Source of the DNA: a virus
IMG/VR virus record: IMGVR_UViG_3300030333_007705
Coordinates: 1-64,000 of that record
Direction: 5' to 3' (one strand)
Length of the DNA stretch: 64,000 nucleotides
A program made the translations under genes and the position numbers. Of the stretch, positions 1 through 64,000 are shown piece by piece. Under the pieces are notes generated by a model. The model did no database searches and had not been told where the DNA came from. It was given only the letters and a program-made list of their open reading frames with translations. Numbering within the stretch: the first letter of the stretch is position 1; each line of letters opens with the position of its first letter.

Positions 1-79
1 GGTCTTTAGGCTGAATCCCTTTCTTTGCCGGGTCATCGGGCTCCTCAGTAATGAAGCTGTTCCATGTTTTTTTATCCAT
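1..79 (-). CDS. Partial gene with capsid-targeting-like N-terminus
   Basis: Only the first 26 codons are in the window; the rest lies beyond position 1. The ATG at 79 opens MDKKTWNSFITE followed by an acidic and proline-rich stretch. The aromatic/basic start ending in I-T-E resembles the N-terminal tags on the next four genes and would fit a T4-type (L/I)xE prohead protease site. The start overlaps the last 8 nt of the upstream gene. Function unknown. Confidence 0.6.
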   Translation of the reverse strand, partial: MDKKTWNSFITEEPDDPAKKGIQPKD

Positions 80-2111
80 ATTGTTTACCAGTCAAACAAG
101 AAATTATTACTTTTCGGTAGTGAGGACTGATGTCAGACATGTTTTTTACCTGCTCTAAATTGAAAAATCCGAATTCACTGTGTTCGTCACTTAGACTAAC
201 ATCGTCTCTTGCAAACTCTCCTTCAAAAAATTCTTTATTTCCATGAGGCATGTGTAGGTCTACTACTCTGTCAACTATGAGGCCGGTCTCTTCATAAACT
301 TCTCTTTGCAGACCATTTCGCAGAAGAAGAACCACGCCATTCCTATGCAATACAGCCTTGACTGATTTTGTGCCATCTTCGCCGCCTGTAGTAAAATTTT
401 TAAAATTTTGTATTATAGTCGCCATGTTATTCCCGCGTGGCCCGTGAACTTCAAAGCCTTCTGATAGCCTTCTTTTTTTGCTTTCCGTAAAATATTTACT
501 AGTGGCTGTCGCCTCAGGATCAAATCTACCAGTAATGTAATCAACTGCAGCTTCTGTTGAAAAATTTGGATCGAGATAGAGCATAATAGAATCATATAAG
601 TTGTTAAACTTGCCTGTTGGCATCTGGATTATCTCGTTCATAACATACCAAGTATTAAGTTCCGAAAACTTTGAGTCTGCATATGCTTTTGGTGGTTTTG
701 GTCTTGGCTCGCCTGCAGGCTTCTTTGTTCTCGCCTGTTTAGGTTTGGCAACCGGCGCTTCGGGTGTTGGGTAATATTTGTAAGCTGAGCCCTTCTTCCC
801 GCGAGACGTAAGCGATCTTACACCAGGAACCGTGACTTTTCCTTTTTCGTTCTTGACACCAAGAAGAAACTTTCCTGCTTCTTCAAAGCCTTTTCCATCA
901 ATTTCGTCAAACAGGGTACCAAGCCAGCTTTTCTCTTCGAATTCTCTTTCAATGTCCGCAAGGTCTTGATTAATTTGTTTGATATTTCTTATAGAATCTT
1001 TAATCTGGTTGATGGCGAATTCAGTTGTAACGCCGAGACCCGGGTCGCCGGTTTGTCTAACTTGCATTGAAACCCACACGATTGCTTGTAACTCGTGTGG
1101 CAATAAGCCAAGCTTTTTTGCCTCTTGGGCTACAAGCCTAGCCATGTAACGATACGAAACAACATTCGACATTAATTTGCCTTTCAGGGCTTCCCATTCT
1201 TTTGACGTTGATGCTTTCTTTATCATCGGATAAAAGGCATCAATCATCCAAGTGTCAATTGTCGAGTTCCACATGTACATGTCGTTATAGGACATATCGC
1301 CGGTTTCTTTATCTCTTTCGCCAGCCAAATTTGGAGCAACTAAGTTTAATGCAAAGTTTGGAACTTTGCTCGCTTTAGTGAATCCTCTGGCCTCGCCGGG
1401 CTCACGCTTCTCCGCCCCAGGGAAAGTCTCAAGGTATTGCTTGAGCATATCGGGGTTTTCTGATGCGTCTTTTTGCACAGCTTTGAACATGAAGGCTGCT
1501 TCGGCTAGGTTGAGTGCGAACTTGGCCCTCGGTGAATATGTGGCTATTAATAAGCCTAACAAAGCAGAATCTCGATCATCGTTTGTTTCTTGGTCGAGAA
1601 GATCTCTAATGTTGTGATACCAGTCCCTGGCCTGGGTATATAATTCGCCTGTCTTTTTTGTTTCTTGAATCATCATCTGGAAGTCGTCGAGAACTTCTTG
1701 AGGCACTTTTAAAACATAGCCAGCTTTTTCAAAATCTTGAGCGGACATCTGGCCAATACCTTTCTCTGCGCCTTTAACAGCCCGAGGCCCAAATTTTTCT
1801 ATATCTCCACCTGGGCCATAGTATTTCTGTCTGAGCGCTTCTAAATCGTCGTCTTGCTCAGCAACCATCTTCATCGGGGTTGCGTCTTTCTGCGACGCGT
1901 CAAGTTTCACTTTTTCAAAATTGTTCATGCTCAGTAGTGGCGTCGGCCCTTCTGCTCCAAGAACTTTTTTAGCAGCGTTGACGATTTTAGCGATAGAGCG
2001 ATTTAAGGTTTTTACTTCAGCATCGCTAAAAGTAAAACTGCGCATAGCTTGAGCATCAGCTTTTCTTTCATCGTCTACAAATCTGTTCCATCTTTCAAAT
2101 ATTTTTTTCAT
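72..2111 (-). CDS. Tagged virion-cargo candidate with incomplete Nudix domain
   Basis: The product is 679 residues, taking the ATG at 2111, which begins the tag MKKIFERWNRFVDDE. An in-frame ATG 18 nt upstream would put residues before the tag. The middle (about 150-390) is helical and unrecognised. A Lys/Pro-rich linker near 455-490 precedes the C-terminal part. At about 600-625 the second half of a Nudix box is clear (REVYEETGL), but the preceding G-G-x-x-E-x-G-E half is absent and RNG joins directly to LQREV, so hydrolase activity is doubtful. I infer packaging in the virion from the tag. The body could be a new enzyme fold. Confidence 0.75.
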   Translation of the reverse strand: MKKIFERWNRFVDDERKADAQAMRSFTFSDAEVKTLNRSIAKIVNAAKKVLGAEGPTPLLSMNNFEKVKLDASQKDATPMKMVAEQDDDLEALRQKYYGPGGDIEKFGPRAVKGAEKGIGQMSAQDFEKAGYVLKVPQEVLDDFQMMIQETKKTGELYTQARDWYHNIRDLLDQETNDDRDSALLGLLIATYSPRAKFALNLAEAAFMFKAVQKDASENPDMLKQYLETFPGAEKREPGEARGFTKASKVPNFALNLVAPNLAGERDKETGDMSYNDMYMWNSTIDTWMIDAFYPMIKKASTSKEWEALKGKLMSNVVSYRYMARLVAQEAKKLGLLPHELQAIVWVSMQVRQTGDPGLGVTTEFAINQIKDSIRNIKQINQDLADIEREFEEKSWLGTLFDEIDGKGFEEAGKFLLGVKNEKGKVTVPGVRSLTSRGKKGSAYKYYPTPEAPVAKPKQARTKKPAGEPRPKPPKAYADSKFSELNTWYVMNEIIQMPTGKFNNLYDSIMLYLDPNFSTEAAVDYITGRFDPEATATSKYFTESKKRRLSEGFEVHGPRGNNMATIIQNFKNFTTGGEDGTKSVKAVLHRNGVVLLLRNGLQREVYEETGLIVDRVVDLHMPHGNKEFFEGEFARDDVSLSDEHSEFGFFNLEQVKNMSDISPHYRKVIISCLTGKQYG

Positions 2112-2118
2112 ACTATAA

Positions 2119-3327
2119 TTATCTGTCAAAAATGATTACTTCACCTGTTTGATAGGAAATACCAAAATTACCTAAGTGAACGTCGCGCGTTTTATTGCCA
2201 TAAATCCACTGATCTCCAACTGACTCGGCTAAATCGTACATCGCAATCAGAAAATCTTTCAGCAATTTTGCGCCTTTGCCCGATTGCAGTGCAGGAGGTA
2301 TAGGCTTCATATCAAACCACTCTTCTTTTTCTGCATGATCAGATTGCGTACCGGCCCATCCATATTTTTGCACCCAGTCGCTGTTGTTTTCTAAGCCTTT
2401 TTTAGATATCCAGTTAATAATATAATCAGCATATTCTTCAGCGCCACCCTCGACATGCACAAAAGGCTTAACATGGTGAGGTTCCAGCTCAAGATCATTT
2501 GCAATTCTTGTCATAGAGCGACCAGCGGCATCTTGCATCCCATTGAAAAGATCAGAGTCAAAAAATGCTTCAACGTCATAAGCCGCGTCTTTGTCAAAAG
2601 CATCCGGCAACCAGGATTCAAACGGAATAACCTTGCCCATTTCTGCATATCCGATATATCTTATAGGCTCTGTCATTTCCATTTCTGCATTGGGTACATA
2701 GGTTGGTATAGTGCCGTATTCATATACAGCTAGGTCATGTGATTTGGCTGAGCCTCCGGACTGCGAACTTAAAAGCTTAGAATAAACTTTTAATTCTTCT
2801 TCAAGCCCGTAAACTCCGCTTTTAAATATTTTAACTATGTGGCTGTTACTGAAGAGCGCGGCAACACCATATCCACCTTCTCCAACTACTTTTACGAATT
2901 TGTGATCTTTAAAGATTTTACTTGGCGACCCTTTTCCTTCGGTAGTGCCTTGTGTTGCTGCTTCTAAAGAATTGCAAGAAAAAGTACCTACGCTTCTCCA
3001 TTCATACCCTTTTAACCACTTTTTCAAATTTTCACAATTGTAAGCAAGATTATCTTGAGATTTTTGTGAAGATCTTTGCTTTCTTGCTTTTTCATATTCT
3101 TCCGGAGTGGGCTTCTGGTGTTGCTGGCCTTCTTCATCTGCTTTCCATTGTTTAAATTTTTCCCAATCTTTTTCAGATGTAGAGGGGTCTTGTTGCCACT
3201 TTTTAGCTTGTGCTGCTCTTCCCGGACGCGCAGTTCTCTCTTCTTGATCTTTCTTGATTGTATCAAGAATATCATCAACATAACTTTCTTTTAAATATTT
3301 ACGCCAGTTTTCAAGTAGAAGTTTCAT
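2119..3327 (-). CDS. Tagged protein-kinase-fold protein
   Basis: A 402-residue protein starting at the ATG of MKLLLENWRKYLKES, a tag ending in LKE. A charged, Gln/Lys-rich linker covers about 20-95. The kinase-like part follows: a glycine loop VGEGGYGVA near 148, IVKIFK with a candidate ATP-binding Lys, a catalytic-loop-like RDVHLGNFG near 384, and VIIFDR at the extreme C-terminus where the metal-binding Asp is expected. The protein ends right after that Asp, so there is no C-lobe beyond it, as in some atypical or aminoglycoside-kinase-like folds. Its substrate is unknown. T7 gp0.7 is a precedent for a phage kinase, but I see no specific similarity to it. Confidence 0.7.
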   Translation of the reverse strand: MKLLLENWRKYLKESYVDDILDTIKKDQEERTARPGRAAQAKKWQQDPSTSEKDWEKFKQWKADEEGQQHQKPTPEEYEKARKQRSSQKSQDNLAYNCENLKKWLKGYEWRSVGTFSCNSLEAATQGTTEGKGSPSKIFKDHKFVKVVGEGGYGVAALFSNSHIVKIFKSGVYGLEEELKVYSKLLSSQSGGSAKSHDLAVYEYGTIPTYVPNAEMEMTEPIRYIGYAEMGKVIPFESWLPDAFDKDAAYDVEAFFDSDLFNGMQDAAGRSMTRIANDLELEPHHVKPFVHVEGGAEEYADYIINWISKKGLENNSDWVQKYGWAGTQSDHAEKEEWFDMKPIPPALQSGKGAKLLKDFLIAMYDLAESVGDQWIYGNKTRDVHLGNFGISYQTGEVIIFDR

Positions 3328-3748
3328 TTTTGTTTTGCCACTCTTCGGATTTAGTATCATCTTTAATCGGCCCGCCTTTTGCCCAGGTCCGACAAGATCT
3401 TGCAGAGTGGCATTTAAAATGATGCATCCAACAATAGCCTAGTTCGCCTTCTTCATCAGAAGTTTCACCAGGCATGCAATCTTTCATTCTGGGAGAGATA
3501 TCAAAAGCAACACAGTTTCCACACAAAGACTTTCGAGCCGCTTCTTCCGTGGTGTTCCAAGCACCGGCAATGTTTTGCCAATAATCACCTGGTTCGTCAA
3601 CATTTAAAGGCCCGTATTGAATATGCTCAGCTTGAACAGCTGCATCTCTATTTTTAGTATTAAGTTCTAAGTCTTGAGTCGCAGAAGGACACATCAGCTT
3701 TTCAGCTTCGTTAACGAATCTACGAAAATTTTCAAATATTACTTTCAT
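3311..3748 (-). CDS. Tagged small Cys-rich protein
   Basis: 145 residues from the ATG at 3748, which starts MKVIFENFRRFVNEA (tag ending VNE). The C-terminal half has a regular cysteine set: CGNC, a Cys after about 11 residues, then YCWMHHFKCHSARSCRTW. The spacing suggests a metal- or Fe-S-binding knob, a module often seen in phage head-associated proteins. That comparison is from memory and is not proof. It overlaps the next gene downstream by 17 nt. Confidence 0.7.
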   Translation of the reverse strand: MKVIFENFRRFVNEAEKLMCPSATQDLELNTKNRDAAVQAEHIQYGPLNVDEPGDYWQNIAGAWNTTEEAARKSLCGNCVAFDISPRMKDCMPGETSDEEGELGYCWMHHFKCHSARSCRTWAKGGPIKDDTKSEEWQNKNETST

Positions 3749-4457
3749 CTTGTTCTGGCACCTCGGCAGCAACAGGCGAATCGTTTTCGTCTCTAACTAG
3801 TTCTTTATTCACAATATCATAGCCATCAACAACGCCAATATTCCAATAGTCAAAGCCTGGAAGCAAAGCAATTTTTTGTTCTGGAAACTCTCCATAATTT
3901 AAAAAAACAGCCGCCTGGCCGACAACTTCTGTAAATAGAGCACCCGCAGCTTCTGGCGGTATGGTGTGCAAATGAGCGTTATAAGCTTGGATTTCGCCTT
4001 TCATGTCGAACGCCGTGCCTCTGTGGCCAGCGTGCTGTATGTGAGCCATTACATCATGCACTGCTCTAAACTTTTCGTTCGTGTCAGGCTCATCCGGTCC
4101 AGCCATCTCATCCTTAACACTAAAAATTGGATGTTGTGTCCCTCCTTTAAAAACCTTGAGAACGCCAGTCTTCGCAACTTCACGCCGCAACTGCTCGTCT
4201 CCACCTGGATAAGGATCGTCATTCACAAATTCGACTCTAACTCCTTGCTTACCTCTTTGTAGTTTTTCATACCAACTATCAATAACAGGAATTAATTTTT
4301 TAAAAACCTCAGCAGCGTCGGTGTCGTAAACCGGGGCCTCGCGATAAGCGTCGGCTACTAGTTTTCCATATAGATCCCACCCGTTAGGCCCGGGCTTTAA
4401 CTTTAATCGATCTTCTGTTATTAGATATCTTCGCCAGTTTTCAAAAAGTTTTTGCAT
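3732..4457 (-). CDS. Tagged protein with FRAVHD/GHRG domain
   Basis: 241 residues. Tag MQKLFENWRRYLITED ends in ITE. The central part carries FRAVHDVMAHIQHAG, then GEIQAYNAH and LLPGFDYWN. This order is typical of a domain found inside phage structural polyproteins (FRAVHD...GH...E..A...H). The histidines and acidic residues could bind metal, but no enzyme activity is established. It sits in the tagged-gene cluster and overlaps the Cys-rich gene by 17 nt. Confidence 0.7.
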   Translation of the reverse strand: MQKLFENWRRYLITEDRLKLKPGPNGWDLYGKLVADAYREAPVYDTDAAEVFKKLIPVIDSWYEKLQRGKQGVRVEFVNDDPYPGGDEQLRREVAKTGVLKVFKGGTQHPIFSVKDEMAGPDEPDTNEKFRAVHDVMAHIQHAGHRGTAFDMKGEIQAYNAHLHTIPPEAAGALFTEVVGQAAVFLNYGEFPEQKIALLPGFDYWNIGVVDGYDIVNKELVRDENDSPVAAEVPEQDESNI

Positions 4458-4469
4458 AATAGTAAATAG

Positions 4470-5021
4470 TTATTTAGTTTGTAATACCTGATTCTTTAGT
4501 CGATCCCAGTTTGTGCGTTTGCTTTTTAAAAGTTTATCAACTTTTCCGCCATTTTTAGTATCTCTTGGGTATGATAATTTAACACCTTTAAGCTCTGGAA
4601 GCATGCCAAGTTCTCTTGCCATATCAGTTGTTAAATCTCGCCAGTATCTTTTGTATTTAACCATGGCTAATAATACTTTTTTACGAATAGGTAAATATTT
4701 TCTATCTCTTAAATGTATTATAAAAGGAATAAGATTCTCCCAATCTTCATCGTCAAAGTTTTGATAATCTAATTTAGGTAAAACTGGCAATATTTTTTTA
4801 TGTCTCGTTTTGTCACCAAATATATCGTCTTTCGGATTGCCATGTTTTTCTGCAAATTTGTCTGCTAATTCTTTAGACCAACCGCCGTGTTTTTTCATTA
4901 ACAATGCAAATTCATTTCTTAAAGCCTGGTCTCCTTTGAGAATAGCACTTAATAATTTTTTATGTTTACTGCCTTTAGACTCACACAGATAATATCGCCA
5001 GCTTTCAAATAACTTTTGCAT
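4470..5021 (-). CDS. Tagged basic protein of unknown function
   Basis: 183 residues, strongly Lys-rich. Tag MQKLFESWRYYLCES ends in LCE before a basic body. Residues 20-140 look helical with several W-x-x-L segments. No catalytic motif is seen. Basic cargo of this size resembles T4 internal proteins in general character only. Confidence 0.65.
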   Translation of the reverse strand: MQKLFESWRYYLCESKGSKHKKLLSAILKGDQALRNEFALLMKKHGGWSKELADKFAEKHGNPKDDIFGDKTRHKKILPVLPKLDYQNFDDEDWENLIPFIIHLRDRKYLPIRKKVLLAMVKYKRYWRDLTTDMARELGMLPELKGVKLSYPRDTKNGGKVDKLLKSKRTNWDRLKNQVLQTK

Positions 5022-5038
5022 GTAGTAAATAGATATTC

Positions 5039-5314
5039 TTATCTAAAAACTCTTTCTTTTGCAGTATCAAACAGTTGAGGCAAAAAGCTCTTCTTCAGCT
5101 TAAGAAGCCTTTCAAACTTTACAGCCTCTCTAGCATTTGTGTAAAGTGTCGTCGGCTTTTTGATATCGCCATCAATTAGTTGTTCGTTAAAATCATAAAA
5201 TTTTGCTTTTGGTTGTCCCGCGAATGCACTGGGGACAAACCAGGGCAGCCCAATAGAAAAGATTATACTAAACAACAAAAAAGCTATTAAAATTATTTTT
5301 CTTAAGTTTGACAT
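5039..5314 (-). CDS. Exported small protein
   Basis: 91 residues. Residues 5-32 form a classical signal peptide or single membrane segment ending SAFAG, a good signal peptidase I site. The mature part (about 58 residues) is rich in Lys, Phe and Leu with no Cys. An AGGAGGG Shine-Dalgarno precedes the start. It stands next to a lipoprotein metalloprotease, which suggests an envelope role. Function not recognised. Confidence 0.65.
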   Translation of the reverse strand: MSNLRKIILIAFLLFSIIFSIGLPWFVPSAFAGQPKAKFYDFNEQLIDGDIKKPTTLYTNAREAVKFERLLKLKKSFLPQLFDTAKERVFR

Positions 5315-5329
5315 TTTTAAACCCTCCTT

Positions 5330-5866
5330 TTAAATATCAAGTTCAGCCAACGTTCTATTCAGTTGACTAACAAACTGTGTGTGCTCTCTTGTCCAGCACA
5401 AATATAAATCACCCTCGTGATCCGGATCTCCAGACCTGCATCCATTAGCCCACAAAGCAACATGTGTTAACTCGTGAACTAAAGAAGTCGAGGCTACGCG
5501 GTCATACGAGTTTGTACGAAGCCATATATAAGTTGGACCAAGAGTCATGCCCTTGACTTGGCCAATCCTAACAAGCCGACCTTTTATATCCCGCGCCATG
5601 CCAGTGAGAATCTTATCTTTCGAAGACCACTCGATCATGATTTCGTCTATGCTATTTTTAACACGCCCATCACGATCGCCAAATCGTTTTCGCCACTGGT
5701 GATAAAAAATTGTAATCGCCTGTGAAACTCTTTTTGCGTCTGGTACGTCGTCAGAGGATTTTATTTGAAAAGAAAGTTCGGAGTGTGGCAAGCTAATCAT
5801 TTCTTGTCGCACAGTTGTCGCACAACTACACAGCAACAATATTAGTATTAATAAACCTCTAGCCAA
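5330..5866 (-). CDS. Lipoprotein zinc metalloprotease-like protein
   Basis: 178 residues starting at TTG (5866) after a GGAG Shine-Dalgarno. The N-terminus ends in a lipobox, LLLCSC, so the protein is probably lipid-anchored after Cys15. The motif HELTHVALW near residue 130 matches the HExxH zincin site. A downstream acidic/His group (GDPDHEGD) could supply a third zinc ligand. The fold resembles small secreted zincins. Likely acts in the periplasm or on the outer membrane of the host. Confidence 0.7.
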   Translation of the reverse strand: MARGLLILILLLCSCATTVRQEMISLPHSELSFQIKSSDDVPDAKRVSQAITIFYHQWRKRFGDRDGRVKNSIDEIMIEWSSKDKILTGMARDIKGRLVRIGQVKGMTLGPTYIWLRTNSYDRVASTSLVHELTHVALWANGCRSGDPDHEGDLYLCWTREHTQFVSQLNRTLAELDI

Positions 5867-5880
5867 TCACTCCGTCTCCT

Positions 5881-6087
5881 CTAGGCATCCACCTTCTTTT
5901 TGCTAACCATCAGCGCGCGAACGGCTACATCTGAACGAATGTCATCCCAGATATGTTTCCAGTTCTCGATATCTGACCTCGTCATTTCGTCCATCATCGC
6001 CCACAAGGAGTCGACTTCATCTTGCAGGTCAGCATTCTTTTTTTTAAGCAAGATAATTGTTTCTTTTAATTTTTTCACTTCAGACAT
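5881..6087 (-). CDS. Short coiled-coil protein
   Basis: 68 residues. Residues 3-35 form a heptad-like coiled coil (LKETIILLKKKNADLQDEV), followed by an acidic/aromatic segment and a basic tail. It lies between two exported-protein genes but has no signal itself. Function unknown. Confidence 0.6.
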   Translation of the reverse strand: MSEVKKLKETIILLKKKNADLQDEVDSLWAMMDEMTRSDIENWKHIWDDIRSDVAVRALMVSKKKVDA

Positions 6088-6096
6088 TTGTTTTCC

Positions 6097-8040
6097 TTAA
6101 TTTGTACTACACGCATTTTCATCAAGAATTTCCATAAGATAATTATACATTTCTGTTATGCTGGTTGAAAGTGGATACCATTTACCGCCAGAGGCTTTGG
6201 CAATCGGCTCCCACCCACCTTCGTTGTTCCACGCCTCTGCAATTCCTTGCGGGGAAAATGTGTATACTTTTAAATCTGGCGTTGAAGCCACAGCCGTTTC
6301 TAATATTTCTTGTGTGATGGTATCATTAGAGTTCCACGAACCTGGAATAGGATCTGGCAGCATATAACTTTGACCTTTTTCATCGCTAAAAACAATAATT
6401 ACTCTTTTAGCATTTGGTCTCCAATTGACAATAAAGTCTTCCAAAGGAGGTATCGATTCATCCACTGAAGTGCCGACCATGGTGGCCCACATAATGTCAC
6501 CCACACCATATGGAAGAACAGTGGCGATATTCCAAATAGATAAATAAATTGCATCATAAAGCATTTCATATTGCCCCGACATTGGAGTGCCGTTTAGGCC
6601 AGCGAATGACGCCATAAAGTCAGTAAATGATGCCAAGTTGCTTATCATTTCAAGATAATTATGATTTCCATAATATTGATCTGGAACTTTCGGCCCGATA
6701 ATCAGCCCCCACTGAAGTACTGATTCATCGCTATATTGTTGTGCAAAAGAGTTCAAAGCTGCCAAAACAGCTGAGATCTCGTTATCCATCGAGCCAGACC
6801 AATCTAAGATAAATAGAATATCAGTTTCTTGCATTTCTTCGCCAGTATCGGTTATGCCATCACAGTCATCGTCAACACCATTGCAAACTTCTTCTTGGGG
6901 CGTTATTTCACCCTCGCACATGCCACCAACAAATTCGCCGTCGGCAGTTAACCCACCCCAGGTACCTGCTTGACAAGTTACCTGCCCAGGCAAACAAATA
7001 CCCTTGTTGACAGTACCTTCGGGTCCAGTATAGCACGGCGCGTAGAGATCTTCGTCAATTAATTGATTGCAATTATCATCAAAATTATTGCATAATTCAT
7101 CTTCTAGGGCCATACCAATAAGAGGATCGCATGTTTGGTCCGGTTGAGGAAAATAGTGGCAAAAAGCAAAACACTCTGTGGTGACTATGGTAGTGCAGTC
7201 TTCGTCGACGCATTCACAAGTTTTAAACCCTTGGCCACATAGTAGAGGATCTTCCATGCATGGAAACAAAACGCCGACATCTTGTATTGTACACTCGCAG
7301 GTTAAACCTTCGTCTACTTGACCATTGCAATTGTTATCTAAACCATCACAAATTTCTGGTAACTCCGGAGGCGCAGTACAGCCGTTCCAGTTTCCGTTAT
7401 TACAAAACTCCACACCAGTACCACAAGCTGTATAACATGGCTGGTATAAATCTTCGTCTGTATCTCCGTCACAATCGTTGTCTACACCGTCGCAAATCTC
7501 TATAGGCTCAAGACCACAAGATCCGCACATATTTAGCTGACCTTCGTCGATTTCACCATCACAATCATCATCGAGCCCATTGCACATTTCTTCTGTGCAT
7601 TCTGTTTGACAGTCAGTATATTGAATTTGTCCCTTATTGCATACCTTGTCTTGCGTGCCTGGATATCCATCTTCTGTCACACAATCAACTTGTTCAATCA
7701 AATATTGAGTTGGGTCACACTGAAGGTATTCTTTGCACTCGCTCTCGTGCACGACTGCAGGAGGGTCGACGCAGTGATCAATGCAAATTTCTTTTTGCCA
7801 AACAGAACTCAGAGGAGGACAAAAGTACCACTGGCACTGTACACAGCTATTATTTGGAAAGGGATAAACGTCAGGATCAGGCCCAAGAACATCTTCAGCA
7901 GGAGGCTCGACACGCGTAATATCATTTACTGCTTGCGCGGTGTCAGAAGGGACTGGCAACACTGGGTCGTCCATAAATACCTCTGAGCAACCTACGCTCA
8001 AAATTAGAAGTATTGTGGACACCATTGCCAGCCTTTTCAT
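6097..8040 (-). CDS. Lipoprotein with MopE-like repeats and VWA domain
   Basis: 647 residues. The signal ends in LSVGCS, a lipobox with Cys19. The middle holds five Cys/Asp-rich repeats of the type CNGLDDDCDGEIDEG, near residues 153, 182, 231, 317 and 386, as in MopE-like metal-binding proteins of Myxococcota and relatives. From about 402 a von Willebrand A domain begins with DILFILDWSGSMD, an intact MIDAS DxSxS. The likely site is the outer surface of the host, binding Ca or other metals and a protein partner. Such a host-type protein on a phage suggests acquired surface-altering cargo and hints at the host phylum. Confidence 0.85.
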   Translation of the reverse strand: MKRLAMVSTILLILSVGCSEVFMDDPVLPVPSDTAQAVNDITRVEPPAEDVLGPDPDVYPFPNNSCVQCQWYFCPPLSSVWQKEICIDHCVDPPAVVHESECKEYLQCDPTQYLIEQVDCVTEDGYPGTQDKVCNKGQIQYTDCQTECTEEMCNGLDDDCDGEIDEGQLNMCGSCGLEPIEICDGVDNDCDGDTDEDLYQPCYTACGTGVEFCNNGNWNGCTAPPELPEICDGLDNNCNGQVDEGLTCECTIQDVGVLFPCMEDPLLCGQGFKTCECVDEDCTTIVTTECFAFCHYFPQPDQTCDPLIGMALEDELCNNFDDNCNQLIDEDLYAPCYTGPEGTVNKGICLPGQVTCQAGTWGGLTADGEFVGGMCEGEITPQEEVCNGVDDDCDGITDTGEEMQETDILFILDWSGSMDNEISAVLAALNSFAQQYSDESVLQWGLIIGPKVPDQYYGNHNYLEMISNLASFTDFMASFAGLNGTPMSGQYEMLYDAIYLSIWNIATVLPYGVGDIMWATMVGTSVDESIPPLEDFIVNWRPNAKRVIIVFSDEKGQSYMLPDPIPGSWNSNDTITQEILETAVASTPDLKVYTFSPQGIAEAWNNEGGWEPIAKASGGKWYPLSTSITEMYNYLMEILDENACSTN

Positions 8041-8050
8041 TACCTACTCC

Positions 8051-8377
8051 TTATGGACCCCATGAATTAAAAACATCCCGCATGTCGATTTCATCAGTAT
8101 CATTTGGTGAATCTGTATTTTTACTTAAATTAAATTTTGAAGCCTTTGCTTTATTGACAGAGCTTTTAGTATCTTCATATAATTTTTTCATGGCTTTGCC
8201 GGCCTCATAAGACGATAAATAATTTTCATACAGCGGCGATTGATCTTTGTGCCAAAAGTTTGGATGCATGCTCCACTTTTGAGTCCACAAGTTCAGCTTG
8301 ACTGCTCCTAATAGCTTTTCGTCCAAATAGATATCTGTATGCGTTTTATCAATTTCTCTAAAACGGGTAGTGGTCAT
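8051..8377 (-). CDS. Hypothetical protein
   Basis: 108 residues, hydrophilic. The N-terminal half is beta-like (DIYLDEKLLGAVKLNLW, then WSMHPNFW). The C-terminal half is charged. It overlaps the tiny membrane gene upstream by 4 nt (ATGA), so the two are probably cotranslated. No family recognised. Confidence 0.6.
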   Translation of the reverse strand: MTTTRFREIDKTHTDIYLDEKLLGAVKLNLWTQKWSMHPNFWHKDQSPLYENYLSSYEAGKAMKKLYEDTKSSVNKAKASKFNLSKNTDSPNDTDEIDMRDVFNSWGP

Positions 8378-8463
8378 TGGCTTACCCTGCCTATAAACAT
8401 GCCAATAACAATGCCAAGAAAAAAAACAGCTATTATTGAAGATGTGATAATTGCGCTTTCCAT
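8374..8463 (-). CDS. 29-residue single-span membrane peptide
   Basis: ATG at 8463, TGA at 8374-8376. Residues 4-25 form one hydrophobic helix (IITSSIIAVFFLGIVIGMFI) with a short Arg-containing tail. Coupled to the next gene by an ATGA overlap. Possibly a small membrane regulator or lysis accessory; the sequence does not decide. Confidence 0.5.
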   Translation of the reverse strand: MESAIITSSIIAVFFLGIVIGMFIGRVSQ

Positions 8464-8525
8464 ATTAATAACTAGTGTTTATATTACTTGTGGAGAACAA
8501 AAATGTTCAAGGAGCACGCAGCCAC

Positions 8526-8849
8526 ATGATCAATGAAAGATACAAAAATAAGACTTATACAAAAACAGATCCAGAGTTTAATAACGTATTGGACCTCCTT
8601 GCCAAGGAATATTTTAACATTTCTGGCGACGAAGACGCAGAAGTTATCATTAACTGGAACAAGCGAGAAGTAAAAGAAGATGGGGTGGTCTCTTTTTATG
8701 CAACAAACCATGCTTTAAGAAACGCTATTATTCGCTGCCGTAAGGGAATTCAAGCAGTCGATCTCCTGGGCAAGGGCGCAGGAGCAACCTTATATTTTGA
8801 AAAAGGGTTTGTGCGGCCGATGCACACAGTCCTAAAAATTAGGAAATAA
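8526..8849 (+). CDS. Hypothetical protein on the plus strand
   Basis: 107 residues from the ATG at 8526, chosen for the AAGGAG about 11 nt upstream. An upstream ATG at 8475 is open but lacks a good ribosome site. The product is soluble and mixed alpha/beta with no recognised motif. It is one of only three plus-strand genes. It converges on the next minus-strand gene and overlaps its 3' end by 11 nt. Confidence 0.55.
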   Translation: MINERYKNKTYTKTDPEFNNVLDLLAKEYFNISGDEDAEVIINWNKREVKEDGVVSFYATNHALRNAIIRCRKGIQAVDLLGKGAGATLYFEKGFVRPMHTVLKIRK

Positions 8850-9762
8850 GATCTTTTGGATTTTTCCAAACTAAAATATTTGTTCGCTTCCTAGACTCCC
8901 AGACTCGTGATTCGCTATCATCGCTAGTCCAATCTTCCTCTTTCTCTTCTTCGTCGTCGTCTTCAGGCCAGCCAGAGCCGCTCCACCAGTCGTCTAATGC
9001 GCCCGACGCGGCTAGCGGTGATACGTCTCCTGCTGCGCCGGCAGGCAGTGGCGGAGGAGATCCACCCGATGGCTCATCTGAAACGATATCTTCAGGGTCC
9101 ACGTCTAACGGCTCGTCGTCTTCTTTTTCGTCTTCTTTTTCAGAATCTTCTGGTTTTGATTTATCCGAAGACTCGCCACCGCCCGAGCCAATCATCTTTT
9201 TTAATTGCTGGAGTTGGTTTTCTAAATTATCGCGAAACTTTTGAAAGCTTTCGATTAGCTCATCAAGTATTGCAATAATGTTTCCAACATCTCCAGAGCC
9301 AGCGGCATCTAGTTTGTCGTCGATATCCTTACCGGACTTGTCATCTTTAGAGTCTTCACCTTCCTCTGACTCTTCTTTCTCTTCTTTTATGGCATCCACC
9401 TCTTCAGAGGATTTCTTGCCTTTTAGTTTGTCTCTAGCATCTGTAAGCTGTTCAATAAGCTTGTCAAACATCTCAATCCATCCCTGGATTTGCTGAGGCC
9501 CTTTATCTTGGCTTAATCCGGACAACATCTGAGCAAGGCTATCTCCATAAGCACCGTCTGCCAAACCGCGGATAAACCCCTGCCCAGCATCCCCGGATAA
9601 GAATTTTGCTACTTTTTGACGCCACTTTGGAAGAGAAGAATAGCCCGGCATTTGCCTCGTCTTTATGAGGCTTTCGCCCTCTGCTTCACGCTCTGGGTTA
9701 CCTGCAGCTTCTCTGAGCCGCTTCCTGATCATATTCTTTAATTCTGATTCAGTGATTTTCAT
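8839..9762 (-). CDS. Tagged acidic protein, class II tag
   Basis: 307 residues. The tag differs from the FENWRR type: MKITESELKNMIRKRLREA, ending LRE. A structured part covers 30-110. Two coiled-coil-like segments (92-115 and about 165-190) are separated by long Glu/Asp/Ser/Lys tracts, and a Gly/Pro-rich stretch follows near 230. The C-terminus is basic again. Composition resembles a scaffold or internal virion protein. Confidence 0.65.
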   Translation of the reverse strand: MKITESELKNMIRKRLREAAGNPEREAEGESLIKTRQMPGYSSLPKWRQKVAKFLSGDAGQGFIRGLADGAYGDSLAQMLSGLSQDKGPQQIQGWIEMFDKLIEQLTDARDKLKGKKSSEEVDAIKEEKEESEEGEDSKDDKSGKDIDDKLDAAGSGDVGNIIAILDELIESFQKFRDNLENQLQQLKKMIGSGGGESSDKSKPEDSEKEDEKEDDEPLDVDPEDIVSDEPSGGSPPPLPAGAAGDVSPLAASGALDDWWSGSGWPEDDDEEEKEEDWTSDDSESRVWESRKRTNILVWKNPKDLIS

Positions 9763-9943
9763 GTTCTTCCTTCTCCAGGAGTTGTTCAGCTTCTTCAGCC
9801 TCTTCGTCTTCTTTTTTCCAGATCATCTTGATAACTTCGTAAACATGCTCTTTTGGCAAAGTTTTGTAAGTTTCTCTTAAATTGCTTCTGGCTTCTTTGG
9901 ATGTGAGCTTATTCTTGGTCATCTCGACACATATTAAGCACAT
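9749..9943 (-). CDS. Small charged helical protein
   Basis: 64 residues from 9943; an in-frame ATG at 9921 gives MTKNKLTSKEARSNL, an equally plausible start. The C-terminal third is a Glu-rich helix (EDEEAEEAEQLLEKEE). It overlaps the tagged acidic gene by 14 nt. No function recognised. Confidence 0.5.
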   Translation of the reverse strand: MCLICVEMTKNKLTSKEARSNLRETYKTLPKEHVYEVIKMIWKKEDEEAEEAEQLLEKEEHENH

Positions 9944-9944
9944 C

Positions 9945-10055
9945 TTAGCATTGTCCCGAAAGCCTGGCCAAGAGCCAAATGCCGGCGACAGTTAAAAGCA
10001 AAGGCTTCCAATTTTGCATGAGCAGTAATTTCGCATTATTTAATAAGTTCTTCAT
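9945..10055 (-). CDS. 36-residue membrane peptide
   Basis: ATG at 10055 with AAGGAGAAA upstream, stop at 9945-9947. Residues 8-31 include a hydrophobic helix (WKPLLLTVAGIWLLARL). It fits exactly between its neighbours. Function unknown. Confidence 0.5.
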   Translation of the reverse strand: MKNLLNNAKLLLMQNWKPLLLTVAGIWLLARLSGQC

Positions 10056-10081
10056 GATAATTTCTCCTTGTTGTTTGTATT

Positions 10082-10519
10082 TTATGGCCTAGGCACGATT
10101 CTTAAGGTATCAACTATGTAATCAACGAGATTTTCCAGGGCGGTAACGCGCTTTTCTAGCTCGTGCGGCAGCGTTGGCATTGTACGTTGCGGTGGTCTGC
10201 GGTCATCTCCGGGTCGTTCTGGCGGAAGGGCAGGGCCCAAGGACCGCTCTTTAATGGGAAGGGGCCCCCGCAGGTATTCGGGCTCGTCGCTTTCCAACTC
10301 TTCAACCCTTTCAAAGAGTTCTACTATTGGATCCATAAACCGATTAAGTTTCGTACTCTGAGACGGCCTATTCTCAAGGCCGCCAAGGTCGATCGCCTCC
10401 GAGAGGGCGCGGACCATTTCAGCGCGCATCTGTCCCATGTGGCGCGCCTGCTTCTCATTAAGGGTTTTTTCTAATTCTTCTTTAATAAGCTTCTTTAAGC
10501 CTGATTTTGTAATTTTCAT
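10082..10519 (-). CDS. Tagged proline-rich protein, class II tag
   Basis: 145 residues. The tag MKITKSGLKKLIKEELEK continues to TLNEK, ending in LNE. After a helical segment (about 25-75) there is a Pro/Arg-rich stretch near 85-115 and a C-terminal helix. No catalytic motif. Virion location is inferred from the tag. Confidence 0.65.
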   Translation of the reverse strand: MKITKSGLKKLIKEELEKTLNEKQARHMGQMRAEMVRALSEAIDLGGLENRPSQSTKLNRFMDPIVELFERVEELESDEPEYLRGPLPIKERSLGPALPPERPGDDRRPPQRTMPTLPHELEKRVTALENLVDYIVDTLRIVPRP

Positions 10520-10531
10520 ATTGAGGCCCTC

Positions 10532-10897
10532 CTACGGCCAATCCTGAGTTTCATCTGGATTCCAAGTTCTTAAGTCCCAGTTTCTATTATGCACGTCCAC
10601 AGCCATGATCTCATTCTCTGCACCAGCCTCTACCGAAACCAGACAATACGCTTTAAGTGATTTTACCTCCTCAGGGGTTTGCGGAATATCCGTATCATGC
10701 TCGTGTGCCCAACTGAAATAAGCATTTTGTGCGTCTTCTTGTGTCCACGCGTTCCCAGCGGGAGTGTCTCGCAGCTGCCCACAATCTACAAGTGTATCAC
10801 CGCCCTGGTTGTGGTGATCCATGTCAATATTCTCGTTCAAGAAATACCTTGGATCTCTCCGCTTACCTTTATTTTTAATTGGTTTTCCGTATCTCAT
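10532..10897 (-). CDS. Hypothetical with RDPRYFLNE start region
   Basis: 121 residues. A basic N-terminus (KNKGKRRDPRYFLNEN) again ends in a ΦLNE-type site at residues 20-22, which suggests a third tag class. The body is acidic/aromatic (YFSWAHEHD, NWDLRTWNPDETQDWP). It overlaps the upstream coiled-coil gene by 1 nt. Confidence 0.6.
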   Translation of the reverse strand: MRYGKPIKNKGKRRDPRYFLNENIDMDHHNQGGDTLVDCGQLRDTPAGNAWTQEDAQNAYFSWAHEHDTDIPQTPEEVKSLKAYCLVSVEAGAENEIMAVDVHNRNWDLRTWNPDETQDWP

Positions 10898-11091
10898 TAT
10901 TTACTCCTAAAACAGCTCAAGCCCCCAGGAAACATGCCTTTCCAGGTGACTGCTCGTTCGGCTGTGTTTTTTTGTTTTTCTAAAGTAACCACCTTTTCTT
11001 CTAGCTCAGCAACTTTTGCTTCCAAAGCTCTTTTCTCTTGTTTAAGCTTTGCAATAATGTTTATTTTTTGCATGATACCGAACTGTTCCAC
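10897..11091 (-). CDS. Coiled-coil protein
   Basis: 64 residues from a GTG at 11091 with AAGGA seven bases upstream; an ATG at 11073 is the alternative. Residues 14-45 form a strong heptad coil (LKQEKRALEAKVAELEEKV). Function unknown. Confidence 0.55.
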   Translation of the reverse strand: MEQFGIMQKINIIAKLKQEKRALEAKVAELEEKVVTLEKQKNTAERAVTWKGMFPGGLSCFRSK

Positions 11092-11127
11092 AGGTGCATC
11101 CTTTTGTTGTCAGACACTAATATATAG

Positions 11128-11155
11128 TTTAATTTTAACTATAAGTTCCTATATT
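11128..11155 (+). promoter_or_regulatory. Plus-strand promoter for the YiiX-like operon
   Basis: TTTAAT, 16 bp, TATATT, with CC just before the -10, the same spacing and pre-10 bases as the minus-strand phage promoters. Transcription would start about 11162, next to the AGGAGG at 11162-11167. Confidence 0.55.
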
Positions 11156-11172
11156 GTTAACAGGAGGTTGAC

Positions 11173-11289
11173 ATGATTATCTTTACGACGGTGGTAATCG
11201 CCGGAGTGTTGCTAACAAGCCTGACGTGCAGGCTTTTGCTATCTGCACTCATTAATAATTGCATGCCCGCGCCCAAGGAGGCGAAATGA
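11173..11289 (+). CDS. 38-residue membrane peptide
   Basis: ATG at 11173 preceded by CAGGAGG. Residues 2-29 are hydrophobic (IIFTTVVIAGVLLTSL, then LLLSAL). The stop TGA overlaps the start of the next gene (AATGA), so the two are probably translationally coupled. Perhaps a membrane partner or leader of the YiiX-like protein. Confidence 0.5.
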   Translation: MIIFTTVVIAGVLLTSLTCRLLLSALINNCMPAPKEAK

Positions 11290-11924
11290 AGAGGTTGATT
11301 GTTGGAGTGACGCTCGCCACAGTCATGCTCATGACCATATGTGGCACGCGCGCAAGCGCGGAAAAAAATTTCCAAACAGGGGACATTATCTTTCAAACCA
11401 CACGAGGCAGATTGGCCACAGTGGTAGCGACAGCGACCCTTTCGAAGTATACACACGTTGGCATGGTTATCGTCAAGAAAGGAAAACCTTACGTAATCGA
11501 AGCCAGGAATCGGGGTGTAAAGATGCGACCATTGCACAAATTCACCGAAGCGGGCTTCGGAAAAAATTTTTCTGTTTTAAGGATCAACTATGGCCTTAGT
11601 GAAGAAGAAAAACGTAAGCTAGCCAATGAAGCCCGTAGCCATTTAGGCAAAAAATATGATAGCAAGTTTCGTTGGGACGATAAAAAGCTTTACTGTTCAG
11701 AGTTGGTGTACAAATCTTACATGAATGCTTTGGGCCTTGAATTGAATACAACCGAGAAATTAGGTGATTTCTATTCTTCTTGGAACCCTATTATCAATGC
11801 TTATGTCGAGAGAAAATATGGAAACAGCAAAAAGCTTCCCTTTGAAGAAGAGGCGATCACTCCCATACGTCTATACAAAAGCGATAAGCTTAAGCTAATT
11901 CACAGCACTTATCTAGTGCCTTAG
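11286..11924 (+). CDS. Exported YiiX/NlpC-P60-like cysteine hydrolase
   Basis: 212 residues from the ATG at 11286 (GGAGGCGAA upstream). Residues 1-25 are a signal peptide ending near RASAE. Permuted papain-like features follow: GDIIFQ near 31, KYTHVGMVI near 53 with the His, and LYCSELV near 138 with the candidate catalytic Cys and Glu. This order matches YiiX/YebB-type members of the NlpC/P60 superfamily, which cleave peptide or acyl bonds. Likely periplasmic, acting on peptidoglycan or lipid-linked substrates. Its gene is convergent with a tagged papain-like gene. Confidence 0.75.
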   Translation: MKRLIVGVTLATVMLMTICGTRASAEKNFQTGDIIFQTTRGRLATVVATATLSKYTHVGMVIVKKGKPYVIEARNRGVKMRPLHKFTEAGFGKNFSVLRINYGLSEEEKRKLANEARSHLGKKYDSKFRWDDKKLYCSELVYKSYMNALGLELNTTEKLGDFYSSWNPIINAYVERKYGNSKKLPFEEEAITPIRLYKSDKLKLIHSTYLVP

Positions 11925-12742
11925 ACGTTTACGATTTCCTCGTCTTTGTCATCGATAGCATAGTCGATAATAGAATCAGGTTTGGCAAGGAATGCCTTTC
12001 TCATGGAAAGGCCGCTTCCTTCGCCACCTCCGGCACTCAAAACCTCGGCCACAAACGTCGCGCAATTTTCCCCGCCTGCGGCGGGGCCTAAAAAGTTGTA
12101 CGGTTTCATTCGGCCCGTTTTTGAGTTAGCATAGGCGAAAGCGCGTTCGGCGTTAATTCCTCGAACCAAAGCAACCTTCATTTGGCTTTGCCCTGAGTAG
12201 TTTTTAAACTTTCTGTATGCTTTGACGTTAGCTAGGTACTCATCCTGGTTTTTTAAGCTACCATCATAATCCCATATAGCCCTGCCTTTCATTCTCCAAG
12301 GCCCGCGCACGAGGCCGCCACCCTCTTTTAGGTTCGCTTTCGTCTCAGGTTCCTTACCTGTGATCCCTACAGACTGGGCCCCATACAGATACTTGCCAAA
12401 ATCGAAGTAACGTCCTACACCTTTCTTGTCAATTATTACAATCCCAGCGTGCCCCAGGGGGAAGCCCAGTTTATCTGGGATGATCCCTTTCTCACGCGCT
12501 TTGTTGTATATATCCGACTTGGTTGTTTTTGGCATGTTGAACTCGTATTCTGGCCAGGCAATGGCTAGCGCGTTTACCCTCCGCATGTTTGGGTTCTCGA
12601 TTGCCGCTTCCCTAGCTCTCGCCGCATCGGCTTCTGGGTCCTCATCTTTAAACCCAAACGGATCTAGCCACGATCGTTCGCTTAATACGGCCTTGGTCTC
12701 TTCTAATATGATCTGTCTTAGCAAATCTTGACTAATCTTCAT
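11921..12742 (-). CDS. Tagged papain-like hydrolase candidate
   Basis: 273 residues from the ATG at 12742, giving the class II tag MKISQDLLRQIILEETKAV then LSERS (ends LSE). In the body, GHAGIVIID near 100 and GENCATFVAEVL near 232 have the His and Cys contexts of papain-like/NlpC-P60-like peptidases, in permuted order (His before Cys). I infer a cell-wall or protein-cleaving enzyme carried in the particle. No exact family is recognised. Confidence 0.65.
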   Translation of the reverse strand: MKISQDLLRQIILEETKAVLSERSWLDPFGFKDEDPEADAARAREAAIENPNMRRVNALAIAWPEYEFNMPKTTKSDIYNKAREKGIIPDKLGFPLGHAGIVIIDKKGVGRYFDFGKYLYGAQSVGITGKEPETKANLKEGGGLVRGPWRMKGRAIWDYDGSLKNQDEYLANVKAYRKFKNYSGQSQMKVALVRGINAERAFAYANSKTGRMKPYNFLGPAAGGENCATFVAEVLSAGGGEGSGLSMRKAFLAKPDSIIDYAIDDKDEEIVNV

Positions 12743-12754
12743 GCTTGTAAATAG

Positions 12755-12782
12755 TTTATACTCTCGCAAATGTTCTTATATT
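12755..12782 (+). promoter_or_regulatory. Plus-strand promoter-like site
   Basis: TTTATA, 16 bp, TATATT. It points into the gene-free stretch 12783-13228, where no convincing plus-strand gene is seen, so it could make an untranslated RNA or be fortuitous. Confidence 0.35.
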
Positions 12783-13228
12783 GTTAGTGTGATTATGCAG
12801 TCCTCACCTTACCCTTCCCTAGGGGCCATGTTAACTAACTACAGGAAATCATTATGTTCTGAAAAACTCAAATCTGAAAATTTACCCGCGCAGCGTAAAC
12901 GTATATAGCCCGCATTTGAGCACCCTTTTATTTACAGGGACTTACATTCGGGGATTCTCTATCCCCCCTCCCCCTACCCCCTTGAAATCAAACAGTTTTT
13001 TTGTCAAGAAAATAGTAGATTATTTTGCGCTCAAATGTAACTTAATGTGTGTAAAATATACACACTCTAAGCTGCCAGAATCACTAGGGTTATCTGTCAA
13101 GAGGAAAGATTCACCACTTGTAACTTTGGCTATGCAATACTTGCGGAGTGTGAGTGTGCATATTCGCTACACTCTAACCTCGCGTGATTACTGCACAATA
13201 CGAGTTTAACATATTGAGCAGGTTTTGT
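12783..13228. other. Gene-free, repeat-rich boundary region
   Basis: About 445 bp without a credible gene between the cargo genes and the GC-rich island. It contains a C-rich tract at 12963-12982 (three runs of five or six C, G-rich on the minus strand), inverted repeats of TGTGTA/TACACA type around 13047-13065 and GAGTGT/ACACTC around 13150-13178, two copies of ACACTCTAA, AT-rich stretches and one copy of the AATCACTAGGGTT motif. A replication origin or control region is possible. Confidence 0.45.
13075..13093. repeat. AATCACTAGGGTT motif, copy 1
   Basis: CCAGAATCACTAGGGTT, nearly identical to the copy at 19973. This copy is in gene-free DNA, which argues against the motif being only a coding coincidence. 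Confidence 0.5.
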
Positions 13229-13456
13229 TCAGGTCGGGGTGTCACTTTTGTCACTCTCCTTAGTGCCATTGACAATATGTGGCCAGCCATCAACGAAGCT
13301 GATCTCTATCTGACCAAGGATATATTTGTCTAAGGCATCGCTCAAAACCGTAGCAATATCAAGGCGATTGGCCTTGGCAAACTCATCTACGAGCCTGTGC
13401 ATCTTGTATTCCGTGAAGTCGATTACGTTGTCATTTTCAATATGCTCCTCTGTCAT
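13229..13456 (-). CDS. Hypothetical small protein, possibly leaderless
   Basis: 75 residues from the ATG at 13456; a GTG at 13462 is also in frame. The product is acidic with a helix near 20-45 (MHRLVDEFAKANRLDIATVL). The -10 element ends only about 7 nt before the ATG and no Shine-Dalgarno is visible, so the mRNA may be leaderless. It is the last minus-strand gene before the gene-free region. Confidence 0.55.
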   Translation of the reverse strand: MTEEHIENDNVIDFTEYKMHRLVDEFAKANRLDIATVLSDALDKYILGQIEISFVDGWPHIVNGTKESDKSDTPT

Positions 13457-13462
13457 ATACAC

Positions 13463-13490
13463 AATATAGGAACCGTCGAAGTAAAGTCTA
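13463..13490 (-). promoter_or_regulatory. Promoter of the 13229 gene
   Basis: TAGACT, 16 bp, TATATT, with GGTTCC before the -10 as in the island's repeated promoter. A second TTTACT lies inside the spacer. Confidence 0.55.
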
Positions 13491-13645
13491 TACTTTGAAC
13501 AGGTAGTGCCTAGACTATATTGTGTGTATTATTTCTACACACTTTGTCACCGCTTCTCGTTGGTGGGTAGGCACCCTGCATCCTGTGGACTGTGCATAGC
13601 CTTATGCAAAATACGTGCCAGGTTGCTGACTTCTACCCAGAAAAC
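13491..13645. other. Short non-coding stretch with inverted repeats
   Basis: About 155 bp. It contains TGTGT/ACACA inverted repeats near 13519-13541 and a GCATA/TATGC hairpin near 13596-13610. No gene is seen; it could hold a terminator or an operator. Confidence 0.35.
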
Positions 13646-13837
13646 TTAGAAGGGTATGTCGTCATCCTCGAAGGGGACTGGAACCATCCATGATGGGATA
13701 CCTCTCTGTAGTAGGCTCTCCATCTGCTTAAAGGCCATTCGTGGGCCTCTTATGGAACCTTTCTTTTGTTTACCATCCTCGATCCAATGGACGCGGTAGA
13801 GGGTCGTCCAGGTGTCTTCTGGGCGTTGACCAAACAT
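13646..13837 (-). CDS. Hypothetical protein
   Basis: 63 residues with a beta-like start (TLYRVHWIEDGKQKKGSI), a short helix and an acidic end PFEDDDIPF. The start overlaps the upstream gene by 1 nt. Function unknown. Confidence 0.55.
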   Translation of the reverse strand: MFGQRPEDTWTTLYRVHWIEDGKQKKGSIRGPRMAFKQMESLLQRGIPSWMVPVPFEDDDIPF

Positions 13838-14091
13838 TAGTTTAGTTCCCTCGGCTTCTCTGCGAGGTGCAGGTGTCGTCCTTGGTCATCCTCGACCCAG
13901 ACAGGCCAGCCGGTGGCGAGCCATTGTCGTGCAGTGATCTCGACTTGCTGAAGGTTGGGCGTATCATAGCGCTGGACCCCTCCAGAACCGTCAGGAACGC
14001 ACAGATACCACGTTGTCGCGACTTCCTCTGCCTTTTGGGGTGCAGGGCCTAGAAGGGCGCTTACGAGGGCGCTGAGAGTGTCTCTACTCAT
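13837..14091 (-). CDS. Hypothetical protein
   Basis: 84 residues: an N-terminal helix, then a compact Trp-containing domain (TTWYLCVPDGSG, TARQWLATGWPVWVEDDQG). It overlaps the VGD-like gene upstream by 8 nt. No known family. Confidence 0.55.
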   Translation of the reverse strand: MSRDTLSALVSALLGPAPQKAEEVATTWYLCVPDGSGGVQRYDTPNLQQVEITARQWLATGWPVWVEDDQGRHLHLAEKPRELN

Positions 14092-14347
14092 TTTCTTTTG
14101 TCTCCTCGACCATGAAGTTCAGGTCGTCTGTCTGGCGTATCCATCGCCAGTGTTTGTCAGGGTCGCTCAGGGCTCTGAGCAGTGCAATCGGTGTGCCCTC
14201 TGGGTGGACACTGTGGCGTCTCGCTACCTTTAGCTCTGTGACCCTCCACAGGGCTCCTTGTTCCCTCACACGGTTCTTCCCGTGCTTGGTCTTGCCTGTG
14301 AGGGTCAGGATGTCTCCTACGTCCATTTTCTTTGTACCCTCGGCCAT
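14084..14347 (-). CDS. VGD-family SH3/KOW-like small protein
   Basis: 87 residues from the ATG at 14347, which directly follows the sigma-factor stop; an ATG at 14326 starts exactly at MDVGDILTLTGK and has GAGG upstream. Shows the family pattern: VGD-I-L start, basic segment, then LWRVTEL and WRWIRQ. Operon position suggests coexpression with the sigma factor. Confidence 0.55.
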   Translation of the reverse strand: MAEGTKKMDVGDILTLTGKTKHGKNRVREQGALWRVTELKVARRHSVHPEGTPIALLRALSDPDKHWRWIRQTDDLNFMVEETKENE

Positions 14348-14348
14348 C

Positions 14349-15182
14349 TTAGAAGGAGGCGCGGAGCATGGCCTTGACGCCATCGGCTCCGAACGAGCGG
14401 GTGAAGTGGTCAGCGAGCTTCACGCGAAGCTGCTTCTCAATCTGACCAACGCGCTGCTTGGTCACGCCAAAGGACTTGGCGCAGCGCTGCTCCTCACCGA
14501 GCAGGTCGTTGATGATGCGACCGCGCAGGATGGCTGCGTGGTTGGGCTTGAGGCCCTCGACAAAGGACGCCAGAGCGCGGGCGATAGCCTCGCTGTTCTG
14601 GGTGCGCTCCATGCGCGTATCCTGGCGAAGCTGCCCGTCAGGGATAATGGTTGCGACGGTGCCACCGTCAGCGGTGAGCGGCTTGTCGAGCGACACTCCA
14701 CGGGAAGCCATCGAGGCGAGACACTCGCGCACGTCATCGGCGTCGAGGTCGAGGTGGGCAGCAATCTGCTCTGGGGTCGCGTCAGCGCCGATGGTCTTCT
14801 GAGCCTTCTGGAGCGAGGACCAGAGCTTCTTGGCAGTGCGGGAGCCGCAGTGCAGCGTACCGGCGTTGGCCTGGACGTGCTCCTGGCACTTGGCAGTCAT
14901 CCACATGCGAGCGTAGGTCGTGAAGGACGCCTGCTTGGTGGCGTCGAACTTGCCAGCGGCGATGATGATGCCCTCGGTCGCACAGGCGAGGAGGTCGTTG
15001 AAGTCAACGCCACGTCGGACGTGCTTCTTGGCGACCTTGTGGGCGAGGCGAATGTTGGCACCGATGAGGCGCTCAAGGGACTTCTCGTCGCCCGTGGACT
15101 GGTAGTCGGCGCAGAGGTCAATCTGCTCGGACTTGCTGAGGATGATGCAGGTGGCGGCGATGGTCGTAAGAAGGTTCGTCAT
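14349..15182 (-). CDS. RNA polymerase sigma-70 family factor
   Basis: 277 residues. Region 2 is clear: GANIRLAHKVAKKHVRRGVD then FNDLLACATEGIIIAAGKFD (2.1-2.2) and ASFTTYARMWMTAKCQEHVQ (2.3-2.4). Region 3-like PEQIAAHLDLDADDVRECL is at about 143-162, and region 4.2 helix-turn-helix SFGVTKQRVGQIEKQLRVKL at about 237-258. Region 1.1 is absent, so it resembles a group 3/4-size alternative factor with intact regions 2-4. It would replace host sigma on core polymerase. The repeated island promoter is its most obvious candidate target (inference). Confidence 0.9.
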   Translation of the reverse strand: MTNLLTTIAATCIILSKSEQIDLCADYQSTGDEKSLERLIGANIRLAHKVAKKHVRRGVDFNDLLACATEGIIIAAGKFDATKQASFTTYARMWMTAKCQEHVQANAGTLHCGSRTAKKLWSSLQKAQKTIGADATPEQIAAHLDLDADDVRECLASMASRGVSLDKPLTADGGTVATIIPDGQLRQDTRMERTQNSEAIARALASFVEGLKPNHAAILRGRIINDLLGEEQRCAKSFGVTKQRVGQIEKQLRVKLADHFTRSFGADGVKAMLRASF

Positions 15183-15212
15183 GTTGGGTTCTCCAGGGTT
15201 GTTGACGTTGTG

Positions 15213-15240
15213 CCTATATATATTGCAGGTTCCGTGCCAA
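15213..15240 (-). promoter_or_regulatory. Promoter of the sigma-factor gene
   Basis: TTGGCA, 16 bp, TATAGG about 30 bp before the ATG. The -35 is nearer the host sigma-70 consensus than the TTTACY of the other island promoters, which would suit early expression by host polymerase. Confidence 0.45.
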
Positions 15241-15270
15241 CTTTGGCTTTTCAGCCATTTTTTTTACTTA

Positions 15271-15290
15271 TTGAATGATTCCAGGGGGTT
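15271..15290. repeat. AACCCT/AGGGTT-type motif, copy 2
   Basis: TTGAATGATTCCAGGGGGTT, about 30 bp upstream of the sigma-gene -35. A degenerate copy. Confidence 0.4.
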
Positions 15291-15330
15291 GCAGTCTTCT
15301 CTCTCTCGCCACTCTGGCCAGGAGAGCCTC

Positions 15331-15396
15331 AAGTGCGTACTTGGTTACGCACTTTTGTGTATCTCGTTACACACTAAGTGCGTACTTTTTGACACA
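15331..15396. repeat. GTGCGTAC iteron-like cluster
   Basis: AAGTGCGTAC occurs twice in direct orientation (15331 and 15376), TTACGCACTT once inverted (15345), and TGTGTA...TACACA lies between. The cluster covers the 3' end of the 15374 gene and sits upstream of the sigma gene. It may be an operator or initiator-binding site. Confidence 0.5.
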
Positions 15397-15595
15397 CCTG
15401 TGCTCGTCGGGCCTTCCGGGCCTTCCGGGCGCAACCCTTGCAGGTGGCGAGGACAGGAGCCCAGTAGCCCACCGCAGACTGTGCCCAATGGACGTTCAGC
15501 TTCCGTCGCTGGCCAGGGGTCACGCAGTAGTCGTCAGCGTCACAGACGCCAATCTCGACGCGCTCAGAGGGATGGATGGGTGCTTGGTTCGTCAT
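15374..15595 (-). CDS. Hypothetical small protein with CxxC
   Basis: 73 residues from the ATG at 15595, chosen for GGAGACGAC upstream. Contains VCDADDYCV and a basic tail with CKGCARKARKARR; four cysteines could bind zinc. The stop falls within the iteron-like repeats. It has its own phage promoter. Confidence 0.55.
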   Translation of the reverse strand: MTNQAPIHPSERVEIGVCDADDYCVTPGQRRKLNVHWAQSAVGYWAPVLATCKGCARKARKARRAQVCQKVRT

Positions 15596-15623
15596 GTCGT
15601 CTCCGTGTCTCTCGTACACCTAT

Positions 15624-15651
15624 AAAGTAAGAACCAGAATCGGCCAGACAA
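15624..15651 (-). promoter_or_regulatory. Island promoter, 15595 gene
   Basis: TTGTCT, 16 bp, TACTTT with GGTTCT before the -10. It lies about 29 bp before the ATG. Confidence 0.55.
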
Positions 15652-15656
15652 GGGGG

Positions 15657-15902
15657 TCATGTCGTTTTTTTGAAAGATTCTTCATCTTTCTTATAACCCT
15701 TTGAAATCACTATGATTTTTGATGCTGGATACCATCTGTCGTACCCATCGGGTAGATAGAGGCTCTCAGGCGGCTGCAACCACCTGACGCGATACCAGCC
15801 ACCCTTATCGACGTTCAGCACCAGCGCTGGCCCTCGTGGTTCATCCGAGAAGGGAGCCCGCAAGCGAACGAGGTCGCCAACTTCAGGCACCGACTCAGCC
15901 AT
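15657..15902 (-). CDS. VGD-family SH3/KOW-like small protein
   Basis: 81 residues: PEVGDLVRLRAPF near the start, then ALVLNVDKGGWYRVRWLQPP, the beta-strand pattern seen in the family, and a Lys/Glu-rich tail. Starts 8 nt inside the upstream gene. Stands alone, without a VGD neighbour on either side. Confidence 0.65.
   Translation of the reverse strand: MAESVPEVGDLVRLRAPFSDEPRGPALVLNVDKGGWYRVRWLQPPESLYLPDGYDRWYPASKIIVISKGYKKDEESFKKTT
15695..15717. repeat. AACCCT/AGGGTT-type motif, copy 3
   Basis: AACCCTTTGAAATCACTATG, about 45 bp upstream of the promoter at 15624-15651 and inside the 3' end of the VGD gene. Confidence 0.45.
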
Positions 15903-16194
15903 TGATGGCTCTCTGGCGCTTCAGCCAGAGCAGAGCGCGGGACTCAGCAGAGCCGCCCTCGAAGACAGTCGCGCCGCAGAGCGGTCGCTCTTGAGCGTCA
16001 AAATGTCCGCAGATAAAACGGTCGTTGGACCGAGCGATGGCAACCTGTGTGCCGTCACCGAGCCATGCACGACGGAACATTGTGTGCGGCATGTTCCGCG
16101 CAGGGATTCGCACCTGACCGATACGGGGCTTGCCCTCGTTTCGCGCTGCTCGCTTGTGGTCGCCTCGGACTGAAATCTTCTGATTCTTACGCAT
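15895..16194 (-). CDS. Basic hypothetical protein
   Basis: 99 residues from the ATG at 16194 (GGAGACGAC upstream). An Arg/Lys-rich N-terminus is followed by TMFRRAWLGDGTQVAIARS and RFICGHFDAQERPLCG with two Cys. Possibly nucleic-acid binding from composition; no family recognised. Confidence 0.55.
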   Translation of the reverse strand: MRKNQKISVRGDHKRAARNEGKPRIGQVRIPARNMPHTMFRRAWLGDGTQVAIARSNDRFICGHFDAQERPLCGATVFEGGSAESRALLWLKRQRAING

Positions 16195-16222
16195 GTCGTC
16201 TCCTTGTCTCTTCGACACCTAT

Positions 16223-16250
16223 ACAGTAGGCACGGATTCTCGTGGGTAAA
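16223..16250 (-). promoter_or_regulatory. Island promoter, 16194 gene
   Basis: TTTACC, 16 bp, TACTGT, with CCGTGCC before the -10. Upstream (16251-16294) the block AGCAAAAAACT occurs twice, possible A-tract UP elements. Confidence 0.7.
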
Positions 16251-16292
16251 GGGGCGCGAGCAAAAAACTATGCACGCACGAGCAAAAAACTT

Positions 16293-16493
16293 TCAACCCT
16301 TTGGAATGATTAGGGTTATTGTACCCTCGCGAGAGCCATAAGCCTCGCGGGTCTTGTTCTTCTCGATGGTCGCCGCCACGTCCTCGATGGACCAGCAGCC
16401 AATGCGGGACTGGAATCGCTCCCACTCGCTTGGCTTGTGGAAGATGATTTCCACTTTAATCTCCGCAACTTGGGGGGTGTGACCAGTTCGCAT
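16293..16493 (-). CDS. Hypothetical small protein
   Basis: 66 residues: EIKVEIIFHKPSEWERF followed by IEDVAATIEKN and a beta-like end TITLIIPKG. Overlaps the upstream gene by 38 nt. Its last codons coincide with one copy of the AACCCT/AGGGTT motif. Confidence 0.55.
   Translation of the reverse strand: MRTGHTPQVAEIKVEIIFHKPSEWERFQSRIGCWSIEDVAATIEKNKTREAYGSREGTITLIIPKG
16295..16317. repeat. AACCCT/AGGGTT motif, best copy (4)
   Basis: AACCCT, 11 bp TTGGAATGATT, AGGGTT: a perfect 6-bp inverted repeat about 45 bp upstream of the -35 of the 16223 promoter. It overlaps the 3' end of the 16293 gene. Confidence 0.5.
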
Positions 16494-16680
16494 ACTGCCA
16501 GTCAGAGATGATGCGGGCCTTGCAAAGCTGGTCTGTCCAGTTGTTCCAAGCCTCGGAGCGGGCTGGGATGTCGGGCTCGCCGTCCTGCTCGTGGATATAC
16601 TTAATCAGGGGCATCATCTCTTCTTCAAAGACGCGCACGGCATCTGCGTGCAGCATCACTTTTGGAATGTCTCTCGCCAT
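16456..16680 (-). CDS. Hypothetical small protein
   Basis: 74 residues from the ATG at 16680, whose first bases overlap the upstream stop (TAATG). Helical: LHADAVRVFEEEMMPLIKYI, then Trp-rich EAWNNWTDQL and QYANWSHPP. Function unknown. Confidence 0.6.
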   Translation of the reverse strand: MARDIPKVMLHADAVRVFEEEMMPLIKYIHEQDGEPDIPARSEAWNNWTDQLCKARIISDWQYANWSHPPSCGD

Positions 16681-16820
16681 TATAGCTCCTCTACTGTGAC
16701 TCTTGCCGTCTCTAACAGGACGTGCCAAGAATCGACTGTGAACTCGATTATCTCCACTCCCCAGAGCGCACACACAGCGATGAGCGCGGCTGCGAGGAGG
16801 AGTCTCCCGATTGTAATCAC
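16680..16820 (-). CDS. 46-residue membrane peptide
   Basis: GTG at 16820, overlapping the upstream stop (TAGTG); TAA at 16680. Residues 4-25 are hydrophobic (IGRLLLAAALIAVCALWGVE). It exactly bridges two genes with start/stop overlaps, which supports it. Function unknown. Confidence 0.5.
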   Translation of the reverse strand: MITIGRLLLAAALIAVCALWGVEIIEFTVDSWHVLLETARVTVEEL

Positions 16821-17008
16821 TAGAACTTGACCTCGACTGAGCCCACGGTCGCGTAGCTATTGCACGCACCGACGAACTTGCTGATGTCGAAGCGCGGGTT
16901 CACGTTCTTCAGCTTGACTGCGAAGTTCATCGCGACCGTGTGACGGGTCTTGCTGTCTTCGATGGTCTTAACAACGTCTGCAATCATTTGGAAATCTTTG
17001 CGGGTCAT
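16820..17008 (-). CDS. Hypothetical small protein
   Basis: 62 residues from the ATG at 17008 (GGAG five bases upstream). Helical start MTRKDFQMIADVVKTIED; C-terminal FDISKFVGACNSYATVGSVE. I recall similar short phage ORFs with VAxKLKxxNPRFDxxKF patterns. No function known. Confidence 0.6.
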   Translation of the reverse strand: MTRKDFQMIADVVKTIEDSKTRHTVAMNFAVKLKNVNPRFDISKFVGACNSYATVGSVEVKF

Positions 17009-17034
17009 GTCCACTCCTTTGTTGGGACACTTGT

Positions 17035-17062
17035 AATGTAGGTACGCTCTCGCGCAGGTAAA
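17035..17062 (-). promoter_or_regulatory. Island promoter, 17008 gene
   Basis: TTTACC, 16 bp, TACATT, GCGTACC before the -10. Confidence 0.7.
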
Positions 17063-17090
17063 CAGGCACGAGTAAAAAACTTACAAGTGC

Positions 17091-17105
17091 CTGGAATCTC
17101 TAGTC
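17091..17105. repeat. GGAATCTCTAG motif, copy 5
   Basis: CTGGAATCTCTAGTC, a partial copy lacking the AACCCT arm, about 30 bp upstream of the promoter at 17035. Confidence 0.35.
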
Positions 17106-17198
17106 TTTATCTGAGATGTATTTCATTGTCACGAAGGCAGCTAGCCCCATGAGGGCATACAGGCCCAAGGCTTTGATAATCATCATGGTCCAGTCCAT
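17100..17198 (-). CDS. 32-residue membrane peptide
   Basis: ATG at 17198 overlaps the upstream stop (TGATG). One hydrophobic helix (IIKALGLYALMGLAAFV) with a Lys/Asp tail. Cotranslated with the VWA protein. Confidence 0.5.
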   Translation of the reverse strand: MDWTMMIIKALGLYALMGLAAFVTMKYISDKD

Positions 17199-18478
17199 CA
17201 CTCGTCGATTCCGATGATGCGCTCTGAGGTTGCGAAGTATGGTCGCTTGGCGTGGTACGTCGTGGTCATCCACATGCGCTGGCACTTACTGGCCTTGGGC
17301 TTGGGGGCCTCCATGTCCGTCAGGACGATATGACCATCGAAGTTGCGCTGGTTGACGTACTCAGTGGGCGGGTTGAAGTTCGTTCCACCGTACATGTATC
17401 GCTTCTGTGGGTGGCTCTGGCCCTTCTTCCAGACGAACACCTTGTCCTCTGCGACCTGTGTGTCGAAGGGGATGACAGTGAACGTGGCAAGGCCCGCCAA
17501 CTTGTTGAGTTCAGCGTAGAAGGCAGCGAGCATGGAGTCGGACACCGAGCCAGACTGGTCGATGCTGACCGCGATGTTAGCAGTGCGGTTGACCTTGCGA
17601 CCGGGGTGGACGTAGGCGTAGCGACGGTTCAGACGCTTGGGCGTGCTGCGCTTGTTGGCACGCTGCGAGGTCTTGACGAAGTAGCGAAGCACCTTGCGCC
17701 AGTCAACCTTCGAGGTCAGGCGCTCCAGAATCTCACGCTTGCAGGAGGCACCAACGGAGCCCCAGCCCTTGCTAGTGGCCTCGCCTGCTGCATCCTTCAT
17801 AGCTTCCTTCAGTCGCTCCTTGGCAATATCCATCGCTTCCTGCGAGGCTGCGTTGGCCTCGCCCTGTCCCCACTCGTCATGCGAGTCGAACTGGCCTGCG
17901 GCGTCAGGGTCGAATGGTTGGTTGCTGGGAGAGCCAGAGCCGCCGCCCTGACCGTCGCCGTCCTCGTCACCGGGCTCACCTTGCCCACCTTCCTGCTGCT
18001 CCTCGACCTTCTGGATGAGCTTGTCGTAGTACCACTCAGCGGTCTTGTCACCGGGCATGTCCTCGAACATGGGACCACCAGGGATGCAGCACTTCTCAGG
18101 CAGGTTGTCTGCGCCGATATGATAGTTGATGGAGAGGTCCGCTGCGATGTTCCACAGCTTGAACTTCTGCGCCTCCTCTGGAGAGGGCTTGCCGCTGGTC
18201 ATAACGCCAGCGAGTTCGTCAGGCAGGCGGCCAGTGACGTGCTCGAAGACGAGGTGGTAGAACTCGTGGACCAGAACGCCAGTGCGCTGCTTGTCAGTGA
18301 GCGGCTCGAAGAAGTCTGGATTGTAGACCATCTCGAAGTAACCATCCTCGTTGACTCGCACACCAGCGGTCGGGATGGACTTGTTCATCTTCTTCTCGAT
18401 GCGGCGCGACAGCGCGGCGAAGAAGGGCTCCGACTGAAGCAGTCGGTAAACATGGTCATTGAGGTTGAAGTCGGACAT
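17198..18478 (-). CDS. VWA-like metallopeptidase (MoxR partner)
   Basis: 426 residues from the ATG at 18478 (GGAGG five bases upstream). The N-terminal domain (about 1-120) has HEFYHLVFEH near 80, an HExxH zinc-site motif as in putative metallopeptidases fused to VWA. A Gly/Glu/Asp-rich linker spans about 160-205. The C-terminal VWA domain starts AVSIDQSGSVSDSML near 308 (MIDAS DxSxS) with GGTNFNPP and VLTDME later. Such proteins pair with MoxR AAA+ ATPases, and a MoxR gene lies just upstream (18777-19847). They may remodel a protein complex during infection. Confidence 0.85.
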   Translation of the reverse strand: MSDFNLNDHVYRLLQSEPFFAALSRRIEKKMNKSIPTAGVRVNEDGYFEMVYNPDFFEPLTDKQRTGVLVHEFYHLVFEHVTGRLPDELAGVMTSGKPSPEEAQKFKLWNIAADLSINYHIGADNLPEKCCIPGGPMFEDMPGDKTAEWYYDKLIQKVEEQQEGGQGEPGDEDGDGQGGGSGSPSNQPFDPDAAGQFDSHDEWGQGEANAASQEAMDIAKERLKEAMKDAAGEATSKGWGSVGASCKREILERLTSKVDWRKVLRYFVKTSQRANKRSTPKRLNRRYAYVHPGRKVNRTANIAVSIDQSGSVSDSMLAAFYAELNKLAGLATFTVIPFDTQVAEDKVFVWKKGQSHPQKRYMYGGTNFNPPTEYVNQRNFDGHIVLTDMEAPKPKASKCQRMWMTTTYHAKRPYFATSERIIGIDE

Positions 18479-18513
18479 TATGTCCTCCATCGGTCGTCAT
18501 CGGTTACAGAGAT

Positions 18514-18541
18514 AACGTAGGCACCACACCTACAGAGTAAA
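18514..18541 (-). promoter_or_regulatory. Island promoter, VWA gene
   Basis: TTTACT, 16 bp, TACGTT, GGTGCC before the -10. The -35 directly follows the T-run of the structured element upstream. Confidence 0.7.
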
Positions 18542-18542
18542 T

Positions 18543-18675
18543 AAAAAAAGCAGCGAAGGGTCGATTTCTAGCAGAGCGACCGTGCTATCCTGTTTTGGTT
18601 TTTTCTTACATTCCGCACACTTACAGGCAAAAAGTGCGGGTCCATACTCTTGGCTCCATCGTCGCTGCTGGGAGC
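18543..18675 (-). ncRNA. Candidate structured RNA ending in a terminator
   Basis: In the minus-strand transcript an 8-bp closing stem pairs AGCAGCGA (18662-18669) with TCGCTGCT (18549-18556), directly followed by seven T. Inside are hairpins CCGCAC/GTGCGG (18613-18618, 18634-18639) and GGTCG/CGACC (18559-18563, 18577-18581). No start-bearing reading frame explains the region. It is either a small RNA or an elaborate terminator of the MoxR transcript. Confidence 0.5.
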
Positions 18676-18724
18676 TTTTATAATAAAATCAATAAGTTAG
18701 TTGTTAGTTCATTTGAAACCTCCG

Positions 18725-18741
18725 TGATTCCAAAGGGTTGA
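18725..18741. repeat. AACCCT-type motif, copy 6, inverted
   Basis: The minus strand reads CAACCCTTTGGAATCAC, the opposite orientation to the copy at 16295. It is followed by GGAGG and the minimal frame ATG AAC TAA. Confidence 0.4.
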
Positions 18742-18762
18742 GGCATCTGCTGGCCATGCCTC
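18740..18762 (-). terminator. Hairpin after the MoxR gene
   Basis: GAGGCAT, 9-nt loop, ATGCCTC, a perfect 7-bp stem 15 bp after the stop. No T-run follows, so it may be an attenuator or an mRNA 3'-end stabiliser. Confidence 0.4.
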
Positions 18763-18776
18763 CCTGCGCCTGAGTC

Positions 18777-19847
18777 TTAGGACTCGGTGGACTTCCCGGT
18801 CAGGATAGCCACCAGCTTGCCAGACACCGTTTCACCGTTGTCGGCCTGCGTCTTGTGGAACGAGGTGACGTTCTCCGTGTCACCCTTGCCGAGAGCCTGC
18901 CACAGCTTCATCACAGCCTCAGAGGGCAGGGAGACGAAGTAGTTGGCAAGGTTCTTGCACTGCTCCTCGGTCATCTTCTTGTGGAAGACCTCGGTGGACT
19001 CCATCTTCTCAATGAGAGCGCAGTGCTCGTTGATATTGAAGTCGGAGGTCTTATCGACCTTGCCGTCGTCGAGGATCATCTCGACCGTGACCTGCCGCTC
19101 GTAGTTCTTCACGAAGTCGTTGAAGGACACCGCAGCCTCGAAACCGACGAAGCCAGTGGCGAGGTGGAAGATGGCGGGGTTGTGGTCCTCGACACCGAGC
19201 ATCCCAGCGGACGCGAGGCAGTCGTTGAGCCGCTTCCAAGAGCGACGCGAGGGGTAAACCTTGTTGGGCTCATAGTCCTCGTTGTGCTCCAAGTGAGAGC
19301 GGTTCTGGTTCACGAAGTCCCAGACCTCATCAGCCACGTTGCCCTTGGCCCAGGTGAGCCAGTCCTCGGTCGTGGGCTCCACGTCGAAGACGGTCCAGCG
19401 GTCAAGCTCGGCAGGGTCCATCTCGCCCACCTGATACTGCGAGCCATGCTCGCCACCGTTGACGGCAGCGATGATGACAGTATCGGGGTGAAGGTAGTTA
19501 CCGAAAATCTTGCGAGAGTCGGTAAGCTCGAAGATGCCCTGGCGCACCTCTGGAATGGCGCGGTCAACCTCATCGAGGAAGAGGAGGACTGCACGCGAGC
19601 AGGCGTCAGCCAGCCAGTCGGGCGGGCAGAAGGACGTAACGTCGCCATCCGTGCGAGGAAGGCCAACGAGGTCGCCCTCAGTCATCTGTGATGCACGTCG
19701 TTCGACGACGGGCAGGCCCATGTCGCCAGCCACCTGATAGACAAGCTCAGACTTGCCTACGCCGTGACGACCACGGAGCATGAGCGGCTTCTTGACCGCG
19801 AGGACGTGAGGGGCAACAGAAGTAAACGTCTTGAAATCGATAGCCAT
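18777..19847 (-). CDS. MoxR-family AAA+ ATPase
   Basis: 356 residues. Walker A is GRHGVGKSEL near residue 28; Walker B is LLFLDEVDRAIPE near 90; IFGNYLHPDTVIIAAVNGGE near 113-132 contains the sensor 1 Asn. This is the short MoxR type. The C-terminal 150 residues form the lid. It probably works with the VWA/metallopeptidase encoded downstream, as in RavA-ViaA and MoxR-VWA systems, using ATP to remodel a target. Its own promoter lies 60 bp upstream. Confidence 0.9.
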   Translation of the reverse strand: MAIDFKTFTSVAPHVLAVKKPLMLRGRHGVGKSELVYQVAGDMGLPVVERRASQMTEGDLVGLPRTDGDVTSFCPPDWLADACSRAVLLFLDEVDRAIPEVRQGIFELTDSRKIFGNYLHPDTVIIAAVNGGEHGSQYQVGEMDPAELDRWTVFDVEPTTEDWLTWAKGNVADEVWDFVNQNRSHLEHNEDYEPNKVYPSRRSWKRLNDCLASAGMLGVEDHNPAIFHLATGFVGFEAAVSFNDFVKNYERQVTVEMILDDGKVDKTSDFNINEHCALIEKMESTEVFHKKMTEEQCKNLANYFVSLPSEAVMKLWQALGKGDTENVTSFHKTQADNGETVSGKLVAILTGKSTES

Positions 19848-19906
19848 GATAACTCCGTGTCAGGCTAAGAGGGAACATATTTGGTGTCGGGCCTTCCGAC
19901 ATAACT

Positions 19907-19934
19907 AACGTAGGAACCAGATTGTGCTGGTAAA
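19907..19934 (-). promoter_or_regulatory. Island promoter, MoxR gene
   Basis: TTTACC, 16 bp, TACGTT, GGTTCC before the -10. Confidence 0.7.
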
Positions 19935-19943
19935 CACTTTTTT

Positions 19944-20594
19944 TTACTTTCGCGACTTTTTGAGCCAACGCTCTTGAATCACTAGGGTTTCTCCTGCGCC
20001 GATAGGCAGGACAGTGTAGGACCGCGAACCCTTGGTTGCGTGCAGGACATTCTGCTCGACATCGACGATGAGCACATCCTGGCCGCGAAGGCTCGGACGT
20101 AGCGGGCTCTGCATCGAGTCTCGAATCGTGACCATCGTACCCACCGCATAGAGAGGGCTCGCCGCTGCATTCGCCATCGCTCGTTGGACGTACTTGTTCT
20201 CAACCATCTTGCGATACAGCTTTTCGGACGGTATGTAGTTGGAATCATTGATGATTCTGTCCGCCGCATCGCTGAAGTAAGGCGGGTTTGCCTTGTAGTA
20301 GTTCGCAGCGAACACCGCCTTGGTGCGCTTCTCAGGAGTCCACGACTCATTCCACGACTTGCGTGCGGCCTGGAAGGCCGGGTCGGAGTTCCTCTCGATG
20401 CGCTGATAGACCTCATGCTGCTTCGCAGTGAGTCGGCCCCACTTCTTGGCAGATTCGAGCAAGGAAGACAGGAAGTTGCGCTCCCAATCCGTCAGCGTCG
20501 AGATTCCTTTCGCAGCCGTCTTCTCAATGCGAGCGACAAGCTCAGGGTTGTTCTGTCGAGGCTGTCGATTGTAGCGTCGTCCGTAGTATCCCAT
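19944..20594 (-). CDS. Hypothetical protein
   Basis: 216 residues from the ATG at 20594 (GGAGACGACG upstream). A basic Arg/Tyr-rich start (YYGRRYNRQPRQNN) leads into a helical middle with SLLESAKKWGRLTAKQHEVY, a pattern seen in proteins that track exposed residues of nucleases or primases (weak). The C-terminal third (about 150-205) has beta features: VGTMVTIRDSMQSP, VLIVDVEQNVLHA. No family assigned. Confidence 0.6.
   Translation of the reverse strand: MGYYGRRYNRQPRQNNPELVARIEKTAAKGISTLTDWERNFLSSLLESAKKWGRLTAKQHEVYQRIERNSDPAFQAARKSWNESWTPEKRTKAVFAANYYKANPPYFSDAADRIINDSNYIPSEKLYRKMVENKYVQRAMANAAASPLYAVGTMVTIRDSMQSPLRPSLRGQDVLIVDVEQNVLHATKGSRSYTVLPIGAGETLVIQERWLKKSRK
19973..19990. repeat. AATCACTAGGGTT motif, copy 7
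   Basis: CTTGAATCACTAGGGTT, about 40 bp upstream of the MoxR promoter -35; overlaps the 3' end of the 19944 gene. Confidence 0.45.
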
Positions 20595-20624
20595 CGTCGT
20601 CTCCATTGTCCGGGGTACGTGTAA

Positions 20625-20652
20625 AACATAGGCACGGGTTTCGCTGAGTAAA
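20625..20652 (-). promoter_or_regulatory. Island promoter, 20594 gene
   Basis: TTTACT, 16 bp, TATGTT, CCGTGCC before the -10. Sits just after the T-run of the small RNA. Confidence 0.75.
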
Positions 20653-20653
20653 G

Positions 20654-20782
20654 AAAAAAAGATAACATGGCGTCCAGTCACCACACTGGATCGATGGTTC
20701 AGCTAGCATCGTTTTCCGCCACCCGTATACGCGGGCTTGAACTAAGGGGTCGGTTCAGTATCCGCCACCATGTCATCTTGGT
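20654..20782 (-). ncRNA. Candidate small structured RNA with own promoter
   Basis: A promoter at 20789-20816 would start an RNA near 20782. A 12-bp closing stem (two G-U pairs) joins 20766-20777 with 20661-20672 and is followed at once by seven T, a Rho-independent end. Inside are four hairpins: TGAAC/GTTCA, CCCG/CGGG, CGATG/CATCG and CCAGT/ACTGG. No credible frame lies in it. The closed multi-branch shape, promoter and terminator together support a discrete RNA of about 125 nt. Confidence 0.6.
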
Positions 20783-20788
20783 ATCTTT

Positions 20789-20816
20789 AATATAGTTACG
20801 AGAAAAAAGTAGTAAA
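20789..20816 (-). promoter_or_regulatory. Island promoter for the small RNA
   Basis: TTTACT, 16 bp, TATATT. The next gene downstream has its own promoter 140 bp on, so this one appears dedicated to the RNA. Confidence 0.65.
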
Positions 20817-20824
20817 CACCTTGA

Positions 20825-21034
20825 TCAAAGTTTTTCTAAGTCCTCGACAAACATCGAGTCCCAATCCCATCGATCGTTCCACTGGACCCATACCGACCAC
20901 AGTGCCCCGTCGCGTTGGAAACAGGCGGTCGATGCCTCTTCGACCACGATGCCAAGAGCATCAGGGGGAATCTCTCCGTTGTTCCTGTGGACCTCTGGGT
21001 CATCCAGAAGTCTAACCAAATCACCTACTTGCAT
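20825..21034 (-). CDS. VGD-family protein, array member 11
   Basis: 69 residues, ATG start, MQVGDLVRLLDDP. Then ALGIVVEEAS and SVWVQWNDRWDWDSM. Last gene of the array: it ends DLEKL without the SxSR tail, as expected when no gene follows. 14-nt overlap with member 10. Confidence 0.75.
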   Translation of the reverse strand: MQVGDLVRLLDDPEVHRNNGEIPPDALGIVVEEASTACFQRDGALWSVWVQWNDRWDWDSMFVEDLEKL

Positions 21035-21227
21035 TGACCACCTTCAGAATGTTTGCCGCGTAAAAACCAGCGGGAGTGTATGTATCAACCCACTCGATGT
21101 AGGCTGTGGGTTGTCCGTGTGACGTGGAGCCTGTTTTAAGCACTACGCCAAGATACTTAGAGCCACGACCCAAAGTCTCGGTGGCTGAATAGTGCGACTC
21201 AAATGTAACCAAATCACCGACTTGCAC
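21021..21227 (-). CDS. VGD-family protein, array member 10
   Basis: 68 residues, GTG start, MQVGDLVTFESHYS. Core YLGVVLKTGS and AYIEWVDTYTP; ends KVVNASR. Overlaps its neighbours on both sides by 14 nt. Confidence 0.75.
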   Translation of the reverse strand: MQVGDLVTFESHYSATETLGRGSKYLGVVLKTGSTSHGQPTAYIEWVDTYTPAGFYAANILKVVNASR

Positions 21228-21396
21228 TGATTATCTCCAACATGCTGTTCACTTCTAGTGTTGGGCCTGGTTCCAGCCGGTCGTCATCAGTTTCGTATGT
21301 CCACTGCACCATGCAGTGTGCGCCTAGACTCTGCACCACTAGACCACAACCCAGCCTGGGAATCTCTTTATGTTTCACTAAGTTACCGACTTTCAC
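21214..21396 (-). CDS. VGD-family protein, array member 9
   Basis: 60 residues, GTG start, MKVGNLVKHKEIP. Core GCGLVVQSLGAHCMVQWTYE; ends LEIISASR. 14-nt overlap on both sides. Confidence 0.75.
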   Translation of the reverse strand: MKVGNLVKHKEIPRLGCGLVVQSLGAHCMVQWTYETDDDRLEPGPTLEVNSMLEIISASR

Positions 21397-21553
21397 TGAT
21401 GACCCTCAACTGGCTCTGATACATATCGGCCTCGCCGTTTGGCCACTGGACTGTGGCGCGCTTGTCCAGGCTAGTAGTTCTCAAAATCTTGGCTACGATG
21501 CCCACGCCGTCTGTCTCCCAGCCTTTTTGCACAACCAAGTCACCGACTTGCAC
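21383..21553 (-). CDS. VGD-family protein, array member 8
   Basis: 56 residues from the GTG at 21553, MQVGDLVVQKGWE; eight upstream codons are open but lie before the Shine-Dalgarno. Core GVGIVAKILR and RATVQWPNG; ends RVISESR. Confidence 0.75.
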   Translation of the reverse strand: MQVGDLVVQKGWETDGVGIVAKILRTTSLDKRATVQWPNGEADMYQSQLRVISESR

Positions 21554-21695
21554 TGACGACCTCGCACTGAGATGCAACGAACCAGACCGTGTGTCCGGTG
21601 CTGGTGAGTACCCTCAAGGTGCCGCCAGCGTTTGGCCGAGATAGCACCGTGGCCATCTGTCCATTAAAATATCTAATAATATCACCGACTTTCAA
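21540..21695 (-). CDS. VGD-family protein, array member 7, TTG start
   Basis: 51 residues, the shortest member, starting at TTG (21695) with MKVGDIIRYFNGQM. Core TVLSRPNAGGTLRVLTSTG; ends EVVSASR. It overlaps member 8 by 14 nt but member 6 by only 4 nt. The TTG start may lower its expression. Confidence 0.65.
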   Translation of the reverse strand: MKVGDIIRYFNGQMATVLSRPNAGGTLRVLTSTGHTVWFVASQCEVVSASR

Positions 21696-21886
21696 CTTAC
21701 CAACTCCAAATCGCCTTCAAGGTAGCGACCAGTCAGGCGACGGGCGTGGTGAGAGATGACACTGACGTGCCAAACCTTAGTGCCCTGAGCGGCTGAAAGC
21801 CACTGCCAAGACATGAGCATCGCAAGTGTGTTTTGTGGCAAGCCGATTGAGGCTCGCTTGATTCTCACTAGATTACCGGGCTGCAC
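21692..21886 (-). CDS. VGD-family protein, array member 6
   Basis: 64 residues, GTG start, MQPGNLVRIKRAS (P in place of V). Trp-containing core MSWQWLSAAQGTKVWHVSV; ends LELVS, shortened because the next joint is 4 nt. Confidence 0.7.
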   Translation of the reverse strand: MQPGNLVRIKRASIGLPQNTLAMLMSWQWLSAAQGTKVWHVSVISHHARRLTGRYLEGDLELVS

Positions 21887-22052
21887 TAACTACCTCTGCA
21901 CATCGCTTGAGTTCTCTCATGCTCATCCAAGTTGGGTTCTTGAAGTGAACGTCCTGTGTAACTAATATACGAACGTGATTGTAGTCAGTAAACTCTAAAA
22001 TCAAACCAGTGTAGTTTGTTTCAGGAAACCTAATCAAATCACCTACTTGCAC
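21873..22052 (-). CDS. VGD-family protein, array member 5
   Basis: 59 residues, GTG at 22052, MQVGDLIRFPETN, then TGLILEFTDYNHVRILV and the tail AEVVSAAR. It fills the gap between members 4 and 6 with 14-nt overlaps on both sides. An internal promoter-like sequence (21964-21992) lies within it. Confidence 0.7.
   Translation of the reverse strand: MQVGDLIRFPETNYTGLILEFTDYNHVRILVTQDVHFKNPTWMSMRELKRCAEVVSAAR
21964..21992 (-). promoter_or_regulatory. Possible internal promoter in the array
   Basis: TTTACT, 17 bp, TATATT inside array member 5, coding for part of LEFTDYN on the same strand. It would allow separate expression of members 6-11. Confidence 0.35.
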
Positions 22053-22224
22053 TGATTAACTCCAAAAACGGCATCGCGCAACTTCTAGGCTCACGGTCAG
22101 GCATCATGGACCACTTGACGAGACATCGCCTAGCCTGGGGCGTCACCTCGACAATGAGCCCAACACCATACAACTCCGGTGGGGCCACGGCTGGCCTGAT
22201 AGTCACCAAGTCACCGACTTTCAC
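22039..22224 (-). CDS. VGD-family protein, array member 4
   Basis: 61 residues from the GTG at 22224, MKVGDLVTIRPAV. Core YGVGLIVEVTPQARRCLVKW is the clearest SH3/KOW-like strand pair; ends LELISASR. Confidence 0.75.
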   Translation of the reverse strand: MKVGDLVTIRPAVAPPELYGVGLIVEVTPQARRCLVKWSMMPDREPRSCAMPFLELISASR

Positions 22225-22433
22225 TGGCAACCTCCACGCCCCAAGGGGCTGCACAGCGCAGTCTCACTGATGACTGTCACGTTTTTAGGGTCTGCATGAA
22301 TATCATGAGGGTGGTCGAATGGTCTGATTCGCCAGACTGGATAGCGCTTCGAGCCGTCGTCGATGCCGACGATGAGGCCAAACTTTTCACCATACTGCTT
22401 TGTCTTTACTTTGACTAAGTTACCGACTTTCAC
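22221..22433 (-). CDS. VGD-family protein, array member 3
   Basis: 70 residues from the GTG at 22433, MKVGNLVKVKTKQ. Core FGLIVGIDDGSKRYPVW. It has an atypical long tail after VISE (TALCSPLGRGGCQ) and only a 4-nt overlap with member 4, as if the joint had been lost by a small insertion. Confidence 0.7.
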   Translation of the reverse strand: MKVGNLVKVKTKQYGEKFGLIVGIDDGSKRYPVWRIRPFDHPHDIHADPKNVTVISETALCSPLGRGGCQ

Positions 22434-22596
22434 TGATAACCTCCAGTTGGTTCGCGAACCTCGCGGCACGAAAGCCGTTGTCAGGATTAACAGTGACAAC
22501 CATCGTTTCGAGACTGTGTTGCACATCCACTACCAAAACAACCGGGTTGGACTCCAGTGTTTTAGATTTATATCTAACCAAGTCACCGGGCTGCAT
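22420..22596 (-). CDS. VGD-family protein, array member 2
   Basis: 58 residues, ATG at 22596, MQPGDLVRYKSKT. Core NPVVLVVDVQHSLETMVVTV; ends LEVISESR. 14-nt overlaps on both sides. Confidence 0.75.
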   Translation of the reverse strand: MQPGDLVRYKSKTLESNPVVLVVDVQHSLETMVVTVNPDNGFRAARFANQLEVISESR

Positions 22597-22807
22597 TGAC
22601 AACCTCCAACTCGTCGAGAGCCATAGGATGCAAGCCATCGTGGACTTGCCCAAGGCCGGGAGCATCGCGACCCTCGCCTTCAATACCAGGGTAGTGAACT
22701 TGAATCGTCATGTCGCCATGCGCTGCGAAAATCTTTGCGGCGACGCCAACGCGACCTTTGTAGAAGCGAGCGTAACCAACATACCTTACCAAGTCACCGA
22801 CTTGCAT
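22583..22807 (-). CDS. VGD-family protein, array member 1
   Basis: 74 residues from the ATG at 22807 (AGGAGATGGAC upstream), MQVGDLVRYVGYA. Core GRVGVAAKIFAAHG and MTIQVHYPG; ends LEVVNAAR. First gene after the array promoter. Confidence 0.75.
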   Translation of the reverse strand: MQVGDLVRYVGYARFYKGRVGVAAKIFAAHGDMTIQVHYPGIEGEGRDAPGLGQVHDGLHPMALDELEVVNAAR

Positions 22808-22839
22808 GTCCATCTCCTGTGTCATCCGTGGACAACTAA

Positions 22840-22868
22840 AACATAGTCACGCAGTCGGGACTGGTAAA
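22840..22868 (-). promoter_or_regulatory. Promoter of the VGD array
   Basis: TTTACC, 17 bp, TATGTT, GCGTGAC before the -10. The -35 abuts the T-run of the preceding terminator. Confidence 0.75.
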
Positions 22869-22899
22869 GAAAAAAAGTCTACTGCACGATGGCGTAGAC
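22869..22899 (-). terminator. Rho-independent terminator before the array
   Basis: GTCTAC, 11-nt loop, GTAGAC and seven T on the minus strand. The stem overlaps the last codons of the 22879 peptide gene. Confidence 0.65.
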
Positions 22900-22944
22900 G
22901 AGACTAGCTAGGCAAATCGTGCCATAAGAAACTGCAAGTGTCAT
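22879..22944 (-). CDS. 21-residue hydrophobic peptide
   Basis: ATG at 22944 after AGGAGAAACAGG; MTLAVSYGTICLASLVYAIVQ. The strong Shine-Dalgarno supports translation, but the frame is very short and ends inside the terminator. Confidence 0.4.
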   Translation of the reverse strand: MTLAVSYGTICLASLVYAIVQ

Positions 22945-22976
22945 CCTGTTTCTCCTTTTATTTCAATGAGTTATAG

Positions 22977-23144
22977 TTATGCCTTGAGGATGCGACTGCT
23001 GCCACAGGCAGTGCAGTTGCTCTCGCAGGCGGGGCGAGTGGGCTTGGGCTTGTTGAGGTATTTGCAACCACAAGAGCCACAGTAATAGTTGTAGGGTTCA
23101 GGCTTCGGCTTGGGTGCTGGACAGCACCAATAGCTCATAATCAT
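22977..23144 (-). CDS. Small zinc-ribbon-like protein
   Basis: 55 residues; the ATG at 23144 overlaps the upstream stop (TAATG). A Pro/Lys/Tyr-rich start is followed by CGSCGCKYL and CESNCTACGSS, a Cys4-type zinc ribbon. Probably nucleic-acid or protein binding; no enzyme motif. Confidence 0.6.
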   Translation of the reverse strand: MIMSYWCCPAPKPKPEPYNYYCGSCGCKYLNKPKPTRPACESNCTACGSSRILKA

Positions 23145-23356
23145 TAGATTACCTCTAGGTGGCTCCTTTGAAACCACCACGGTTTGCCATGTCGTTGTTG
23201 TGATGCAGACAACTCTGGACCAATAGGCTCGACGACACACTCGATGCCTATCGTCTTGACTACTAGCCCGACCCTGCCTGCTGCTTCTGTGTTGGGGTAG
23301 TCCTCGCTAATCTTTACGAGGTTGCCAACTCTTGGTTTCGGGGGTCGTCCTTCCAT
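23144..23356 (-). CDS. VGD-family SH3/KOW-like small protein
   Basis: 70 residues: basic start, then RVGNLVKISEDYP, VGLVVKTIGIECVV and WWFQRSHLEVI. The usual tail stops at EVI because the next gene overlaps as TAATG. Confidence 0.7.
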   Translation of the reverse strand: MEGRPPKPRVGNLVKISEDYPNTEAAGRVGLVVKTIGIECVVEPIGPELSASQQRHGKPWWFQRSHLEVI

Positions 23357-23362
23357 GCTGAT

Positions 23363-23390
23363 ACCATAGGAACAGATAATGCAGAGTAAA
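23363..23390 (-). promoter_or_regulatory. Island promoter, 23356 gene
   Basis: TTTACT, 16 bp, TATGGT, TGTTCC before the -10. The gene starts within about 7 nt of the -10, so the message is probably nearly leaderless. Confidence 0.65.
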
Positions 23391-23392
23391 CA

Positions 23393-23782
23393 TTAAATCG
23401 AAATATGCCTGGAAATGTAAATGTTTTCAAAGCCATAGCCGCGTGTTTCGTTGTCATCCATGTCTTCGCCAACGCGAACAAACTTGAAAAGCTCCGCGTA
23501 GTTAGGAGCGTTATCGTCGTCCTTGAGGCCAAACTCCGACAGGTCTTCACACTCCAGGCCCTCGATGAACTTCTCAATCATGGCGATCTCTGGATAGCTG
23601 TCATACCACTTGACATGCTCCCAATGCATGAGCCAGTTGCCCTTGCCGTCGTAGTCGGTGTCAAGATTGTCAACGTCCCTCGTGCATAGCTTCTGCGTCT
23701 CCTCGCACTTGGCGAAAGCCGTCATCAAGGCTGGCATCAGTTCTGCATGAACTGCCAGTATTACTTCAGATCTGTATCCCAT
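23393..23782 (-). CDS. Phage hypothetical, MGYRSEV family
   Basis: 129 residues. Start MGYRSEVILAVHAE, then a Trp/Tyr-rich middle (WLMHWEHVKWYDSYPEI) and acidic segments. I recall the same start in many unrelated phages; function unknown. The stop lies 2 bp beyond the preceding promoter. Confidence 0.6.
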   Translation of the reverse strand: MGYRSEVILAVHAELMPALMTAFAKCEETQKLCTRDVDNLDTDYDGKGNWLMHWEHVKWYDSYPEIAMIEKFIEGLECEDLSEFGLKDDDNAPNYAELFKFVRVGEDMDDNETRGYGFENIYISRHISI

Positions 23783-24049
23783 TTACCATGCTCCGTTGTA
23801 AGACCAGCAGAAATCATTATCCCACTGGCACCATTCTTCATACCATCCATCGACCATCCAGACACAACATGTTGTGCCATCGTCGTACCAGTCGCACCAT
23901 TCGGGCTCCCAATAATATGGATCTTCTGTGCAATAATCAGGCGTGTAATAGACTACCACGCCGCTTGTATTTGGCACCGGCCTAGTCTCAAGCTCGACCG
24001 TGCAGCATGACAACAATAGGCACAGAGTCGCGAGAGTAAAGTTTTTCAT
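23783..24049 (-). CDS. Trp/Tyr/Cys-rich lipoprotein
   Basis: 88 residues from the ATG at 24049 (GGAGGAGCG upstream). The signal ends LLLSCC (lipobox). The mature part is packed with Trp, Tyr, Asp and Cys (YYWEPEWCDWYDDG, WYEEWCQWDND), unusual for its size. A promoter is embedded in the signal-peptide codons. Possibly a surface-exclusion-type protein; no proof. Confidence 0.6.
   Translation of the reverse strand: MKNFTLATLCLLLSCCTVELETRPVPNTSGVVVYYTPDYCTEDPYYWEPEWCDWYDDGTTCCVWMVDGWYEEWCQWDNDFCWSYNGAW
24013..24040 (-). promoter_or_regulatory. Promoter inside a signal-peptide sequence
   Basis: TTTACT, 16 bp, TATTGT, TGTGCC before the -10, lying within codons 4-13 of the lipoprotein. It would drive the MGYRSEV gene. 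Confidence 0.6.
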
Positions 24050-24309
24050 CGACGCTCCTCCCACAGTCGCCAACCAGCCTTTGTGATGGCGTCTTCACTG
24101 TTCCTCTGTTTCTTGTGAGAGGCAAAGACCTCGCTGCCATCAGGCATACGAATGAGGTACTGTGAGCCTCGGATGTGCTCAACTACGAGCGCACCCTCAA
24201 AACCTTTCTGGGTGATGAGTGAGCCAACGAGAGCTTGTCGCTCGCGGGCAAACTGTGCCCTATCTTCAGCGGTTAGCCGTCGGTTCCTTGTTCTGTCTCT
24301 GCGTCTCAT
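24046..24309 (-). CDS. VGD-like basic small protein
   Basis: 87 residues. An Arg-rich N-terminus (about 35 residues) precedes a divergent family core: VGSLITQKGFEGALVVEHIRG then YLIRMPDGS. 4-nt ATGA overlaps on both sides. Confidence 0.6.
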   Translation of the reverse strand: MRRRDRTRNRRLTAEDRAQFARERQALVGSLITQKGFEGALVVEHIRGSQYLIRMPDGSEVFASHKKQRNSEDAITKAGWRLWEERR

Positions 24310-24566
24310 ACTCTCTTCTCCGGGTAGAATCTATAGACAAGACGCCAGTGCTGGGCGCGTTCCTGCTTGGTAGCCTCATCCCAATAGAGAGACGGGGAGC
24401 TGTCATCTTCCCAAACAGCCGACGCATACTGAAGTTCATAGTCGCTGTCTTGTCGCTTGAAAATCTGAACTGCGATATTCTCCAGAACCACTTGCCCTGC
24501 ATCAACTGTATCAGTAACAAGCGAGCCAAACTTTGGGTGGTTAATATCGGGGTTAAATCGTGTCAT
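24306..24566 (-). CDS. VGD-like small protein
   Basis: 86 residues: HPKFGSLVTDTVDAGQVV and YASAVWEDDSSPSLYWDEA, ending in an aromatic/basic tail. A distant member of the family judged by the G-S-L-V strand. Overlaps the upstream gene by 14 nt, without the conserved joint sequence. Confidence 0.55.
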   Translation of the reverse strand: MTRFNPDINHPKFGSLVTDTVDAGQVVLENIAVQIFKRQDSDYELQYASAVWEDDSSPSLYWDEATKQERAQHWRLVYRFYPEKRV

Positions 24567-24735
24567 CGAAGTCGTCCTCTTCGTCGTTCACTGGTACTAT
24601 AGGAACGCCATCAGGTAGAGTAAACCTGTCATCATCAGAAAAAACCAAATCGACTTCGCGATCTCCACTAACATCTCGTTTTTGTTCATCTTTTTTACTC
24701 CATCGAGTTATGTGGAACCATTCTTTTTCAGCCAT
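24553..24735 (-). CDS. Hypothetical acidic protein
   Basis: 60 residues from the ATG at 24735, overlapping the upstream stop by 8 nt. MAEKEWFHITRWSKK, then a strongly acidic C-terminus (NDEEDDFDDTI). Function unknown. Confidence 0.5.
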   Translation of the reverse strand: MAEKEWFHITRWSKKDEQKRDVSGDREVDLVFSDDDRFTLPDGVPIVPVNDEEDDFDDTI

Positions 24736-24988
24736 TCGATAGCAACTTGACTTCCCAGCACTGAACCTTGTCCGGGTTGTTTTGTCGCGGACGATATTGT
24801 GGCGCCTTGAACCAGTGAACCCAGAGGTCATAGCGAGCCTGCTTTTTGCCTCCAAGCACCTTGGCGTAATGCTCTTCCAAAACATATTCCTTGTGAAGAA
24901 CCATGCCAAGTGTGTGGCACGGCTCAGGCGCATAAGCCTCAGTTACCATCGCACCGGGTTTCAATTGTTTGCAGTCTTTCATATTCAT
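24728..24988 (-). CDS. VGD-like small protein
   Basis: 86 residues: KQLKPGAMVTEAYAPEP, HTLGMVLHKEYV and DLWVHWFKAPQ, the family strand order with a longer middle. 4-nt overlap with the upstream gene. Confidence 0.6.
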   Translation of the reverse strand: MNMKDCKQLKPGAMVTEAYAPEPCHTLGMVLHKEYVLEEHYAKVLGGKKQARYDLWVHWFKAPQYRPRQNNPDKVQCWEVKLLSNG

Positions 24989-25170
24989 GGTGCTATGAAC
25001 TTCTCCTTCTCCTCTGAAAAGGAATCAGGCAGTGAGACTGTCTCGCCGCGCACTTGCTCCAGCTTGCAACTGTCCTCGATGTCAGCAATCATATTGTCAA
25101 CGTCTTCAAGTGCGCGTGTGATCTTGTCTTTGACGCTGCGAAGCTGTTTCAGTTTTTGTTCGTCTGTCAT
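24985..25170 (-). CDS. Short coiled-coil protein
   Basis: 61 residues. Residues 3-33 are helical with heptads (EQKLKQLRSVKDKITRAL, VDNMIADIED). First gene of its transcript. Function unknown. Confidence 0.55.
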   Translation of the reverse strand: MTDEQKLKQLRSVKDKITRALEDVDNMIADIEDSCKLEQVRGETVSLPDSFSEEKEKFIAP

Positions 25171-25187
25171 TGTCGTCTCCTGCGTGT

Positions 25188-25215
25188 AACATAGGCACGC
25201 TCCGTCGCGAGTAAA
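25188..25215 (-). promoter_or_regulatory. Island promoter, 25170 gene
   Basis: TTTACT, 16 bp, TATGTT, GCGTGCC before the -10. A clean match to the consensus. Confidence 0.75.
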
Positions 25216-25218
25216 AAA

Positions 25219-25401
25219 CTATGCGGGCGACACGACAAAAAAACTTTTCGCCGCTTTCCACTCTTCAGGATCATCTGCCGTCACGATGAACGGACCCTTC
25301 GCATGACCTAGACTCTTTGTCACCTGAACCACCAGCTTTGATGGCAGGATGTTAGCATGGTTTTGATAAGCCTTGCTCATCACCAAGTCTCCAACTTTCA
25401 T
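25219..25401 (-). CDS. VGD-family SH3/KOW-like small protein
   Basis: 60 residues, ATG, MKVGDLVMSKAYQ. Core KLVVQVTKSLG; ends FFVVSPA, without a joint because a promoter follows. 4-nt overlap with the upstream gene. Confidence 0.7.
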   Translation of the reverse strand: MKVGDLVMSKAYQNHANILPSKLVVQVTKSLGHAKGPFIVTADDPEEWKAAKSFFVVSPA

Positions 25402-25661
25402 TTGACTACCTCCAAGAAGTCACCGTAGTGCGAAAGCGAATCACCGCGCACTGTATTGAGATTAAAGATACCGCCCCAACCATAACCATCCTCTTCTGGT
25501 CCTGTGATTACAATCGCCAACTGACCGTCCAGATTTTCATCAAAGTTGTCATTACCGGGCGGGCGAAGCTCCTTACCGAATCCGCGACGGGGTGGTGCAT
25601 GTACGAAGCGGACCAATGTGCCAGCCGGAATGTCTTTAGGGGAGTTGCGCCAGTTCTTCAT
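25398..25661 (-). CDS. VGD-like small protein
   Basis: 87 residues: DIPAGTLVRFVHAPP, then QLAIVITGPEED and GGIFNLNTVRG, ending FLEVVK. A Gly/Pro-rich insertion follows the first strand. Function unknown. Confidence 0.65.
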   Translation of the reverse strand: MKNWRNSPKDIPAGTLVRFVHAPPRRGFGKELRPPGNDNFDENLDGQLAIVITGPEEDGYGWGGIFNLNTVRGDSLSHYGDFLEVVK

Positions 25662-25667
25662 GCTTAA

Positions 25668-25695
25668 ACCGTAGGAACAAAATCTAGCGAGTAAA
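25668..25695 (-). promoter_or_regulatory. Island promoter, 25661 gene
   Basis: TTTACT, 16 bp, TACGGT, TGTTCC before the -10, only 6 bp before the start codon region. Confidence 0.65.
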
Positions 25696-25697
25696 GA

Positions 25698-25904
25698 CTA
25701 TTTTACGTGTTTGAGATCGCGGCGCACTTGGAACATCGGTTTGTCATGTCCAGACCAATGCACAGTGACATGGGTGCCTGGATGGCGTGGGACACTACTC
25801 AAGTTCTCGATGTCTGTCACCAAGCCTACCGCGCCACGAGCGGCAAAGTTGCACGTCAGCTTCTTGCCGTAAGCAGAAAGCTCAACTAAATCACCGACTT
25901 TCAC
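25698..25904 (-). CDS. VGD-family protein, second array
   Basis: 68 residues from the GTG at 25904, MKVGDLVELSAYG. Core AVGLVTDIENLSS and HVTVHWSGH; ends DLKHVK, last in its row. 14-nt overlap with the gene before it. Confidence 0.7.
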   Translation of the reverse strand: MKVGDLVELSAYGKKLTCNFAARGAVGLVTDIENLSSVPRHPGTHVTVHWSGHDKPMFQVRRDLKHVK

Positions 25905-26079
25905 TGACAAGCTCCAGTTCCATTTCGTTCCACCAAGTCCTATCTGCTCCCGGCCAATCGACCTCGTAGTAGACTATGCCGTAGTCGTCTTCATACATAT
26001 CAATGACTATTCCATAGCCGTAGTCAACGCCAAGCATCGAAGCATCATTCTTTGGCAGAACAACATCACCGACGTTCAT
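25891..26079 (-). CDS. VGD-family protein, second array
   Basis: 62 residues from the ATG at 26079, MNVGDVVLPKNDA. Core YGIVIDMYEDDYGIVYYEVDW; ends LELVSESR. 14-nt overlaps on both sides. Confidence 0.7.
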   Translation of the reverse strand: MNVGDVVLPKNDASMLGVDYGYGIVIDMYEDDYGIVYYEVDWPGADRTWWNEMELELVSESR

Positions 26080-26296
26080 TGTCCCCACCAAGATGGATCA
26101 CCACCTGCTTCGATGAGTCGTCGAGATCAAAGGCGCTGTGCCAGCCAGACTGCTCTGGGTGCAGAAACCACTTGATGTAATATGGCTCCGGCTGGCTTCC
26201 GTGCGCGTTACTGTGGTCTACCTCAGAGACGATACCAATGTCGCCGTCAAGAATATATAGAACGTGGTCGCCTACTTTGAAGTCTGATTGCATCAT
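26066..26296 (-). CDS. VGD-family protein, second array
   Basis: 76 residues; ATG at 26296 or 26293. SDFKVGDHVLYILDG, GIVSEVDHSN and YYIKWFLHPEQ; ends GGDNERR, where the joint bases give NERR rather than SESR. Confidence 0.65.
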   Translation of the reverse strand: MMQSDFKVGDHVLYILDGDIGIVSEVDHSNAHGSQPEPYYIKWFLHPEQSGWHSAFDLDDSSKQVVIHLGGDNERR

Positions 26297-26664
26297 GGGT
26301 CCATGAGTTCTGAGAGGTTGTCTCGCCAACCGATGGCCTCGTCAACGTAGTCTCCATAAGTATCTCGCCACTTGATGCTGCCATCGAAGCACTTGATGTA
26401 GACATACTCTGGGCCTAGATCTTCCATTGAAGGATTCTGGAGTATACATGGATTGATGTAGTCATCCAGGTATTCTGTACCATGAGTCTTGATGATGCGG
26501 AAGCCTCCTCGCGGGGCAGCGAGCAAAATGTGAGTCAACAAAACGTCGTTGTCGATTGCTGCCAATGTCGGGAACATATGGCTAGGGTAGCCATCATAAT
26601 GACAGTATGTGCCAACATATGTCCCAGGCTCAGTCTCAACATAAACATTAGAGCGCGTGCCCAT
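26293..26664 (-). CDS. Phage hypothetical, MGTRSNVYVE family
   Basis: 123 residues from the ATG at 26664. MGTRSNVYVETEPGT followed by GTYCHYDGYPSHM, a start shared by many phage proteins with a His/Tyr/Asp cluster. C-terminal DGSIKWRDTYGDY. Unknown function. Confidence 0.6.
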   Translation of the reverse strand: MGTRSNVYVETEPGTYVGTYCHYDGYPSHMFPTLAAIDNDVLLTHILLAAPRGGFRIIKTHGTEYLDDYINPCILQNPSMEDLGPEYVYIKCFDGSIKWRDTYGDYVDEAIGWRDNLSELMDP

Positions 26665-26665
26665 T

Positions 26666-26959
26666 TTATGCCTCCAAGTAGACGATGCCCGCTGGTAGCT
26701 CACCAGACACTACGCCACCGTGCTTTGCAATCACATCCAACACGGTCTGCGAGGGCACCCAACCATAGACAGTCTCAGTCAGGTTTTCCGGGTTCTCTGC
26801 GTACCTCTCCAAGAGGGGCTCAGGCTTGTTTGGGAAGCCAACCTCGACCTCATCATATGAGGCCGCGTTGTCAGACCTTGGGCTGCAATATGCGTTGCTG
26901 TTAGCTTGCACGCTCATGCTGAATCCGTCAGCGCACTTGATTCTTTTATTCTTGCTCAT
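26666..26959 (-). CDS. Phage hypothetical, antirestriction-like acidic protein
   Basis: 97 residues with ADGFSMSVQANSNAYCSPR, ASYDEVEVGFPN and GWVPSQTVLDVIAKHGG. I have seen this pattern as a recurrent small phage gene; the antirestriction label is only a guess from its acidity. Overlaps the VGD gene upstream by 14 nt, at a joint of different sequence. Confidence 0.55.
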   Translation of the reverse strand: MSKNKRIKCADGFSMSVQANSNAYCSPRSDNAASYDEVEVGFPNKPEPLLERYAENPENLTETVYGWVPSQTVLDVIAKHGGVVSGELPAGIVYLEA

Positions 26960-27143
26960 CTACAATCTCCAGCCATGCCTTGCTGTTCCATGAATAATCA
27001 GGGCAACCCGGCGGTGGGTTAATCCAATGTACCTTGTAGTCACAACCGTTCATTGGTTGGTTGCGAATGTTCACTTCTACTATAATCCCCAAACCGCTCC
27101 GGTCAAGGGCATGTGTATTATTTACTAAATCACCGACTTTCAT
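26946..27143 (-). CDS. VGD-family protein, second array
   Basis: 65 residues, ATG, MKVGDLVNNTHAL. Core LGIIVEVNIRNQ and YKVHWINPPPG; ends LEIVDEQE. 14-nt overlap with the gene before it. Confidence 0.7.
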   Translation of the reverse strand: MKVGDLVNNTHALDRSGLGIIVEVNIRNQPMNGCDYKVHWINPPPGCPDYSWNSKAWLEIVDEQE

Positions 27144-27294
27144 GACTCTCCACCGCTGAGTAGTCGCAGTAAATCATGCTTTCCTCTTTGGGGAACTCGA
27201 CCAACATCGTGCCTTGGTTCGCATAGAACCTAACAATCTTGCCCGCGCCATATTCCTCTCTGCCTTTCACTATGACGGTATCACCGATTTTCAT
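27130..27294 (-). CDS. VGD-family protein following the GIY-YIG gene
   Basis: 54 residues from the ATG at 27294, MKIGDTVIVKGRE. Core YGAGKIVRFYANQGTMLVEF is a good KOW-like strand pair; ends VESHESR. Its first 14 nt are shared with the end of the nuclease gene. Confidence 0.7.
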   Translation of the reverse strand: MKIGDTVIVKGREEYGAGKIVRFYANQGTMLVEFPKEESMIYCDYSAVESHESR

Positions 27295-27541
27295 TTATCT
27301 TCTCTTCTTTCTGCTTGCGAGTCAGGCGCTTGAACTTGTTCTCGGCCCGCATGGCCGAGGAACGACTAGGGTGAGGCTCCAGCAAAACAATCCTCGTGGG
27401 CCTTCTTCTTCTAGTGTATTTTGCACCACGTTTGGTGTGGTTGTGTTCGTACAACCTTCTCTCCGTGTTCGTCGTTACACCAGCATAGTAAGAACCATCA
27501 GCGCACAGTAAAACATAAAACCACCAGAGATCAACTTTCAC
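27281..27541 (-). CDS. GIY-YIG nuclease, UPF0213/YhbQ type
   Basis: 86 residues, GTG start. WFYVLLCADGSYYAGVTTN carries the GIY-YIG equivalent YVL...YAG, then NTERRLYEHN with the catalytic Arg, KYTRRRRPTRIVLLE, the acidic residue region and a basic C-terminus. A single-domain catalytic module cutting DNA. The start uses MKVD, copying the array joint, and the last residues NENR arise from the 14-nt overlap with the next VGD gene. A nuclease inside the array may drive its rearrangement. Confidence 0.85.
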   Translation of the reverse strand: MKVDLWWFYVLLCADGSYYAGVTTNTERRLYEHNHTKRGAKYTRRRRPTRIVLLEPHPSRSSAMRAENKFKRLTRKQKEEKINENR

Positions 27542-27743
27542 TTATTATTTCAACGTCTTCAAAGCCAAGATAAACTTGGGTGCCTTCAAAATCCACAGTC
27601 ACGACCCTGTTGATGGCCGCTGCGACAACGACACCAATCTTGTCCTCATAGCCAATGCCGCGTCGTGTCTTCCTGCTCGAAAGTCTAACCAGATCACCGG
27701 GCTTCGGCTGAGTTGACGATTTTGATTTCTGAATATCTCGCAC
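27531..27743 (-). CDS. VGD-family protein, extended N-terminus
   Basis: 70 residues from a GTG at 27743. The family start appears inside as PKPGDLVRLSSRK; the joint start codon is CCG here, so translation must begin upstream. Core IGVVVAAAINRVVTVDF; ends EIISES. Overlaps the nuclease gene by 11 nt. Confidence 0.65.
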   Translation of the reverse strand: MRDIQKSKSSTQPKPGDLVRLSSRKTRRGIGYEDKIGVVVAAAINRVVTVDFEGTQVYLGFEDVEIISES

Positions 27744-27882
27744 TTCTCTTTACCCCGTTTCTCAAATCCAGCAGCCTATACATTTGCTCACCAAAGGGCA
27801 CTCCTTCTCTCGGCAGCTTTTCTAGAACAATATAGTAACGCCTTGTCTCATATAAAACAGAAACTAAATCACCCGGCTTCAC
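27694..27882 (-). CDS. VGD-family protein, second array
   Basis: 62 residues from the GTG at 27882, MKPGDLVSVLYET. Core YIVLEKLPREGVPF; ends KIVNSAEAR. Its 3' end overlaps the extended start of the next gene by 50 nt. Confidence 0.65.
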   Translation of the reverse strand: MKPGDLVSVLYETRRYYIVLEKLPREGVPFGEQMYRLLDLRNGVKRSARYSEIKIVNSAEAR

Positions 27883-28078
27883 TGAGAACCTCGACCCAGC
27901 CACTTGTGATAGCGCTCAGGTCCATTGGCATCGCTTCTCCGTTATTGGAGGGCCACAAGACAAGCTGGGTGCGCGACGGGCTATGAATGAGGGCACGCTC
28001 TACTAATGCGCCGACGATGATGCCAACGTCACCCTGGTCTACATCACGCACTAAGCTGCCAATCGGAATCGAGGTCAT
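27869..28078 (-). CDS. VGD-family protein, second array
   Basis: 69 residues, ATG, TSIPIGSLVRDVDQG. Core VGIIVGALVERALIH and QLVLWPSNNG; ends VEVLSEAG. 14-nt joint with the next gene. Confidence 0.65.
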   Translation of the reverse strand: MTSIPIGSLVRDVDQGDVGIIVGALVERALIHSPSRTQLVLWPSNNGEAMPMDLSAITSGWVEVLSEAG

Positions 28079-28250
28079 CGTGTTTCATCTCCTCAAGGCT
28101 TGCCTCTGCATAGGTGCCCTGCGTTCCTGACTCGTCGTCGAGCCATAAAATCCTGTAGTTGTTGTCGCCAAGTGAGCTTGTTACTACACCTAATGTAGAC
28201 TCCAAAACTTGACCGTCAATCTTCATGTGAACCAAATCACCAGTAATCAT
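28044..28250 (-). CDS. VGD-family protein, second array
   Basis: 68 residues from the ATG at 28250, MITGDLVHMKIDG. Core LGVVTSSLGDNNYRILW; acidic C-terminus ending WQLSA. 4-nt overlap with the zinc-ribbon gene upstream. Confidence 0.65.
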   Translation of the reverse strand: MITGDLVHMKIDGQVLESTLGVVTSSLGDNNYRILWLDDESGTQGTYAEASLEEMKHDDLDSDWQLSA

Positions 28251-28444
28251 TTTCCCACGTCCTTCGCCATGTTGGCGCTTGAAATATACATGTAGCCGCC
28301 CTTGTTGTAGGCTGGCGCAGTGCATTTTGCCTTGAATAGAATCTGTCTTGTCGCGATGGCGTCACCGCACTCCAAGCAGGTGTTGTAGCCGAGCGCCTTG
28401 CGGCGGTCAGAATACTCATCGTCACACTTAATACAAATAGCCAC
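28247..28444 (-). CDS. Small zinc-ribbon protein
   Basis: 65 residues: CIKCDDEYSDRRKALGYNTC then LECGD, a Cys4 pattern like DksA/TraR or treble-clef zinc ribbons, followed by a basic segment with KGGYMYISSANMAKD. May bind DNA, RNA or RNA polymerase. Confidence 0.65.
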   Translation of the reverse strand: MAICIKCDDEYSDRRKALGYNTCLECGDAIATRQILFKAKCTAPAYNKGGYMYISSANMAKDVGK

Positions 28445-28463
28445 GTCGTCTCCATTGTAAAGG

Positions 28464-29018
28464 CTAGAAAGTAAGTTGTAGTTGCCGACCCTGCGGGTTG
28501 GTCTGTTCTTCCTTAACTATAGGCACCGTCATAACAAAGTCAAGCATGTCAATGTGCTTAACTCCTCTTTCGCCTGTGTCGTCTTCATAAGAGACATAGG
28601 CTGTACGATCGCCGCCCCATGCTATGGTCCTTGAGCCGTCTGCGCTTAGGGCCTGAACAACCTCAAAGAGTTCACGCTCATACATCGTGTACATCGTTTC
28701 GCCATCGTCGTCTTTGTGCCAAAACTCTTCTCCTAGCACGGCGAAAAAGTGCTCAGTCAAGTCGCGACCGTCAACCTCTTCTTCCCAATAGCAAGTCTCG
28801 CTGTATGCTTCCAGATTGCCGTTGTCGGTGTCAACGTAGAACTCAACCCAACCTTCGGGAACAGGTCGGTGCAGTTGACTTGGCTCATGCTTTCGCCAGT
28901 AGAGATAAAACCCTTCGTGGTCATAGCTGAGAAACTTGTCGCAAAAGTGTTCAATAACTTTTTCTGCTATCTCAGGCCCACACTTGGGCTTGAAGCAATA
29001 GCTTGCTAAACTTGGCAT
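28464..29018 (-). CDS. Hypothetical acidic protein
   Basis: 184 residues, rich in Glu, Asp, Trp and Tyr: HEGFYLYWRKHEPSQ, GWVEFYVDTDNGNLEAYS and HFFAVLGEEFWHKDDDGE. No known motif. First gene of its transcript. The negative charge would fit a DNA mimic or inhibitor, but this is only composition. Confidence 0.6.
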   Translation of the reverse strand: MPSLASYCFKPKCGPEIAEKVIEHFCDKFLSYDHEGFYLYWRKHEPSQLHRPVPEGWVEFYVDTDNGNLEAYSETCYWEEEVDGRDLTEHFFAVLGEEFWHKDDDGETMYTMYERELFEVVQALSADGSRTIAWGGDRTAYVSYEDDTGERGVKHIDMLDFVMTVPIVKEEQTNPQGRQLQLTF

Positions 29019-29035
29019 GTCGTCCTCCTGCCTAA

Positions 29036-29063
29036 AGTATAGTTACGTGTGTGTACGAGTAAA
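29036..29063 (-). promoter_or_regulatory. Island promoter, 29018 gene
   Basis: TTTACT, 16 bp, TATACT. The pre-10 bases are GTAAC rather than GTGCC. Confidence 0.65.
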
Positions 29064-29070
29064 ATATTTT

Positions 29071-29280
29071 TTACCCAGAAACCTCGAACTCAGTGTCATC
29101 TAAGAGTAAAATCCTATCACCACACAAGACTCGATAAACATCTCCAGGCCAAAGATCCGCTTCCGATGGGAGTTCCTCGGAATGAAGCCCAACGATGAGT
29201 CCGTGGGTACACTTACCAAGAGCCAACTCTTCAGGGTCGTGCAGCTTGACTAGGGTGCCGATAGTGAACTTTGCAGCCAT
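29071..29280 (-). CDS. VGD-family SH3/KOW-like small protein
   Basis: 69 residues: AKFTIGTLVKLHDPE, then HGLIVGLHSEELP and VYRVLCGDR. Overlaps the related gene upstream by 31 nt. Ends before a promoter. Confidence 0.65.
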   Translation of the reverse strand: MAAKFTIGTLVKLHDPEELALGKCTHGLIVGLHSEELPSEADLWPGDVYRVLCGDRILLLDDTEFEVSG

Positions 29281-29489
29281 ATTCCTGAATCTAGTTTATC
29301 GTCGCTGAGAATGGTGTCAACGCTTTCACTTGTTACACTTAGTTTGTCATCTGGCCACACAACAGTGACAGCCAAATACTCGCCTTCCATCGTGCTTGGT
29401 CGGTACATAAAAGGCTCGTCAGATGTTACCAATCCCCATTCAGTTTCGCCGTCCAGATTGACATAGCCGATCAAATCGCCTTTGTTCAT
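29250..29489 (-). CDS. VGD-like small protein
   Basis: 79 residues from the ATG at 29489, MNKGDLIGYVNLDG. Core EWGLVTSDEPF and LAVTVVWPDDK. Acidic C-terminal half. Twelve upstream codons are open but lack a better start. Confidence 0.6.
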   Translation of the reverse strand: MNKGDLIGYVNLDGETEWGLVTSDEPFMYRPSTMEGEYLAVTVVWPDDKLSVTSESVDTILSDDKLDSGIWLQSSLSAP

Positions 29490-29543
29490 ATTAAAAACCC
29501 ACCCTATCCCGCCGCGTTCATTCACGGCCCAACCAGTACCTAC

Positions 29544-29572
29544 ACTATAGGGACGACAATCTACAGTGTAAA
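29544..29572 (-). promoter_or_regulatory. Island promoter, 29489 gene
   Basis: TTTACA, 17 bp, TATAGT, TCGTCCC before the -10. Confidence 0.65.
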
Positions 29573-29579
29573 GGTAGTT

Positions 29580-30362
29580 CTACCTCTGATCAACAATGTT
29601 GTTGATGACCCACTTCTCCACCTTCTTCTCATCAAGAACCTCTGGTGTGACCAGACAATCCTCGCTGAGGTCACAACGAGACAGCAGCGTGCAAGTGCTA
29701 TTGCTCGGCTGCCGATACCACTCGTCTTGAGGAATGTCATCGATGTTCAGGAACTCTGGCGGCATGTAACAACTGCCGTTAGTGTAGCTTCGGTCAGACC
29801 AAGAGTCTTTCTTGGGTACGACATACTGAAACTTGATGGCTCCTGAAATGCCGTAGAAGTATTGATCTCTAGTGATTGCATGACTGGGCGCAACAACCCC
29901 CAGGTCCACCGACTGAATGACAGCCATGATGTGCTTACCGTCCCCTTCTTGTCCGACACTGACAAGAGCACCGGGGCCGAAGCCAGCATCCAACATGCGA
30001 GAGATTACTTTCTTCCGAATGTCAAGCGTCTTCGCCAGTTGCTCTGCCGTCTGGCGCTTACGCTCAGGGCAGGTGCGTCGGGTGTGGCCCACGTCGCCGC
30101 AGAAACCACACTTGCGGTTCTGGCCGCGAGTTTCCATCTTGTGGAGTGCCTCTTTGGCGTTACGAAGGTAGCGCTCAGTGTTAGTTTTCTCCCACTCTCT
30201 GGAGAACTTGTCTTCTGCCAACTCTTTCGTGTAGCGTTCGATGTTCTCTTTAAGGTCTACCTTTCGCTTGGGGCAGGCGCTCTTGTTGTGGCCCTTCTCG
30301 TAGCAGTATCCGCAGCGCACCGTGCGCTTGTAGTTTCCGTTCTCGTCAGTAATGTATGCCAT
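29580..30362 (-). CDS. Two-zinc-knuckle nucleic-acid-binding protein
   Basis: 260 residues. Two CCHC knuckles of the C-x2-C-x4-H-x4-C type: CGYCYEKGHNKSAC at about 17-30 and CGFCGDVGHTRRTC at about 86-99, separated by a charged helix. The remaining 160 residues are globular with Trp/Tyr and a KHIMAVIQSVDLG strand. CCHC knuckles usually bind single-stranded RNA or DNA, so a role in phage mRNA handling is possible. Own promoter upstream. Confidence 0.75.
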   Translation of the reverse strand: MAYITDENGNYKRTVRCGYCYEKGHNKSACPKRKVDLKENIERYTKELAEDKFSREWEKTNTERYLRNAKEALHKMETRGQNRKCGFCGDVGHTRRTCPERKRQTAEQLAKTLDIRKKVISRMLDAGFGPGALVSVGQEGDGKHIMAVIQSVDLGVVAPSHAITRDQYFYGISGAIKFQYVVPKKDSWSDRSYTNGSCYMPPEFLNIDDIPQDEWYRQPSNSTCTLLSRCDLSEDCLVTPEVLDEKKVEKWVINNIVDQR

Positions 30363-30397
30363 TGGGTCGTCCTCCTGTGGCTTTCGGGTACATCTAA

Positions 30398-30425
30398 ACT
30401 ATAGTCACGCTCATTCGGCTGTAAA
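30398..30425 (-). promoter_or_regulatory. Island promoter, zinc-knuckle gene
   Basis: TTTACA, 16 bp, TATAGT, GCGTGAC before the -10. It overlaps the 3' end of the 30411 gene. Confidence 0.7.
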
Positions 30426-30752
30426 CAGTTTAATGTATTTTGTGTGCTCTTTGTAAATATAGATGCGCTGGCCGTCAGGTCTAGCGAAAAGGTGCGCGTC
30501 ATCATATTGGACCGAATCTCCATTCATGCCACCATAAGCCTTCTTCAGTCCCAAATAGATTAGTGGCCCGGTGGACAATGCTCGCTTCATAAAATCGTCC
30601 GAGCGATAACCTCTTTCATAATCTTGCTTGCTCATTCGGTGCAACGCCACCCTGACCGCTTTTTCTTTTGCCATAGGCGCTGCTACAACATATACTCTAG
30701 GGTCTGAGCTTATGGTGTAGATCTCTGATTTCTTTAGCTTTCTAGTTCTCAT
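30411..30752 (-). CDS. Hypothetical basic protein
   Basis: 113 residues: YTISSDPRVYVVAAPMAKEK, a basic helix with SKQDYERGYRSDDFMKRAL, and a beta C-terminus GQRIYIYKEHTKYIKLF. Function unknown. 11-nt overlap with the upstream gene. Confidence 0.55.
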   Translation of the reverse strand: MRTRKLKKSEIYTISSDPRVYVVAAPMAKEKAVRVALHRMSKQDYERGYRSDDFMKRALSTGPLIYLGLKKAYGGMNGDSVQYDDAHLFARPDGQRIYIYKEHTKYIKLFTAE

Positions 30753-30936
30753 TCAGGGTTCCGATATTCCATCGGGCTATGTACCTGTATTCGCCCTCAA
30801 CTAAAATCCTGGCGTATGAGCCTCCGTCTAACATCTCGATAATCAAGAACGGAGTCCTGTCACGATAAAGCCGCACGAGCCAAGGACTGTCTCCAGTTGA
30901 TGTGCTGTTCACGTATGCAAGTGTGCCTGCCTTCAT
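30742..30936 (-). CDS. VGD-like small protein
   Basis: 64 residues, MKAGTLAYVNSTS, PFLIIEMLDGGSYARILV and EYRYIARWNIG. A divergent member near the upstream edge of the island. Confidence 0.6.
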   Translation of the reverse strand: MKAGTLAYVNSTSTGDSPWLVRLYRDRTPFLIIEMLDGGSYARILVEGEYRYIARWNIGTLNEN

Positions 30937-30942
30937 GTAGAC

Positions 30943-30970
30943 ATTATAATCACTTGCGCGTGTCAGTAAA
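30943..30970 (-). promoter_or_regulatory. Island promoter, 30936 gene
   Basis: TTTACT, 16 bp, TATAAT (perfect -10). Further upstream, short A-tract blocks (CATAAAACTAT type) resemble those near 16260. Confidence 0.7.
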
Positions 30971-31019
30971 GAACTTGCGTGACCGCGAGCACAAAACTAT
31001 GGCGTATGCCAGCATAAAA

Positions 31020-31430
31020 CTATCCATTATCTTTAACCTCATCCATCGCTTCAAGCGTTTTCTGTAGAACCTGCAAGGCTATATTATCCTCAGAGGTTTT
31101 CTCCACCATGTCTTGCACGGCCTCGATGGCCTCGCCCACAGCTTCCATGTTTTCTTTCATCTTGTCGATTACTCGATCCAAAACTTCAAACTGCCCATCA
31201 CTCGCCTGGGCACGTAGGACCATAAAATCTTGTGTGTTCATGCTGCTGCCCGCAGCATAAAAACCCTCGACTGCTTTATCTTTCTGCTCCTGCGTAAGCT
31301 CGTCCGACTTGTTTTGATTTTGCTTTTGCTCGACGTTTGTCTCGCTCAAGTTATCTTGAGTCGAAGAGCTAGGGTCCATAGCCCTTACTGCCTGCGAGTT
31401 GAGGCTTGGGCCAATACTTTCAATGCTCAT
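31020..31430 (-). CDS. Helical hypothetical protein
   Basis: 136 residues from the ATG at 31430 (GAGGAAAG upstream). A Ser/Gln/Asn-rich first half (QKQNQNKSDELTQEQKDK) precedes a helical second half with VLDRVIDKMKENMEAVGEAI. Perhaps structural; no motif. Confidence 0.55.
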   Translation of the reverse strand: MSIESIGPSLNSQAVRAMDPSSSTQDNLSETNVEQKQNQNKSDELTQEQKDKAVEGFYAAGSSMNTQDFMVLRAQASDGQFEVLDRVIDKMKENMEAVGEAIEAVQDMVEKTSEDNIALQVLQKTLEAMDEVKDNG

Positions 31431-31506
31431 TCTTTCCTCGAAACTATCTTTATCTCTGTATCCTGTTAGTGGTAGGTACATTGTAAAATAAATAGCTCCG
31501 AAAAAG

Positions 31507-31740
31507 TTATTTAGAATGTCGCATGTAAAACTTTCGATCGTGCGCGGCGTATGATGCCCTAAGATATGCAGTCACCTGCTCTTTTGTGACGATAAAACTT
31601 TGAGCCTCCATCGCCTCCATGATGTCCTTTATAATATCTTTCGGCGGATCATAATACTTGCCTTGAGACTTTAGAAGTTTCTTGTAGCCTTTGACACGAT
31701 CGGCCTTATACTTGGAAAATATTTGCTTGTTGCCTTTCAT
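31507..31740 (-). CDS. Small basic protein
   Basis: 77 residues from the ATG at 31740 (GGTGGAAG upstream). Lys/Tyr-rich: FSKYKADRVKGYKKLLKSQG, then a helix and a basic tail. Overlaps the upstream gene by 35 nt. Function unknown. Confidence 0.5.
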   Translation of the reverse strand: MKGNKQIFSKYKADRVKGYKKLLKSQGKYYDPPKDIIKDIMEAMEAQSFIVTKEQVTAYLRASYAAHDRKFYMRHSK

Positions 31741-32026
31741 CTTCCACCGTGCTTCTTTGTTTGCCTTCGGCAAAGCTGATACATTCACAGAGGGCAGTTA
31801 GCTCTCGCTTTGTATCGACAACTTTCAGTTCGTCATTACGATATTCGTAACGAGTCAAATCCTTTTTGCGAAGGTCACGCAGAGTTGTCATGGCGCGCTC
31901 GTAAGGCTCGTCACTAAACCACTTGACCTTCCAGAAGGCCCAGCCACCTCTCATCTTCTTTTCAGTTGTAACACCAAAGCGCCTAATGCCTTGATACTCC
32001 TGAAAAACTACATCATTGATTTTCAT
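31706..32026 (-). CDS. VGD-like protein, longer variant
   Basis: 106 residues from the ATG at 32026 (AAGGAAA upstream). MKINDVVFQEYQGIRR, GVTTEKKMRGGWAFWKVKWF is reminiscent of the family core, followed by a 60-residue charged extension. Family membership uncertain. Confidence 0.5.
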   Translation of the reverse strand: MKINDVVFQEYQGIRRFGVTTEKKMRGGWAFWKVKWFSDEPYERAMTTLRDLRKKDLTRYEYRNDELKVVDTKRELTALCECISFAEGKQRSTVEDERQQANIFQV

Positions 32027-32585
32027 TTTCCTTTCCTTGGCCAGACTCAACATCGTCTGGATTGAACTTTTCTACTTCAATCGGCTCAAACCAAACCACT
32101 ATGTCCATGTTTCCCGTTCGGTAAAACGCGCCTCGATATTGAGACTCGCCCGGTTCAATAAGTAGCTTTGGTGGTGCGCCATATTTTGATTGTCGGGGCA
32201 CACCAGCGAGGCTTCGCAATATTGCGTCCACATCTGGCGTCACCCTCCCAGGCACTACTGACTTTTTTATAAGACCAAGGGGGTCTTGCGCCAAATCATA
32301 TATCTGATTTGTCGGCACAAAAACACTGAAGAGTGACGAGCCTTCTTTGACCATCCTTTCGGCGTGGTCGAGATTTGTGTAGAAAAAAACTCTCGGCAAA
32401 TCAGATGCCTCGTAATCTCTCCTACTATAGCTGTGGCGGTGCTGTAAAAAATAATCAGGATCCAAAGTCAGCTTTTGCTCGCTCGACTTTGAATAGTGAT
32501 ATAGTCTTATTGCGCCGTTCACCTCATAATCGCTCAACGCCTCTGTGAGTAAAAAACTTCGCCAGTTCTCAAACAAGTATTTCAT
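32013..32585 (-). CDS. Tagged protein, ADP-ribosyltransferase-like
   Basis: 190 residues from the ATG at 32585, which starts the tag MKYLFENWRSFLLTEA (ends LTE). The body opens with IRLYHYSKSSEQKLTLDP, then RRDYEASDLPRVFFYTN and SLFSVFVPTNQIYDL. The L-Y-H-Y-S start and following aromatic strands resemble ART-fold toxins, but a catalytic Glu motif is not certain. If right, it parallels T4 Alt, an injected ADP-ribosyltransferase that also carries a capsid-targeting sequence. Confidence 0.55.
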   Translation of the reverse strand: MKYLFENWRSFLLTEALSDYEVNGAIRLYHYSKSSEQKLTLDPDYFLQHRHSYSRRDYEASDLPRVFFYTNLDHAERMVKEGSSLFSVFVPTNQIYDLAQDPLGLIKKSVVPGRVTPDVDAILRSLAGVPRQSKYGAPPKLLIEPGESQYRGAFYRTGNMDIVVWFEPIEVEKFNPDDVESGQGKENENQ

Positions 32586-32614
32586 ATAAAGTAAGTAGTT
32601 CATATTACATGATT

Positions 32615-32691
32615 TGGCACGCCCGACTGGATTCGAACCAGTGACCTACGGCTTAGAAGGCCGTTGCTCTATCCAGCTGAGCTACGGGCGC
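32615..32691 (-). tRNA. tRNA-Arg (anticodon TCT)
   Basis: A full cloverleaf: acceptor GCGCCCG pairs with CGGGCGT, D arm GCTCAGCTGGATAGAGC, anticodon loop CTTCTAA, T arm CTGGTTCGAATCCAG, encoded CCA. It reads AGA/AGG codons. Confidence 0.95.
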
Positions 32692-32696
32692 TCACC

Positions 32697-33071
32697 CTAT
32701 TCGAAGCTCGTGCCAAACTTGCTAGTCTTGTGCCGTGAAACTTCATTCAGGCGTCTAGCCAGCGCAGCCAAGTGCTTGTAGTCAACTCGGTAAGCCGAAT
32801 GACCAGCAGTTGCTTCGCCACTCAGCTTCTTCAACTCAACGCCCTTCTTGCGATATTTAGTCGCTCGCCCCCGAAGCTGCTTGAAGCCACTATTACGGCT
32901 TGAGTAAAACGTCTTCCCTGGGCGGTGGGCTTGCCGCTGCCAAGCATCCTCAATCTTGTCATACACCTCTGATAAAGATTCGCAAAGCTGCCAGGTGACA
33001 ACAAAAGATTCTGAATCTAGGCTAGCCTTCTCTCTCGATTGAAGGCGAAACTTGATATTTATATTAGACAT
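32697..33071 (-). CDS. Basic hypothetical protein
   Basis: 124 residues, Arg/Lys-rich: INIKFRLQSREKASLD, YDKIEDAWQRQAHRPGKTFY and RGRATKYRKKGVELKKL. Probably nucleic-acid binding from charge. Its own promoter is at 33098. No family recognised. Confidence 0.6.
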   Translation of the reverse strand: MSNINIKFRLQSREKASLDSESFVVTWQLCESLSEVYDKIEDAWQRQAHRPGKTFYSSRNSGFKQLRGRATKYRKKGVELKKLSGEATAGHSAYRVDYKHLAALARRLNEVSRHKTSKFGTSFE

Positions 33072-33097
33072 GCTTAATCCTCCTATGTCATACTAAG

Positions 33098-33125
33098 ACT
33101 ATAATAACAGTTCAAGTTAAGTTAA
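33098..33125 (-). promoter_or_regulatory. Promoter, 33071 gene
   Basis: TTAACT, 16 bp, TATAGT. The pre-10 bases are GTTAT, so it is a looser match to the phage consensus. Confidence 0.55.
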
Positions 33126-33146
33126 GTCTTTGTTTCAATAAAGCAA

Positions 33147-33251
33147 CTAAAGCACCGCATATAGCACAAGTGCTATAACACCAGTAGCTACGCCAATGAG
33201 GGCGCCCTTGAAAAGTCCATCTCCACTAAATCTATCTGCGTAATCATTCAT
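33147..33251 (-). CDS. 34-residue membrane peptide
   Basis: ATG at 33251, overlapping the end of the uvsE-like gene, TAG at 33147. A short polar start (NDYADRFSGDGLF) and one hydrophobic helix KGALIGVATGVIALVLYAVL. TAGGAGAAA Shine-Dalgarno. Function unknown. Confidence 0.55.
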   Translation of the reverse strand: MNDYADRFSGDGLFKGALIGVATGVIALVLYAVL

Positions 33252-34173
33252 GATTTTCTCCTAGTAAGTCTCGCATTTTAAACAGCCCAAGTTCTTTGTG
33301 CTTGCACTCCAACATAACATCCAAATCCAGATCGTAAAGATCGATCGGAGTCCAATAGGAATCAGAGTGCGCGTTGTCTCGAATCTTAGGGTCATTGTAT
33401 TCGACGGATCTGGACTGTGAGTAGTGTACGACAGGACGAACATCGCCCCATGTCATGCACGCAGTCAACAGAGCCTCTTCTTCGTCTTGGCCACCGGTGC
33501 AGAACTTGTGGTGGTGATAGTCGAAGACGATTGGAATCCCAATACGACTATGAACCTCGTCATATAGTTCCTTGGTTGAGTACAGGCTAGCCTTATCATC
33601 ATTCTCGACGGTCAACCTAGAGCGCACAGACTCAGATAGTCGCTCAAAGTTGCGACAAAAATTATCGATTGCCATCGGCTTGTTGTTATAGTGTGCGCCA
33701 ACATGAATATTAATCTTGGCATAAGGCGTGCGCGGAAGACCCATGAGATCAAAAATCTTGCCATGATTTTCCAAGTCAACAATGGTGTTTGCTACAACAT
33801 GTGGCGTCGGACTAGTGAGCTTGTTGAATGGACCAGGGTGCGTCGTAATGCGCTGACCATACAACTTTGCTAGATCGCCGGCGCGTCTAAGAGACGCGGC
33901 GATCGCTTTGAAGTCTGGCAACTCCTCTAGTTCATATTCACTGTACCAGGGTACAATATCTGAGGACATGCGATAAAACTTAATGTCATTGTCTTCGTTC
34001 CATTGTATGATACGCTCTAGGTCTAGACAGTTTTGTAGTGCCAACTCAGAGGCATACGGCAAACCTTTAGCATCAAAGGTCTTACGAATCATTGAGCGAT
34101 TTGTAGTAACGCGCTTAGACTTGGGCTGGTTACTCAAGCCCATGTTGATGCATGCGTATCCTAGATTATACAT
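33244..34173 (-). CDS. uvsE: UV damage endonuclease UvdE/UvsE
   Basis: 309 residues, usual length for the family. The start YNLGYACINMGLSN is diagnostic. FYRMSSDIVPWYSEY, RITTHPGPFN, KINIHVGAHYNNK, LTVENDDKAS and IVFDYHHHKFC bring the metal-binding His, Glu and Asp residues of the TIM barrel in order. It nicks DNA 5' to UV photoproducts to start alternative excision repair, which protects phage or host DNA in light. Confidence 0.95.
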   Translation of the reverse strand: MYNLGYACINMGLSNQPKSKRVTTNRSMIRKTFDAKGLPYASELALQNCLDLERIIQWNEDNDIKFYRMSSDIVPWYSEYELEELPDFKAIAASLRRAGDLAKLYGQRITTHPGPFNKLTSPTPHVVANTIVDLENHGKIFDLMGLPRTPYAKINIHVGAHYNNKPMAIDNFCRNFERLSESVRSRLTVENDDKASLYSTKELYDEVHSRIGIPIVFDYHHHKFCTGGQDEEEALLTACMTWGDVRPVVHYSQSRSVEYNDPKIRDNAHSDSYWTPIDLYDLDLDVMLECKHKELGLFKMRDLLGENHE

Positions 34174-34191
34174 ATTATCCTCGTGTGTGAA

Positions 34192-34268
34192 TGGTGGGCT
34201 CTCTCGGACTTGAACCGAGGACTACCCCGTTATGAGCGGGGGGCTCTAACCAACTGAGCTAAGAGCCC
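34192..34268 (-). tRNA. tRNA with anticodon CAT (Ile2 or elongator Met)
   Basis: Acceptor GGGCTCT/AGAGCCC, D arm AGCTCAGTTGGTTAGAGC, anticodon stem CCCCG/CGGGG with loop CTCATAA, T arm TCGGTTCAAGTCCGA, CCA encoded. Overall sequence is close to tRNA-Ile with lysidine-modified CAU. The neighbouring Arg-TCT and Leu-TAA genes favour a role in reading AT-rich codons such as AUA, but elongator Met cannot be excluded. Confidence 0.9.
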
Positions 34269-34277
34269 GAAATATAA

Positions 34278-34364
34278 TGGTAGCCCCGGCGGGACTCGAA
34301 CCCGCAAGCCCATACGGGCGACAGATTTTAAGTCTGTTGTGTATGCCAATTCCACCACAGGGCC
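34278..34364 (-). tRNA. tRNA-Leu (anticodon TAA)
   Basis: 87 nt with a long variable arm (class II). Acceptor GGCCCTG/CGGGGCT with a wobble, anticodon loop CTTAAAA, T arm GCGGGTTCGAGTCCCGC, encoded CCA. Reads UUA/UUG. Confidence 0.95.
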
Positions 34365-34369
34365 GAGAC

Positions 34370-34663
34370 TTAACAGCTTGGTACTACGTAACAACCAGTC
34401 TTGTCACACTCTTCAAAAAACTTATCGACTGCTGTATCATATTCGGATCCAGAATCGATATCCGGCCCTGCATCATGCAAGACATCGGAATCATTATTCG
34501 AATCAGGTTCTGGCGTGGAATCAGTATCACGTTCTAGCTCCACGGGCACCAGAATAACCTCTGGGTCGCGATCTCCGAACTGTGCGCTGCACTCGCCTAC
34601 AATGCCAGATGCAATCACAATCATTGAAATTAAGGCAAACAGCCCTACCGCTTTGTAACTCAT
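34370..34663 (-). CDS. Secreted acidic protein
   Basis: 97 residues. Residues 1-27 are a signal peptide ending GECSA. The mature part is a low-complexity Asp/Ser/Glu/Pro tract (about 40-75) with a C-terminal FFEECDKTGCYVVPSC containing three Cys. It has its own promoter and lies beside the tRNAs, a typical place for acquired genes. Function unknown. Confidence 0.65.
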   Translation of the reverse strand: MSYKAVGLFALISMIVIASGIVGECSAQFGDRDPEVILVPVELERDTDSTPEPDSNNDSDVLHDAGPDIDSGSEYDTAVDKFFEECDKTGCYVVPSC

Positions 34664-34683
34664 TTGTTCCTCCTCTTGACTTT

Positions 34684-34712
34684 AAGATAGACACAAACTT
34701 GTTTCTTGTAAA
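34684..34712 (-). promoter_or_regulatory. Promoter, secreted protein gene
   Basis: TTTACA, 17 bp, TATCTT, TTGTGTC before the -10. Confidence 0.6.
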
Positions 34713-34715
34713 CAC

Positions 34716-34889
34716 TTAGTCTTCGCTGGTTTCAATTAAGCGTGACAGCTTTGCTCTGATGGCGTTAACCATCTTGATCCTTGAATCAGGCGTACCGGAC
34801 TGATAGTCGATTGCCTGACGAAGCAAGTAAAGCTCTTTCAAGACATTACGGATAACTTCGTCCTTCGGATCAGGAACATATACTCGCAT
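34716..34889 (-). CDS. 57-residue hypothetical protein
   Basis: ATG at 34889 after AGGAGG. MRVYVPDPKDEVIRNVLKEL then LLRQAIDYQSGTPDSRIKMV and a helical end; all helical. Unknown function. Confidence 0.6.
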   Translation of the reverse strand: MRVYVPDPKDEVIRNVLKELYLLRQAIDYQSGTPDSRIKMVNAIRAKLSRLIETSED

Positions 34890-34906
34890 CGAATACTCCT
34901 CCTAAA

Positions 34907-35050
34907 TCATATTTCTATGACGACAACTCCCCTGCTCTCGTCGTCACGCTTTTCTGACTCTTCTTGTTGTTTCTTAGCCCACTCCTCAAAGCGGCGCCGC
35001 TCCTCCTCAGAAGGCGCAGGGATCTGTAGGTATGGGCGCTCTTGAGTCAT
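34907..35050 (-). CDS. 47-residue hypothetical protein
   Basis: ATG at 35050 overlapping the upstream stop (ATGA). PYLQIPAPSEEERRRFEEW and a charged helix KKQQEESEKRDDESR with a hydrophobic end GVVVIEI. Unknown function. Confidence 0.55.
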   Translation of the reverse strand: MTQERPYLQIPAPSEEERRRFEEWAKKQQEESEKRDDESRGVVVIEI

Positions 35051-35232
35051 CGACCTTGACCCCTGCTTGGCTTACGCCGGCGACGTGCTGCTGAAGGGGG
35101 TGAACCGGCTCGCTGACCGTTGATAAAAGTCTCTCCGCCAGCCGCCGGCTTCTTACTGTACTTGCCCTCGCCCTGTCTCGTAGTCTTCTTCTCGCTTAGA
35201 GAAGAACTCTTTGGGTTTCCATATCTAGACAT
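35047..35232 (-). CDS. Small basic protein
   Basis: 61 residues, Lys/Arg/Ser/Gly-rich and probably disordered (KKTTRQGEGKYSKKPAAGG, ARRRRKPSRGQGR). Overlaps the deformylase gene by 8 nt. Possibly binds nucleic acid. Confidence 0.55.
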   Translation of the reverse strand: MSRYGNPKSSSLSEKKTTRQGEGKYSKKPAAGGETFINGQRAGSPPSAARRRRKPSRGQGR

Positions 35233-35707
35233 TGAATAACTCCTTTTCTATTGCTCTGTCCATCATTGTGATTCCGTGCAAATGGTCAATCTCGTGCTGG
35301 ACGCAAACACACTCAAGCGGATTTTTTTGAAAAGAAAAAATCAACTGCTTGTTGTGATTAGATGCGTCGACAACAATATCTGTCCATCGCTCAGTAATAA
35401 CATAGTCACCGGGAAAGGACAAACAACCCTCTTGAAAAAAGCTTTTTCCAAAATGGCCTACAATCCTGGGATTGACTAAGATAATCGGGCGCACAACATT
35501 TACAACGCACACGGCAGCGTCGACACCAACTTGGTTTGCTGCAAGCCCGACGCCATCTTTGTTTTCTTTTAGGATTTCTAAAAGCCTGTTACCAACGACC
35601 AAGCCTTCGGTCACTGTTGCACAAGGTTTGACGACCCTCTTAAGGATCTTCTGGTCGGTGACGTACTCCACTATGTCCCGACTCCATTCTCTAGAATGTA
35701 TAAGCAT
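35225..35707 (-). CDS. def: Peptide deformylase
   Basis: 160 residues with all three family motifs: GVGLAANQVG (motif 1), QEGCLSFPG (motif 2, metal Cys) and QHEIDHLHG (motif 3, HExxH). Removes the formyl group from nascent proteins. Phage-encoded deformylases are known from marine phages and are thought to support heavy viral translation. Full length for the short phage type, with a slightly longer N-terminus than the cyanophage form. Confidence 0.95.
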   Translation of the reverse strand: MLIHSREWSRDIVEYVTDQKILKRVVKPCATVTEGLVVGNRLLEILKENKDGVGLAANQVGVDAAVCVVNVVRPIILVNPRIVGHFGKSFFQEGCLSFPGDYVITERWTDIVVDASNHNKQLIFSFQKNPLECVCVQHEIDHLHGITMMDRAIEKELFNV

Positions 35708-35775
35708 AAAAATAAACTTGAAACTAGGGCAACCATCCAGAACCTAACTCTTCGCTCTGACTGGTCATTTTCCAT
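35671..35775 (-). CDS. 34-residue membrane peptide
   Basis: ATG at 35775, TAG at 35671, overlapping the deformylase start by 37 nt. A charged start (ENDQSERRVRF) and a helix WMVALVSSLFLCLYIL. A weak ribosome site (GGGGGG, 9 nt upstream). Confidence 0.45.
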   Translation of the reverse strand: MENDQSERRVRFWMVALVSSLFLCLYILENGVGT

Positions 35776-35787
35776 CTTTAAGCCCCC

Positions 35788-36417
35788 CTAACAATAAATA
35801 GGAGGCTGCGGCTTCTGCTGCCTTATAAATAACTTTGCGATGTAAAAACTTAAAACCGCAGTAGCGATGCCAGAAACAACATCGGCAACAAAATGCTGTT
35901 TAATCACCAGGGTAGAGAAAGAGATACCAATTGCCCATAGCAAGAAAAACCTGCTAATGAATGGATTCTCTTTTGCATATTTTGTCTTCCGTGCGGCCAA
36001 AAACATCAGCCACGAAAAAGCAACATGGCCAGACGGGAATGTATTACTCGCACCGTCTATTGTGCGAGTAAATTCAACTAAAGTCTCATGCACATTTGTA
36101 ACCTCAAATGGCGCGCGCGGATATATCGCCGGCGCCGCGATATGAAATACTGACATAAGCAGGCCGGCCACTATGCAAGCCCAAAATGTCTGCATAAAAA
36201 GTGCTCGATGTTGTATATACCCCACCATAACCATGGCTATACAGACAGGCAGCGTATGATACACCCAGACAAACTCGGGCATAAAAGGGATCGCACCATC
36301 AATCTCAGTCCAATAGTCAACTTGTGTCTGGTGGACGAAATATTGAATGGTGTAATAGATGACAAGGTAGGCAAGGAACAACAATGCTGTGTAGATTACC
36401 TTGCCATGTCTCGACAT
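35788..36417 (-). CDS. PAP2-family membrane phosphatase
   Basis: 209 residues from the ATG at 36417 (AGGAGATCTCT upstream). Six hydrophobic segments. The PAP2 active-site pieces are present: SNTFPSGHVAFSW near 134 (motif 2, His) and KQHFVADVVSG near 182 (motif 3, His and Asp). Resembles the Aur1/Ipt1-like branch. Could act on lipid phosphates or undecaprenyl-PP in the host membrane. Confidence 0.85.
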   Translation of the reverse strand: MSRHGKVIYTALLFLAYLVIYYTIQYFVHQTQVDYWTEIDGAIPFMPEFVWVYHTLPVCIAMVMVGYIQHRALFMQTFWACIVAGLLMSVFHIAAPAIYPRAPFEVTNVHETLVEFTRTIDGASNTFPSGHVAFSWLMFLAARKTKYAKENPFISRFFLLWAIGISFSTLVIKQHFVADVVSGIATAVLSFYIAKLFIRQQKPQPPIYC

Positions 36418-36442
36418 AGAGATCTCCTGCAACAAAAGAGAG

Positions 36443-36478
36443 GGAATGAGGTGCGCAAGATTTTACACACCTCATTCC
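36443..36478 (-). terminator. Terminator hairpin after the Hsp20 gene
   Basis: An 11-bp stem GGAATGAGGTG/CACCTCATTCC with a 14-nt loop, then a T-rich CTCTTTTGTT. Confidence 0.65.
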
Positions 36479-36525
36479 TTAACTATCTAAATAAACAGGA
36501 AAAAGTTATTTTTTTTTGAAAAAAT

Positions 36526-36948
36526 TTACTTAATTTCAATGTTTAATGGGCGTGCCTCTTCCTTGCGTGGAAGAACCAACGTAAGAAGCCCGTTATTGAA
36601 CTCTGCTGTAGTATTATTTAGATTGAGATTGTTGTCATAGTTGACATAAGTTTTTGTAAAACTTCGCCTAGCAATCCGACGAGCATCATCATTCTCGCTA
36701 GCGCGGGATGCACTAACAGTGATGGTGTTTTTCTCTGGCTTGATCTCGATAGACAAGTCTTCCTTGGAAAAGCCCGCCAAAGCGAACTCCATAACGGTGT
36801 CACCTGTGTCATTCTGATACAGGTCAGCAACAGGATAACCTTTGGTTGTTCTATTCGTTAGAGCAGAAAAATCCATAGCATCAAACAAATCATCAAAAAC
36901 GCTCCTACCAAGAAGGCTAGGGCGGTAAGTGGCAAGTGTTGTATTCAT
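36526..36948 (-). CDS. Small heat-shock protein Hsp20/IbpA type
   Basis: 140 residues. The alpha-crystallin domain spans about 40-135: YPVADLYQNDTGDTVMEFAL start, FSKEDLSIEIKPEKNTITVS and the conserved end NGLLTLVLPRKEE, followed by a C-terminal I-E-I-K. ATP-independent holdase that protects aggregating proteins. T4-like marine phages carry similar genes, possibly for head assembly or stress. Confidence 0.92.
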   Translation of the reverse strand: MNTTLATYRPSLLGRSVFDDLFDAMDFSALTNRTTKGYPVADLYQNDTGDTVMEFALAGFSKEDLSIEIKPEKNTITVSASRASENDDARRIARRSFTKTYVNYDNNLNLNNTTAEFNNGLLTLVLPRKEEARPLNIEIK

Positions 36949-37015
36949 AATATTTTCTCCTTAAAAAAGCAAGTTAATAAGCAAAAGCCCCTTGCAGCAG
37001 CAAATGCTCTTTTAT

Positions 37016-37043
37016 ACTATAAGAACATTTTTTTAATAGTCAA
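37016..37043 (-). promoter_or_regulatory. Promoter of the Hsp20 gene
   Basis: TTGACT, 16 bp, TATAGT. The leader to the ATG is about 62 nt and holds two TTGCT stretches close to the AAGGAG, as in ROSE-type thermometers (weak). Confidence 0.65.
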
Positions 37044-37052
37044 GAAAAATAT

Positions 37053-37388
37053 TTATTTCCACATCACCTGTATTGTTATTATGGCGACGGAGAGCACCAA
37101 ACACACCATAGTCTTGGGAACCAGTATAGACTCCTTTAACAGTGCGTAGGTCAATATTGCAAACACCATGTTAGATACCCCGAAACCGATCAGTTTGGAG
37201 GACCACAACAAGCCAGTCGCATCTACGATGTGTCGGATGGCATACCAAAAGCAAAGACCCATCGGGACAGCAAAAATAATGTTTGACAACATGGGTCGCG
37301 AAGACCACCAGGGCCAAACAAATTGTGAATTAAATTGAAACCAAGCAAGTACGTTGCCCAGCAAAAATAACATTACACCAGCAAACAT
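37053..37388 (-). CDS. Four-span membrane protein
   Basis: 111 residues with four hydrophobic helices at about 3-14, 33-50, 61-84 and 90-108. The sequence WWSSRPMLSNIIFAVPMGLCF resembles small EamA/DMT-like half transporters. Function unknown. Confidence 0.65.
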   Translation of the reverse strand: MFAGVMLFLLGNVLAWFQFNSQFVWPWWSSRPMLSNIIFAVPMGLCFWYAIRHIVDATGLLWSSKLIGFGVSNMVFAILTYALLKESILVPKTMVCLVLSVAIITIQVMWK

Positions 37389-37399
37389 TCTTCACCCCG

Positions 37400-37753
37400 C
37401 TAATGAATAGAGGTAGATATAGACAACTTGTTAAGCTCGCTGACAGCATGGTGCCTAGCTAAAACAATGTTCTGTAAAGTCAAGATTGTGTTTTCTAAAA
37501 CCATCAAATGTTCGCCTTGTCCCTCATCAGGCATAGAAACCGCACTTTCAATTTCTTTCTCAAGGAGAGATATTAGTGTTAAGTTAGACCAGATCATCTC
37601 ACAAAACAAACTGAAAATGTAGCTTTTGCTCTCCTCCTCTGCATCGAGGAGCATGTCTTTTGTCAAGTTCTTCACCACGTCATATTGTTGCTGAGTCTCT
37701 ACAAGAAGCTCAACTAAAAACTCGAAAGACAGCGAATATACCTTGTTACTCAT
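37400..37753 (-). CDS. Hypothetical helical protein
   Basis: 117 residues, almost all helical: FEFLVELLVETQQQYDVVKN, and ENTILTLQNIVLARHHAVSE. 8-nt overlap with glutaredoxin. Unknown. Confidence 0.55.
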   Translation of the reverse strand: MSNKVYSLSFEFLVELLVETQQQYDVVKNLTKDMLLDAEEESKSYIFSLFCEMIWSNLTLISLLEKEIESAVSMPDEGQGEHLMVLENTILTLQNIVLARHHAVSELNKLSISTSIH

Positions 37754-37994
37754 CTATTCCCAGGTGGTCAAGAAAGTCGGTGTACCCGCCAATAAACTTT
37801 ACATCGTTACCGACGCGCTTAAAAATCATTGGTACAGTTCTCCAGTCGTGCACCTTTTTGATTTCTGCTAGAATGTTCTCTTGCTCCGGCTCAAAAACAA
37901 CTTCGCCAAATTCCAAATCTCGTTCTTGCATGAGCTGTACGGCAGAAACGCAAAAGGGGCATCCAGGCTTAGAAAAAATTATATAACGATCCAT
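37746..37994 (-). CDS. Glutaredoxin
   Basis: 82 residues. YIIFSKPGCPFCVSAVQLM has the CPFC active site, WRTVPMIFKRV the cis-Pro and FIGGYTDF the GG motif. Reduces disulfides with glutathione, and is a likely electron donor for the ribonucleotide reductase at 53442. Confidence 0.93.
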   Translation of the reverse strand: MDRYIIFSKPGCPFCVSAVQLMQERDLEFGEVVFEPEQENILAEIKKVHDWRTVPMIFKRVGNDVKFIGGYTDFLDHLGIDE

Positions 37995-38288
37995 TTAGTT
38001 TGCCTCTCTCTTGTTTAGCTTTTCTGCTATTTGTTCTAATGGGCCAACAACATCAACCATCGTAGGTCCAGCGTTGGAGCGAATCAAGAACAAGCGCGTA
38101 AACTGAGTGTGCTCGCTCAAGCCATCCACCATAGGGGTGGTTCTTGAATTGTAATCTTCGTTAGCCCGGGCAACAATAACATGTTCTGGGTTAACAAGGG
38201 CGCGCCGAAGCGCAAAGTCTGTCTTTACTCGGCCAGCGACGGGATCATATTCTGACGCTGCTGAATATATTTCTGTAAGTTCAATCAT
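37995..38288 (-). CDS. Hypothetical protein, marine-phage type
   Basis: 97 residues: DFALRRALVNPEHVIVARAN, FTRLFLIRSNAG and VDVVGPLEQIAEKLN. I recall this pattern from T4-like marine phages. Function unknown. Adjacent to glutaredoxin without a gap. Confidence 0.6.
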   Translation of the reverse strand: MIELTEIYSAASEYDPVAGRVKTDFALRRALVNPEHVIVARANEDYNSRTTPMVDGLSEHTQFTRLFLIRSNAGPTMVDVVGPLEQIAEKLNKREAN

Positions 38289-38291
38289 CTT

Positions 38292-38507
38292 TTATCCTGA
38301 AATTTCGTAAACATCTTTTGCCAATACTGTCCAGTGCTGATTCTCATAAATAACACTTAGGATTTTTGGATCAGAGCCAGCCTCAGTCAGCAACAAGTTT
38401 CTTGGCTTTTCAAGTTTCATGTAGGTTTGTATATCTCCGCTTTCACGAAATCTATACAAATAAACCCCCGAGGGTGCATGAACTAAATCGCCTTTCTTAA
38501 ACTTCAT
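38292..38507 (-). CDS. VGD-like small protein outside the island
   Basis: 71 residues: MKFKKGDLVHAPSGVYLYR, then a middle loop and ILSVIYENQHWTVLAKDVYE. The only clear relative of the family in the replication/metabolism part. 11-nt overlap with the upstream gene. Confidence 0.6.
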   Translation of the reverse strand: MKFKKGDLVHAPSGVYLYRFRESGDIQTYMKLEKPRNLLLTEAGSDPKILSVIYENQHWTVLAKDVYEISG

Positions 38508-38811
38508 CTTCTTGCTCCTCGCCGACTGGAGCCGTAGCTTGTCTCATGTCCTCAGGCAAATCAGGCGCGGACAGCTGCGCAATAACATTGGCGTACCCCT
38601 GGAGCATGCTAGTAACATCCTCAAGTTGACTATCGACGATGGCCAATCCAGATCGAACATGCTCAACAGAATCATTAAAAGCAGGCAAACTGGCTGTGGT
38701 CATGGGCGCTTTTGATAGTTGCGCCAGCCTTCTCCTGATCAGGTGTATTAGTTCATCAATTTTAGCTGGCACCTCATCAAAATCAATAGTGTGCGTAATC
38801 TTAACTTTCAT
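38497..38811 (-). CDS. Hypothetical helical protein
   Basis: 104 residues. TIDFDEVPAKIDELIHLIRR start, a helical middle and an acidic tail. Overlaps the GroEL gene by 11 nt. Unknown. Confidence 0.55.
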   Translation of the reverse strand: MKVKITHTIDFDEVPAKIDELIHLIRRRLAQLSKAPMTTASLPAFNDSVEHVRSGLAIVDSQLEDVTSMLQGYANVIAQLSAPDLPEDMRQATAPVGEEQEDEV

Positions 38812-40384
38812 TTTCTATCTCCACAATAGCGTTGTTAGTAGTAATAAGGGTGGAAGCAACAGAGACGGCATTCCTGAGTGCGGTTATGGTAACCTTAGCC
38901 GGATCGATGATTCCTGCTTCCATCATGTCGACAACCTCCCCGCTGGCAAAATTCCAACCGAAGCCTTCTTTCTCTTGTTGTTCCTGAAGCCTGGAGATGA
39001 TCAAGTCTGAGCTTTCCCCCGCGTTCGAAGCCATCTGTCTAATCGGTGCTTCGAGGCTTCTCTTTAATATCTCAGCCCCGAATCTCTGATCTTCGTTTTC
39101 TAATTCAAACTCCAGCTTGCGACAATTCAACAACGTCGATCCGCCGCCGGGGACAATCCCTTGTTCTTGGGCTGCTCGTACTGCCTCCAGCGCATCTTCA
39201 ATACGGTGCTTTTTCTCTGTCATTTCAACTTCCGTTGGAGCACCTACCTTAATTATTGCAACACCACTGTTTAGCCTAGTGATGCGCTCCTGCAGGCGCC
39301 GGCACTCCTCCATGTCTTCTGTTTGCTTTATCTCAGACTTGAGAGACTCTATCCTCTCTTCAATAGCTGGCCAGTCGGAGTTGCCGTCAACAATGGTGGT
39401 GAAATTTTTCATAATCTCAATTCTCTTACATGTACCCAAGTCAACCAGCTTTACGTCACCTAGCTTTTTTCCTGATTCACGAGACACAAAATTAGCTCCG
39501 GTGGCCAGGCAAAGGTCCCTCATGATGTCCCTTCGCTCATTGCCGTATCTAGGAGCCTTGACAGCGGCGACCCTCATTGTGCCACGAACTGCGTTCATAA
39601 TTAACGCTGCCAGGGCTTGACCCTCGACTTCTTCAGCGACAATCACAAAAGGCTTTGCTTCGCGAGAAACAAGCTCTAGAATAGGGAATATATCATTTAC
39701 GTTTTCTATCTTGTGATCTGTAACAAGCATGAGAACATCATCATAATCAACAATGTTTCTTTTTTCATCTGTAACAAACGCTCTAGCAAAATATCCAGAA
39801 TCAAATCTAAAGCCCTCGACAACATCAAGACTTGTTTGTTCGGCCTTGGCTTCTTCGATAGTGATAGCGCCGTCGGCTCCGGCCTGATCGGCAGCAGTGG
39901 CAATGAGTTTACCAATAGAGGCGTCGTTGTTAGCTGAAATTGTTGCAACATGTTCTATCTCTTCGAATGACGAGACGGGCGTGGCCTGATGTTCAATCTC
40001 ATTTACAATTTTCTCTAGCGCGTGGTCCATGCCTCGCTTAAGCTCAATCGGAGAACTGCCGGCAATAATATATTTTTGTGCATTAGCTAGGATGTCTCTT
40101 GCCAGCACTGTAGAGGTAGTCGTGCCGTCCCCTGCAAGTGCGTTGGTTTGCAACGCTGCTTGCTTCAAGACCTCGGCACCCGCGTTCTCAACCGGATCGT
40201 CTAAGTGAACAAAGTTGGCAACAGTGACGCCGTCTTTTGTTATGACGGGGCTTACACCATTTTTATATAAAAGGACGTTTCGTCCGCGTGGGCCGAGCGT
40301 AGCTGCAACGTTGTCAGCCAACTTGTCGACTCCAGCGAGTAGTTTTTCTTGCAAAGCGCGGTCGTGCGCATAGACCTTAGTCAT
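38801..40384 (-). CDS. groL: Chaperonin GroEL
   Basis: 527 residues from the ATG at 40384 (GAGGT upstream). All hallmarks: ADNVAATLGPRGRNVLL near 22, ITKDGVTVANFVHLDD, AGDGTTTSTVLARDIL with the catalytic Asp near 86, EQGIVPGGGSTLLNC near 400. The C-terminus ends ENES without a GGM tail. It folds phage proteins, usually capsid subunits, in place of or together with host GroEL. The co-chaperonin is not adjacent; a GroES-like gene lies at 52899-53168. Confidence 0.97.
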   Translation of the reverse strand: MTKVYAHDRALQEKLLAGVDKLADNVAATLGPRGRNVLLYKNGVSPVITKDGVTVANFVHLDDPVENAGAEVLKQAALQTNALAGDGTTTSTVLARDILANAQKYIIAGSSPIELKRGMDHALEKIVNEIEHQATPVSSFEEIEHVATISANNDASIGKLIATAADQAGADGAITIEEAKAEQTSLDVVEGFRFDSGYFARAFVTDEKRNIVDYDDVLMLVTDHKIENVNDIFPILELVSREAKPFVIVAEEVEGQALAALIMNAVRGTMRVAAVKAPRYGNERRDIMRDLCLATGANFVSRESGKKLGDVKLVDLGTCKRIEIMKNFTTIVDGNSDWPAIEERIESLKSEIKQTEDMEECRRLQERITRLNSGVAIIKVGAPTEVEMTEKKHRIEDALEAVRAAQEQGIVPGGGSTLLNCRKLEFELENEDQRFGAEILKRSLEAPIRQMASNAGESSDLIISRLQEQQEKEGFGWNFASGEVVDMMEAGIIDPAKVTITALRNAVSVASTLITTNNAIVEIENES

Positions 40385-40399
40385 AGATACCTCATTAGT

Positions 40400-40427
40400 A
40401 TTATAAGTCCAGATTACCACAAGTCAA
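40400..40427 (-). promoter_or_regulatory. Promoter of groL
   Basis: TTGACT, 16 bp, TATAAT, near the sigma-70 consensus. The leader is very short (about 10 nt). Confidence 0.75.
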
Positions 40428-40441
40428 TCTTTTTTTAAAGA

Positions 40442-42136
40442 TTAAGATTGCTTACCTGGGTCGATTTTTAAGCCAGACTCTTCAGCCGTTTTCTTTTGAA
40501 TGTTTCCGGCAGAATCAATAGACTTTCGAGCGTGCTCATCTTCTTTCAAGCCAGTTGCAAAATACGCCTGAATGTTTGTGGTCAAGTCTTTGAGGCTACC
40601 AAAGATCTCAAAAATAGATTCATTAATAATCGCAATAACTCGATTCAACATGCCCTGAATAGCTTCAGGACCGATCTCAATTTCGGTTAAATACACCTCA
40701 GACTGGCCCTCGGGGAACAAGCCCTGGGTGTCTTGCTCGCCGTCGGGGCCCGCTGCAGCAGTGGCGATTCTTTCAACCATTGTGCGAGTCATTTCAAACT
40801 GATCTACGTTCGCATAGCCGTAAGTATATTTGAGAGCCTTCTTTTTCTGAGCGGTGCTTAGGTTGTTGTACGCGACCTGCGACTCAGATATGAGATCTCG
40901 GCCTTCGACGCCAGTGAAGTAAGCGCTCTTGATGGCGGCCTGTCTCTTCAGCGCGGCTTCGGTAGCCGAATACTTCTTTCTTATTTGTTCATTTGCATCG
41001 ATGATTGCATCTCGCATAGCCTTTCTAGTTCTCGAAGTCGTCTTGGGTTCAGCAAGGAACTCAAGCTCTTTAATCTTAACATCTAATGGCGTAGCCGCGA
41101 TAGAAGACTTGCCTCGAATGACTTCACCCTTGCCCCACATTTCATCATCTTTGGCATAGTTAACGGCCTGCACTAGGGCTTTAAAATCTATCTTGCCATA
41201 GATATCTTCAAGACCCCTAGTCTTGATTATTTTTGCCAAGTTTTCCAGAAACTCTTTTTCTAAAACTTCGGCACTTGGAAATTGTCCTGCTGATGGCAAG
41301 GCTTTCACCTTCCGACCCTTTAGAAAAGCCTGAGGTAAGATTATACAACGGCGCGACTCCTTGCTGGAGTTGGCAATGATGTTAAACACGTTGTCCAGCG
41401 TGAAGTTAAATCTATAAAATTTTAATACGCCAGCCTTCTGCAAGCCCTCGCCCTGCAAGGTCTTTGTAACGACGACATATTGCATTGGCTCGCCGGTAAC
41501 TAAGTCGTTCACTAAGTCAACCCAGCTACCTCCGACCTTCACTGAGCCGTGATTGTAAAGCTTCAAGCTGATCGCTACCTGATTAGCGTCCTTGAGGTCT
41601 GCAATAGTACCCTCGCCAGTCGGCACCTGTGTGCCACCTAGCAACACTGCTAAGAAGGACTCAAAAGAAAAGCCGGCCGAGGAAGCATTAAAGTGGCCAA
41701 TGATCGTTGTGAGCGTCTTGTAGAACACCAAGTAAGACATGACCTTGGAGATTCTTTCAGAGTTCGAAGTTCCCTCGTCCATACCCAGCATGCGAAATGA
41801 CTCTTCGTCACCTTTATAAAATCGTGAAAGGCTGTCGAGTTTATCTTTTAGATCTGCGCCCTGAATATTTCTTAGGAAATTGTGCAGTTGACCACGGGCA
41901 GTTTCATGGAAGCCTTCTTCCTCTTCGCCCACTGACACGTCAGACCAGCCAATTTCAGAAACAGGAATCTCTGGGATTGCCTGCATTGTGAGCGTGAACT
42001 TTTCTTGATTTTCGAAAAGCATTTGAAGCTTATCTCTACCCATTTCATATTCCGCGATCATCTCAAAGAGCATCTCTAGGTCAAGGTTGTCAGAGTAAAA
42101 GCTGTCTACAAGTGAATTAATTTTTTCTTCATTCAT
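40442..42136 (-). CDS. Large protein with restriction-endonuclease-like core
   Basis: 564 residues. N-terminal helical domain to about 150. Around 167-245: SFESFLAVLLGGTQVPTG, IADLKDANQVAISLKLYNHG and MQYVVVTKT, an order like PD-(D/E)xK nucleases (E, then D near VAISLK). C-terminal 250 residues are helical with AKDDEMWGKGEVIRGK. Nuclease function is an inference; a structural role is possible. Confidence 0.6.
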   Translation of the reverse strand: MNEEKINSLVDSFYSDNLDLEMLFEMIAEYEMGRDKLQMLFENQEKFTLTMQAIPEIPVSEIGWSDVSVGEEEEGFHETARGQLHNFLRNIQGADLKDKLDSLSRFYKGDEESFRMLGMDEGTSNSERISKVMSYLVFYKTLTTIIGHFNASSAGFSFESFLAVLLGGTQVPTGEGTIADLKDANQVAISLKLYNHGSVKVGGSWVDLVNDLVTGEPMQYVVVTKTLQGEGLQKAGVLKFYRFNFTLDNVFNIIANSSKESRRCIILPQAFLKGRKVKALPSAGQFPSAEVLEKEFLENLAKIIKTRGLEDIYGKIDFKALVQAVNYAKDDEMWGKGEVIRGKSSIAATPLDVKIKELEFLAEPKTTSRTRKAMRDAIIDANEQIRKKYSATEAALKRQAAIKSAYFTGVEGRDLISESQVAYNNLSTAQKKKALKYTYGYANVDQFEMTRTMVERIATAAAGPDGEQDTQGLFPEGQSEVYLTEIEIGPEAIQGMLNRVIAIINESIFEIFGSLKDLTTNIQAYFATGLKEDEHARKSIDSAGNIQKKTAEESGLKIDPGKQS

Positions 42137-42150
42137 GTTTATAAATAGTC

Positions 42151-42801
42151 CTAAAAAATGATATCAGCAATTCCTAGCTTAACTGCCTCTTCGGCATCCA
42201 AATATACGTTGGTTTTTTTGTTCATCAGCCGCCTAACATATTTCTCATCCATGTTTGTTTCTTCAGCAAGGGCCCGGACATAAAGCTTCTGTGTCATCTT
42301 GGCTTCCTCAAACTCATTGGCGATGTTCGCGAGATGGCCGTGCTGGCCGGAGATGACTCCGTGAATCATAACACGACAATTCTTCCCTATGTAGCGGTGG
42401 CCTTTTGTACCAGACGCCAACAGCGGAACGCCAGCAGACATAACCTTGCCTAAGCCATGTGTATAGATGGGAGTTTTGTCTCTTATGGAGCGTATTGTGT
42501 CGTATACTGAAAACATTTCTGCAGCGACGCCGCCGAAAGTAGATATGTAAAAGTCTATTGGTTTGTAAGTCTCAACTAGGCTTTTTTCAGGCTCGTCAGG
42601 ATCCATAGCAACCAGCTCTTTGCCCATCTCATGAAGCGCGAGGAGGCCATAAATGGCTTCCGAGCAGCGCTCTTCTGTGATGTCACCATAAATACCAGTA
42701 AATCTTAAATCTTGCTTGTCCATATAGCTCATCAGAGTTGCTAACTCTTCATTCGATTTTTCTGTCTTTTCTTTCTTCTCACCTTCATTAAACTTGTTCA
42801 T
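42151..42801 (-). CDS. clpP: ClpP-like serine protease
   Basis: 216 residues from the ATG at 42801 (AGGAGTCAAG upstream). FYISTFGGVAAEMFSVYDTI is the ClpP core, GKVMSAGVPLLASG carries the Ser, NCRVMIHGVISG the His. In the position of the catalytic Asp, TNVYLDAEEAVKLG aligns to give Asn, so the triad may be altered. Like phage ClpP-family enzymes, it could act as a prohead or regulatory protease. ClpX/A partners would come from the host. Confidence 0.85.
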   Translation of the reverse strand: MNKFNEGEKKEKTEKSNEELATLMSYMDKQDLRFTGIYGDITEERCSEAIYGLLALHEMGKELVAMDPDEPEKSLVETYKPIDFYISTFGGVAAEMFSVYDTIRSIRDKTPIYTHGLGKVMSAGVPLLASGTKGHRYIGKNCRVMIHGVISGQHGHLANIANEFEEAKMTQKLYVRALAEETNMDEKYVRRLMNKKTNVYLDAEEAVKLGIADIIF

Positions 42802-43150
42802 CTTGACTCCTAACTTCTTCAAGTGCGTGAATAACCCTCTCCACAGTGGCCCAGTCTTTTATACCTAAAGAAGACCAGACCTCTGGAGGGGTGCTATTTT
42901 TCAATGAAAGAACGGACAAGTTTTGCCAATACTTGACCGCTTCTCTTATAATCGGCTTCTCCGCCTCAGTCGCGCATGCCGCAAGCAAAAATTGCTCAGA
43001 GTGCCTGCTGGCATATTTTGTGATTCCCAAGCAATTAATCAAGGCTGTGCGATATACCCTTAATTTAATATTGATTCCAAGCATCCTAGAAAGGAAAGCG
43101 TGACACAGGGCGCCACTAATAAATATAAATAAAGCTTCTGCTAATTCCAT
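42788..43150 (-). CDS. Hypothetical protein with N-terminal membrane-like helix
   Basis: 120 residues: AEALFIFISGALCHAFL, then LRVYRTALINCLGITKYASRH and VWSSLGIKDWATVERVI. Seen in other marine phages upstream of ClpP-like genes, as far as I recall. 14-nt overlap with clpP. Unknown function. Confidence 0.6.
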   Translation of the reverse strand: MELAEALFIFISGALCHAFLSRMLGINIKLRVYRTALINCLGITKYASRHSEQFLLAACATEAEKPIIREAVKYWQNLSVLSLKNSTPPEVWSSLGIKDWATVERVIHALEEVRSQDEQV

Positions 43151-43160
43151 TACTACCTCA

Positions 43161-43190
43161 AAAAAAAAGCAGAGCTTTCGCTCTGCTTTT
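43161..43190 (-). terminator. Strong Rho-independent terminator
   Basis: GCAGAGC, GAAA tetraloop, GCTCTGC, then nine T in the minus-strand transcript. It ends the acidic-protein gene. Confidence 0.9.
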
Positions 43191-43216
43191 CATTATACCA
43201 CTTTTACATCAATCTC

Positions 43217-43780
43217 TTAACGCTTCTTCAACAATCTTTTAGCGACGCGGCGGGTGACCTCTTGTACAATCGACTCCTCAAGATCGTCCTCGCCCTCGTC
43301 GCCTGCTGGGGCTTCGCCCCCTTCTTCGTCCTCTGGCTCATCCATGTCCATCTCTTCTTCGTCGCCAAGATCAGGCTCCTCCATGTCCATGTCGTCTTCA
43401 CCGCCTGCTCCGGCAAGGATCTGGTCAATTACATCGCGAGCAGTGCGAAGAGTCTCAACATCCTCCTCGCTGATCTGGACCTCTGCTTCGACTCCTTCAT
43501 CGCCGCCAGCCTCAGGATCATCGCCCATGTCCATGTCGTCTTCTTCGTCGCCCATGTCCATGTCGTCTTCTTCGTCGCCGGCCTCGGGGTCACCACCCAT
43601 ATCCATGTCTGCTTCTTCGCCGCCTGCTTCGTCGCCGGCTTCCATATCCATTTCGTCTTCTTCGGCCTCGAACATTTCTTCTTCTTCGAGACGATCAATA
43701 AAGTTTTCGCTTAGTGGGTGAAGATTCGCGAATTTCATCATCTTGCGAATTTCACCTTCTGATAAGAGATTCTTACTCAT
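43217..43780 (-). CDS. Acidic scaffold-like protein
   Basis: 187 residues. Start NLLSEGEIRKMMKFANLHPLSE includes an LSE site like the tags. The middle (about 35-100) is almost only Glu, Asp, Met and Gly with repeats of EEDDMDMGD. A helix ISEEDVETLRTARDVIDQIL and another acidic tract follow; the end is basic (RRVAKRLLKKR). This charge pattern fits a prohead core or scaffold component. It could also be a DNA mimic. Confidence 0.65.
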   Translation of the reverse strand: MSKNLLSEGEIRKMMKFANLHPLSENFIDRLEEEEMFEAEEDEMDMEAGDEAGGEEADMDMGGDPEAGDEEDDMDMGDEEDDMDMGDDPEAGGDEGVEAEVQISEEDVETLRTARDVIDQILAGAGGEDDMDMEEPDLGDEEEMDMDEPEDEEGGEAPAGDEGEDDLEESIVQEVTRRVAKRLLKKR

Positions 43781-43816
43781 AGTATATTCTCCTTGGTATA
43801 ATATGCATACTACAAA

Positions 43817-44056
43817 CTAAATAGACCCATCTGTAAAGAAACGACCTATTTTTTTTAAAACTGAATCTTCTATTTGTTTAACCCTGACAAAACTAATCCC
43901 GAGCCGCTCACCAACATCACGAAGAGTCATATTGCCATTCTTTTCAACCGCTTCCAGTGTGCAGTTTCTGTCTTGCTCAAAGTCTATCCAATGCCGGCAC
44001 TCCTGCACAGGACAAGAAACGCCCAAGCGTTTACATGTTTTCAAGCATTCTCTCAT
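43817..44056 (-). CDS. Sigma region 4-like HTH protein
   Basis: 79 residues. N-terminal Cys cluster (CLKTCKRLGVSCPVQECRHW), NCTLEAVEKNG, then MTLRDVGERLGISFVRVKQI, a typical sigma-70 region 4.2 helix-turn-helix. Probably a DNA- or RNAP-binding regulator, e.g. late-transcription adaptor. I recall similar Cys-HTH proteins in T4-like marine phages. Confidence 0.75.
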   Translation of the reverse strand: MRECLKTCKRLGVSCPVQECRHWIDFEQDRNCTLEAVEKNGNMTLRDVGERLGISFVRVKQIEDSVLKKIGRFFTDGSI

Positions 44057-44391
44057 ATTCCACTCTCCGTCTCGATTATATCAAATATAGACTCAATTTC
44101 GTTTTCATCTAAATTAAATTTTTTAATATTTTCATTAGAATTTTTAATCATCTTGCTGGCTGAGGCGCGCTTGTGCTTGCCTTGCAGGTTCATTTCTGCT
44201 TTTTTCTCTGTCAGATAGCCCACAACAGCGGGGTGGTTGTCTATATAGCCAGACAGCATGATTCTAAAAAACTGAGATTGGCTGATGCCATCATGCTGGC
44301 ACCTGATCCTGAGCCTGGTTTGCCTGTCAAGAGAGTCATAGAACATGATTTTTTTTCTTTCTTTGGGCTTCGGTGCAGTTGGGTCCTTCAC
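44053..44391 (-). CDS. Ribbon-helix-helix-like regulator candidate
   Basis: 112 residues, GTG start after GGAGGAATGA. FYDSLDRQTRLRIRCQHDGI and SQSQFFRIMLSGYIDN suggest a ribbon-helix-helix fold; the tail is Lys-rich, then acidic. 4-nt overlaps with both neighbours. Confidence 0.55.
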   Translation of the reverse strand: MKDPTAPKPKERKKIMFYDSLDRQTRLRIRCQHDGISQSQFFRIMLSGYIDNHPAVVGYLTEKKAEMNLQGKHKRASASKMIKNSNENIKKFNLDENEIESIFDIIETESGI

Positions 44392-45413
44392 TCATTCCTC
44401 CACAATATGTGAGTTGCGCTCTCGCTCTGGCCGGCACTAGTTTGCAAAATAAACTCAGATTTGGCTTGAAAGTCCGCTATGTTACGGCAGCCAGAGTAAG
44501 ACAAGCCGCTCCGGAGGCCACCAACAATGTCACCCATAATCAAGCTCACGCTGCCTCTAAATGGGACAGTAGTTGACACACCCTCCGGCGTGGAGGATTT
44601 CCCGCGCCAGCTAGTCTGCGCAGCATGAGAGGCCATGCCTCTGTAAACCTTATACTTCTTGCCGTTGGCCTTGGTCAAGACATCGCCCGGAGTCTCAGAC
44701 GAGCCGGCCAACATAGATCCTAACATAACAAAGTCGGCGCCGGCAGCGATGGCCTTTACCATGTCGCCAGTAGTCTTTATCCCGCCATCAGCAATTATCT
44801 TTGCATCGTAGGTGCTTCTTGCGCAATCCATAACGCTCTGTAGCGTCGGCATGCCGTGACCGGTCACAAGTCTCGTGGAACAGATAGACCCTCCTCCGAT
44901 ACCAACCCTGATAGAGTCAGCTCCAAGGGAGGCTAGCTTATCAAACCCCTCTAAAGTTGCCACGTTGCCTGCCATAATGTGAACGTCATCACCAATCCTG
45001 TTTTTTAAGTTGGTTAGGCTGCGCTCAACCATCGCATGATCTCCGTGGGCGACGTCAATGCACAAGACGTTAGCGCCGGCATCCACTAAAGCAAGTGCAC
45101 GATCAATCGAATCGCCAGTCACTCCAATGGCTGCGGCAATAGTCTTGGCACCTCTAGAGTAAACTTGATAAACCAGCTTGGCCTGCTCTTTGATTGTATT
45201 ATATCGATGAATGACGCCTAGGCCGCCATGCTCGGCCATGGCCAAAGCCATAGTAGTCTCAGTAACCGTATCCATTGGACTAGAAATGACTGGCAGTGCT
45301 AGAGTGACGCCCTTGGACAAGGAAGAAGACAGGCTCACTTCTGACCTGCTTTCAATATCACTATATTTTGGCACAAGCAAAACATCATCGAACGAATATG
45401 TCTGCCTAATCAT
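44388..45413 (-). CDS. IMP dehydrogenase/GMP reductase family enzyme
   Basis: 341 residues, without the CBS pair, like GMP reductase or phage forms. [18 protein letters not shown] start, [39 protein letters not shown] with the catalytic Cys, and [19 protein letters not shown]. Interconverts IMP, XMP or GMP, adjusting guanine nucleotide pools for DNA synthesis. Which reaction is not decided by the motifs. Confidence 0.9.
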
Positions 45414-45696
45414 TTTCTACTCCTTTTTTTAGGGTGTCGAGCCTTCTCTTCAAGTACCATATTGCTTTCTCAATGTCTCTAATCGCTGTACCTTTATGCA
45501 TGTGTCTTGAAATATACTTCACGGCATTGCCGCAATTAAAATCAAGATCCCAATCTTCAATAACATCGATTGTTTCATATTTGCCCTGATTGTAGTGGTC
45601 TGGATGGTCGACTAAATTCAAGGCAAGAGTTAGAGTCTCTTCTTCCGAATTGTCAACACCCAAAAGCATTTTTATTGTCTTATTTTTATCTTTCAT
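45406..45696 (-). CDS. DUF3310-type protein
   Basis: 96 residues. HPDHYNQGKYETIDVIEDW, then NAVKYISRHMHKGTAIRDIE and KAIWYLKRRLDTL are the family signature, often found in phage nucleotide kinase-like proteins. Function unknown; neighbours are nucleotide enzymes. Confidence 0.85.
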   Translation of the reverse strand: MKDKNKTIKMLLGVDNSEEETLTLALNLVDHPDHYNQGKYETIDVIEDWDLDFNCGNAVKYISRHMHKGTAIRDIEKAIWYLKRRLDTLKKGVEND

Positions 45697-45704
45697 CTTA
45701 TCTC

Positions 45705-46217
45705 CTAGAAGCCTGGTGGCATGCCATTGAGTGGGTGCCCGTTAGGCCAAACCTGCGCCTGTTGGGGGGTCACGTCAGTGCTGCCAAGGGCCCCATCTCC
45801 GCGCTTAGAAATAGAGATTGACTCACCATAAAGATCTCCATCTGCCTTTTCAGATAAGCGGAAGGGCACCACTGGAATGAGCACAAGCTGTGCCACCTTG
45901 TCGCCCGGACAAATTGATTGTTCGTGCCGTCCGACATTGTGTAGATCAATGAAGACCTCTCCGTCGTAGCCGGAATCTACGATGTGCGCACCAACAACAA
46001 GAGAGTATTTGGCACCCATTGAGGAGCGGTTGCAAACTTGCAGCATGTATCCATGCGGTACACCAAACCTCAAACCAGTTGGAATTAAACTATTTCCGGC
46101 TGGTGGGATGATAACCGATTCAGTTAAGTTTGCATACACATCCAGCCCGGCGTCCGATGGATTTGAGCGAGTTGGTGTTTTTACTTTCTCATTCTTCTTG
46201 CAGTATTCTAGAATCAT
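45705..46217 (-). CDS. dut: dUTPase
   Basis: 170 residues. Motif 1 NPSDAGLDVYANL, motif 2 NRSSMGAKY, motif 3 HIVDSGYDGEVFIDLHN and motif 4 GDKVAQLVLIPV are clear; the C-terminal motif 5 region is KRGDGALGSTD. Hydrolyses dUTP to dUMP, feeding ThyX and keeping uracil out of DNA. Confidence 0.95.
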   Translation of the reverse strand: MILEYCKKNEKVKTPTRSNPSDAGLDVYANLTESVIIPPAGNSLIPTGLRFGVPHGYMLQVCNRSSMGAKYSLVVGAHIVDSGYDGEVFIDLHNVGRHEQSICPGDKVAQLVLIPVVPFRLSEKADGDLYGESISISKRGDGALGSTDVTPQQAQVWPNGHPLNGMPPGF

Positions 46218-46464
46218 TTTCTACCTCCTGTATTGCGGCCATCGCTGTGTCCCAACATTCGGGACAATAAAGCCTAACTGCGTTTTGTTTTTCTCTAACA
46301 ATCACCTTCCAGGTATTAGCGTACTCCTTTGATTTCTTATCAAAATCTTTACGACAAGAGTAACATTCGTCACCTAGTTTGTGAAATAAGTTAATTTGTT
46401 CCTGCATGCTTTTTTTAGCACGCTTCTCTTTTGCTCTTCGCATTTTTCTTTTTAAGCTTCCCAT
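46189..46464 (-). CDS. Small zinc-finger-like protein
   Basis: 91 residues from the ATG at 46464 right after the polymerase stop. Basic start SLKRKMRRAKEKRAKK, then CYSCRKDFDKK and YCPECWDTAMAAIQE, a Cys4 knuckle. Possible polymerase or DNA accessory factor from its position. Overlaps dut by 29 nt. Confidence 0.65.
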   Translation of the reverse strand: MGSLKRKMRRAKEKRAKKSMQEQINLFHKLGDECYSCRKDFDKKSKEYANTWKVIVREKQNAVRLYCPECWDTAMAAIQEVENDSRILQEE

Positions 46465-46465
46465 A

Positions 46466-49400
46466 TTACCCCAACAGTTTGAAACCTCTAACAGAGCGCG
46501 AGCTAAAGCCCCACTCATCACTATAGTCTAGCTTGGCAGCATAAGGTCGATTAAGGTGCAATACATCATGCTCTTTGATGCCCCAGCACTTGATTGTTGT
46601 TGTCGTTGAAGTATCATCGATAACCTTAACCAGCCAGTATGGCTTGTCATTTTTAGTTTTCTTAGGGATGATCTGCCTAGGTATAAACCACGCAACTCCA
46701 AGCTTGTTGTCCCAATTGCCAACTGCTGGTACGCAGTATCTTTCAATTGCCTCCATGACGTTTTGTGACATGACAAGCGAAAAAGGAAACATTCCCGTCA
46801 ATGAAGAGATGTACTCGATCTTCTCCTCGCTGGAAAAATCGCCCTCTGGAGAATATAGTTCAATATTTTCAACCAGCTTCTTAACGCTTTTTGGTCTGTC
46901 TTGGATGCACGCCATCCAGAAATGTTTTGCTCCGGTGAACCTCTCATCCACAAGATTGGGGATCGCACCAGCCCTACAAAGAACGTCAAGCGCCTTCTTG
47001 TTGAGTTTTGAATAGACAATATCTTCGTTAAACAGCAATTCTTCCACTGTGTTGAATGGCCTATTGTTGATAATCTGCTCAATAGCTTTGTCCCCCAGGC
47101 CTTTAATAGAGCTTAGTGGCTGAATCAAAGTCCTGCCGTCTTCAGCTATCTCCCACTGCTGAGTGGAAGTATTGATATCCAAAGACTTAATCTTAAATCC
47201 AGATTTTTGAGCTAGCGAGATTGCGACCTCTTTTCTGGACTCTGGTTCCTTGTCAAGGAAAGCTGCCATCCATTCCGCAGGATAGTAGTTCAATAGCCAA
47301 GCACACTGAAAGCTGAGTATAGAATAAGAAATAGCGTGAGACTTATTAAAGCCGTAACCACTGAAGTATTCAAATGTTTGCCATAGATCGCTGGCCTTTG
47401 ACTCTTCAATTCCCTTCTCCTTGCAGCCCTGGATAAACTTCTCTCTGATCTTGTTCTTTTCCTTCGCACCTTTTCCTGTTCCTTTCTTAGTTAATAGTTT
47501 TCTGAGTTTGTTTCCCTCGTCCAAAGAGATGTCCTTACCAAGCTTGTGAGCCAGCAAGGCAATCTGCTCCTGAAAGATGAGGAAGCCTGCAGTTTCGCTC
47601 GTAACTTCTTTAACGGTGTCGTTTATGTATCGAATGTCTGAGCTGTTATTCTTTGCCTTTACATATTGCCTATCAACAGAGGCCGACAATGGCCCGGGCC
47701 TGTAAATAGATGTGATAGCAGAGATGTCAATAATGTTGTTGGGCTTTGCTTTTTTGCAAAACCGTTGTGCACCGGCGTTAGTAAACTGAAATACGCCGGC
47801 GAACTTACCTTTATGAAAGATGTTTTTGTACACCTTGTCATCATTAAGATCAATCTTGTCTGGATGCAGATTCTCCTCGTAGTATTTTTTGATATCTGCA
47901 AAAGTCGGATCTTGGATCCCGTGATGTCTTTTCAGGATGTGGCCGACGGCGGACTGAATCATCTCCAAAGTAGAAAGACCCAATAGATCAAACTTAATAA
48001 AGCCAAGCGGCTCTAAATGTCTGACGTTCATCCCCTCTGACCAAGGTGTTTGAATGACACCACCAGAACAGATCAAAGGCATGTGCTTGTCAAGATCTTC
48101 ACCAATCACCACACCTCCGGCGTGACGACTGACAGAACGTACCTGCCCCACGAGAGATTCAACGTGTGTCTTGATGTGGGGGTATTTGTTCAAGAAGTTT
48201 TGCAAGGAAATAGAATAGTCCATGACCTCTTCAAAAGTTGGAACATAGACACCAGCCTTGATGCCATGCTTTTTCTTTGCCTTGGGGGTAGCCTCCTTGA
48301 CCATGCGACTAGTAACCGCGTTGACTTCAACAAATGGCACATCATAGAACTTCCCGATATCTTTGATTAGAGATCTAAGCTGCAGAGTATTAAAGTTGGA
48401 GATAGGCACAACCGTTGTGTTGCCCCACTCCTCTGCAAGAATCTCTTTAAGGCCAAAAGCATCACTAACATCATAATCAATATCAGGATAGTCTTTTGCA
48501 TCAGATCGCAAAAAACGACTGAATAGTAGGCCGTACTTGATTGGGTCGACTTGTGTGATTCCCAGGACATAGGCGACAAGTGAGCCGGCTGCGGATCCTC
48601 GGCCCGGGCCGGCCAGCATGTGCTCGCCAGCTTTGTCTGCGATAGCCTTCATGGTGAGAAAATACTTACTAAAACCTCTGCCATTGATCGTCGTTATCTC
48701 GTGTTTTAGGCGCTCAATATACTCTTCATCATCGTCTAGGCCAAGCTTTTTAAGACCACTAATACAAGCCTTTGTCAGTGTCTCGTCGGCGTCGGCGCCA
48801 TCAGGAACAACGAAGCCTGGTAGCCGCACAGTGTCGTCTGGCATAAAGTCATCAATTAGCTCATGAGCAATCCAGTGAGTGGTTGTTAGCGAATCGCGGA
48901 CGACGCCATCATCGTATTCGACGCCGGCTTCGCTGGAGTACTTCTTGTAGGAAGCCCACATCTGATCGCCGTTCTTCGGGTAAAGCTCATAACCGATCTC
49001 CTCAACACCGAGTGGAAGCTCGGAGGTCATATAATCAGGCTGCTTCTTGCCTCCTCCAAGCCAGCCCAAGCGCTTATAAAGCTCGCGCTCTTTCCAGGCG
49101 TCTGGACTGGGGTAGTGGCTGTCTGCTGTGGATATCAAATCTATGCCAAACTCGTCTTTCATTTGAATTACGAACTTATTTAAAATGTGTTGCTCCGGCA
49201 CGTTATTCCACTGCAGTTCTCCATACCACCGGGAGCCGAGAGCTTTTTGCATTCGACGAGTTGTTTCGCGCATGGCGGTAAGGACAGCCTCGTCACCATC
49301 ATCGCGGTTGTCCCAGTAGTCGCCAGCGTATACGCCGCCGAGACAAGCGGAGGAGGCCATGATACCTTCCCCATACTTCTCAAGCATCTTGTAATCCAAG

Positions 49401-49897
49401 CGCGGATATCTATAAAAATTATCACCTTGATGAGTTTCAGAGACAATTTTGTAAATGTTATTCAAGCCCACCTGATTAAGCGCAACCAGCACGATATGCC
49501 TGCGCGCATTGATCTTGTTCTTGGACTTCCTCTTGGAGGCTCCCTCGTCTTCTGTAGATACTTTATCTGTATCAGAAATAATCTTCTTAGCTTGTTTCTT
49601 GTCAAGCTTGACTCTCTCATACTCCTCTTTCCACTCTTCTACGGAAGGCACAAAATAGGCCTCGACGCCGAAGATGGGCTTAAAGTCTTTACCTTCCTCC
49701 TTCATCTTCTTGGCATGCAATACTTGATAAGACAAGCCATTCATGTTGCCATGATCGGTGAGGGCAAGGGCTGACATGCCGTTTTGATATGCGAAATCCA
49801 TGTGCTCTTGTGGATATCCAAACCCATCAAAAACTGAGCCGGCAACGCTGTGGGCGTGCAAGCCGACGAACGGAATTTGTGATACAGTTCTCTCCAT
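46466..49897 (-). CDS. dnaE: DNA polymerase III alpha subunit (C-family)
   Basis: 1143 residues. PHP domain at the start: VGLHAHSVAGSVFDG, ALALTDHGNMNG. The polymerase core has GPGRGSAAGSLVAYVLGIT near 431 and PDIDYDVSD near 474 (two catalytic Asp). RSVSRHAGGVVIG and IYRPGPLSASVDRQY follow. A tandem HhH region (IKGLGDKAIEQII) and an OB-like end complete it. No 3'-5' exonuclease is seen, as in DnaE1. It is a likely replicase, unusual for phages that mostly use A or B families. Confidence 0.96.
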   Translation of the reverse strand: MERTVSQIPFVGLHAHSVAGSVFDGFGYPQEHMDFAYQNGMSALALTDHGNMNGLSYQVLHAKKMKEEGKDFKPIFGVEAYFVPSVEEWKEEYERVKLDKKQAKKIISDTDKVSTEDEGASKRKSKNKINARRHIVLVALNQVGLNNIYKIVSETHQGDNFYRYPRLDYKMLEKYGEGIMASSACLGGVYAGDYWDNRDDGDEAVLTAMRETTRRMQKALGSRWYGELQWNNVPEQHILNKFVIQMKDEFGIDLISTADSHYPSPDAWKERELYKRLGWLGGGKKQPDYMTSELPLGVEEIGYELYPKNGDQMWASYKKYSSEAGVEYDDGVVRDSLTTTHWIAHELIDDFMPDDTVRLPGFVVPDGADADETLTKACISGLKKLGLDDDEEYIERLKHEITTINGRGFSKYFLTMKAIADKAGEHMLAGPGRGSAAGSLVAYVLGITQVDPIKYGLLFSRFLRSDAKDYPDIDYDVSDAFGLKEILAEEWGNTTVVPISNFNTLQLRSLIKDIGKFYDVPFVEVNAVTSRMVKEATPKAKKKHGIKAGVYVPTFEEVMDYSISLQNFLNKYPHIKTHVESLVGQVRSVSRHAGGVVIGEDLDKHMPLICSGGVIQTPWSEGMNVRHLEPLGFIKFDLLGLSTLEMIQSAVGHILKRHHGIQDPTFADIKKYYEENLHPDKIDLNDDKVYKNIFHKGKFAGVFQFTNAGAQRFCKKAKPNNIIDISAITSIYRPGPLSASVDRQYVKAKNNSSDIRYINDTVKEVTSETAGFLIFQEQIALLAHKLGKDISLDEGNKLRKLLTKKGTGKGAKEKNKIREKFIQGCKEKGIEESKASDLWQTFEYFSGYGFNKSHAISYSILSFQCAWLLNYYPAEWMAAFLDKEPESRKEVAISLAQKSGFKIKSLDINTSTQQWEIAEDGRTLIQPLSSIKGLGDKAIEQIINNRPFNTVEELLFNEDIVYSKLNKKALDVLCRAGAIPNLVDERFTGAKHFWMACIQDRPKSVKKLVENIELYSPEGDFSSEEKIEYISSLTGMFPFSLVMSQNVMEAIERYCVPAVGNWDNKLGVAWFIPRQIIPKKTKNDKPYWLVKVIDDTSTTTTIKCWGIKEHDVLHLNRPYAAKLDYSDEWGFSSRSVRGFKLLG

Positions 49898-49949
49898 CTT
49901 TTCTCCTTAAGCTACAAAAACAATATAATGATGACTTTAAAAAAGTAAA

Positions 49950-50795
49950 TTACTCATCAAAACTAATCTCGTTCCACTCTTTGTAGCCCAATAAGCTTGG
50001 TTTTATAACATTGTTAGACTTGCCCAAAAACGAACAATAGTTAGCCCAGCTATCTATACTCTTGTAATCAGAGATTTCGATTTTCTCATGAGCACTAAAG
50101 TCCAAAGTATCGAAAACCTCAGAAGGAGAGAAGTTGCGATAAGAGTACCTCTCGTCTTTTGATAATTTTACAGTGCGAAAAGAGTCAAGCCAAAGACCAG
50201 TTGATTTATCTCTGACCTCGCCAACAAGTTGTTCAATGTGCTCTGGAAGCAGAGTCATTCCTAAATATTTATTGTCAACAATAGACTGACCATCGTGATT
50301 TAAGATAACACCTTTTTCATAAATAGTCCGCCTGTGGGCTTGAATTGCGTCAGGTGAGTAGTATCCGTATGGCCAAGAGACATAGAAGATATCTGGACGC
50401 GTCCATTTGCTCAGAGCGCCGGCAACCTTTAGGGCCGTGCCGGCACCATGTATGGCGCCCCAACTCAGGCAATCTCTCTTTCCCAGGTCACGCGGATGAA
50501 TCGGCACATAGTAAATTCTAATCATGCGACGGTGTTCATCTCGATTGCTCTCAAAGTGCCGATTAGCGTAGACAGGATCTTCTATCTTTTCTCCAACCTG
50601 ATACCTTATCAATGGCTGGACGTCGTCATTGCAGACAATCCAGATTGTAGAGCATCCTGCATACGCGCACTCCGCAACCGAGCGTTCTACAGAAAGATAG
50701 TTTGGCGCCAAGGGCATCAGACTCTCGTGCCATGGCATATCAAAGTCGCTCCTAAGGCCAGATACCGGTATTATACCTGCAACGTGCTTCTTCAT
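49950..50795 (-). CDS. Nucleotidyltransferase-like protein
   Basis: 281 residues. HVAGIIPVSGLRSDFDMPWH, NYLSVERSVAECAYAGCSTI and WIVCNDDVQPLIRY resemble sugar-phosphate nucleotidyltransferases (GT-A fold) by the N-terminal pattern, but the usual GGxGTRL loop is replaced. Later VSWPYGYYSPDAIQ. Known to me from marine T4-like phages; activity unproven. Confidence 0.65.
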   Translation of the reverse strand: MKKHVAGIIPVSGLRSDFDMPWHESLMPLAPNYLSVERSVAECAYAGCSTIWIVCNDDVQPLIRYQVGEKIEDPVYANRHFESNRDEHRRMIRIYYVPIHPRDLGKRDCLSWGAIHGAGTALKVAGALSKWTRPDIFYVSWPYGYYSPDAIQAHRRTIYEKGVILNHDGQSIVDNKYLGMTLLPEHIEQLVGEVRDKSTGLWLDSFRTVKLSKDERYSYRNFSPSEVFDTLDFSAHEKIEISDYKSIDSWANYCSFLGKSNNVIKPSLLGYKEWNEISFDE

Positions 50796-51532
50796 CCCAC
50801 CTTCACCAAAGTTATATTATTACTTTTTTTGTAGTCCTGCTTGTAGATTGGAAGAACATCTCTCTTCCAAAGTTCTAGCTCAACCCCAGGGAAGCCATGA
50901 CTACTCAGCAGCGCTTGGGCCTTAAATCTAGACATGGTGTCACTATACTCTATTGAAGATATCTGCTGTCTGGTCATAAATGATTCCACAACCAAATCTT
51001 TGCTAGCGTGCTCTCCGTCGCGACGCGAGCTTTGAAAAAGCTGTATCTTTTTTGCAAACTCTTCGCCGTTGGCCTCAATAGAAGTTAAATCTATTTTAGA
51101 ATGCCTCTTGATATCAAACCAGTCCAAAACCCTATAGCCAAGCAAAACCTGATTAAAGTCAGAATCTAAACCTGCGATGTCCTGCATGCTGAATATAGTG
51201 CAGGTCTGGTATTTGACTCTATACATGTTGCCAGACAAGGTAAACACCTTGATGGTGTCACTGTCTAATTCAAAGCGCAAGGATTGAATCAACCCGCCAA
51301 AAGGATTCAATCCTTTCTCGTAGAGTTCAACACTAAGCGCAGACCATTGCTCTTCTAAATTATTGCCGGCTGAATCGACATCATAAGAGTGGATAGCAGG
51401 ATAACTATTGAGCAGTAAATGAGTCTTGTTTTTAGTGGCAAATCGTAATGCATCTAGACTTCCTCCTATGGTTACGGCAGTCCATTGAAAATCAGCACCC
51501 GCAGCCGTCTTGCTTGGCTTCACATTCTTCAA
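50792..51532 (-). CDS. Hypothetical protein, marine-phage type
   Basis: 246 residues: WTAVTIGGSLDALRFATKN, IKVFTLSGNMYRVKYQT, and QQISSIEYSDTMSRFKAQAL. Follows the nucleotidyltransferase-like gene with a 4-nt overlap and overlaps the transglycosylase-like gene by 41 nt. No function recognised. Confidence 0.6.
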   Translation of the reverse strand: MKNVKPSKTAAGADFQWTAVTIGGSLDALRFATKNKTHLLLNSYPAIHSYDVDSAGNNLEEQWSALSVELYEKGLNPFGGLIQSLRFELDSDTIKVFTLSGNMYRVKYQTCTIFSMQDIAGLDSDFNQVLLGYRVLDWFDIKRHSKIDLTSIEANGEEFAKKIQLFQSSRRDGEHASKDLVVESFMTRQQISSIEYSDTMSRFKAQALLSSHGFPGVELELWKRDVLPIYKQDYKKSNNITLVKVG

Positions 51533-52184
51533 CTTCTTTTCTCAGCTTCATTATGTTTTTATGCCACTTCCTTAAAACACGGTAGTGTAAAGGCCTCTCC
51601 TTGCACCGGCCACCCTTCTTTTTGTAGCGTATGCCGGTCACCCAAGCAGCTAGCCATATCCTATTATCAGTTCTGTATTTGCACTTTCTCTTCACGCCAG
51701 GTATCTGGCGAACGATATGCTTCATCCACGCGTGGGCTGAGGCGATCGGATCAGTTCTGTCTAGACCAGGGTTCATTTTTTTATAGACTGGCCAAAGTTG
51801 CAGCATCCCAATGGCCATCGGTGTTTTCTTGTTCTTGCTAAACTTTCTGTCACCTTTGGCTTTTGGATTGTAACCAGATTCCCAACATGCTGCTGCTAGG
51901 AGCATCCCCTTCATCCCAGCTGGCACGTTATATGATTTTTCAATTTCAACCAACTTCTTCAAAAGCTTCCTATCAACCTTGTCAGGTTTTCGGCGCCGAC
52001 AATTAAAGATTGCTTGGTCGAGGATCTCATCATAGGTGACTGACATTTGGACCTTTCTAACAGGTTTGACGTACATGTCACTGTCCGCAATTTCAATCAA
52101 ATGCACAGGCTTTGCGAAGGCCCGATCTATGTCGGTGCTCCCTGCTCCGCTAAAAATAAAATATAAAGGTAACAACCAATCCAC
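51492..52184 (-). CDS. Lytic transglycosylase-like (SLT) protein
   Basis: 230 residues from a GTG overlapping the thyX stop (TAGTG). Residues 1-18 look like a signal or membrane segment. MLLAAACWESGYNP contains the catalytic Glu, AIGMLQLWPVYKK the SLT G-M-Q-like motif, and IWLAAWVTGIRY the YNxG-like region. Cleaves peptidoglycan glycan strands; may be a lysis or entry enzyme. The Lys/Arg/Cys-rich C-terminus is unusual. Confidence 0.8.
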   Translation of the reverse strand: MDWLLPLYFIFSGAGSTDIDRAFAKPVHLIEIADSDMYVKPVRKVQMSVTYDEILDQAIFNCRRRKPDKVDRKLLKKLVEIEKSYNVPAGMKGMLLAAACWESGYNPKAKGDRKFSKNKKTPMAIGMLQLWPVYKKMNPGLDRTDPIASAHAWMKHIVRQIPGVKRKCKYRTDNRIWLAAWVTGIRYKKKGGRCKERPLHYRVLRKWHKNIMKLRKEVEECEAKQDGCGC

Positions 52185-52888
52185 TACTTCTCTCCTTCCG
52201 CAACTTTAAAGGCGCTCACTGCCGCTGGCCACAAATCTCTTGCTATTTCTAACATGTTATTTGCTAATTGCTGAATCTCCCACTGAGCACCCTCATGCGT
52301 TCTAAGACTTATAAACTTAAGTAGGTTGCTTAGATTGACAGTGCCATAATATTCAGTATAAAGATTTTGAGGTAGTACGCCGCGTGCTTGTTCTCTACAA
52401 ATTCCGCTATCAATTAATTTATTGTAGAGTCGTAGAGATTTGAGGTGATGACCCCTAACGAGATACGACGCACCTGAGCCGCCAGACAGACTACCCTCAT
52501 CAATCACCGGGTCGATCAAATCGTTAAAGTTACTAGCCTGTCTATTTGATTTATGTTGTGTTCTAAAGCTTTTTGGCTCATAAAACCTAATACCAACATC
52601 AGTGTACCTGCGACTGATCTCATTATAGGACCACGTACGATGCCTCATGTGCTGAGACCGCACGAACAAGGGAACACAAATTCTAAAAGTCAAAACATTG
52701 TGCTCGAAGGTTGATGTGTGCCTATGCTCAACCAAATATTTAATTAACTTACGATCCTTGTCGTCGATCTCATCCTTGTGTTTTCCAAAAGATACGCGCG
52801 CTGCATTAACAATCGTCAAGTCGGTACCCATGCTGTCAACTAGCTCGACAAACCCCACCTTATCATCATATAGGTATTTCCTTTCCAT
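52184..52888 (-). CDS. thyX: Flavin-dependent thymidylate synthase ThyX
   Basis: 234 residues from the ATG at 52888 (GAGTGAGT upstream). The ThyX motif RHRTWSYNEISRRY is intact, with VNAARVSFGKHKDE, VEHRHTSTFEHNV and LRTHEGAQWEIQQLAN. Makes dTMP from dUMP using FAD and methylene-THF. Acts with dUTPase and dCMP deaminase. Confidence 0.96.
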   Translation of the reverse strand: MERKYLYDDKVGFVELVDSMGTDLTIVNAARVSFGKHKDEIDDKDRKLIKYLVEHRHTSTFEHNVLTFRICVPLFVRSQHMRHRTWSYNEISRRYTDVGIRFYEPKSFRTQHKSNRQASNFNDLIDPVIDEGSLSGGSGASYLVRGHHLKSLRLYNKLIDSGICREQARGVLPQNLYTEYYGTVNLSNLLKFISLRTHEGAQWEIQQLANNMLEIARDLWPAAVSAFKVAEGEK

Positions 52889-52898
52889 ACTCACTCTT

Positions 52899-53168
52899 TT
52901 AAGATTCAACTCGCGCTACGACATGACTCTCCAACACAATGTGGTGGACTTCACCGCCTACGTTAACATGCTCAAGGCTATGGCTGGGCACAACAAGACA
53001 ACACCCAGACCAAAGGGCAGAATCCTCATGAGCCTTTATCAGCTTCACAACCTTGAAAGGCTCAACATCGATTTTTACATCATCCGGCACAAGTATAGTT
53101 GATTTGTCTTGTTTGTCTTCATTGAGGCAAGGCTCAACAACCAAATACCTATTTAGTGGGAATAGCAT
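52899..53168 (-). CDS. GroES-like co-chaperonin
   Basis: 89 residues, the size of Cpn10. FPLNRYLVVEPCLNEDK start, TILVPDD where the mobile loop ends, VVKLIKAHEDSALWSGCCLV, and the end HHIVLESHVVARVES match the GroES barrel order. Like T4 gp31 or cyanophage forms. It would cap the phage or host GroEL. It lies 12 kb from groL, which is unusual. Confidence 0.7.
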   Translation of the reverse strand: MLFPLNRYLVVEPCLNEDKQDKSTILVPDDVKIDVEPFKVVKLIKAHEDSALWSGCCLVVPSHSLEHVNVGGEVHHIVLESHVVARVES

Positions 53169-53169
53169 G

Positions 53170-53418
53170 TCATGCTCCTGTGATTTTTGTATTAATCTTG
53201 TTAAAGTAATTTACAAACTCATTGATGTCGTCGCCGTTCTTCAGCATACGATAAGCTCTCACAACTTGACGCATCTCGTCGCGACTTAGCCACCCGTTTT
53301 GAACGTAATTACTTCTCAAATCTCTTTTGTGTTCCTTGTACGGCTCCATCTCATCTTCAATAGCCTTAAACGCTTTAATAAACTCAACTGCGTACTCATC
53401 CTTCGTTAGGTCACTCAT
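53170..53418 (-). CDS. Hypothetical helical protein, GapR-like
   Basis: 82 residues. Three helices: FIKAFKAIEDEMEPYKEHK, RDLRSNYVQNGWLSRDEMRQ and VRAYRMLKNGDDINEFVNYF, similar in layout to DUF2312/GapR DNA-binding proteins. The similarity is weak. Confidence 0.5.
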   Translation of the reverse strand: MSDLTKDEYAVEFIKAFKAIEDEMEPYKEHKRDLRSNYVQNGWLSRDEMRQVVRAYRMLKNGDDINEFVNYFNKINTKITGA

Positions 53419-53441
53419 TATACTCTCCTTTGTTGTTTTTG

Positions 53442-55298
53442 TTAAGTGATTTCACAGGCGCCGCCAGCACAAGCTAGCTCGCCCGTCAGATTTGTATTAT
53501 CCTCTGCTTCTATAATTTTAGAAACATCCACCTCTTTTAAAAGGTTAAAACTCTTTTCGTATTCTTCCTTGCTGCAATCTTCGAACGGAGCCTGTTTATA
53601 ATTGTGATCTGCCCAAGGTAGTACCGACAGGCCGTTATATACATTCTTGTTGTCCCACATCCACTCTGCAACCTCTTCCCATTCTTTTTCCTTAATAGAA
53701 ATGGTGGCAGACACGTTGTGCGTATTCTGACCCCTGCAGTGGCCCGGGCGGACCCAATCATGAGAAACTGCCTGAACTCTCCTCAGCAAATCCAGAGCGC
53801 TCTCTTTTCTAGTGATACTGCCTCTAGGGGCTTGCTGTGGTACAGTTATAACTGCAGTGTCATGAGGTCGAAAGAACTCATCTTCTACGAGTTCTGGATG
53901 GTTTACATACAAATACCAATATATGGCCTCATTTTTCCCAACCCGTATTCTCCTCTTGTAGTGTCTGTTGTGCCATGCATGGATGCCACTAGAGGTGCCA
54001 AGAGTCAAGGATGTGGTGCCTGCAGGCTTAACACAAGTTGTCCTAGCTGCTGGTTTTATCCCAATCAAGCTTGCGACTCTTTTATTTTCCTTCCTAACAA
54101 GCTTGGCTGCAGTCGACATGTCCAAATTAAGAACTTTACCTGATGCGATACCAGTCATAGAAACTCCAATCAATGCATCTTTTTCTGTTGTCCTGCGCCA
54201 AATATCTCGCAAATAATGAAAATCAGTGTATCCTGCCTGGAGCGTGCCAATAAAGGCTGCTGCAGTGGCACGTTGCTCATAATCTTGTTGAGACTCTATG
54301 TTGGAAGCATTAATTTCAGTCAAATTACAAAATTGGTAGGGCCGGAGGGCAATCTCACAACATGGATTGGTGCCCCAGTCTTTATCGTTAGAGAAATAAA
54401 AACCAGGCTCCCCCGAGCCGCTAGCGCGGACGCGCTCCCAGATGTCCATAAAGAATTCTTTAGTGACTCTGTGGCGCATCAAAACTACTGAGTTGTTTGC
54501 CCTGCCTCGCTGAGGATTTGTCTCCCACCAGTTTCCTGTTTTCGCAGCGAGCATCTCTTCATCGTCCGCCGAAAAAAGTGAAATAAGAGCAGCACGACGA
54601 ATCCCCCCGGCGAGAACAGCATCAGCAATGTAGCAAATAATGTCGTGTACTTCGATAGGTTCAAGCTGGTCTCCTGCTTCTTTGCTATCTAAAACTCCCC
54701 TGACCTTCAAAAGACATTCTTTTAAAGGCTGGGGGCCTGGGGCTTTGCCGCCAGAAGTAACTAGTCGCGCGCCTTTAGGACGGATGTCACTAAAATCAAA
54801 ACGCACCCTGGAGCCCCCCTTAAAGTAGGATCCAATTAAAACTTTCACTGCGTCGGCCCAGCCTTCGATTGAGTCCCCAATTAAATATCTCCTAGTCCTC
54901 TTTAGGCTAGGTTTTTTGATTTCAGGTAATTTTTCAACGTGGTGCTTCTGCACAGAAAAACCAACACCTGTTCCTCCAAGAAGGAGAAACATGCACTCGC
55001 TGAAAGCCAGAATATGATCAACAGGAAGGTAAGCGCAGTTGTAAATCCGGTTAGGAGCCACTTCAATTGGCTTGCCACCGAATTGCATCGATCGCATAGA
55101 TGGTAAAACTTTTTTTTCATAGACATATTCATAGGCCTCCTTGATCTCGTCCCTTAGATCTGGATACTTCTTAATGTGCATATTTTTATTTCTGGTTACT
55201 AACTCTTCCCATGTCTCGCGGCGCTCAAGCTTCGGCTCAAAGCGCGCATATTTCATATGTACTGTGATGTCTGATAAGATTTTATTAGATAGTTCCAT
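53442..55298 (-). CDS. nrdJ: Class II ribonucleotide reductase (B12-dependent)
   Basis: 618 residues. SMRSMQFGGKPIEVAP, LLGGTGVGFSVQKHHVEKLP, NPCCEIALRPYQFCNLTEIN (catalytic Cys) and GTSSGIHAWHNRHYKRR, with C-terminal CAGGAC (CxxxxC relay). No ATP cone, so it resembles the monomeric, marine-phage type. Reduces ribonucleotides using adenosylcobalamin without needing oxygen or a small subunit. Glutaredoxin at 37746 is a likely reductant. Confidence 0.93.
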   Translation of the reverse strand: MELSNKILSDITVHMKYARFEPKLERRETWEELVTRNKNMHIKKYPDLRDEIKEAYEYVYEKKVLPSMRSMQFGGKPIEVAPNRIYNCAYLPVDHILAFSECMFLLLGGTGVGFSVQKHHVEKLPEIKKPSLKRTRRYLIGDSIEGWADAVKVLIGSYFKGGSRVRFDFSDIRPKGARLVTSGGKAPGPQPLKECLLKVRGVLDSKEAGDQLEPIEVHDIICYIADAVLAGGIRRAALISLFSADDEEMLAAKTGNWWETNPQRGRANNSVVLMRHRVTKEFFMDIWERVRASGSGEPGFYFSNDKDWGTNPCCEIALRPYQFCNLTEINASNIESQQDYEQRATAAAFIGTLQAGYTDFHYLRDIWRRTTEKDALIGVSMTGIASGKVLNLDMSTAAKLVRKENKRVASLIGIKPAARTTCVKPAGTTSLTLGTSSGIHAWHNRHYKRRIRVGKNEAIYWYLYVNHPELVEDEFFRPHDTAVITVPQQAPRGSITRKESALDLLRRVQAVSHDWVRPGHCRGQNTHNVSATISIKEKEWEEVAEWMWDNKNVYNGLSVLPWADHNYKQAPFEDCSKEEYEKSFNLLKEVDVSKIIEAEDNTNLTGELACAGGACEIT

Positions 55299-56664
55299 CG
55301 GCTGCTTCCTTCTTTGTTTTTCTAAATTGTTTGTATTTTTCCTTTAGAGAAGTTGCGACTTGCTGAGGTGACGCGACAGGGCCCACAGAGGGACTGTCGA
55401 CAGGCGAGAGGACCTGCAGATTGACACAAGACGTGTCCATAAGCATAGGGAACACCAGTCCATCGGGTCCATTTCTATTTTTTGCGATAAACATTCGTGC
55501 TGTATTGGCATTTTTGTCTCTTATCGTTCGTGAAACAGAGCAGATAAAGTCTGACACAAAGCACTTATTAAATGCCTCAGAGATAGATTCCATTGTTACC
55601 ACTTCTGCGTTCAATCCTGTCCTGTTGGTTTGCGAAGCTGTCCAAACAGGACACTTATTTTCTTGCGCAATAGCTCTTAGGTTTTCATAAATAGACTCTA
55701 ACTCATTCCTCTTCTCTTTAAAAATTGCAGGGGCTCTTAGCAAATCAGCGTAATCTACTAAAATCATATCAATTTTGTGATTTCTTTTTTTTAATTTTTC
55801 TAAATGTGCGCGTAAAGTATTCGGAGAGGCGGTCTTTGTGGGGTATTCTTTAATAATAAGCGTCCCTTCAACTTCGCTAATAGCCTCTAAGACATCTTCT
55901 TTGCGATGAAATAAGGTAGACAACGGCACTTGACTAATGCAACTGTCGTATCTCTGCCCTGTTACGGCCTCCGACAATTCTAGTGTATAATGCACTACAT
56001 TTTTGCCTGCTTTTAGCGCTTGGGCGCCCAAGTGTGCCAAAACCATTGATTTTCCTGCGCCCGTGGGGGCGATTACAACACCCATCTCGCCAGTACCTAA
56101 GCCGCCTTTCGTCAGCTTGTCAACTTTGTCCCAGCCAGTCGTTACAGGATTACGAGCTTTAATCTCATATCTCATCTCGAAGTCTTTAACAAACTCGTGA
56201 CCAAAATCATTATCAGTGCCGAGATTCAGAGCCTCATCAATTACTTTTCTAACTTCATCGTATGATGAACTTTGAATTAAGTCGGCCGACTTCATAAGCG
56301 CTTCTTTGAGCTTCTGCTTTTTGCAAAAATCCAAAGATGTATCTTTGATGTACTTCTCGTCATCAACACTCTTAATGAGTGTTCGGCTAAAATAGTCTCT
56401 TACCTGTTTTTGAGTTGCTTCGTTTTGATTGTCAAGTTCTGTCCTCAGAATAGAGGCAATAATCTTATCAGTTGGATGGACGCCGTATTTTTTTCTATAA
56501 CCAAACACCACCGAGACAAAGACTCTCAGGTACTTTAGCTCAAAAAAATTTATATCTAAAACTTCTTCAAGTTGATCTGCGAATGGCCGGTCTTGTAAAA
56601 TTAGTTGACATAAAGTCTCCTGAAATTGTTTTCCATATTTGGAAAAGCTGATATTGTCTGTCAT
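55285..56664 (-). CDS. DnaB/gp41-type replicative helicase
   Basis: 459 residues. N-terminal helical domain; RecA-type core with Walker A APTGAGKSMVLAHLGAQ near 205, Walker B MILVDYADLL near 310, and WTASQTNRTG (arginine-finger/sensor region). Unwinds the fork 5'-3' as a hexamer. 14-nt overlap with nrdJ. A primase is not seen in the window. Confidence 0.9.
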   Translation of the reverse strand: MTDNISFSKYGKQFQETLCQLILQDRPFADQLEEVLDINFFELKYLRVFVSVVFGYRKKYGVHPTDKIIASILRTELDNQNEATQKQVRDYFSRTLIKSVDDEKYIKDTSLDFCKKQKLKEALMKSADLIQSSSYDEVRKVIDEALNLGTDNDFGHEFVKDFEMRYEIKARNPVTTGWDKVDKLTKGGLGTGEMGVVIAPTGAGKSMVLAHLGAQALKAGKNVVHYTLELSEAVTGQRYDSCISQVPLSTLFHRKEDVLEAISEVEGTLIIKEYPTKTASPNTLRAHLEKLKKRNHKIDMILVDYADLLRAPAIFKEKRNELESIYENLRAIAQENKCPVWTASQTNRTGLNAEVVTMESISEAFNKCFVSDFICSVSRTIRDKNANTARMFIAKNRNGPDGLVFPMLMDTSCVNLQVLSPVDSPSVGPVASPQQVATSLKEKYKQFRKTKKEAADGTI

Positions 56665-56698
56665 TTCTTCCTCGCTTAAATTTAAGATAACTACGGCA

Positions 56699-57673
56699 TC
56701 AAGAGTTGTCTACGCAAATCTTATTAAAATGCTGAAAGATCTCAGAAAAATTAGTTTCGCCAAAGCCATCCTGCAACATCATCTTTATGACCTCAGTCCT
56801 ATTGAATGTATTGTCCGGAGAGTCTAGTGTGGCATTTATCTCTTTTTTTGAAGAAACTGTAAGCATAGGGGCATAGAGTTGCATCATCTTATAGTTGCGC
56901 TCAACAACCTGCCGATGATCTACCACATTTTGGTATGCCTTGATGTCCTTTTCCTCTAGTTGCTTTTCGCAGTGTTCAATTAGGTCATCCACAGTTGCGG
57001 CCTGTTCGCTCCGCAGGAATGGGAAGCGGCGGGCGACTGTTTTCAATCCCAAGCCAGGAACACCGTCAAGATTATCTGATTTATCTCCGACGATCGCTCT
57101 GGCAATTGCAAAATTATTAGGATGTATATCAAACTTGTCAAGCAAAATTTTTCGATTTACAACTTCTTTCTGTACAGGCCGCATCAAAACGGTGTGCTCA
57201 TTTAGTAGCTGAAAAAAATCTTTATCGCTCGAAACAATCAACTTTTGCCAGTCTTTAAATCTGGGGTGCTGGGTAACGTAGCCAATGACATCATCAGCCT
57301 CTGTGCTATCAAACATAAATTGGACAACTGGCATCTGGTTTAGATATTCGACCAGCCTGGTTTGTTGCCAAATTTTGTTTTCAAGCTCTTCGTGTTCAGA
57401 CAGGTTTCTGATACCCCTATTGAGCCTAATTGGCTTTCTTCCAGCCTTGTAGTCTTTCTTGATTAGTTTTCTTTTACGAGAGCCTCCAGCACCATCCCAA
57501 CAAACGACAATCATGTCAGGCTTTGACTCTCTAACAATCTTCTGTAAACTCTGGATGCAGCCCTTGAGACCGCCGATTGGCTGTCCGTTAAGAGACAGAC
57601 TCGGATTTACAATATAGTTCCTAAAAAATAGGTTCAACTGGTCAATGACCAGCATACGTTTAGAATTTTTCAC
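56699..57673 (-). CDS. FEN/T4 RNase H-type 5'-3' exonuclease
   Basis: 324 residues. MLVIDQLNLFFRNY (metal Asp), VCWDGAGGSRKRK, STEADDVIGYV with the Asp/Glu cluster near 122, SSDKDFFQLL, and VGDKSDNLDGVPGLGLKTV, the helix-hairpin-helix with metal-binding Asp. Removes RNA primers and flaps on the lagging strand. Confidence 0.93.
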   Translation of the reverse strand: MKNSKRMLVIDQLNLFFRNYIVNPSLSLNGQPIGGLKGCIQSLQKIVRESKPDMIVVCWDGAGGSRKRKLIKKDYKAGRKPIRLNRGIRNLSEHEELENKIWQQTRLVEYLNQMPVVQFMFDSTEADDVIGYVTQHPRFKDWQKLIVSSDKDFFQLLNEHTVLMRPVQKEVVNRKILLDKFDIHPNNFAIARAIVGDKSDNLDGVPGLGLKTVARRFPFLRSEQAATVDDLIEHCEKQLEEKDIKAYQNVVDHRQVVERNYKMMQLYAPMLTVSSKKEINATLDSPDNTFNRTEVIKMMLQDGFGETNFSEIFQHFNKICVDNS

Positions 57674-57681
57674 TCTTTCCT

Positions 57682-58017
57682 CTAGTTTCTGTAGATTCTG
57701 TTTTGGACTTTTCCAACTTTCGTAACAATAAAAGAATAAACACCATCGATCTTTCTAGCTTCAAAAGCCATTTTTTCGACATGCCTTCTCATCGAGTCCT
57801 CAGTTTGAAAAAATTTAACTTTCAGATATGTTTTCTCTGCGGATGCGGAAACTTTTTGAGCTGCCTCCTTGACAGTCACAACCGTGATTCCGCATACTCC
57901 GCGCAAATTATCTGTTATAAGAGTGAGTCTTTTTGTCCGATCCGAGCGCATTATAACATCCGCTTCATATAGAGTGTCTTTAAGATATTCCCTAACAAGG
58001 CTTTTTACAGAATCCAT
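57682..58017 (-). CDS. Hypothetical protein, marine-phage type
   Basis: 111 residues: TKRLTLITDNLRGVCGITVV, TYLKVKFFQTEDSM and KIDGVYSFIVTKVGK. Fits a small alpha/beta ferredoxin-like fold common in such phages. It lies between repair and nuclease genes. Unknown. Confidence 0.6.
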   Translation of the reverse strand: MDSVKSLVREYLKDTLYEADVIMRSDRTKRLTLITDNLRGVCGITVVTVKEAAQKVSASAEKTYLKVKFFQTEDSMRRHVEKMAFEARKIDGVYSFIVTKVGKVQNRIYRN

Positions 58018-58045
58018 TTAAAATTCTCCGTTTATATAAATAGTA

Positions 58046-58480
58046 CTAAAGCTTGTACATTTCAAACGTTCCTTCATTAGTTGTATAATAAACTCTTTTC
58101 ACCCCGACATGTCTTAGTGCCTCATGGCACATAGGACAAGGCTTACTAGAACGAAACTCACCTTCTTTGTTAATGCGACAAACATAAATATCTGCGCCTG
58201 TGGTGCTGTCTCTCGACAGGCCCAGGACGCAACCAAGTTCGGCATGCACGGTCGCTGGGCCTTGGCCTGACCTTCGAAAACGGTTGCCAAAAGAGCTAAA
58301 GTTCTCTTTATTGAAGGAAGCGTTTAGCACAGAGCCGCCCCTGACAAGAACCGCACCATGTCGAATGTTGCCATAAGTACTGTTATGAGCAACATTCCGC
58401 GCTAGTTCGAAATTGCGACTAATTTTGCGAGTCACGCTAACTTGCGTGCCTACCGCTTCTGTTCTTGACTTAAAAGACAT
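58046..58480 (-). CDS. Deoxycytidylate deaminase family
   Basis: 144 residues. VHAELGCVLGLSRD has the zinc His and catalytic Glu, KPCPMCHEALRHVGV the two zinc Cys. Family-typical end VKRVYYTTNEG. Converts dCMP to dUMP or acts on a related cytosine compound. An extended N-terminus contains FELARNVAHNSTY. Feeds ThyX. Confidence 0.88.
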   Translation of the reverse strand: MSFKSRTEAVGTQVSVTRKISRNFELARNVAHNSTYGNIRHGAVLVRGGSVLNASFNKENFSSFGNRFRRSGQGPATVHAELGCVLGLSRDSTTGADIYVCRINKEGEFRSSKPCPMCHEALRHVGVKRVYYTTNEGTFEMYKL

Positions 58481-58494
58481 ACACCCTCTAGATA

Positions 58495-58522
58495 AATATA
58501 AGAACCTAGAGGGGAGTAGAAA
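58495..58522 (-). promoter_or_regulatory. Possible promoter, deaminase gene
   Basis: TTTCTA, 16 bp, TATATT with GGTTCT before the -10, within a CCCTCTAG/CTAGAGGG inverted repeat that may hide it or act as operator. Confidence 0.45.
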
Positions 58523-58525
58523 GAA

Positions 58526-59647
58526 CTACTCAGAATCAATATTATAGAAATCGCTAGCTTTGCCTTCCTTGTTGTCGAAACGCATGATGATCTCCTCATC
58601 CATAATCTGGAGCACTCTGGACTTGAATTTTTCATCTTTTAGCTTTTCTTTCCACTTTGCAGCTTGAAACTTGTCAACACTCCCATCTTCATATACAAGG
58701 TTATACCAAGCCCCAGCTTGCTTTAGATTATCCGATCCCTTGATTGCCTCAAGCCAGCTTTCTTCGTCCTGAATGCCAACATCGCCGCCCCACATAATTT
58801 TAAATGTGCATTGGCGACCCTCAGTGCCAAAGCGACTTTTCTTTAAAGTAACTTTAACTTCTGATCCAACTCGGTAACCATTTTCATCAACAATAAAAGA
58901 CGCCTTGGCCTTCCTCTTAGTTAGCCAGATACGCAAAGAATAAGCGTAATGCATCGCCTTGCCTCCGGGCGTGACATAGGGAGTGGTCATCGCCTCCGCG
59001 ACGTTGCTAGTAATGTTGGTCTTAAGCTGATTCAAAACCAAGAACGTTGATTCAGATGCAGCGATTGGCACGGTCAGCTTTGACATGCCTTTTGCAAGAA
59101 TTCTTGGCTTAACAGCCATCGAGGACTGTGGGTTAAAGTCTCCTTCAACGTCGCTAATTGAAGGAGTAAGCGCCAGCGAGTCCCAAATAAACAACATTCT
59201 GTTATCGTTTGAGCCTAGTAGCTCTTCAATTGTCTCCAGCACATATTCAACGCTGGGCGGCTGTAGATATAGGATATTGTCAACGTCGCAGCCTGCGCTG
59301 GCTAAAAATTCAGGATCAATAGCTGATTCTGAATCAAAGTATACAACGTCAATGCCCAGCTTTTGAGCATTCGCAGCAATTTGTGCTGCCATATAAGACT
59401 TACCTGAGCCTTCAAGTCCAGCGATTTCTACGATCTTTCCGACCGGAACTCCAGCTAGATGGCCCCTGCAGATAACACTATCAAGCCAGCGTGACCCCGT
59501 TGAAATCCACTCCTTGACTTGTGTTGGGTTGTCTTTTGTCAGGTCAAAAGCAACCTCTCTGCCTGATTTTTTGTTAATAAGATCTCGCATTTCGCCAATG
59601 CTCAAACGACCTAGTTTTTTCGCTTTCTTAGCCACACCTTCCTCCAT
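58526..59647 (-). CDS. recA: RecA/UvsX recombinase
   Basis: 373 residues. Walker A GLEGSGKSYMAAQIA near 76, VVYFDSESAIDPEFL, Walker B MLFIWDSLALTPS near 150, and FLVLNQLKTNI with the L2 region after it. RecA-like strand-exchange protein for recombination-dependent replication and repair. C-terminus is acidic. Preceded by a terminator at 59645-59677. Confidence 0.93.
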   Translation of the reverse strand: MEEGVAKKAKKLGRLSIGEMRDLINKKSGREVAFDLTKDNPTQVKEWISTGSRWLDSVICRGHLAGVPVGKIVEIAGLEGSGKSYMAAQIAANAQKLGIDVVYFDSESAIDPEFLASAGCDVDNILYLQPPSVEYVLETIEELLGSNDNRMLFIWDSLALTPSISDVEGDFNPQSSMAVKPRILAKGMSKLTVPIAASESTFLVLNQLKTNITSNVAEAMTTPYVTPGGKAMHYAYSLRIWLTKRKAKASFIVDENGYRVGSEVKVTLKKSRFGTEGRQCTFKIMWGGDVGIQDEESWLEAIKGSDNLKQAGAWYNLVYEDGSVDKFQAAKWKEKLKDEKFKSRVLQIMDEEIIMRFDNKEGKASDFYNIDSE

Positions 59648-59677
59648 TAAAAATAAGGCACCTGTAACCCGTGCCTT
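59645..59677 (-). terminator. Terminator after the lipoprotein gene
   Basis: AAGGCAC, 9-nt loop, GTGCCTT and an AT-rich ATTTTTA. Part of a 37-bp element (59649-59685) repeated at 59996-60033 with one extra C. Confidence 0.75.
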
Positions 59678-59697
59678 CCTGCGGTACTTACTAAAGT

Positions 59698-59979
59698 CTA
59701 CTTGGTATTAGTACCGGTAGAAGGCGTAACAATCACCTCCTCAACAACAACAGGGGTGTTGTCGCTGTTGATAGGACCAGTAGTCTTAGTGCTAGTTGTG
59801 TTGGTTGTATTTGTAGCACTTTCGGTGCCAACGCTAGCGTCCAAACCATTTGAAACTGGGTCCGTATTTGGAGCCGGTGTCGTAGTGGGTTCAGCTACCG
59901 TAGTAGTTGTCTCTTCAGCAAACGGGTTACAACCAACCATCATTGCAAGACATGCCATAGTGGCAAAAATTCTAATCAT
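59698..59979 (-). CDS. Thr-rich lipoprotein
   Basis: 93 residues. The signal ends MMVGCNP (lipobox). The rest is a Thr/Pro/Asn/Val low-complexity chain (TTTTVAEPTTTPAPNTDP). It is flanked by nearly identical terminators, as if a cassette was inserted between ssb and recA. Possibly a surface tether or exclusion lipoprotein. Confidence 0.65.
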   Translation of the reverse strand: MIRIFATMACLAMMVGCNPFAEETTTTVAEPTTTPAPNTDPVSNGLDASVGTESATNTTNTTSTKTTGPINSDNTPVVVEEVIVTPSTGTNTK

Positions 59980-59995
59980 AGTAAAATCCTTTTTA

Positions 59996-60025
59996 AAAAA
60001 TAAGGCACCTGTAACCCCGTGCCTT
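59996..60025 (-). terminator. Terminator after the ssb-like gene
   Basis: AAGGCAC, 10-nt loop, GTGCCTT, then ATTTTTTAAAAA. The second copy of the 37-38-bp repeat. Confidence 0.75.
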
Positions 60026-60038
60026 CCTGCGGTTTTCT

Positions 60039-60785
60039 CTAGGCGCCTAGAAGATCCTCAAAAGCCTGATCAACAGAGCTTTTTTCTGAGTTGCTCGTAT
60101 ACCGAGCAGACTCAACGGATGCATCTTCGGCATCCTCCTCCCCAAGGAGGAACTCATCCAGCATTGCTTGGACTTGCTCCGGCGTCTTACGTTCGAAGAC
60201 ATCGTTAAAGTCCGGAATGCTATCGAGTAGAGTACTAATCTCTTCCTCAGAATCCACGAGCTTGGAGGGACGACGACGGGGGGTGATAGTGGTCTGAGGA
60301 AATTGAGCGCCGGCTGGCTTGCCATAATTAATGACAAGGTCAGTGCCCTCATTTACATCAGTAATATCACCGTACTCGGGATTGAGAACGAGATTTAGCA
60401 ACTCTTTATAGGCCATCTTTCCATAGCCCCATAGTCGCACACCTTCCCCCTCTTCTCCACGGACGAGGACAGGTGAAAAGAAACGCTGTCGTGCAGACAG
60501 GTTTTTAGCCATCTTGACGGACTCGTCAGAGCCATCCTTGTATAGCTGTCGGATAAAATCATCAAGCGGATCATCTTCTCCGAAATTCTTCTTAGGGCTC
60601 AAGAAACCAGCGTTCTTGCCCAGGTTATAGTGAAACCAATACTGCTTGAATGGATCACCATCGGCAGTTGGTAGAAGGCGAATAGTTTGCTCGCCATCTT
60701 CCGGGCGCCAAAAGACGCTCTTGCCATTTCCGCGATTCTCTAAGGCGTCGCGCTTCGCCTTCATTTTTGCAAAATCAATACCCAT
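60039..60785 (-). CDS. gp32-like single-stranded DNA-binding protein
   Basis: 248 residues from the ATG at 60785 (GGAGAAAATA upstream). MGIDFAKMKAKRDAL start; VFWRPEDGEQTIRLLPTADG is the gp32/T4-like core strand; QYWFHYNLGKNAGFLSPKKNF. An acidic C-terminus (about 180-248), typical of SSBs that recruit partners. Coats ssDNA at the fork. Confidence 0.82.
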   Translation of the reverse strand: MGIDFAKMKAKRDALENRGNGKSVFWRPEDGEQTIRLLPTADGDPFKQYWFHYNLGKNAGFLSPKKNFGEDDPLDDFIRQLYKDGSDESVKMAKNLSARQRFFSPVLVRGEEGEGVRLWGYGKMAYKELLNLVLNPEYGDITDVNEGTDLVINYGKPAGAQFPQTTITPRRRPSKLVDSEEEISTLLDSIPDFNDVFERKTPEQVQAMLDEFLLGEEDAEDASVESARYTSNSEKSSVDQAFEDLLGA

Positions 60786-60855
60786 TATTTTCTCCATTTT
60801 AATAGAGTACACCCGGCTAATGTTCCAGATGCCTGATTCTTTTTAACTTAGTTAT

Positions 60856-60883
60856 ACAATAGCAACTCTTGCTCAGTAGTAAA
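60856..60883 (-). promoter_or_regulatory. Promoter of the ssb-like gene
   Basis: TTTACT, 16 bp, TATTGT; a full match to the island consensus outside the island. Confidence 0.65.
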
Positions 60884-60886
60884 ACT

Positions 60887-61720
60887 TTATTCTAAATATT
60901 CTTCCTGAACCATGGTGGCATAGTGTTTGGTGTAAACATACGTGTCCTTATAGGCAGTAGAATAAATTGAAAAAGAGGCATTAACCTCTTTCGATGATTT
61001 TGTACGCACTGATGATCTGACGTCGTGCAGCAAAGACTTGTTTTCCTCCAAGTGAGAGTTGTTAACTCCAAAGTAGTATACTCTACTTCTGGGCATCTTT
61101 AAATCATAAAACAACTTTTCCTCAAAATCCTCGAACTTGACAACACCAATGGTGCTAATCCTCGCAGTATCGGGCTTGCTTGAAAAAGTTGTCAGCAAAG
61201 GCTCTGTATTCTCGAATACATTTATCATGTGAAAAGAATTAACAATTGTATCATTAATTGAGCCCCAGTAGTTTTTTAAAGATATGTGCGGCGTCAAGGC
61301 TTCTATTTTTTCATTAGAAACAAAGCAGAATTCCTCAATCACGCCAGAGCGAGTGTATTGTTGCAGCACCTGACTAACAACTCGATTTTGCGCAGAAGCG
61401 AGAGACGACATGTCTTCTTCGGCAGGCTTAATGTATAGAATTTTTATTTTATTTGTTTTCAACTCTTCAAGCAGGCGAAGAACACAGCCAGAAATAGCTC
61501 CGGCGCCGGAAAGCACGAGCAAAAGCTGGTCTTCCGAAAAGTTTAATCCGAGCTTGGTATAGTTTTTTTCGTAACTCTCGTGATCCTGTTGTTTTAAAAT
61601 TTTTATAAAATTGTCATACCCGGCGTTCTCGACGTCGATGCACGTTGTAGAATACTCAGGAAATGAGGAAAATTTTTGTGCTATCCTGCAACCAGCGGAT
61701 CCAAGACCTAAAACTCTCAT
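60887..61720 (-). CDS. FtsZ/tubulin-superfamily-like protein
   Basis: 277 residues. N-terminus VLGLGSAGCRIAQKF matches the FtsZ GxGxxGxxI start. LLLVLSGAGAISGCVLRLLE resembles the tubulin signature GGGTGSG in degenerate form. ILYIKPAEEDMSSLASAQNR then FCFVSNEKIEAL match FtsZ spacing for KPF and the NDKL-like region. The usual C-terminal domain is short. It could form filaments like PhuZ or be a degenerate relative; direct proof is lacking. It lies between polymerase and ssb. Confidence 0.6.
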   Translation of the reverse strand: MRVLGLGSAGCRIAQKFSSFPEYSTTCIDVENAGYDNFIKILKQQDHESYEKNYTKLGLNFSEDQLLLVLSGAGAISGCVLRLLEELKTNKIKILYIKPAEEDMSSLASAQNRVVSQVLQQYTRSGVIEEFCFVSNEKIEALTPHISLKNYWGSINDTIVNSFHMINVFENTEPLLTTFSSKPDTARISTIGVVKFEDFEEKLFYDLKMPRSRVYYFGVNNSHLEENKSLLHDVRSSVRTKSSKEVNASFSIYSTAYKDTYVYTKHYATMVQEEYLE

Positions 61721-62895
61721 TTTATCTCCTTGAGGTTTCCAAAATTTCTGCCCATGGATAGATTAGCTTTGAAGCGGCCTAGTGATGTATCTGAAAATAC
61801 GCTAAGGATCTCCTCTAGAAGCTGCTTGTCTTCTCTGTCGACATCCAAAACTACGCTATCATGCACAAGAAACGCAATTTTAGTTTTCTTGCCAGCAAGA
61901 AGTTTATCAACCTCAAGCACGCTTCTCAAGAACATGTCGCTGGCGGTGCTTTGTATTAGATAGTTTAAAGCCTTGTCGGGCTCTACCTCTATTGTGCGAT
62001 TGTACGGCGTAGATACGCAGCCGTCAATATAATATTTTTTAAGCATCTGATGCTTATCAAAGAAGTTTGATAATTTTTTGTTTTTAGCGTTTGGATTGTA
62101 GAGCCATGCAAAAACTTTCTTCTTGGCTTCGGCGCGTGTTATCTTAGAGTCAAAAATATTCTCTCGTGCCCACTCATGGATATCAGCTTCGGGCTGGGGA
62201 TCTCCCATAAGCGAAAGCAAAGTACGAATTTCAGCTGAATTATAATCAAGTTCAACAAACAAATCATTCTGAGGATGGATAACGCTGCGCAAATTCCTGT
62301 TTAAGGTTAAGATTGGAAAACTATCTGAGTGTGTGGAGAGTCTTCCTGTTGTTGTACCCCATAAATTATATTTTACTTTTGTTTGTGCATTCTTGATCTT
62401 CGCGAAACCCTGCCTTGCAGAAGGATTTATAAAATCAAGGTTTTTTAACTGCAGGTTTAGCTCTTGTGTTGCTATTTTATCGACAAGTGCCGACATGTCA
62501 ACCATGAAATCATAATTTTTTGGCTTTTTTGTATGCTCAAAGACATAATCAGTTATTTTATTCTTTACCTCACAAAATTCCAGTAAAAACTTCTTAGGCA
62601 CCAAATCATAAAAACAGACATGATCTAAATTTATCTTGGCGTGCTTAAAAGAAGTCAAAAATGCGGATGCGCGGGAACGAATGTGCTCGTATTCGTCCTT
62701 TAAGTGCTCTGGGCAGGCGGCCGTGAGGTCTGCGCCGTGGGCCCAGATCTGAGCGTATTCAATATCGCGACCCTTAAAGTGGGGACTGTAGGACCAAGTT
62801 CTACTCAAATCTATATCACCGGGATAGTGACAAAGCTCGCCTTCACAGTAAATCGCATAGCATTCTTTTTTGTTATCTAATGCTTGAAAAAGCAA
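61717..62895 (-). CDS. Family A DNA polymerase domain, short form
   Basis: 392 residues. Motif A LFVELDYNSAEIRTLLSL (Asp, Glu), motif B RAEAKKKVFAWLYN, then NYLIQSTASDMF and motif C IAFLVHDSVVLDVDRED. No 3'-5' exonuclease domain; the N-terminal 170 residues may be a reduced thumb. The 4-nt overlap with the tubulin-like gene suggests coordinated expression. Its role beside DnaE (repair, gap filling or lagging strand) is unknown. Confidence 0.88.
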   Translation of the reverse strand: MLFQALDNKKECYAIYCEGELCHYPGDIDLSRTWSYSPHFKGRDIEYAQIWAHGADLTAACPEHLKDEYEHIRSRASAFLTSFKHAKINLDHVCFYDLVPKKFLLEFCEVKNKITDYVFEHTKKPKNYDFMVDMSALVDKIATQELNLQLKNLDFINPSARQGFAKIKNAQTKVKYNLWGTTTGRLSTHSDSFPILTLNRNLRSVIHPQNDLFVELDYNSAEIRTLLSLMGDPQPEADIHEWARENIFDSKITRAEAKKKVFAWLYNPNAKNKKLSNFFDKHQMLKKYYIDGCVSTPYNRTIEVEPDKALNYLIQSTASDMFLRSVLEVDKLLAGKKTKIAFLVHDSVVLDVDREDKQLLEEILSVFSDTSLGRFKANLSMGRNFGNLKEIK

Positions 62896-62896
62896 A

Positions 62897-64000
62897 TTAT
62901 CCTCTTTTCTTGTTTAAGGAGCCTCGAAGCTCAAGGTCGACTTGTGATGGGTCCGATTTTGACATTTCAGCCAGCTGCTTTCTGTGCTGATATTTGAATC
63001 TTGTTTGACCATGCCAATATTCGCCTTCTCTTATAAACTTACTATCCATGTGCCCCTTTGTCAAGTCATTAATGTAATTTAAGCCAGCAATGGGGCCCAT
63101 GACGTTATTTGAATTCAAAACAATATCAACGTGGTGAGCAAAGCTAGTTTCAGAAAGTTGATGGCCGGTCTCGGCCAGGCGTAAGTGCAATATTATCTTT
63201 AGCCAATATTCATCTCCATACACCATCTCTTCAAGTTCGCTTTTTGGATCATCAGGCCCCGGCAGGGGCTGTCTATTCTCGTATTGTCTTTTTACAGTAT
63301 CAACAAAACAGTCTCCATCAAAAGAAGACTTATGAAATCTTAATTTAATATAAGAACTATACTGTCCATAGAAAGAACTGTAAAGATCAAACATGCTTTT
63401 TCTCAAGTTCTCAATTTCTCTTAAGTGTGATTTTTGATAGTAAACATCAAACACACTATCAAACTCCAGGCCATAATTTGCCAAGTATTTTGCAGCACCA
63501 GACACAAGCTCGGCGCCTTCCTCTAATCCAGTTTGCTTATTTTTTTTAAAATATTTGCCGCCGGAAGCAACATTAAAAACTATACGCCAAGGTGCGTTTC
63601 TATCGACCATAAAGCCAAACTTTCTAGCTGTTTCTACAAAGTGATCATAGTTGTAATCATTTACATATTGAGGAATCTTGTTGTTGGCTACTACATGAGG
63701 CTCACTAGCTATATCGATCATAAGCCCGCTTGCATATGGAGAGCAATGATTGGACAATATAAACCCAGTCATGGTGACCGGAAAATAGTAAGCAATTCTT
63801 GAAGCGTACCTTAAAAATTCGCGAACAAAATCATTAAAATCATGTATTTTTTCATGGCGGCGGTCCACGCTTAGGTACTCTTGCACGAAATTTACATACA
63901 TTTTTTGCATGTGCTTGCTGTAATTATAGGCAATATCACCACTCCTTTGAGCTTTATAAGCCTTGAGGAAGCGATTATACGGACTGTCTTTAACAAGGAA
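62897..64000 (-). CDS. Structural protein candidate, 5' end outside the window
   Basis: The frame stays open through to 64000 with no stop or convincing start, so the ATG at 63910 is probably internal. Features: HDFNDFVREFLRY, FPVTMTGFILSNHCSPYASG, GFMVDRNAPWRIVFNVASGG, and ELEEMVYGDEYWLKI. I recall this combination in structural proteins of T4-like marine phages. Function otherwise unknown. Confidence 0.65.
   Translation of the reverse strand, partial: FLVKDSPYNRFLKAYKAQRSGDIAYNYSKHMQKMYVNFVQEYLSVDRRHEKIHDFNDFVREFLRYASRIAYYFPVTMTGFILSNHCSPYASGLMIDIASEPHVVANNKIPQYVNDYNYDHFVETARKFGFMVDRNAPWRIVFNVASGGKYFKKNKQTGLEEGAELVSGAAKYLANYGLEFDSVFDVYYQKSHLREIENLRKSMFDLYSSFYGQYSSYIKLRFHKSSFDGDCFVDTVKRQYENRQPLPGPDDPKSELEEMVYGDEYWLKIILHLRLAETGHQLSETSFAHHVDIVLNSNNVMGPIAGLNYINDLTKGHMDSKFIREGEYWHGQTRFKYQHRKQLAEMSKSDPSQVDLELRGSLNKKRG

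Follow-up and report, generated by a model that had tools for sequence, protein, structure and literature searches.

Two N-terminal tags on unrelated proteins of uncultured marine phages resemble the capsid-targeting sequences of phage T4

In phage T4, a short N-terminal capsid-targeting sequence (CTS) is enough by itself to bring foreign proteins into the head, and the CTS is removed by the protease gp21; the T4 proteins Alt and IPI exert their effects inside the host (PMC9958956, PMC9026906, PMC3012670). In IPIII, targeting depends on residues 4 and 7 and processing on residues 8 and 10, and the CTS has been suggested earlier as a general route by which T4-like phages package varied proteins (PMC9026906). 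In phages phiKZ and SPN3US, a prohead protease of the gp21 superfamily cuts the propeptides of ejection proteins after xE, and SPN3US gp53 and gp54 have an identical 15-residue N-terminus in common (PMC5694885).

Here we describe two N-terminal tags that are like the CTSs of IPII, IPIII and Alt in several ways. They are short, putative N-terminal propeptides in front of unrelated bodies, they end in a gp21-type site, the spacing of the putative targeting and processing residues is the same, and tag-bearing genomes encode a gp23-type capsid protein and an S77 protease. The class I tag has 14 residues (MKxLFENWRxxLxE), and the class II tag has 14 to 22 (MKITxSxLKxIIKEEL..LxE). Unlike T4 CTSs such as MKTYQEFIAE and MELITELFDE, these tags are longer, differ in sequence, fall into two separate families, precede hundreds of body families rather than T4's handful, and are known here from uncultured phages. 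They also resemble the phiKZ and SPN3US propeptides, but the motif there is A/S-x-E and many of those propeptides exceed 100 residues, whereas the tags here end in [L/I]xE within 14-22 residues. Judging from sequence, we think it likely that both tags are capsid-targeting propeptides that function like the T4 CTS.

The window that we analysed comprises bases 1-64000 of a linear virus record of 74,015 bp, which encodes T4-type functions (a UvsX-like recombinase, a DnaB-like helicase, a tail tube and a baseplate hub). Profiles were built solely from the tags of other viral contigs (136 of class I and 133 of class II) and then used to score all 2217 possible starts in the record (ORFs of 40 aa or more), together with 200 residue-permuted nulls. 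Six class I starts, at 3327 (37.9), 32585 (29.6), 4457 (28.5), 3748 (20.6), 5021 (16.3) and 2111 (7.2), scored above the null maximum of 5.9, with the next-best start at -4.7. Three class II starts, at 10519 (37.1), 9762 (19.8) and 12742 (14.0), scored above the null maximum of 9.5, with the next-best start at -1.2. As these scores exceed every null maximum and the next-best starts fall below zero, the nine starts are real beyond chance. The original prediction had listed these nine starts, and had added a further class I start at 79, which belongs to a truncated gene with a looser tag. Its count of about 10 cargo proteins is roughly correct, at nine plus this truncated gene. Two further proposed tags, RDPRYFLNE at 10897 and PLSE at 43780, were outside the top-scoring starts of either class and are isolated LxE strings.

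All tagged genes in the window lie on the minus strand. At 1..79, a gene start cut off by the record end has the N-terminus MDKKTWNSFITE/E (a slash marks a candidate cut); this loose class I-like tag has a W-x-x-F-I-x-E ending, so that its final spacing is as in class I, and its front differs from the class I consensus. The gene at 72..2111 encodes a 679-aa protein with DUF7178 plus a NUDIX-like C-terminus (domain match), and its tag MKKIFERWNRFVDD (2070..2111) has an Asp at the expected scissile position. In T4 IPIII, the tag is retained when Asp stands there (PMC9026906), and we predict that the protein at 2111 would likewise be packaged with its tag still on. The tag MKLLLENWRKYLKE (3286..3327) begins a 402-aa protein (2119..3327) with tagged homologues in loci L008 and L117; this protein is possibly kinase-like, as read from its G-x-G and DVHLGNFG...FDR motifs only. 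The tag MKVIFENFRRFVNE (3707..3748), with V in its hxE ending, begins a 145-aa protein (3311..3748) whose homologues are annotated as high potential iron-sulfur protein, with class I-tagged homologues in L054, L094 and L118. The 241-aa protein at 3732..4457 (phrog_3170; tag MQKLFENWRRYLITE, 4413..4457) has a class I-tagged homologue in L060, and its body is homologous to Rhodococcus phage E3 gp205, which is annotated 'structural protein'. Two class I proteins match no known family: a 183-aa protein at 4470..5021 (tag MQKLFESWRYYLCE, 4980..5021) and a 190-aa protein at 32013..32585 (tag MKYLFENWRSFLLTE, 32541..32585), the latter with a syntenic tagged relative in L398. In all, homologues with a class I tag are found elsewhere for four class I bodies of the window, those at 2111, 3327, 3748 and 4457. 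For the proteins at 2119-3327 and 32013-32585, AlphaFold gave models too poor to use (mean pLDDT 34 and 36).

The class II tag MKITESELKNMIRKRLRE (9709..9762) precedes an acidic 307-aa protein (8839..9762); it has no Glu at residue 14 and has LRE at residues 16-18. The tag MKITKSGLKKLIKEELEKTLNE (10454..10519), with sites IKE/E and LNE/K, begins a 145-aa protein at 10082..10519 that matches no known family. The tag MKISQDLLRQIILEETKAVLSE (12677..12742), with sites ILE/E and LSE/R, begins a 273-aa protein at 11921..12742 with a TseH-like hydrolase domain (Pfam PF25218, E 1e-14). No two tagged bodies in the window are in one family. The proposal that the cargo consists of enzymes is indicated for some proteins only (the NUDIX-like protein at 2111 and the TseH-like hydrolase at 12742). 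An (L/I/V)xE ending had been claimed for all tags and is found in most, but it is untrue of some because the tag at 2111 ends in VDD and the tag at 9762 has IRK at residues 12-14.

The tags end sharply. In class I the information content falls from 2.56 bits at E14 to 0.51 bits at the following residue, and in class II it drops from 1.4 to 0.4 past residue 16; E14 had been left free in both search patterns. An hxE motif at residues 12-17 was present in 93-94% of tags, compared with 5-12% in other parts of these proteins. In the 122 class I tags that the search pattern itself does not match, residue 8 was W in 113, residue 11 was Y or F in 112, residue 14 was E in 98, and residue 12 was mostly L, I or V. 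The spacing hydrophobic-x-x-hydrophobic-[LIVM]-x-E occurred in 79% and 92% of tags of the two classes, compared with 5.3% of other N-termini, and both classes have the T4-type arrangement, with hydrophobic residues 6 and 3 positions ahead of the scissile Glu. When IPIII (MKTYQEFIAE, T4 record) is aligned by its Glu, its residues 4, 7, 8 and 10 correspond to residues 8, 11, 12 and 14 of both tags. The two tags also appear to be exchangeable: homologous bodies stand behind either one. L111 and L088 (class I) align with L269 (class II) at 47.5% along the 80 residues that start at the tag border, and a domain common to L073 (class I) and L258 (class II) matches at 68%.

The class I DNA pattern was found in at least 119 stretches in viral contigs, where permuted-order class I codons gave no matches. 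A search of 257 Gb of bacterial and archaeal genomes returned three class I pattern matches; their ORFs were 2, 11 and 30 aa long, and no match was convincing. Only 3 of 151 class I matches lay within a long open frame, compared with 29 of 48 for a control pattern (MKxLFENV); thus, class I matches begin genes. For class II, too, the matches listed in viral contigs are a lower bound; class II tags were also present in 16 of 36 records searched (reversed pattern, 0 of 36). Among the fetched loci of the matches listed, extended with profiles, we counted 578 distinct tagged bodies in 368 unrelated families. Tagged bodies are mostly without a known family; among the domains seen in class I bodies outside the window are NUDIX, protein kinase, HD, exonuclease, HAD/nucleotidase, PNK-phosphatase and amidase. 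Most other suspected ADP-ribosyltransferases among the proteins examined gave no supported Pfam match. Neither tag string occurs in the open PMC literature, and tblastn of the tags alone against cultured phages gave no convincing match.

The genomic context of the tags points to T4-type heads. The S77 protease (PF03420) was found in 36 of 57 tag records searched, including all 31 with a gp23-type capsid gene, and gp23 was absent from all 21 tag records without S77. Seven S77-less tag records were tested and the sheath was missing in all; these records thus look like fragments, and proteases of the S78 family were not found in S77-less tag records. Among size-matched fragments, S77 was not clearly commoner in tag records than in control records (MKxLFENV pattern), a comparison that discriminates poorly because many records are fragments; hence our reliance on the records with a capsid gene. 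In 14 fetched regions the usual head order was protease, small core protein, structural proteins, scaffold, capsid protein and neck protein. Ten of 133 class II genes shared the strand of the protease gene and lay no more than 300 bp from it, often with a gap of 2-7 bp, compared with roughly one expected from position only (an estimate based on about 200 genes per genome). The protease itself has LLRE or LLQE in its N-terminus, with the Glu at residue 7 or 8, and the N-terminus of T4 gp21 has LIE-9 (PMC9026906). The capsid-protein propeptide contains LLE/NQA..LL[RK]E, in which LLE/N and LLRE/A are conserved in tag-bearing relatives, and the start of mature T4 gp23* aligns near LLE50 of their capsid protein.

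A gp21-like protease had been set beforehand as a check on the window's phage. The 74,015-bp record, which ends within the tail sheath gene and before the head genes, gave no S77 protease when searched. Neither did L123, a contig from the same sample whose tail-tube gene is identical to that of the record and which reaches about 4.8 kb past the record's end, taking in the sheath and running up to a neck protein. The phage's own protease is not visible because the record stops before the head genes. The neck protein in the extension has 66% identity to the one directly after the capsid gene in the tag-bearing genome G003 (locus L183); by this measure, the window's phage is a relative of tag-bearing genomes. 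As a gp23-type capsid gene is present in 62 of 79 relatives fetched with the neck protein, we expect the capsid, scaffold and protease genes to lie just past the available sequence.

We reasoned that a protein enclosed in the prohead together with an [L/I]xE protease should itself be poor in this motif. Among 288 residue pairs at spacing 2, IxE and LxE ranked 4th and 5th for depletion in tagged bodies compared with other ORFs of the same loci, which are of mixed function, and they had the largest counts within this lowest group. When each family contributed a single value and controls came from the same strand, the [LI]xE ratio was 0.80 (95% CI 0.73-0.88). LxD and LxQ were raised, and [LI]xD (1.10), reversed E-x-[LI] (1.04) and [LI]xK were not depleted. 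There was no effect at spacings 1 and 4 and a weaker one at spacing 3, where [LI]xxE was slightly depleted. The six class I bodies of the window contain 7 internal [LI]xE motifs, compared with about 16 expected. The avoidance effect is moderate.

T4-type capsid targeting, as originally proposed, is strongly though indirectly supported because the tags are reused on 368 families, have a sharp [L/I]xE end and occur in an S77 and gp23 context, and because of the protease adjacency, the LxE motifs in the capsid propeptide and protease, and the avoidance of [L/I]xE in the bodies; packaging itself we infer from this. The Glu alignment with IPIII, the occurrence of homologous bodies behind either tag, the kinship with G003 and the structural annotation of E3 gp205 also speak for it. 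Counting against it, as far as the sequences can be read, are the starts at 2111 and 9762, which do not have a canonical hxE at residues 12-14, the missing S77 gene in the record and L123, the S77 frequency in size-matched fragments, and the moderate size of the avoidance effect together with the slight depletion of [LI]xxE. In our model, a class I or class II tag would bind the prohead scaffold or core, and unrelated bodies would thereby be co-assembled into the prohead. Once the shell is complete, the S77 (gp21-type) protease would cut after [L/I]xE and remove the tag, and the cargo would remain with the packaged DNA and later be injected along with it. The window's phage would have the same protease, encoded just past the record end.

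It has to be considered whether class II instead marks building blocks of the prohead core, like T4 gp67 and gp68, that are consumed in maturation, with class I alone marking surviving, injected cargo. Class II bodies are shorter (median 108 aa vs 195 aa for class I), class II genes often adjoin the protease gene, and the small protein beside the protease has a class II-like start (MKKxELKxxLKPLIKECIxE). However, class II bodies avoid [LI]xE more strongly than class I bodies (0.74 vs 0.88), whereas the motif is enriched 1.94-fold in the scaffold, the T4 counterpart of which gp21 cuts to pieces (PMC9958956). Class II bodies therefore look built to survive. Class II tags are also found on TseH-like and other non-core bodies, and exchange of the two tags between homologous bodies argues the same way. 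We consider a core-block role of class II unlikely.

The tags might also send proteins elsewhere in the infected cell, to a membrane, a replication compartment or a host complex, with the S77 link reflecting shared ancestry only. The class I consensus has the hydrophobic moment of an amphipathic helix (P=0.04), with no such support for class II, and S77 co-occurrence alone cannot tell function from lineage. But another destination leaves unexplained the sharp [L/I]xE end, the LxE motifs in the capsid protein and protease, and the avoidance in the bodies, and we regard it as quite unlikely. It is most improbable that the shared starts are a DNA-level feature, such as a recombination cassette or translation-start element copied before many genes. 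Tagged genes are clustered and in tandem, with up to 10 in one fetched locus, as such copying might produce, but tag DNA is different in 138 of 141 cases, adjacent tagged genes of a single genome show synonymous changes too, and conservation follows residues and ends at E14. Selection thus acts on the peptide, and the synonymous variation rejects a DNA-cassette origin.

With capsid targeting as the preferred reading, uncultured marine T4-like and jumbo phages likely have a general delivery system in which two interchangeable tags load hundreds of protein families for injection. What is new here, as read from the sequences, is that there are two such tag families, that they are used on this scale and interchangeably, and that the bodies bear a signature of protease avoidance. 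Injected proteins are known for a few model phages only. If the model is true, a phage's list of injected proteins could be read from its sequence, and a packaged-cargo tag would make the lists of uncultured marine phages readable from metagenomes. The 368 families would be candidate injected families, including NUDIX, kinase, HD, HAD, nucleotidase, exonuclease and amidase domains, and the tags would offer new packaging signals for study and a clear test of cargo recruitment by a T4-type core.

A step in GC content at about 14-20 kb means that the left end of the record may have been joined on by the assembly. Class I tags are present on both sides of this step.

A conserved small protein adjoins the S77 (gp21-type) prohead protease in the protease and head-gene regions of other viral contigs (L182 5191-5589; L181 2114-2551; equivalents in L180-L193). 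It follows the pattern MKKxELKxxLKPLIKECIxE..LxEEGxLS, which resembles the class II tag. This small protein may be the component of the core that is imitated by the class II tag.

The class II-tagged TseH-like gene (window 11921-12742, minus strand) is convergent with a gene on the opposite strand (11259-11924, plus strand), which reads as an NlpC/P60-like hydrolase that is predicted to be exported. A predicted lipoprotein of 647 aa with MopE-type metal-binding repeats (PF11617) is encoded at window 6097-8040 (minus strand) and possibly contains a von Willebrand-like domain; such a protein is unusual in a phage. Within window 38801-49897 (minus strand) the phage has genes for a ClpP-like protease, a chaperonin of the GroEL type and the alpha subunit of a bacterial-type DNA polymerase III.

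GC content is 0.56-0.59 at window 14000-20000 versus 0.40-0.47 across the first 14 kb. This high-GC stretch, which includes a sigma-factor-like ORF (14349-15182), may be of foreign origin or may have been joined on during assembly. Window 20825-30936 (minus strand) holds a series of short ORFs of ~60-90 aa each, many with the N-terminus M(K/Q)VGDLV or similar; they look like a tandemly expanded family.

Follow-up and report, generated by a model that had tools for sequence, protein, structure and literature searches.

Small overlapping genes in an uncultured virus probably form a cassette array, in which recombination at a short recurrent joint adds and removes whole genes, and the GIY-YIG nuclease gene lodged among them is most likely a passenger rather than the engine of this exchange. 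The array lies within the 64,000-nt stretch of DNA analysed here (the window), taken from a 74-kb record of an uncultured virus. The genes concerned are all on the minus strand, and their coordinates, with those of the joints, are collected in Table 1.

Units and joints of the array

The first-pass annotation listed five 14-nt overlaps between consecutive frames, and all five are present on the minus strand, each exactly 14 nt long. Every joint is read in two frames; it closes the previous gene with its last codons and stop and gives the following gene its ribosome site and start. In these five the upstream frame closes with TGA and the downstream frame opens with M/V-x-x-G(-D). One further 14-nt overlap, of different sequence, was missing from that list (26946-26959), and at a degenerate joint (27694-27707) the start codon is lost, so that the downstream unit starts further upstream (GTG at 27743).

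Table 1. Array units, joints and other features of the window (asterisk, stop)
Feature	Position	Strand	Sequence	Remarks
VGD unit	25698..25904	-	VKVGDLVELSAYGKK...	Block's last unit; ORF with joint 25891-25904
Joint	25891-25904	-	GTGAAAGTCGGTGA	Upstream frame ends ELVSESR*
VGD unit	25891..26079	-	MNVGDVVLPKNDASM...VSESR	ORF; 14-nt overlap at each end
Joint	26066-26079	-	ATGAACGTCGGTGA	Upstream frame ends GGDNERR*
VGD-like unit	26066..26296	-	MMQSDFKVGDHVLYILDG...NERR	ORF; stop inside joint 26066-26079
Non-VGD neighbour	26293..26664	-	MGTRSNVYVETEPGTYVGTYCHYDGYPSHM	phrog_25001/1987, function unknown; 4-nt overlap with next unit
Non-VGD neighbour	26666..26959	-	MSKNKRIKCADGFSM	Stays beside array in L002-L005
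14-nt overlap, different sequence	26946-26959	-	ATGAGCAAGAATAA	VGD unit into MSKNKRIK gene
VGD unit	26946..27143	-	MKVGDLVNNTHALDR...	ORF; retained in L002 and L003
Joint	27130-27143	-	ATGAAAGTCGGTGA	Upstream frame ends VESHESR*
VGD unit	27130..27294	-	MKIGDTVIVKGREEYGAGK...HESR	ORF; modelled as five-stranded SH3/Tudor-like barrel
Joint	27281-27294	-	ATGAAAATCGGTGA	GIY-YIG end EKINENR* overlaps next VGD start MKIGD
GIY-YIG nuclease	27281..27541	-		86 aa; Slx1-like/UPF0213 type; PF01541, E = 5e-17
Degenerate 5' joint of GIY-YIG	27531..27541	-	GTGAAAGTTGA	11-nt overlap with upstream ...IISES*
VGD-like unit	27531..27743	-	...QPKPGDLVRLSSRKTRRG...ISES	Own joint lacks start codon
Degenerate joint	27694-27707	-	GCCGAAGCCCGGTGA	Upstream stop kept (NSAEAR*)
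VGD unit	27694..27882	-	VKPGDLVSVLYETRRYY...AEAR	ORF with joint 27869-27882; relatives in L004, L005
Joint	27869-27882	-	GTGAAGCCGGGTGA	Upstream frame ends EVLSEAG*
VGD-like unit	27869..28078	-	MTSIPIGSLVRDVDQGD...SEAG	ORF; stop within joint
VGD-like unit	28044..28250	-	MITGDLVHMKIDGQ...	ORF; weak DUF2158 similarity
First VGD array	20825-22807	-	GTGCAAGTCGGTGA (MQVGD)	Same joint; many MQVGD, some with GGTAA stop
CDGxDNDCDG-repeat protein	6097-8040	-		Large, secreted-looking
GroEL	38801-40420	-		Phage-encoded; phrog_5725

The joint consensus is TGGAGGTtaTCA-RTGAAAGTCGGTGA-TTTGGT. Base frequencies over 891 joint starts place TGGAGGTtaTCA immediately 5' of the start, followed by RTGAAAGTCGGTGATTTGGT, and the consensus of the same starts has a Shine-Dalgarno sequence at -11 to -7. 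TGGAGGTtaTCA thus does double duty: it encodes the final strand of the protein upstream (LEV-V/I-S) and forms the Shine-Dalgarno site. In the first locus set, 461 pairs of consecutive joint genes share an overlap of exactly 14 nt; the second most frequent length is 4 nt (n = 40). The GGT that makes the stop is present in 97% of joints into which the upstream frame is open (n = 610) but in only 75-78% of those into which it is not (n = 123 and 186), which indicates that the joint is conserved for both reading frames.

If one mismatch to RTGMAAGTCGGTGA is allowed, the window contains 13 joints on the minus strand and none on the plus strand. The pattern is also nearly one-stranded in 24 + 38 related records, where a single opposite-strand match occurs, in one record, and a reversed-pattern control gives 0 or 1 match per related record. 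Five of the six joints tested fold no better than shuffled sequences, and the sixth reaches only -2.9 kcal/mol.

The VGD unit protein is predicted to fold into a five-stranded SH3/Tudor-like barrel (mean pLDDT 89). The top PDB matches of the model are the Tudor domains of PHF1/PHF19, with a NusG KOW domain among the others, all at E values above 0.001; Pfam and PHROGs give weak matches only, such as DUF2158. Elsewhere the window carries a first VGD array, a GroEL gene and a protein with CDGxDNDCDG repeats, a repeat type common in Deltaproteobacteria.

Gain and loss of whole units

Array indels between related loci comprise 24 distinct events, which share some sequences and hence are not all fully independent; 17 of them break at a joint, that is, no more than 20 nt from a joint centre, where 11.6% would be expected (p = 1.8e-11). 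The earlier proposal of cassette gain by recombination at joints is thereby borne out, for loss as well as gain, and the array can be regarded as made up of cassettes that recombination at joints swaps in and out. With its breakpoints at a short repeat, it is an instance of the general phage type of modular exchange at boundary sequences. The clearest case is the pair L014 and L016r, 99.5-100% identical in flanks that extend over 8.4 kb and 2.6 kb: the two loci differ by one whole unit, which has ATGAAAGTCGGTGATTTGGT at both edges. L002 and L003 (95% identical) are set apart by three events, each the gain or loss of a unit at a joint, and comparison of L003 with the window places a recombination breakpoint at the joint 27281-27294.

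We propose that each unit is a single small gene for a putative SH3/Tudor-like protein and that the joint acts as a bifunctional coding overlap, which ends the gene before it with a stop and equips the gene after it with a Shine-Dalgarno site and a start. Units would be added or removed by ordinary homologous or homeologous recombination from joint to joint, and they would move whole because all units start and end with the same ~20-35 nt. Since the joint carries stop, Shine-Dalgarno site and start, every in-register product would be translatable, perhaps with translational coupling across the joint. The catalyst is probably the phage's own UvsX-type recombinase; a UvsX-like protein is encoded in the window (E = 1e-56). 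Phage_integrase domains (PF00589) were found in none of 16 array records, which may be incomplete, versus 14 of 14 controls, and Resolvase domains in none of the 16. Short-homology recombination between joints is the simplest account of the exchange. The tracts shared between contigs at indel breakpoints measure only ~14-36 nt, which is short for efficient RecA/UvsX exchange and so leaves room for a dedicated mechanism.

The GIY-YIG gene: cargo or driver?

The Ssn (site-specific single-strand nuclease) family comprises GIY-YIG enzymes acting at genomic repeats and offers no more than a lead here. In the 86-aa protein of the window, the PF01541 match covers residues 6-79 and is the sole domain, with no NUMOD or other DNA-binding module. 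Its closest structures are 1ywl (E = 5.8e-21, 77.5 bits) and 1zg2 (E = 2.4e-16), two UPF0213 proteins of the Slx1-like lineage, which stands apart from the UvrC/homing lineage, marked by a conserved C-terminal Asn (PMC1564403); this Asn is missing here. Judged by sequence, the enzyme is in the Slx1-like/UPF0213 branch and outside the homing-endonuclease branch. It shares with its prokaryotic counterparts a stand-alone minimal domain and the same catalytic residues but is phage-encoded, with a gene start and stop made from the array joint. Residues Y5, Y15, G17, R24, R25 and E63 of the active site are invariant in an alignment of 20 phage relatives, so the nuclease does not appear to be catalytically dead, a state that the first-pass annotation had named as telling against a role in the array.

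The gene begins MKVD (GTG AAA GTT GAT) and ends NENR, as annotated, with E-N-R derived from the overlap with the next VGD start. The further claim that it was spliced in by the array joint is supported, with a 14-nt joint on the 3' side, although the overlap on the 5' side is 11 nt rather than 14. Where the window has this degenerate 5' joint, L005 has a full one, GTGAAAGTCGGTGA. The GIY-YIG start is a full or nearly full joint in L005 (VKVGDWWF) and L065 (MQVGEKVWF), and the gene overlaps each neighbour by 14 nt in L002, L003, L005, L158 and L197. Overlaps of 14 nt akin to that at 26946-26959, with other stop codons, lie 5' of the gene in L002, L158, L197 and L206.

We looked for GIY-YIG genes beside VGD arrays in other phages, and they recur. 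Among 80 phage loci sampled by GIY-YIG homology, a set biased towards arrays because the query alignment was built from array records, 42 have a same-strand joint within 4 kb of the gene and none an opposite-strand joint, and in 19, scattered across the GIY-YIG tree, the stop lies inside a joint. About half of the GIY-YIG relatives are situated away from arrays. On the tree, which is poorly resolved, the joint-stop state changes 13 times (9-14 in bootstraps), which points to repeated capture or loss. PF01541 matches occur in 24 of 113 array records, and in 19 of 108 when the window's record and four picked by GIY-YIG homology are left out; ~82% thus lack a match, although IMG/VR contigs may be incomplete and a missing gene is no proof of absence. 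Among array records longer than 180 kb, 14 of 20 have none.

GIY-YIG is the commonest non-VGD cargo among genes ending at joints. Other such cargo, named by eye, includes SWIM-like zinc finger, MazG-like, DUF2061-like and DUF3310-like genes. In L047 (1464-1664, minus strand), a small hydrophobic DUF2061-like protein has a joint at each end within the array, which extends the cargo beyond SH3-like proteins and GIY-YIG. We regard the GIY-YIG gene as a cargo cassette that has repeatedly entered and left arrays; it is probably a passenger, with a predicted Slx1-like DNA-processing activity of its own.

So, does the nuclease drive the exchange? The first-pass annotation suggested that it may cut related arrays and promote cassette gain. 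Such a driver would cut or nick joint DNA, or resolve branched intermediates there, to the benefit of both cassette gain and its own spread. We consider this unlikely. It would agree with the recurrent capture of the gene in arrays, its invariant active site and its placement nearer joints than chance (Fisher p = 1e-5; 17 array records picked by their joints, one-strand positions). In the sister pairs L002/L003, window/L003 and L197/L206 the unit directly 3' of the gene differs, and these are the three of the five joint events in GIY-YIG arrays that fall at its 3' joint, where ~0.6 would be expected by a rough estimate, in a small post hoc comparison; the gene's own position differs by two units between L005 and L004. 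Slx1 enzymes, moreover, are structure-specific nucleases that promote recombination and maintain rDNA copy number (PMC1564403). However, joint-precise indels also occur in lineages where no GIY-YIG gene was found, such as G050/G052 (L014/L016) and G058 (L023, 190.7 kb), and joint counts are alike with and without the gene. The 3' joint is still intact after GIY-YIG insertion, and flank matching found no empty site, lacking the gene but with its flanks otherwise joined, among the compared loci. Together with the Slx1-like type of the enzyme, its presence in so few array records and its many relatives off arrays, these observations leave the suggestion unsupported.

About as unlikely, in our view, is a self-shuffling array, analogous yet unrelated to an integron: the Slx1-like nuclease would travel in it as one of the cassettes and, by its own action, promote joint-specific gains, losses and relocations of cassettes. 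As the commonest cargo, with conserved active-site residues and an excess of events at its 3' joint, the gene could be more than a passenger, perhaps a helper.

An account that needs no recombination at joints seems improbable; in it, strong selection for compact, translationally coupled genes would produce the overlaps, and breakpoints would seem joint-precise only through the loss of other products. The joint is indeed kept for two coding frames and a Shine-Dalgarno site, and since it is the sole sequence common to divergent units, selection would favour in-register products. Yet events that separate 99%-identical contigs have breakpoint tracts of identical sequence reaching across the joint core, and selection accounts for the survival of units, not for their source; this reading overlaps with recombination at joints instead of excluding it. 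Classical homing, with the GIY-YIG protein as a selfish free-standing endonuclease targeting the joint, is very improbable and was rejected: the domain does occupy variable array places in related phages, but it has no DNA-binding module and belongs to another lineage, its insertion spares the target, with the 3' joint and many others intact in the same genome, and no empty-site allele was found among the compared loci.

Known modular systems and distribution among viruses

A cassette array with recombination at joints, as favoured here, has several known counterparts. Gene modules are shuffled likewise in the PeSL or mobile regulatory cassettes of T4-like phages (Arbiol 2010; Comeau 2014; via PMC4503421), where short repeated motifs between genes of a hyperplastic region offer homology for module shuffling. 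The PeSL is an intergenic promoter/stem-loop motif, whereas the joint lies inside two overlapping reading frames, shows no significant fold in five of six cases and flanks single paralogous genes. We rejected PeSL membership, as the joint sits within coding overlaps and forms no stable stem-loop. Start-associated sequences (SAS) of cluster K mycobacteriophages are repeats at gene starts tied to translation initiation, and they lie upstream of the start without coding overlap with the previous gene, unlike the joint (PMC3203893). They were put forward as possible recombination targets, exchange being no more than a suggestion (PMC3203893); for the joint, the present analysis counts precise events.

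Integron arrays resemble the present ones in their one-gene cassettes, single orientation, arbitrary cargo and content that varies between close relatives. They differ in that no tyrosine integrase and no attC-like folded site were found here, and in that the joint is coding sequence rather than a separate recombination site. With PF00589 missing from the 16 records and no folded attC-type site, integron-like site-specific recombination was rejected.

Joint arrays are present in more than 100 IMG/VR contigs, nearly always on one strand; a joint-pattern scan of viral contigs gave at least 120 stretches. The carriers are uncultured phages, mostly marine. Neither megablast with the array region nor tblastn with one VGD unit gave a match among 50,697 phage records; the neighbouring MGTRSN gene, used as a comparison control, turned up mostly unrelated phages. 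A literature search limited to open papers found no published description of such arrays. Array contigs L285 (PBIO01000025.1), L280 and L286 had been assigned by binning to Halobacteriovorax and Deltaproteobacteria MAGs, which gives only a hint of the hosts of array phages.

Natural near-identical pairs such as L014/L016 are useful for studies of the exchange, and the arrays pose the testable question of whether an Slx1-like enzyme accelerates recombination between repeats. Widespread in uncultured phages, they illustrate how one repeat may serve as stop, ribosome site, start and recombination homology. They thus offer a concrete route by which phage accessory regions may gain and lose single genes with all products still translatable.
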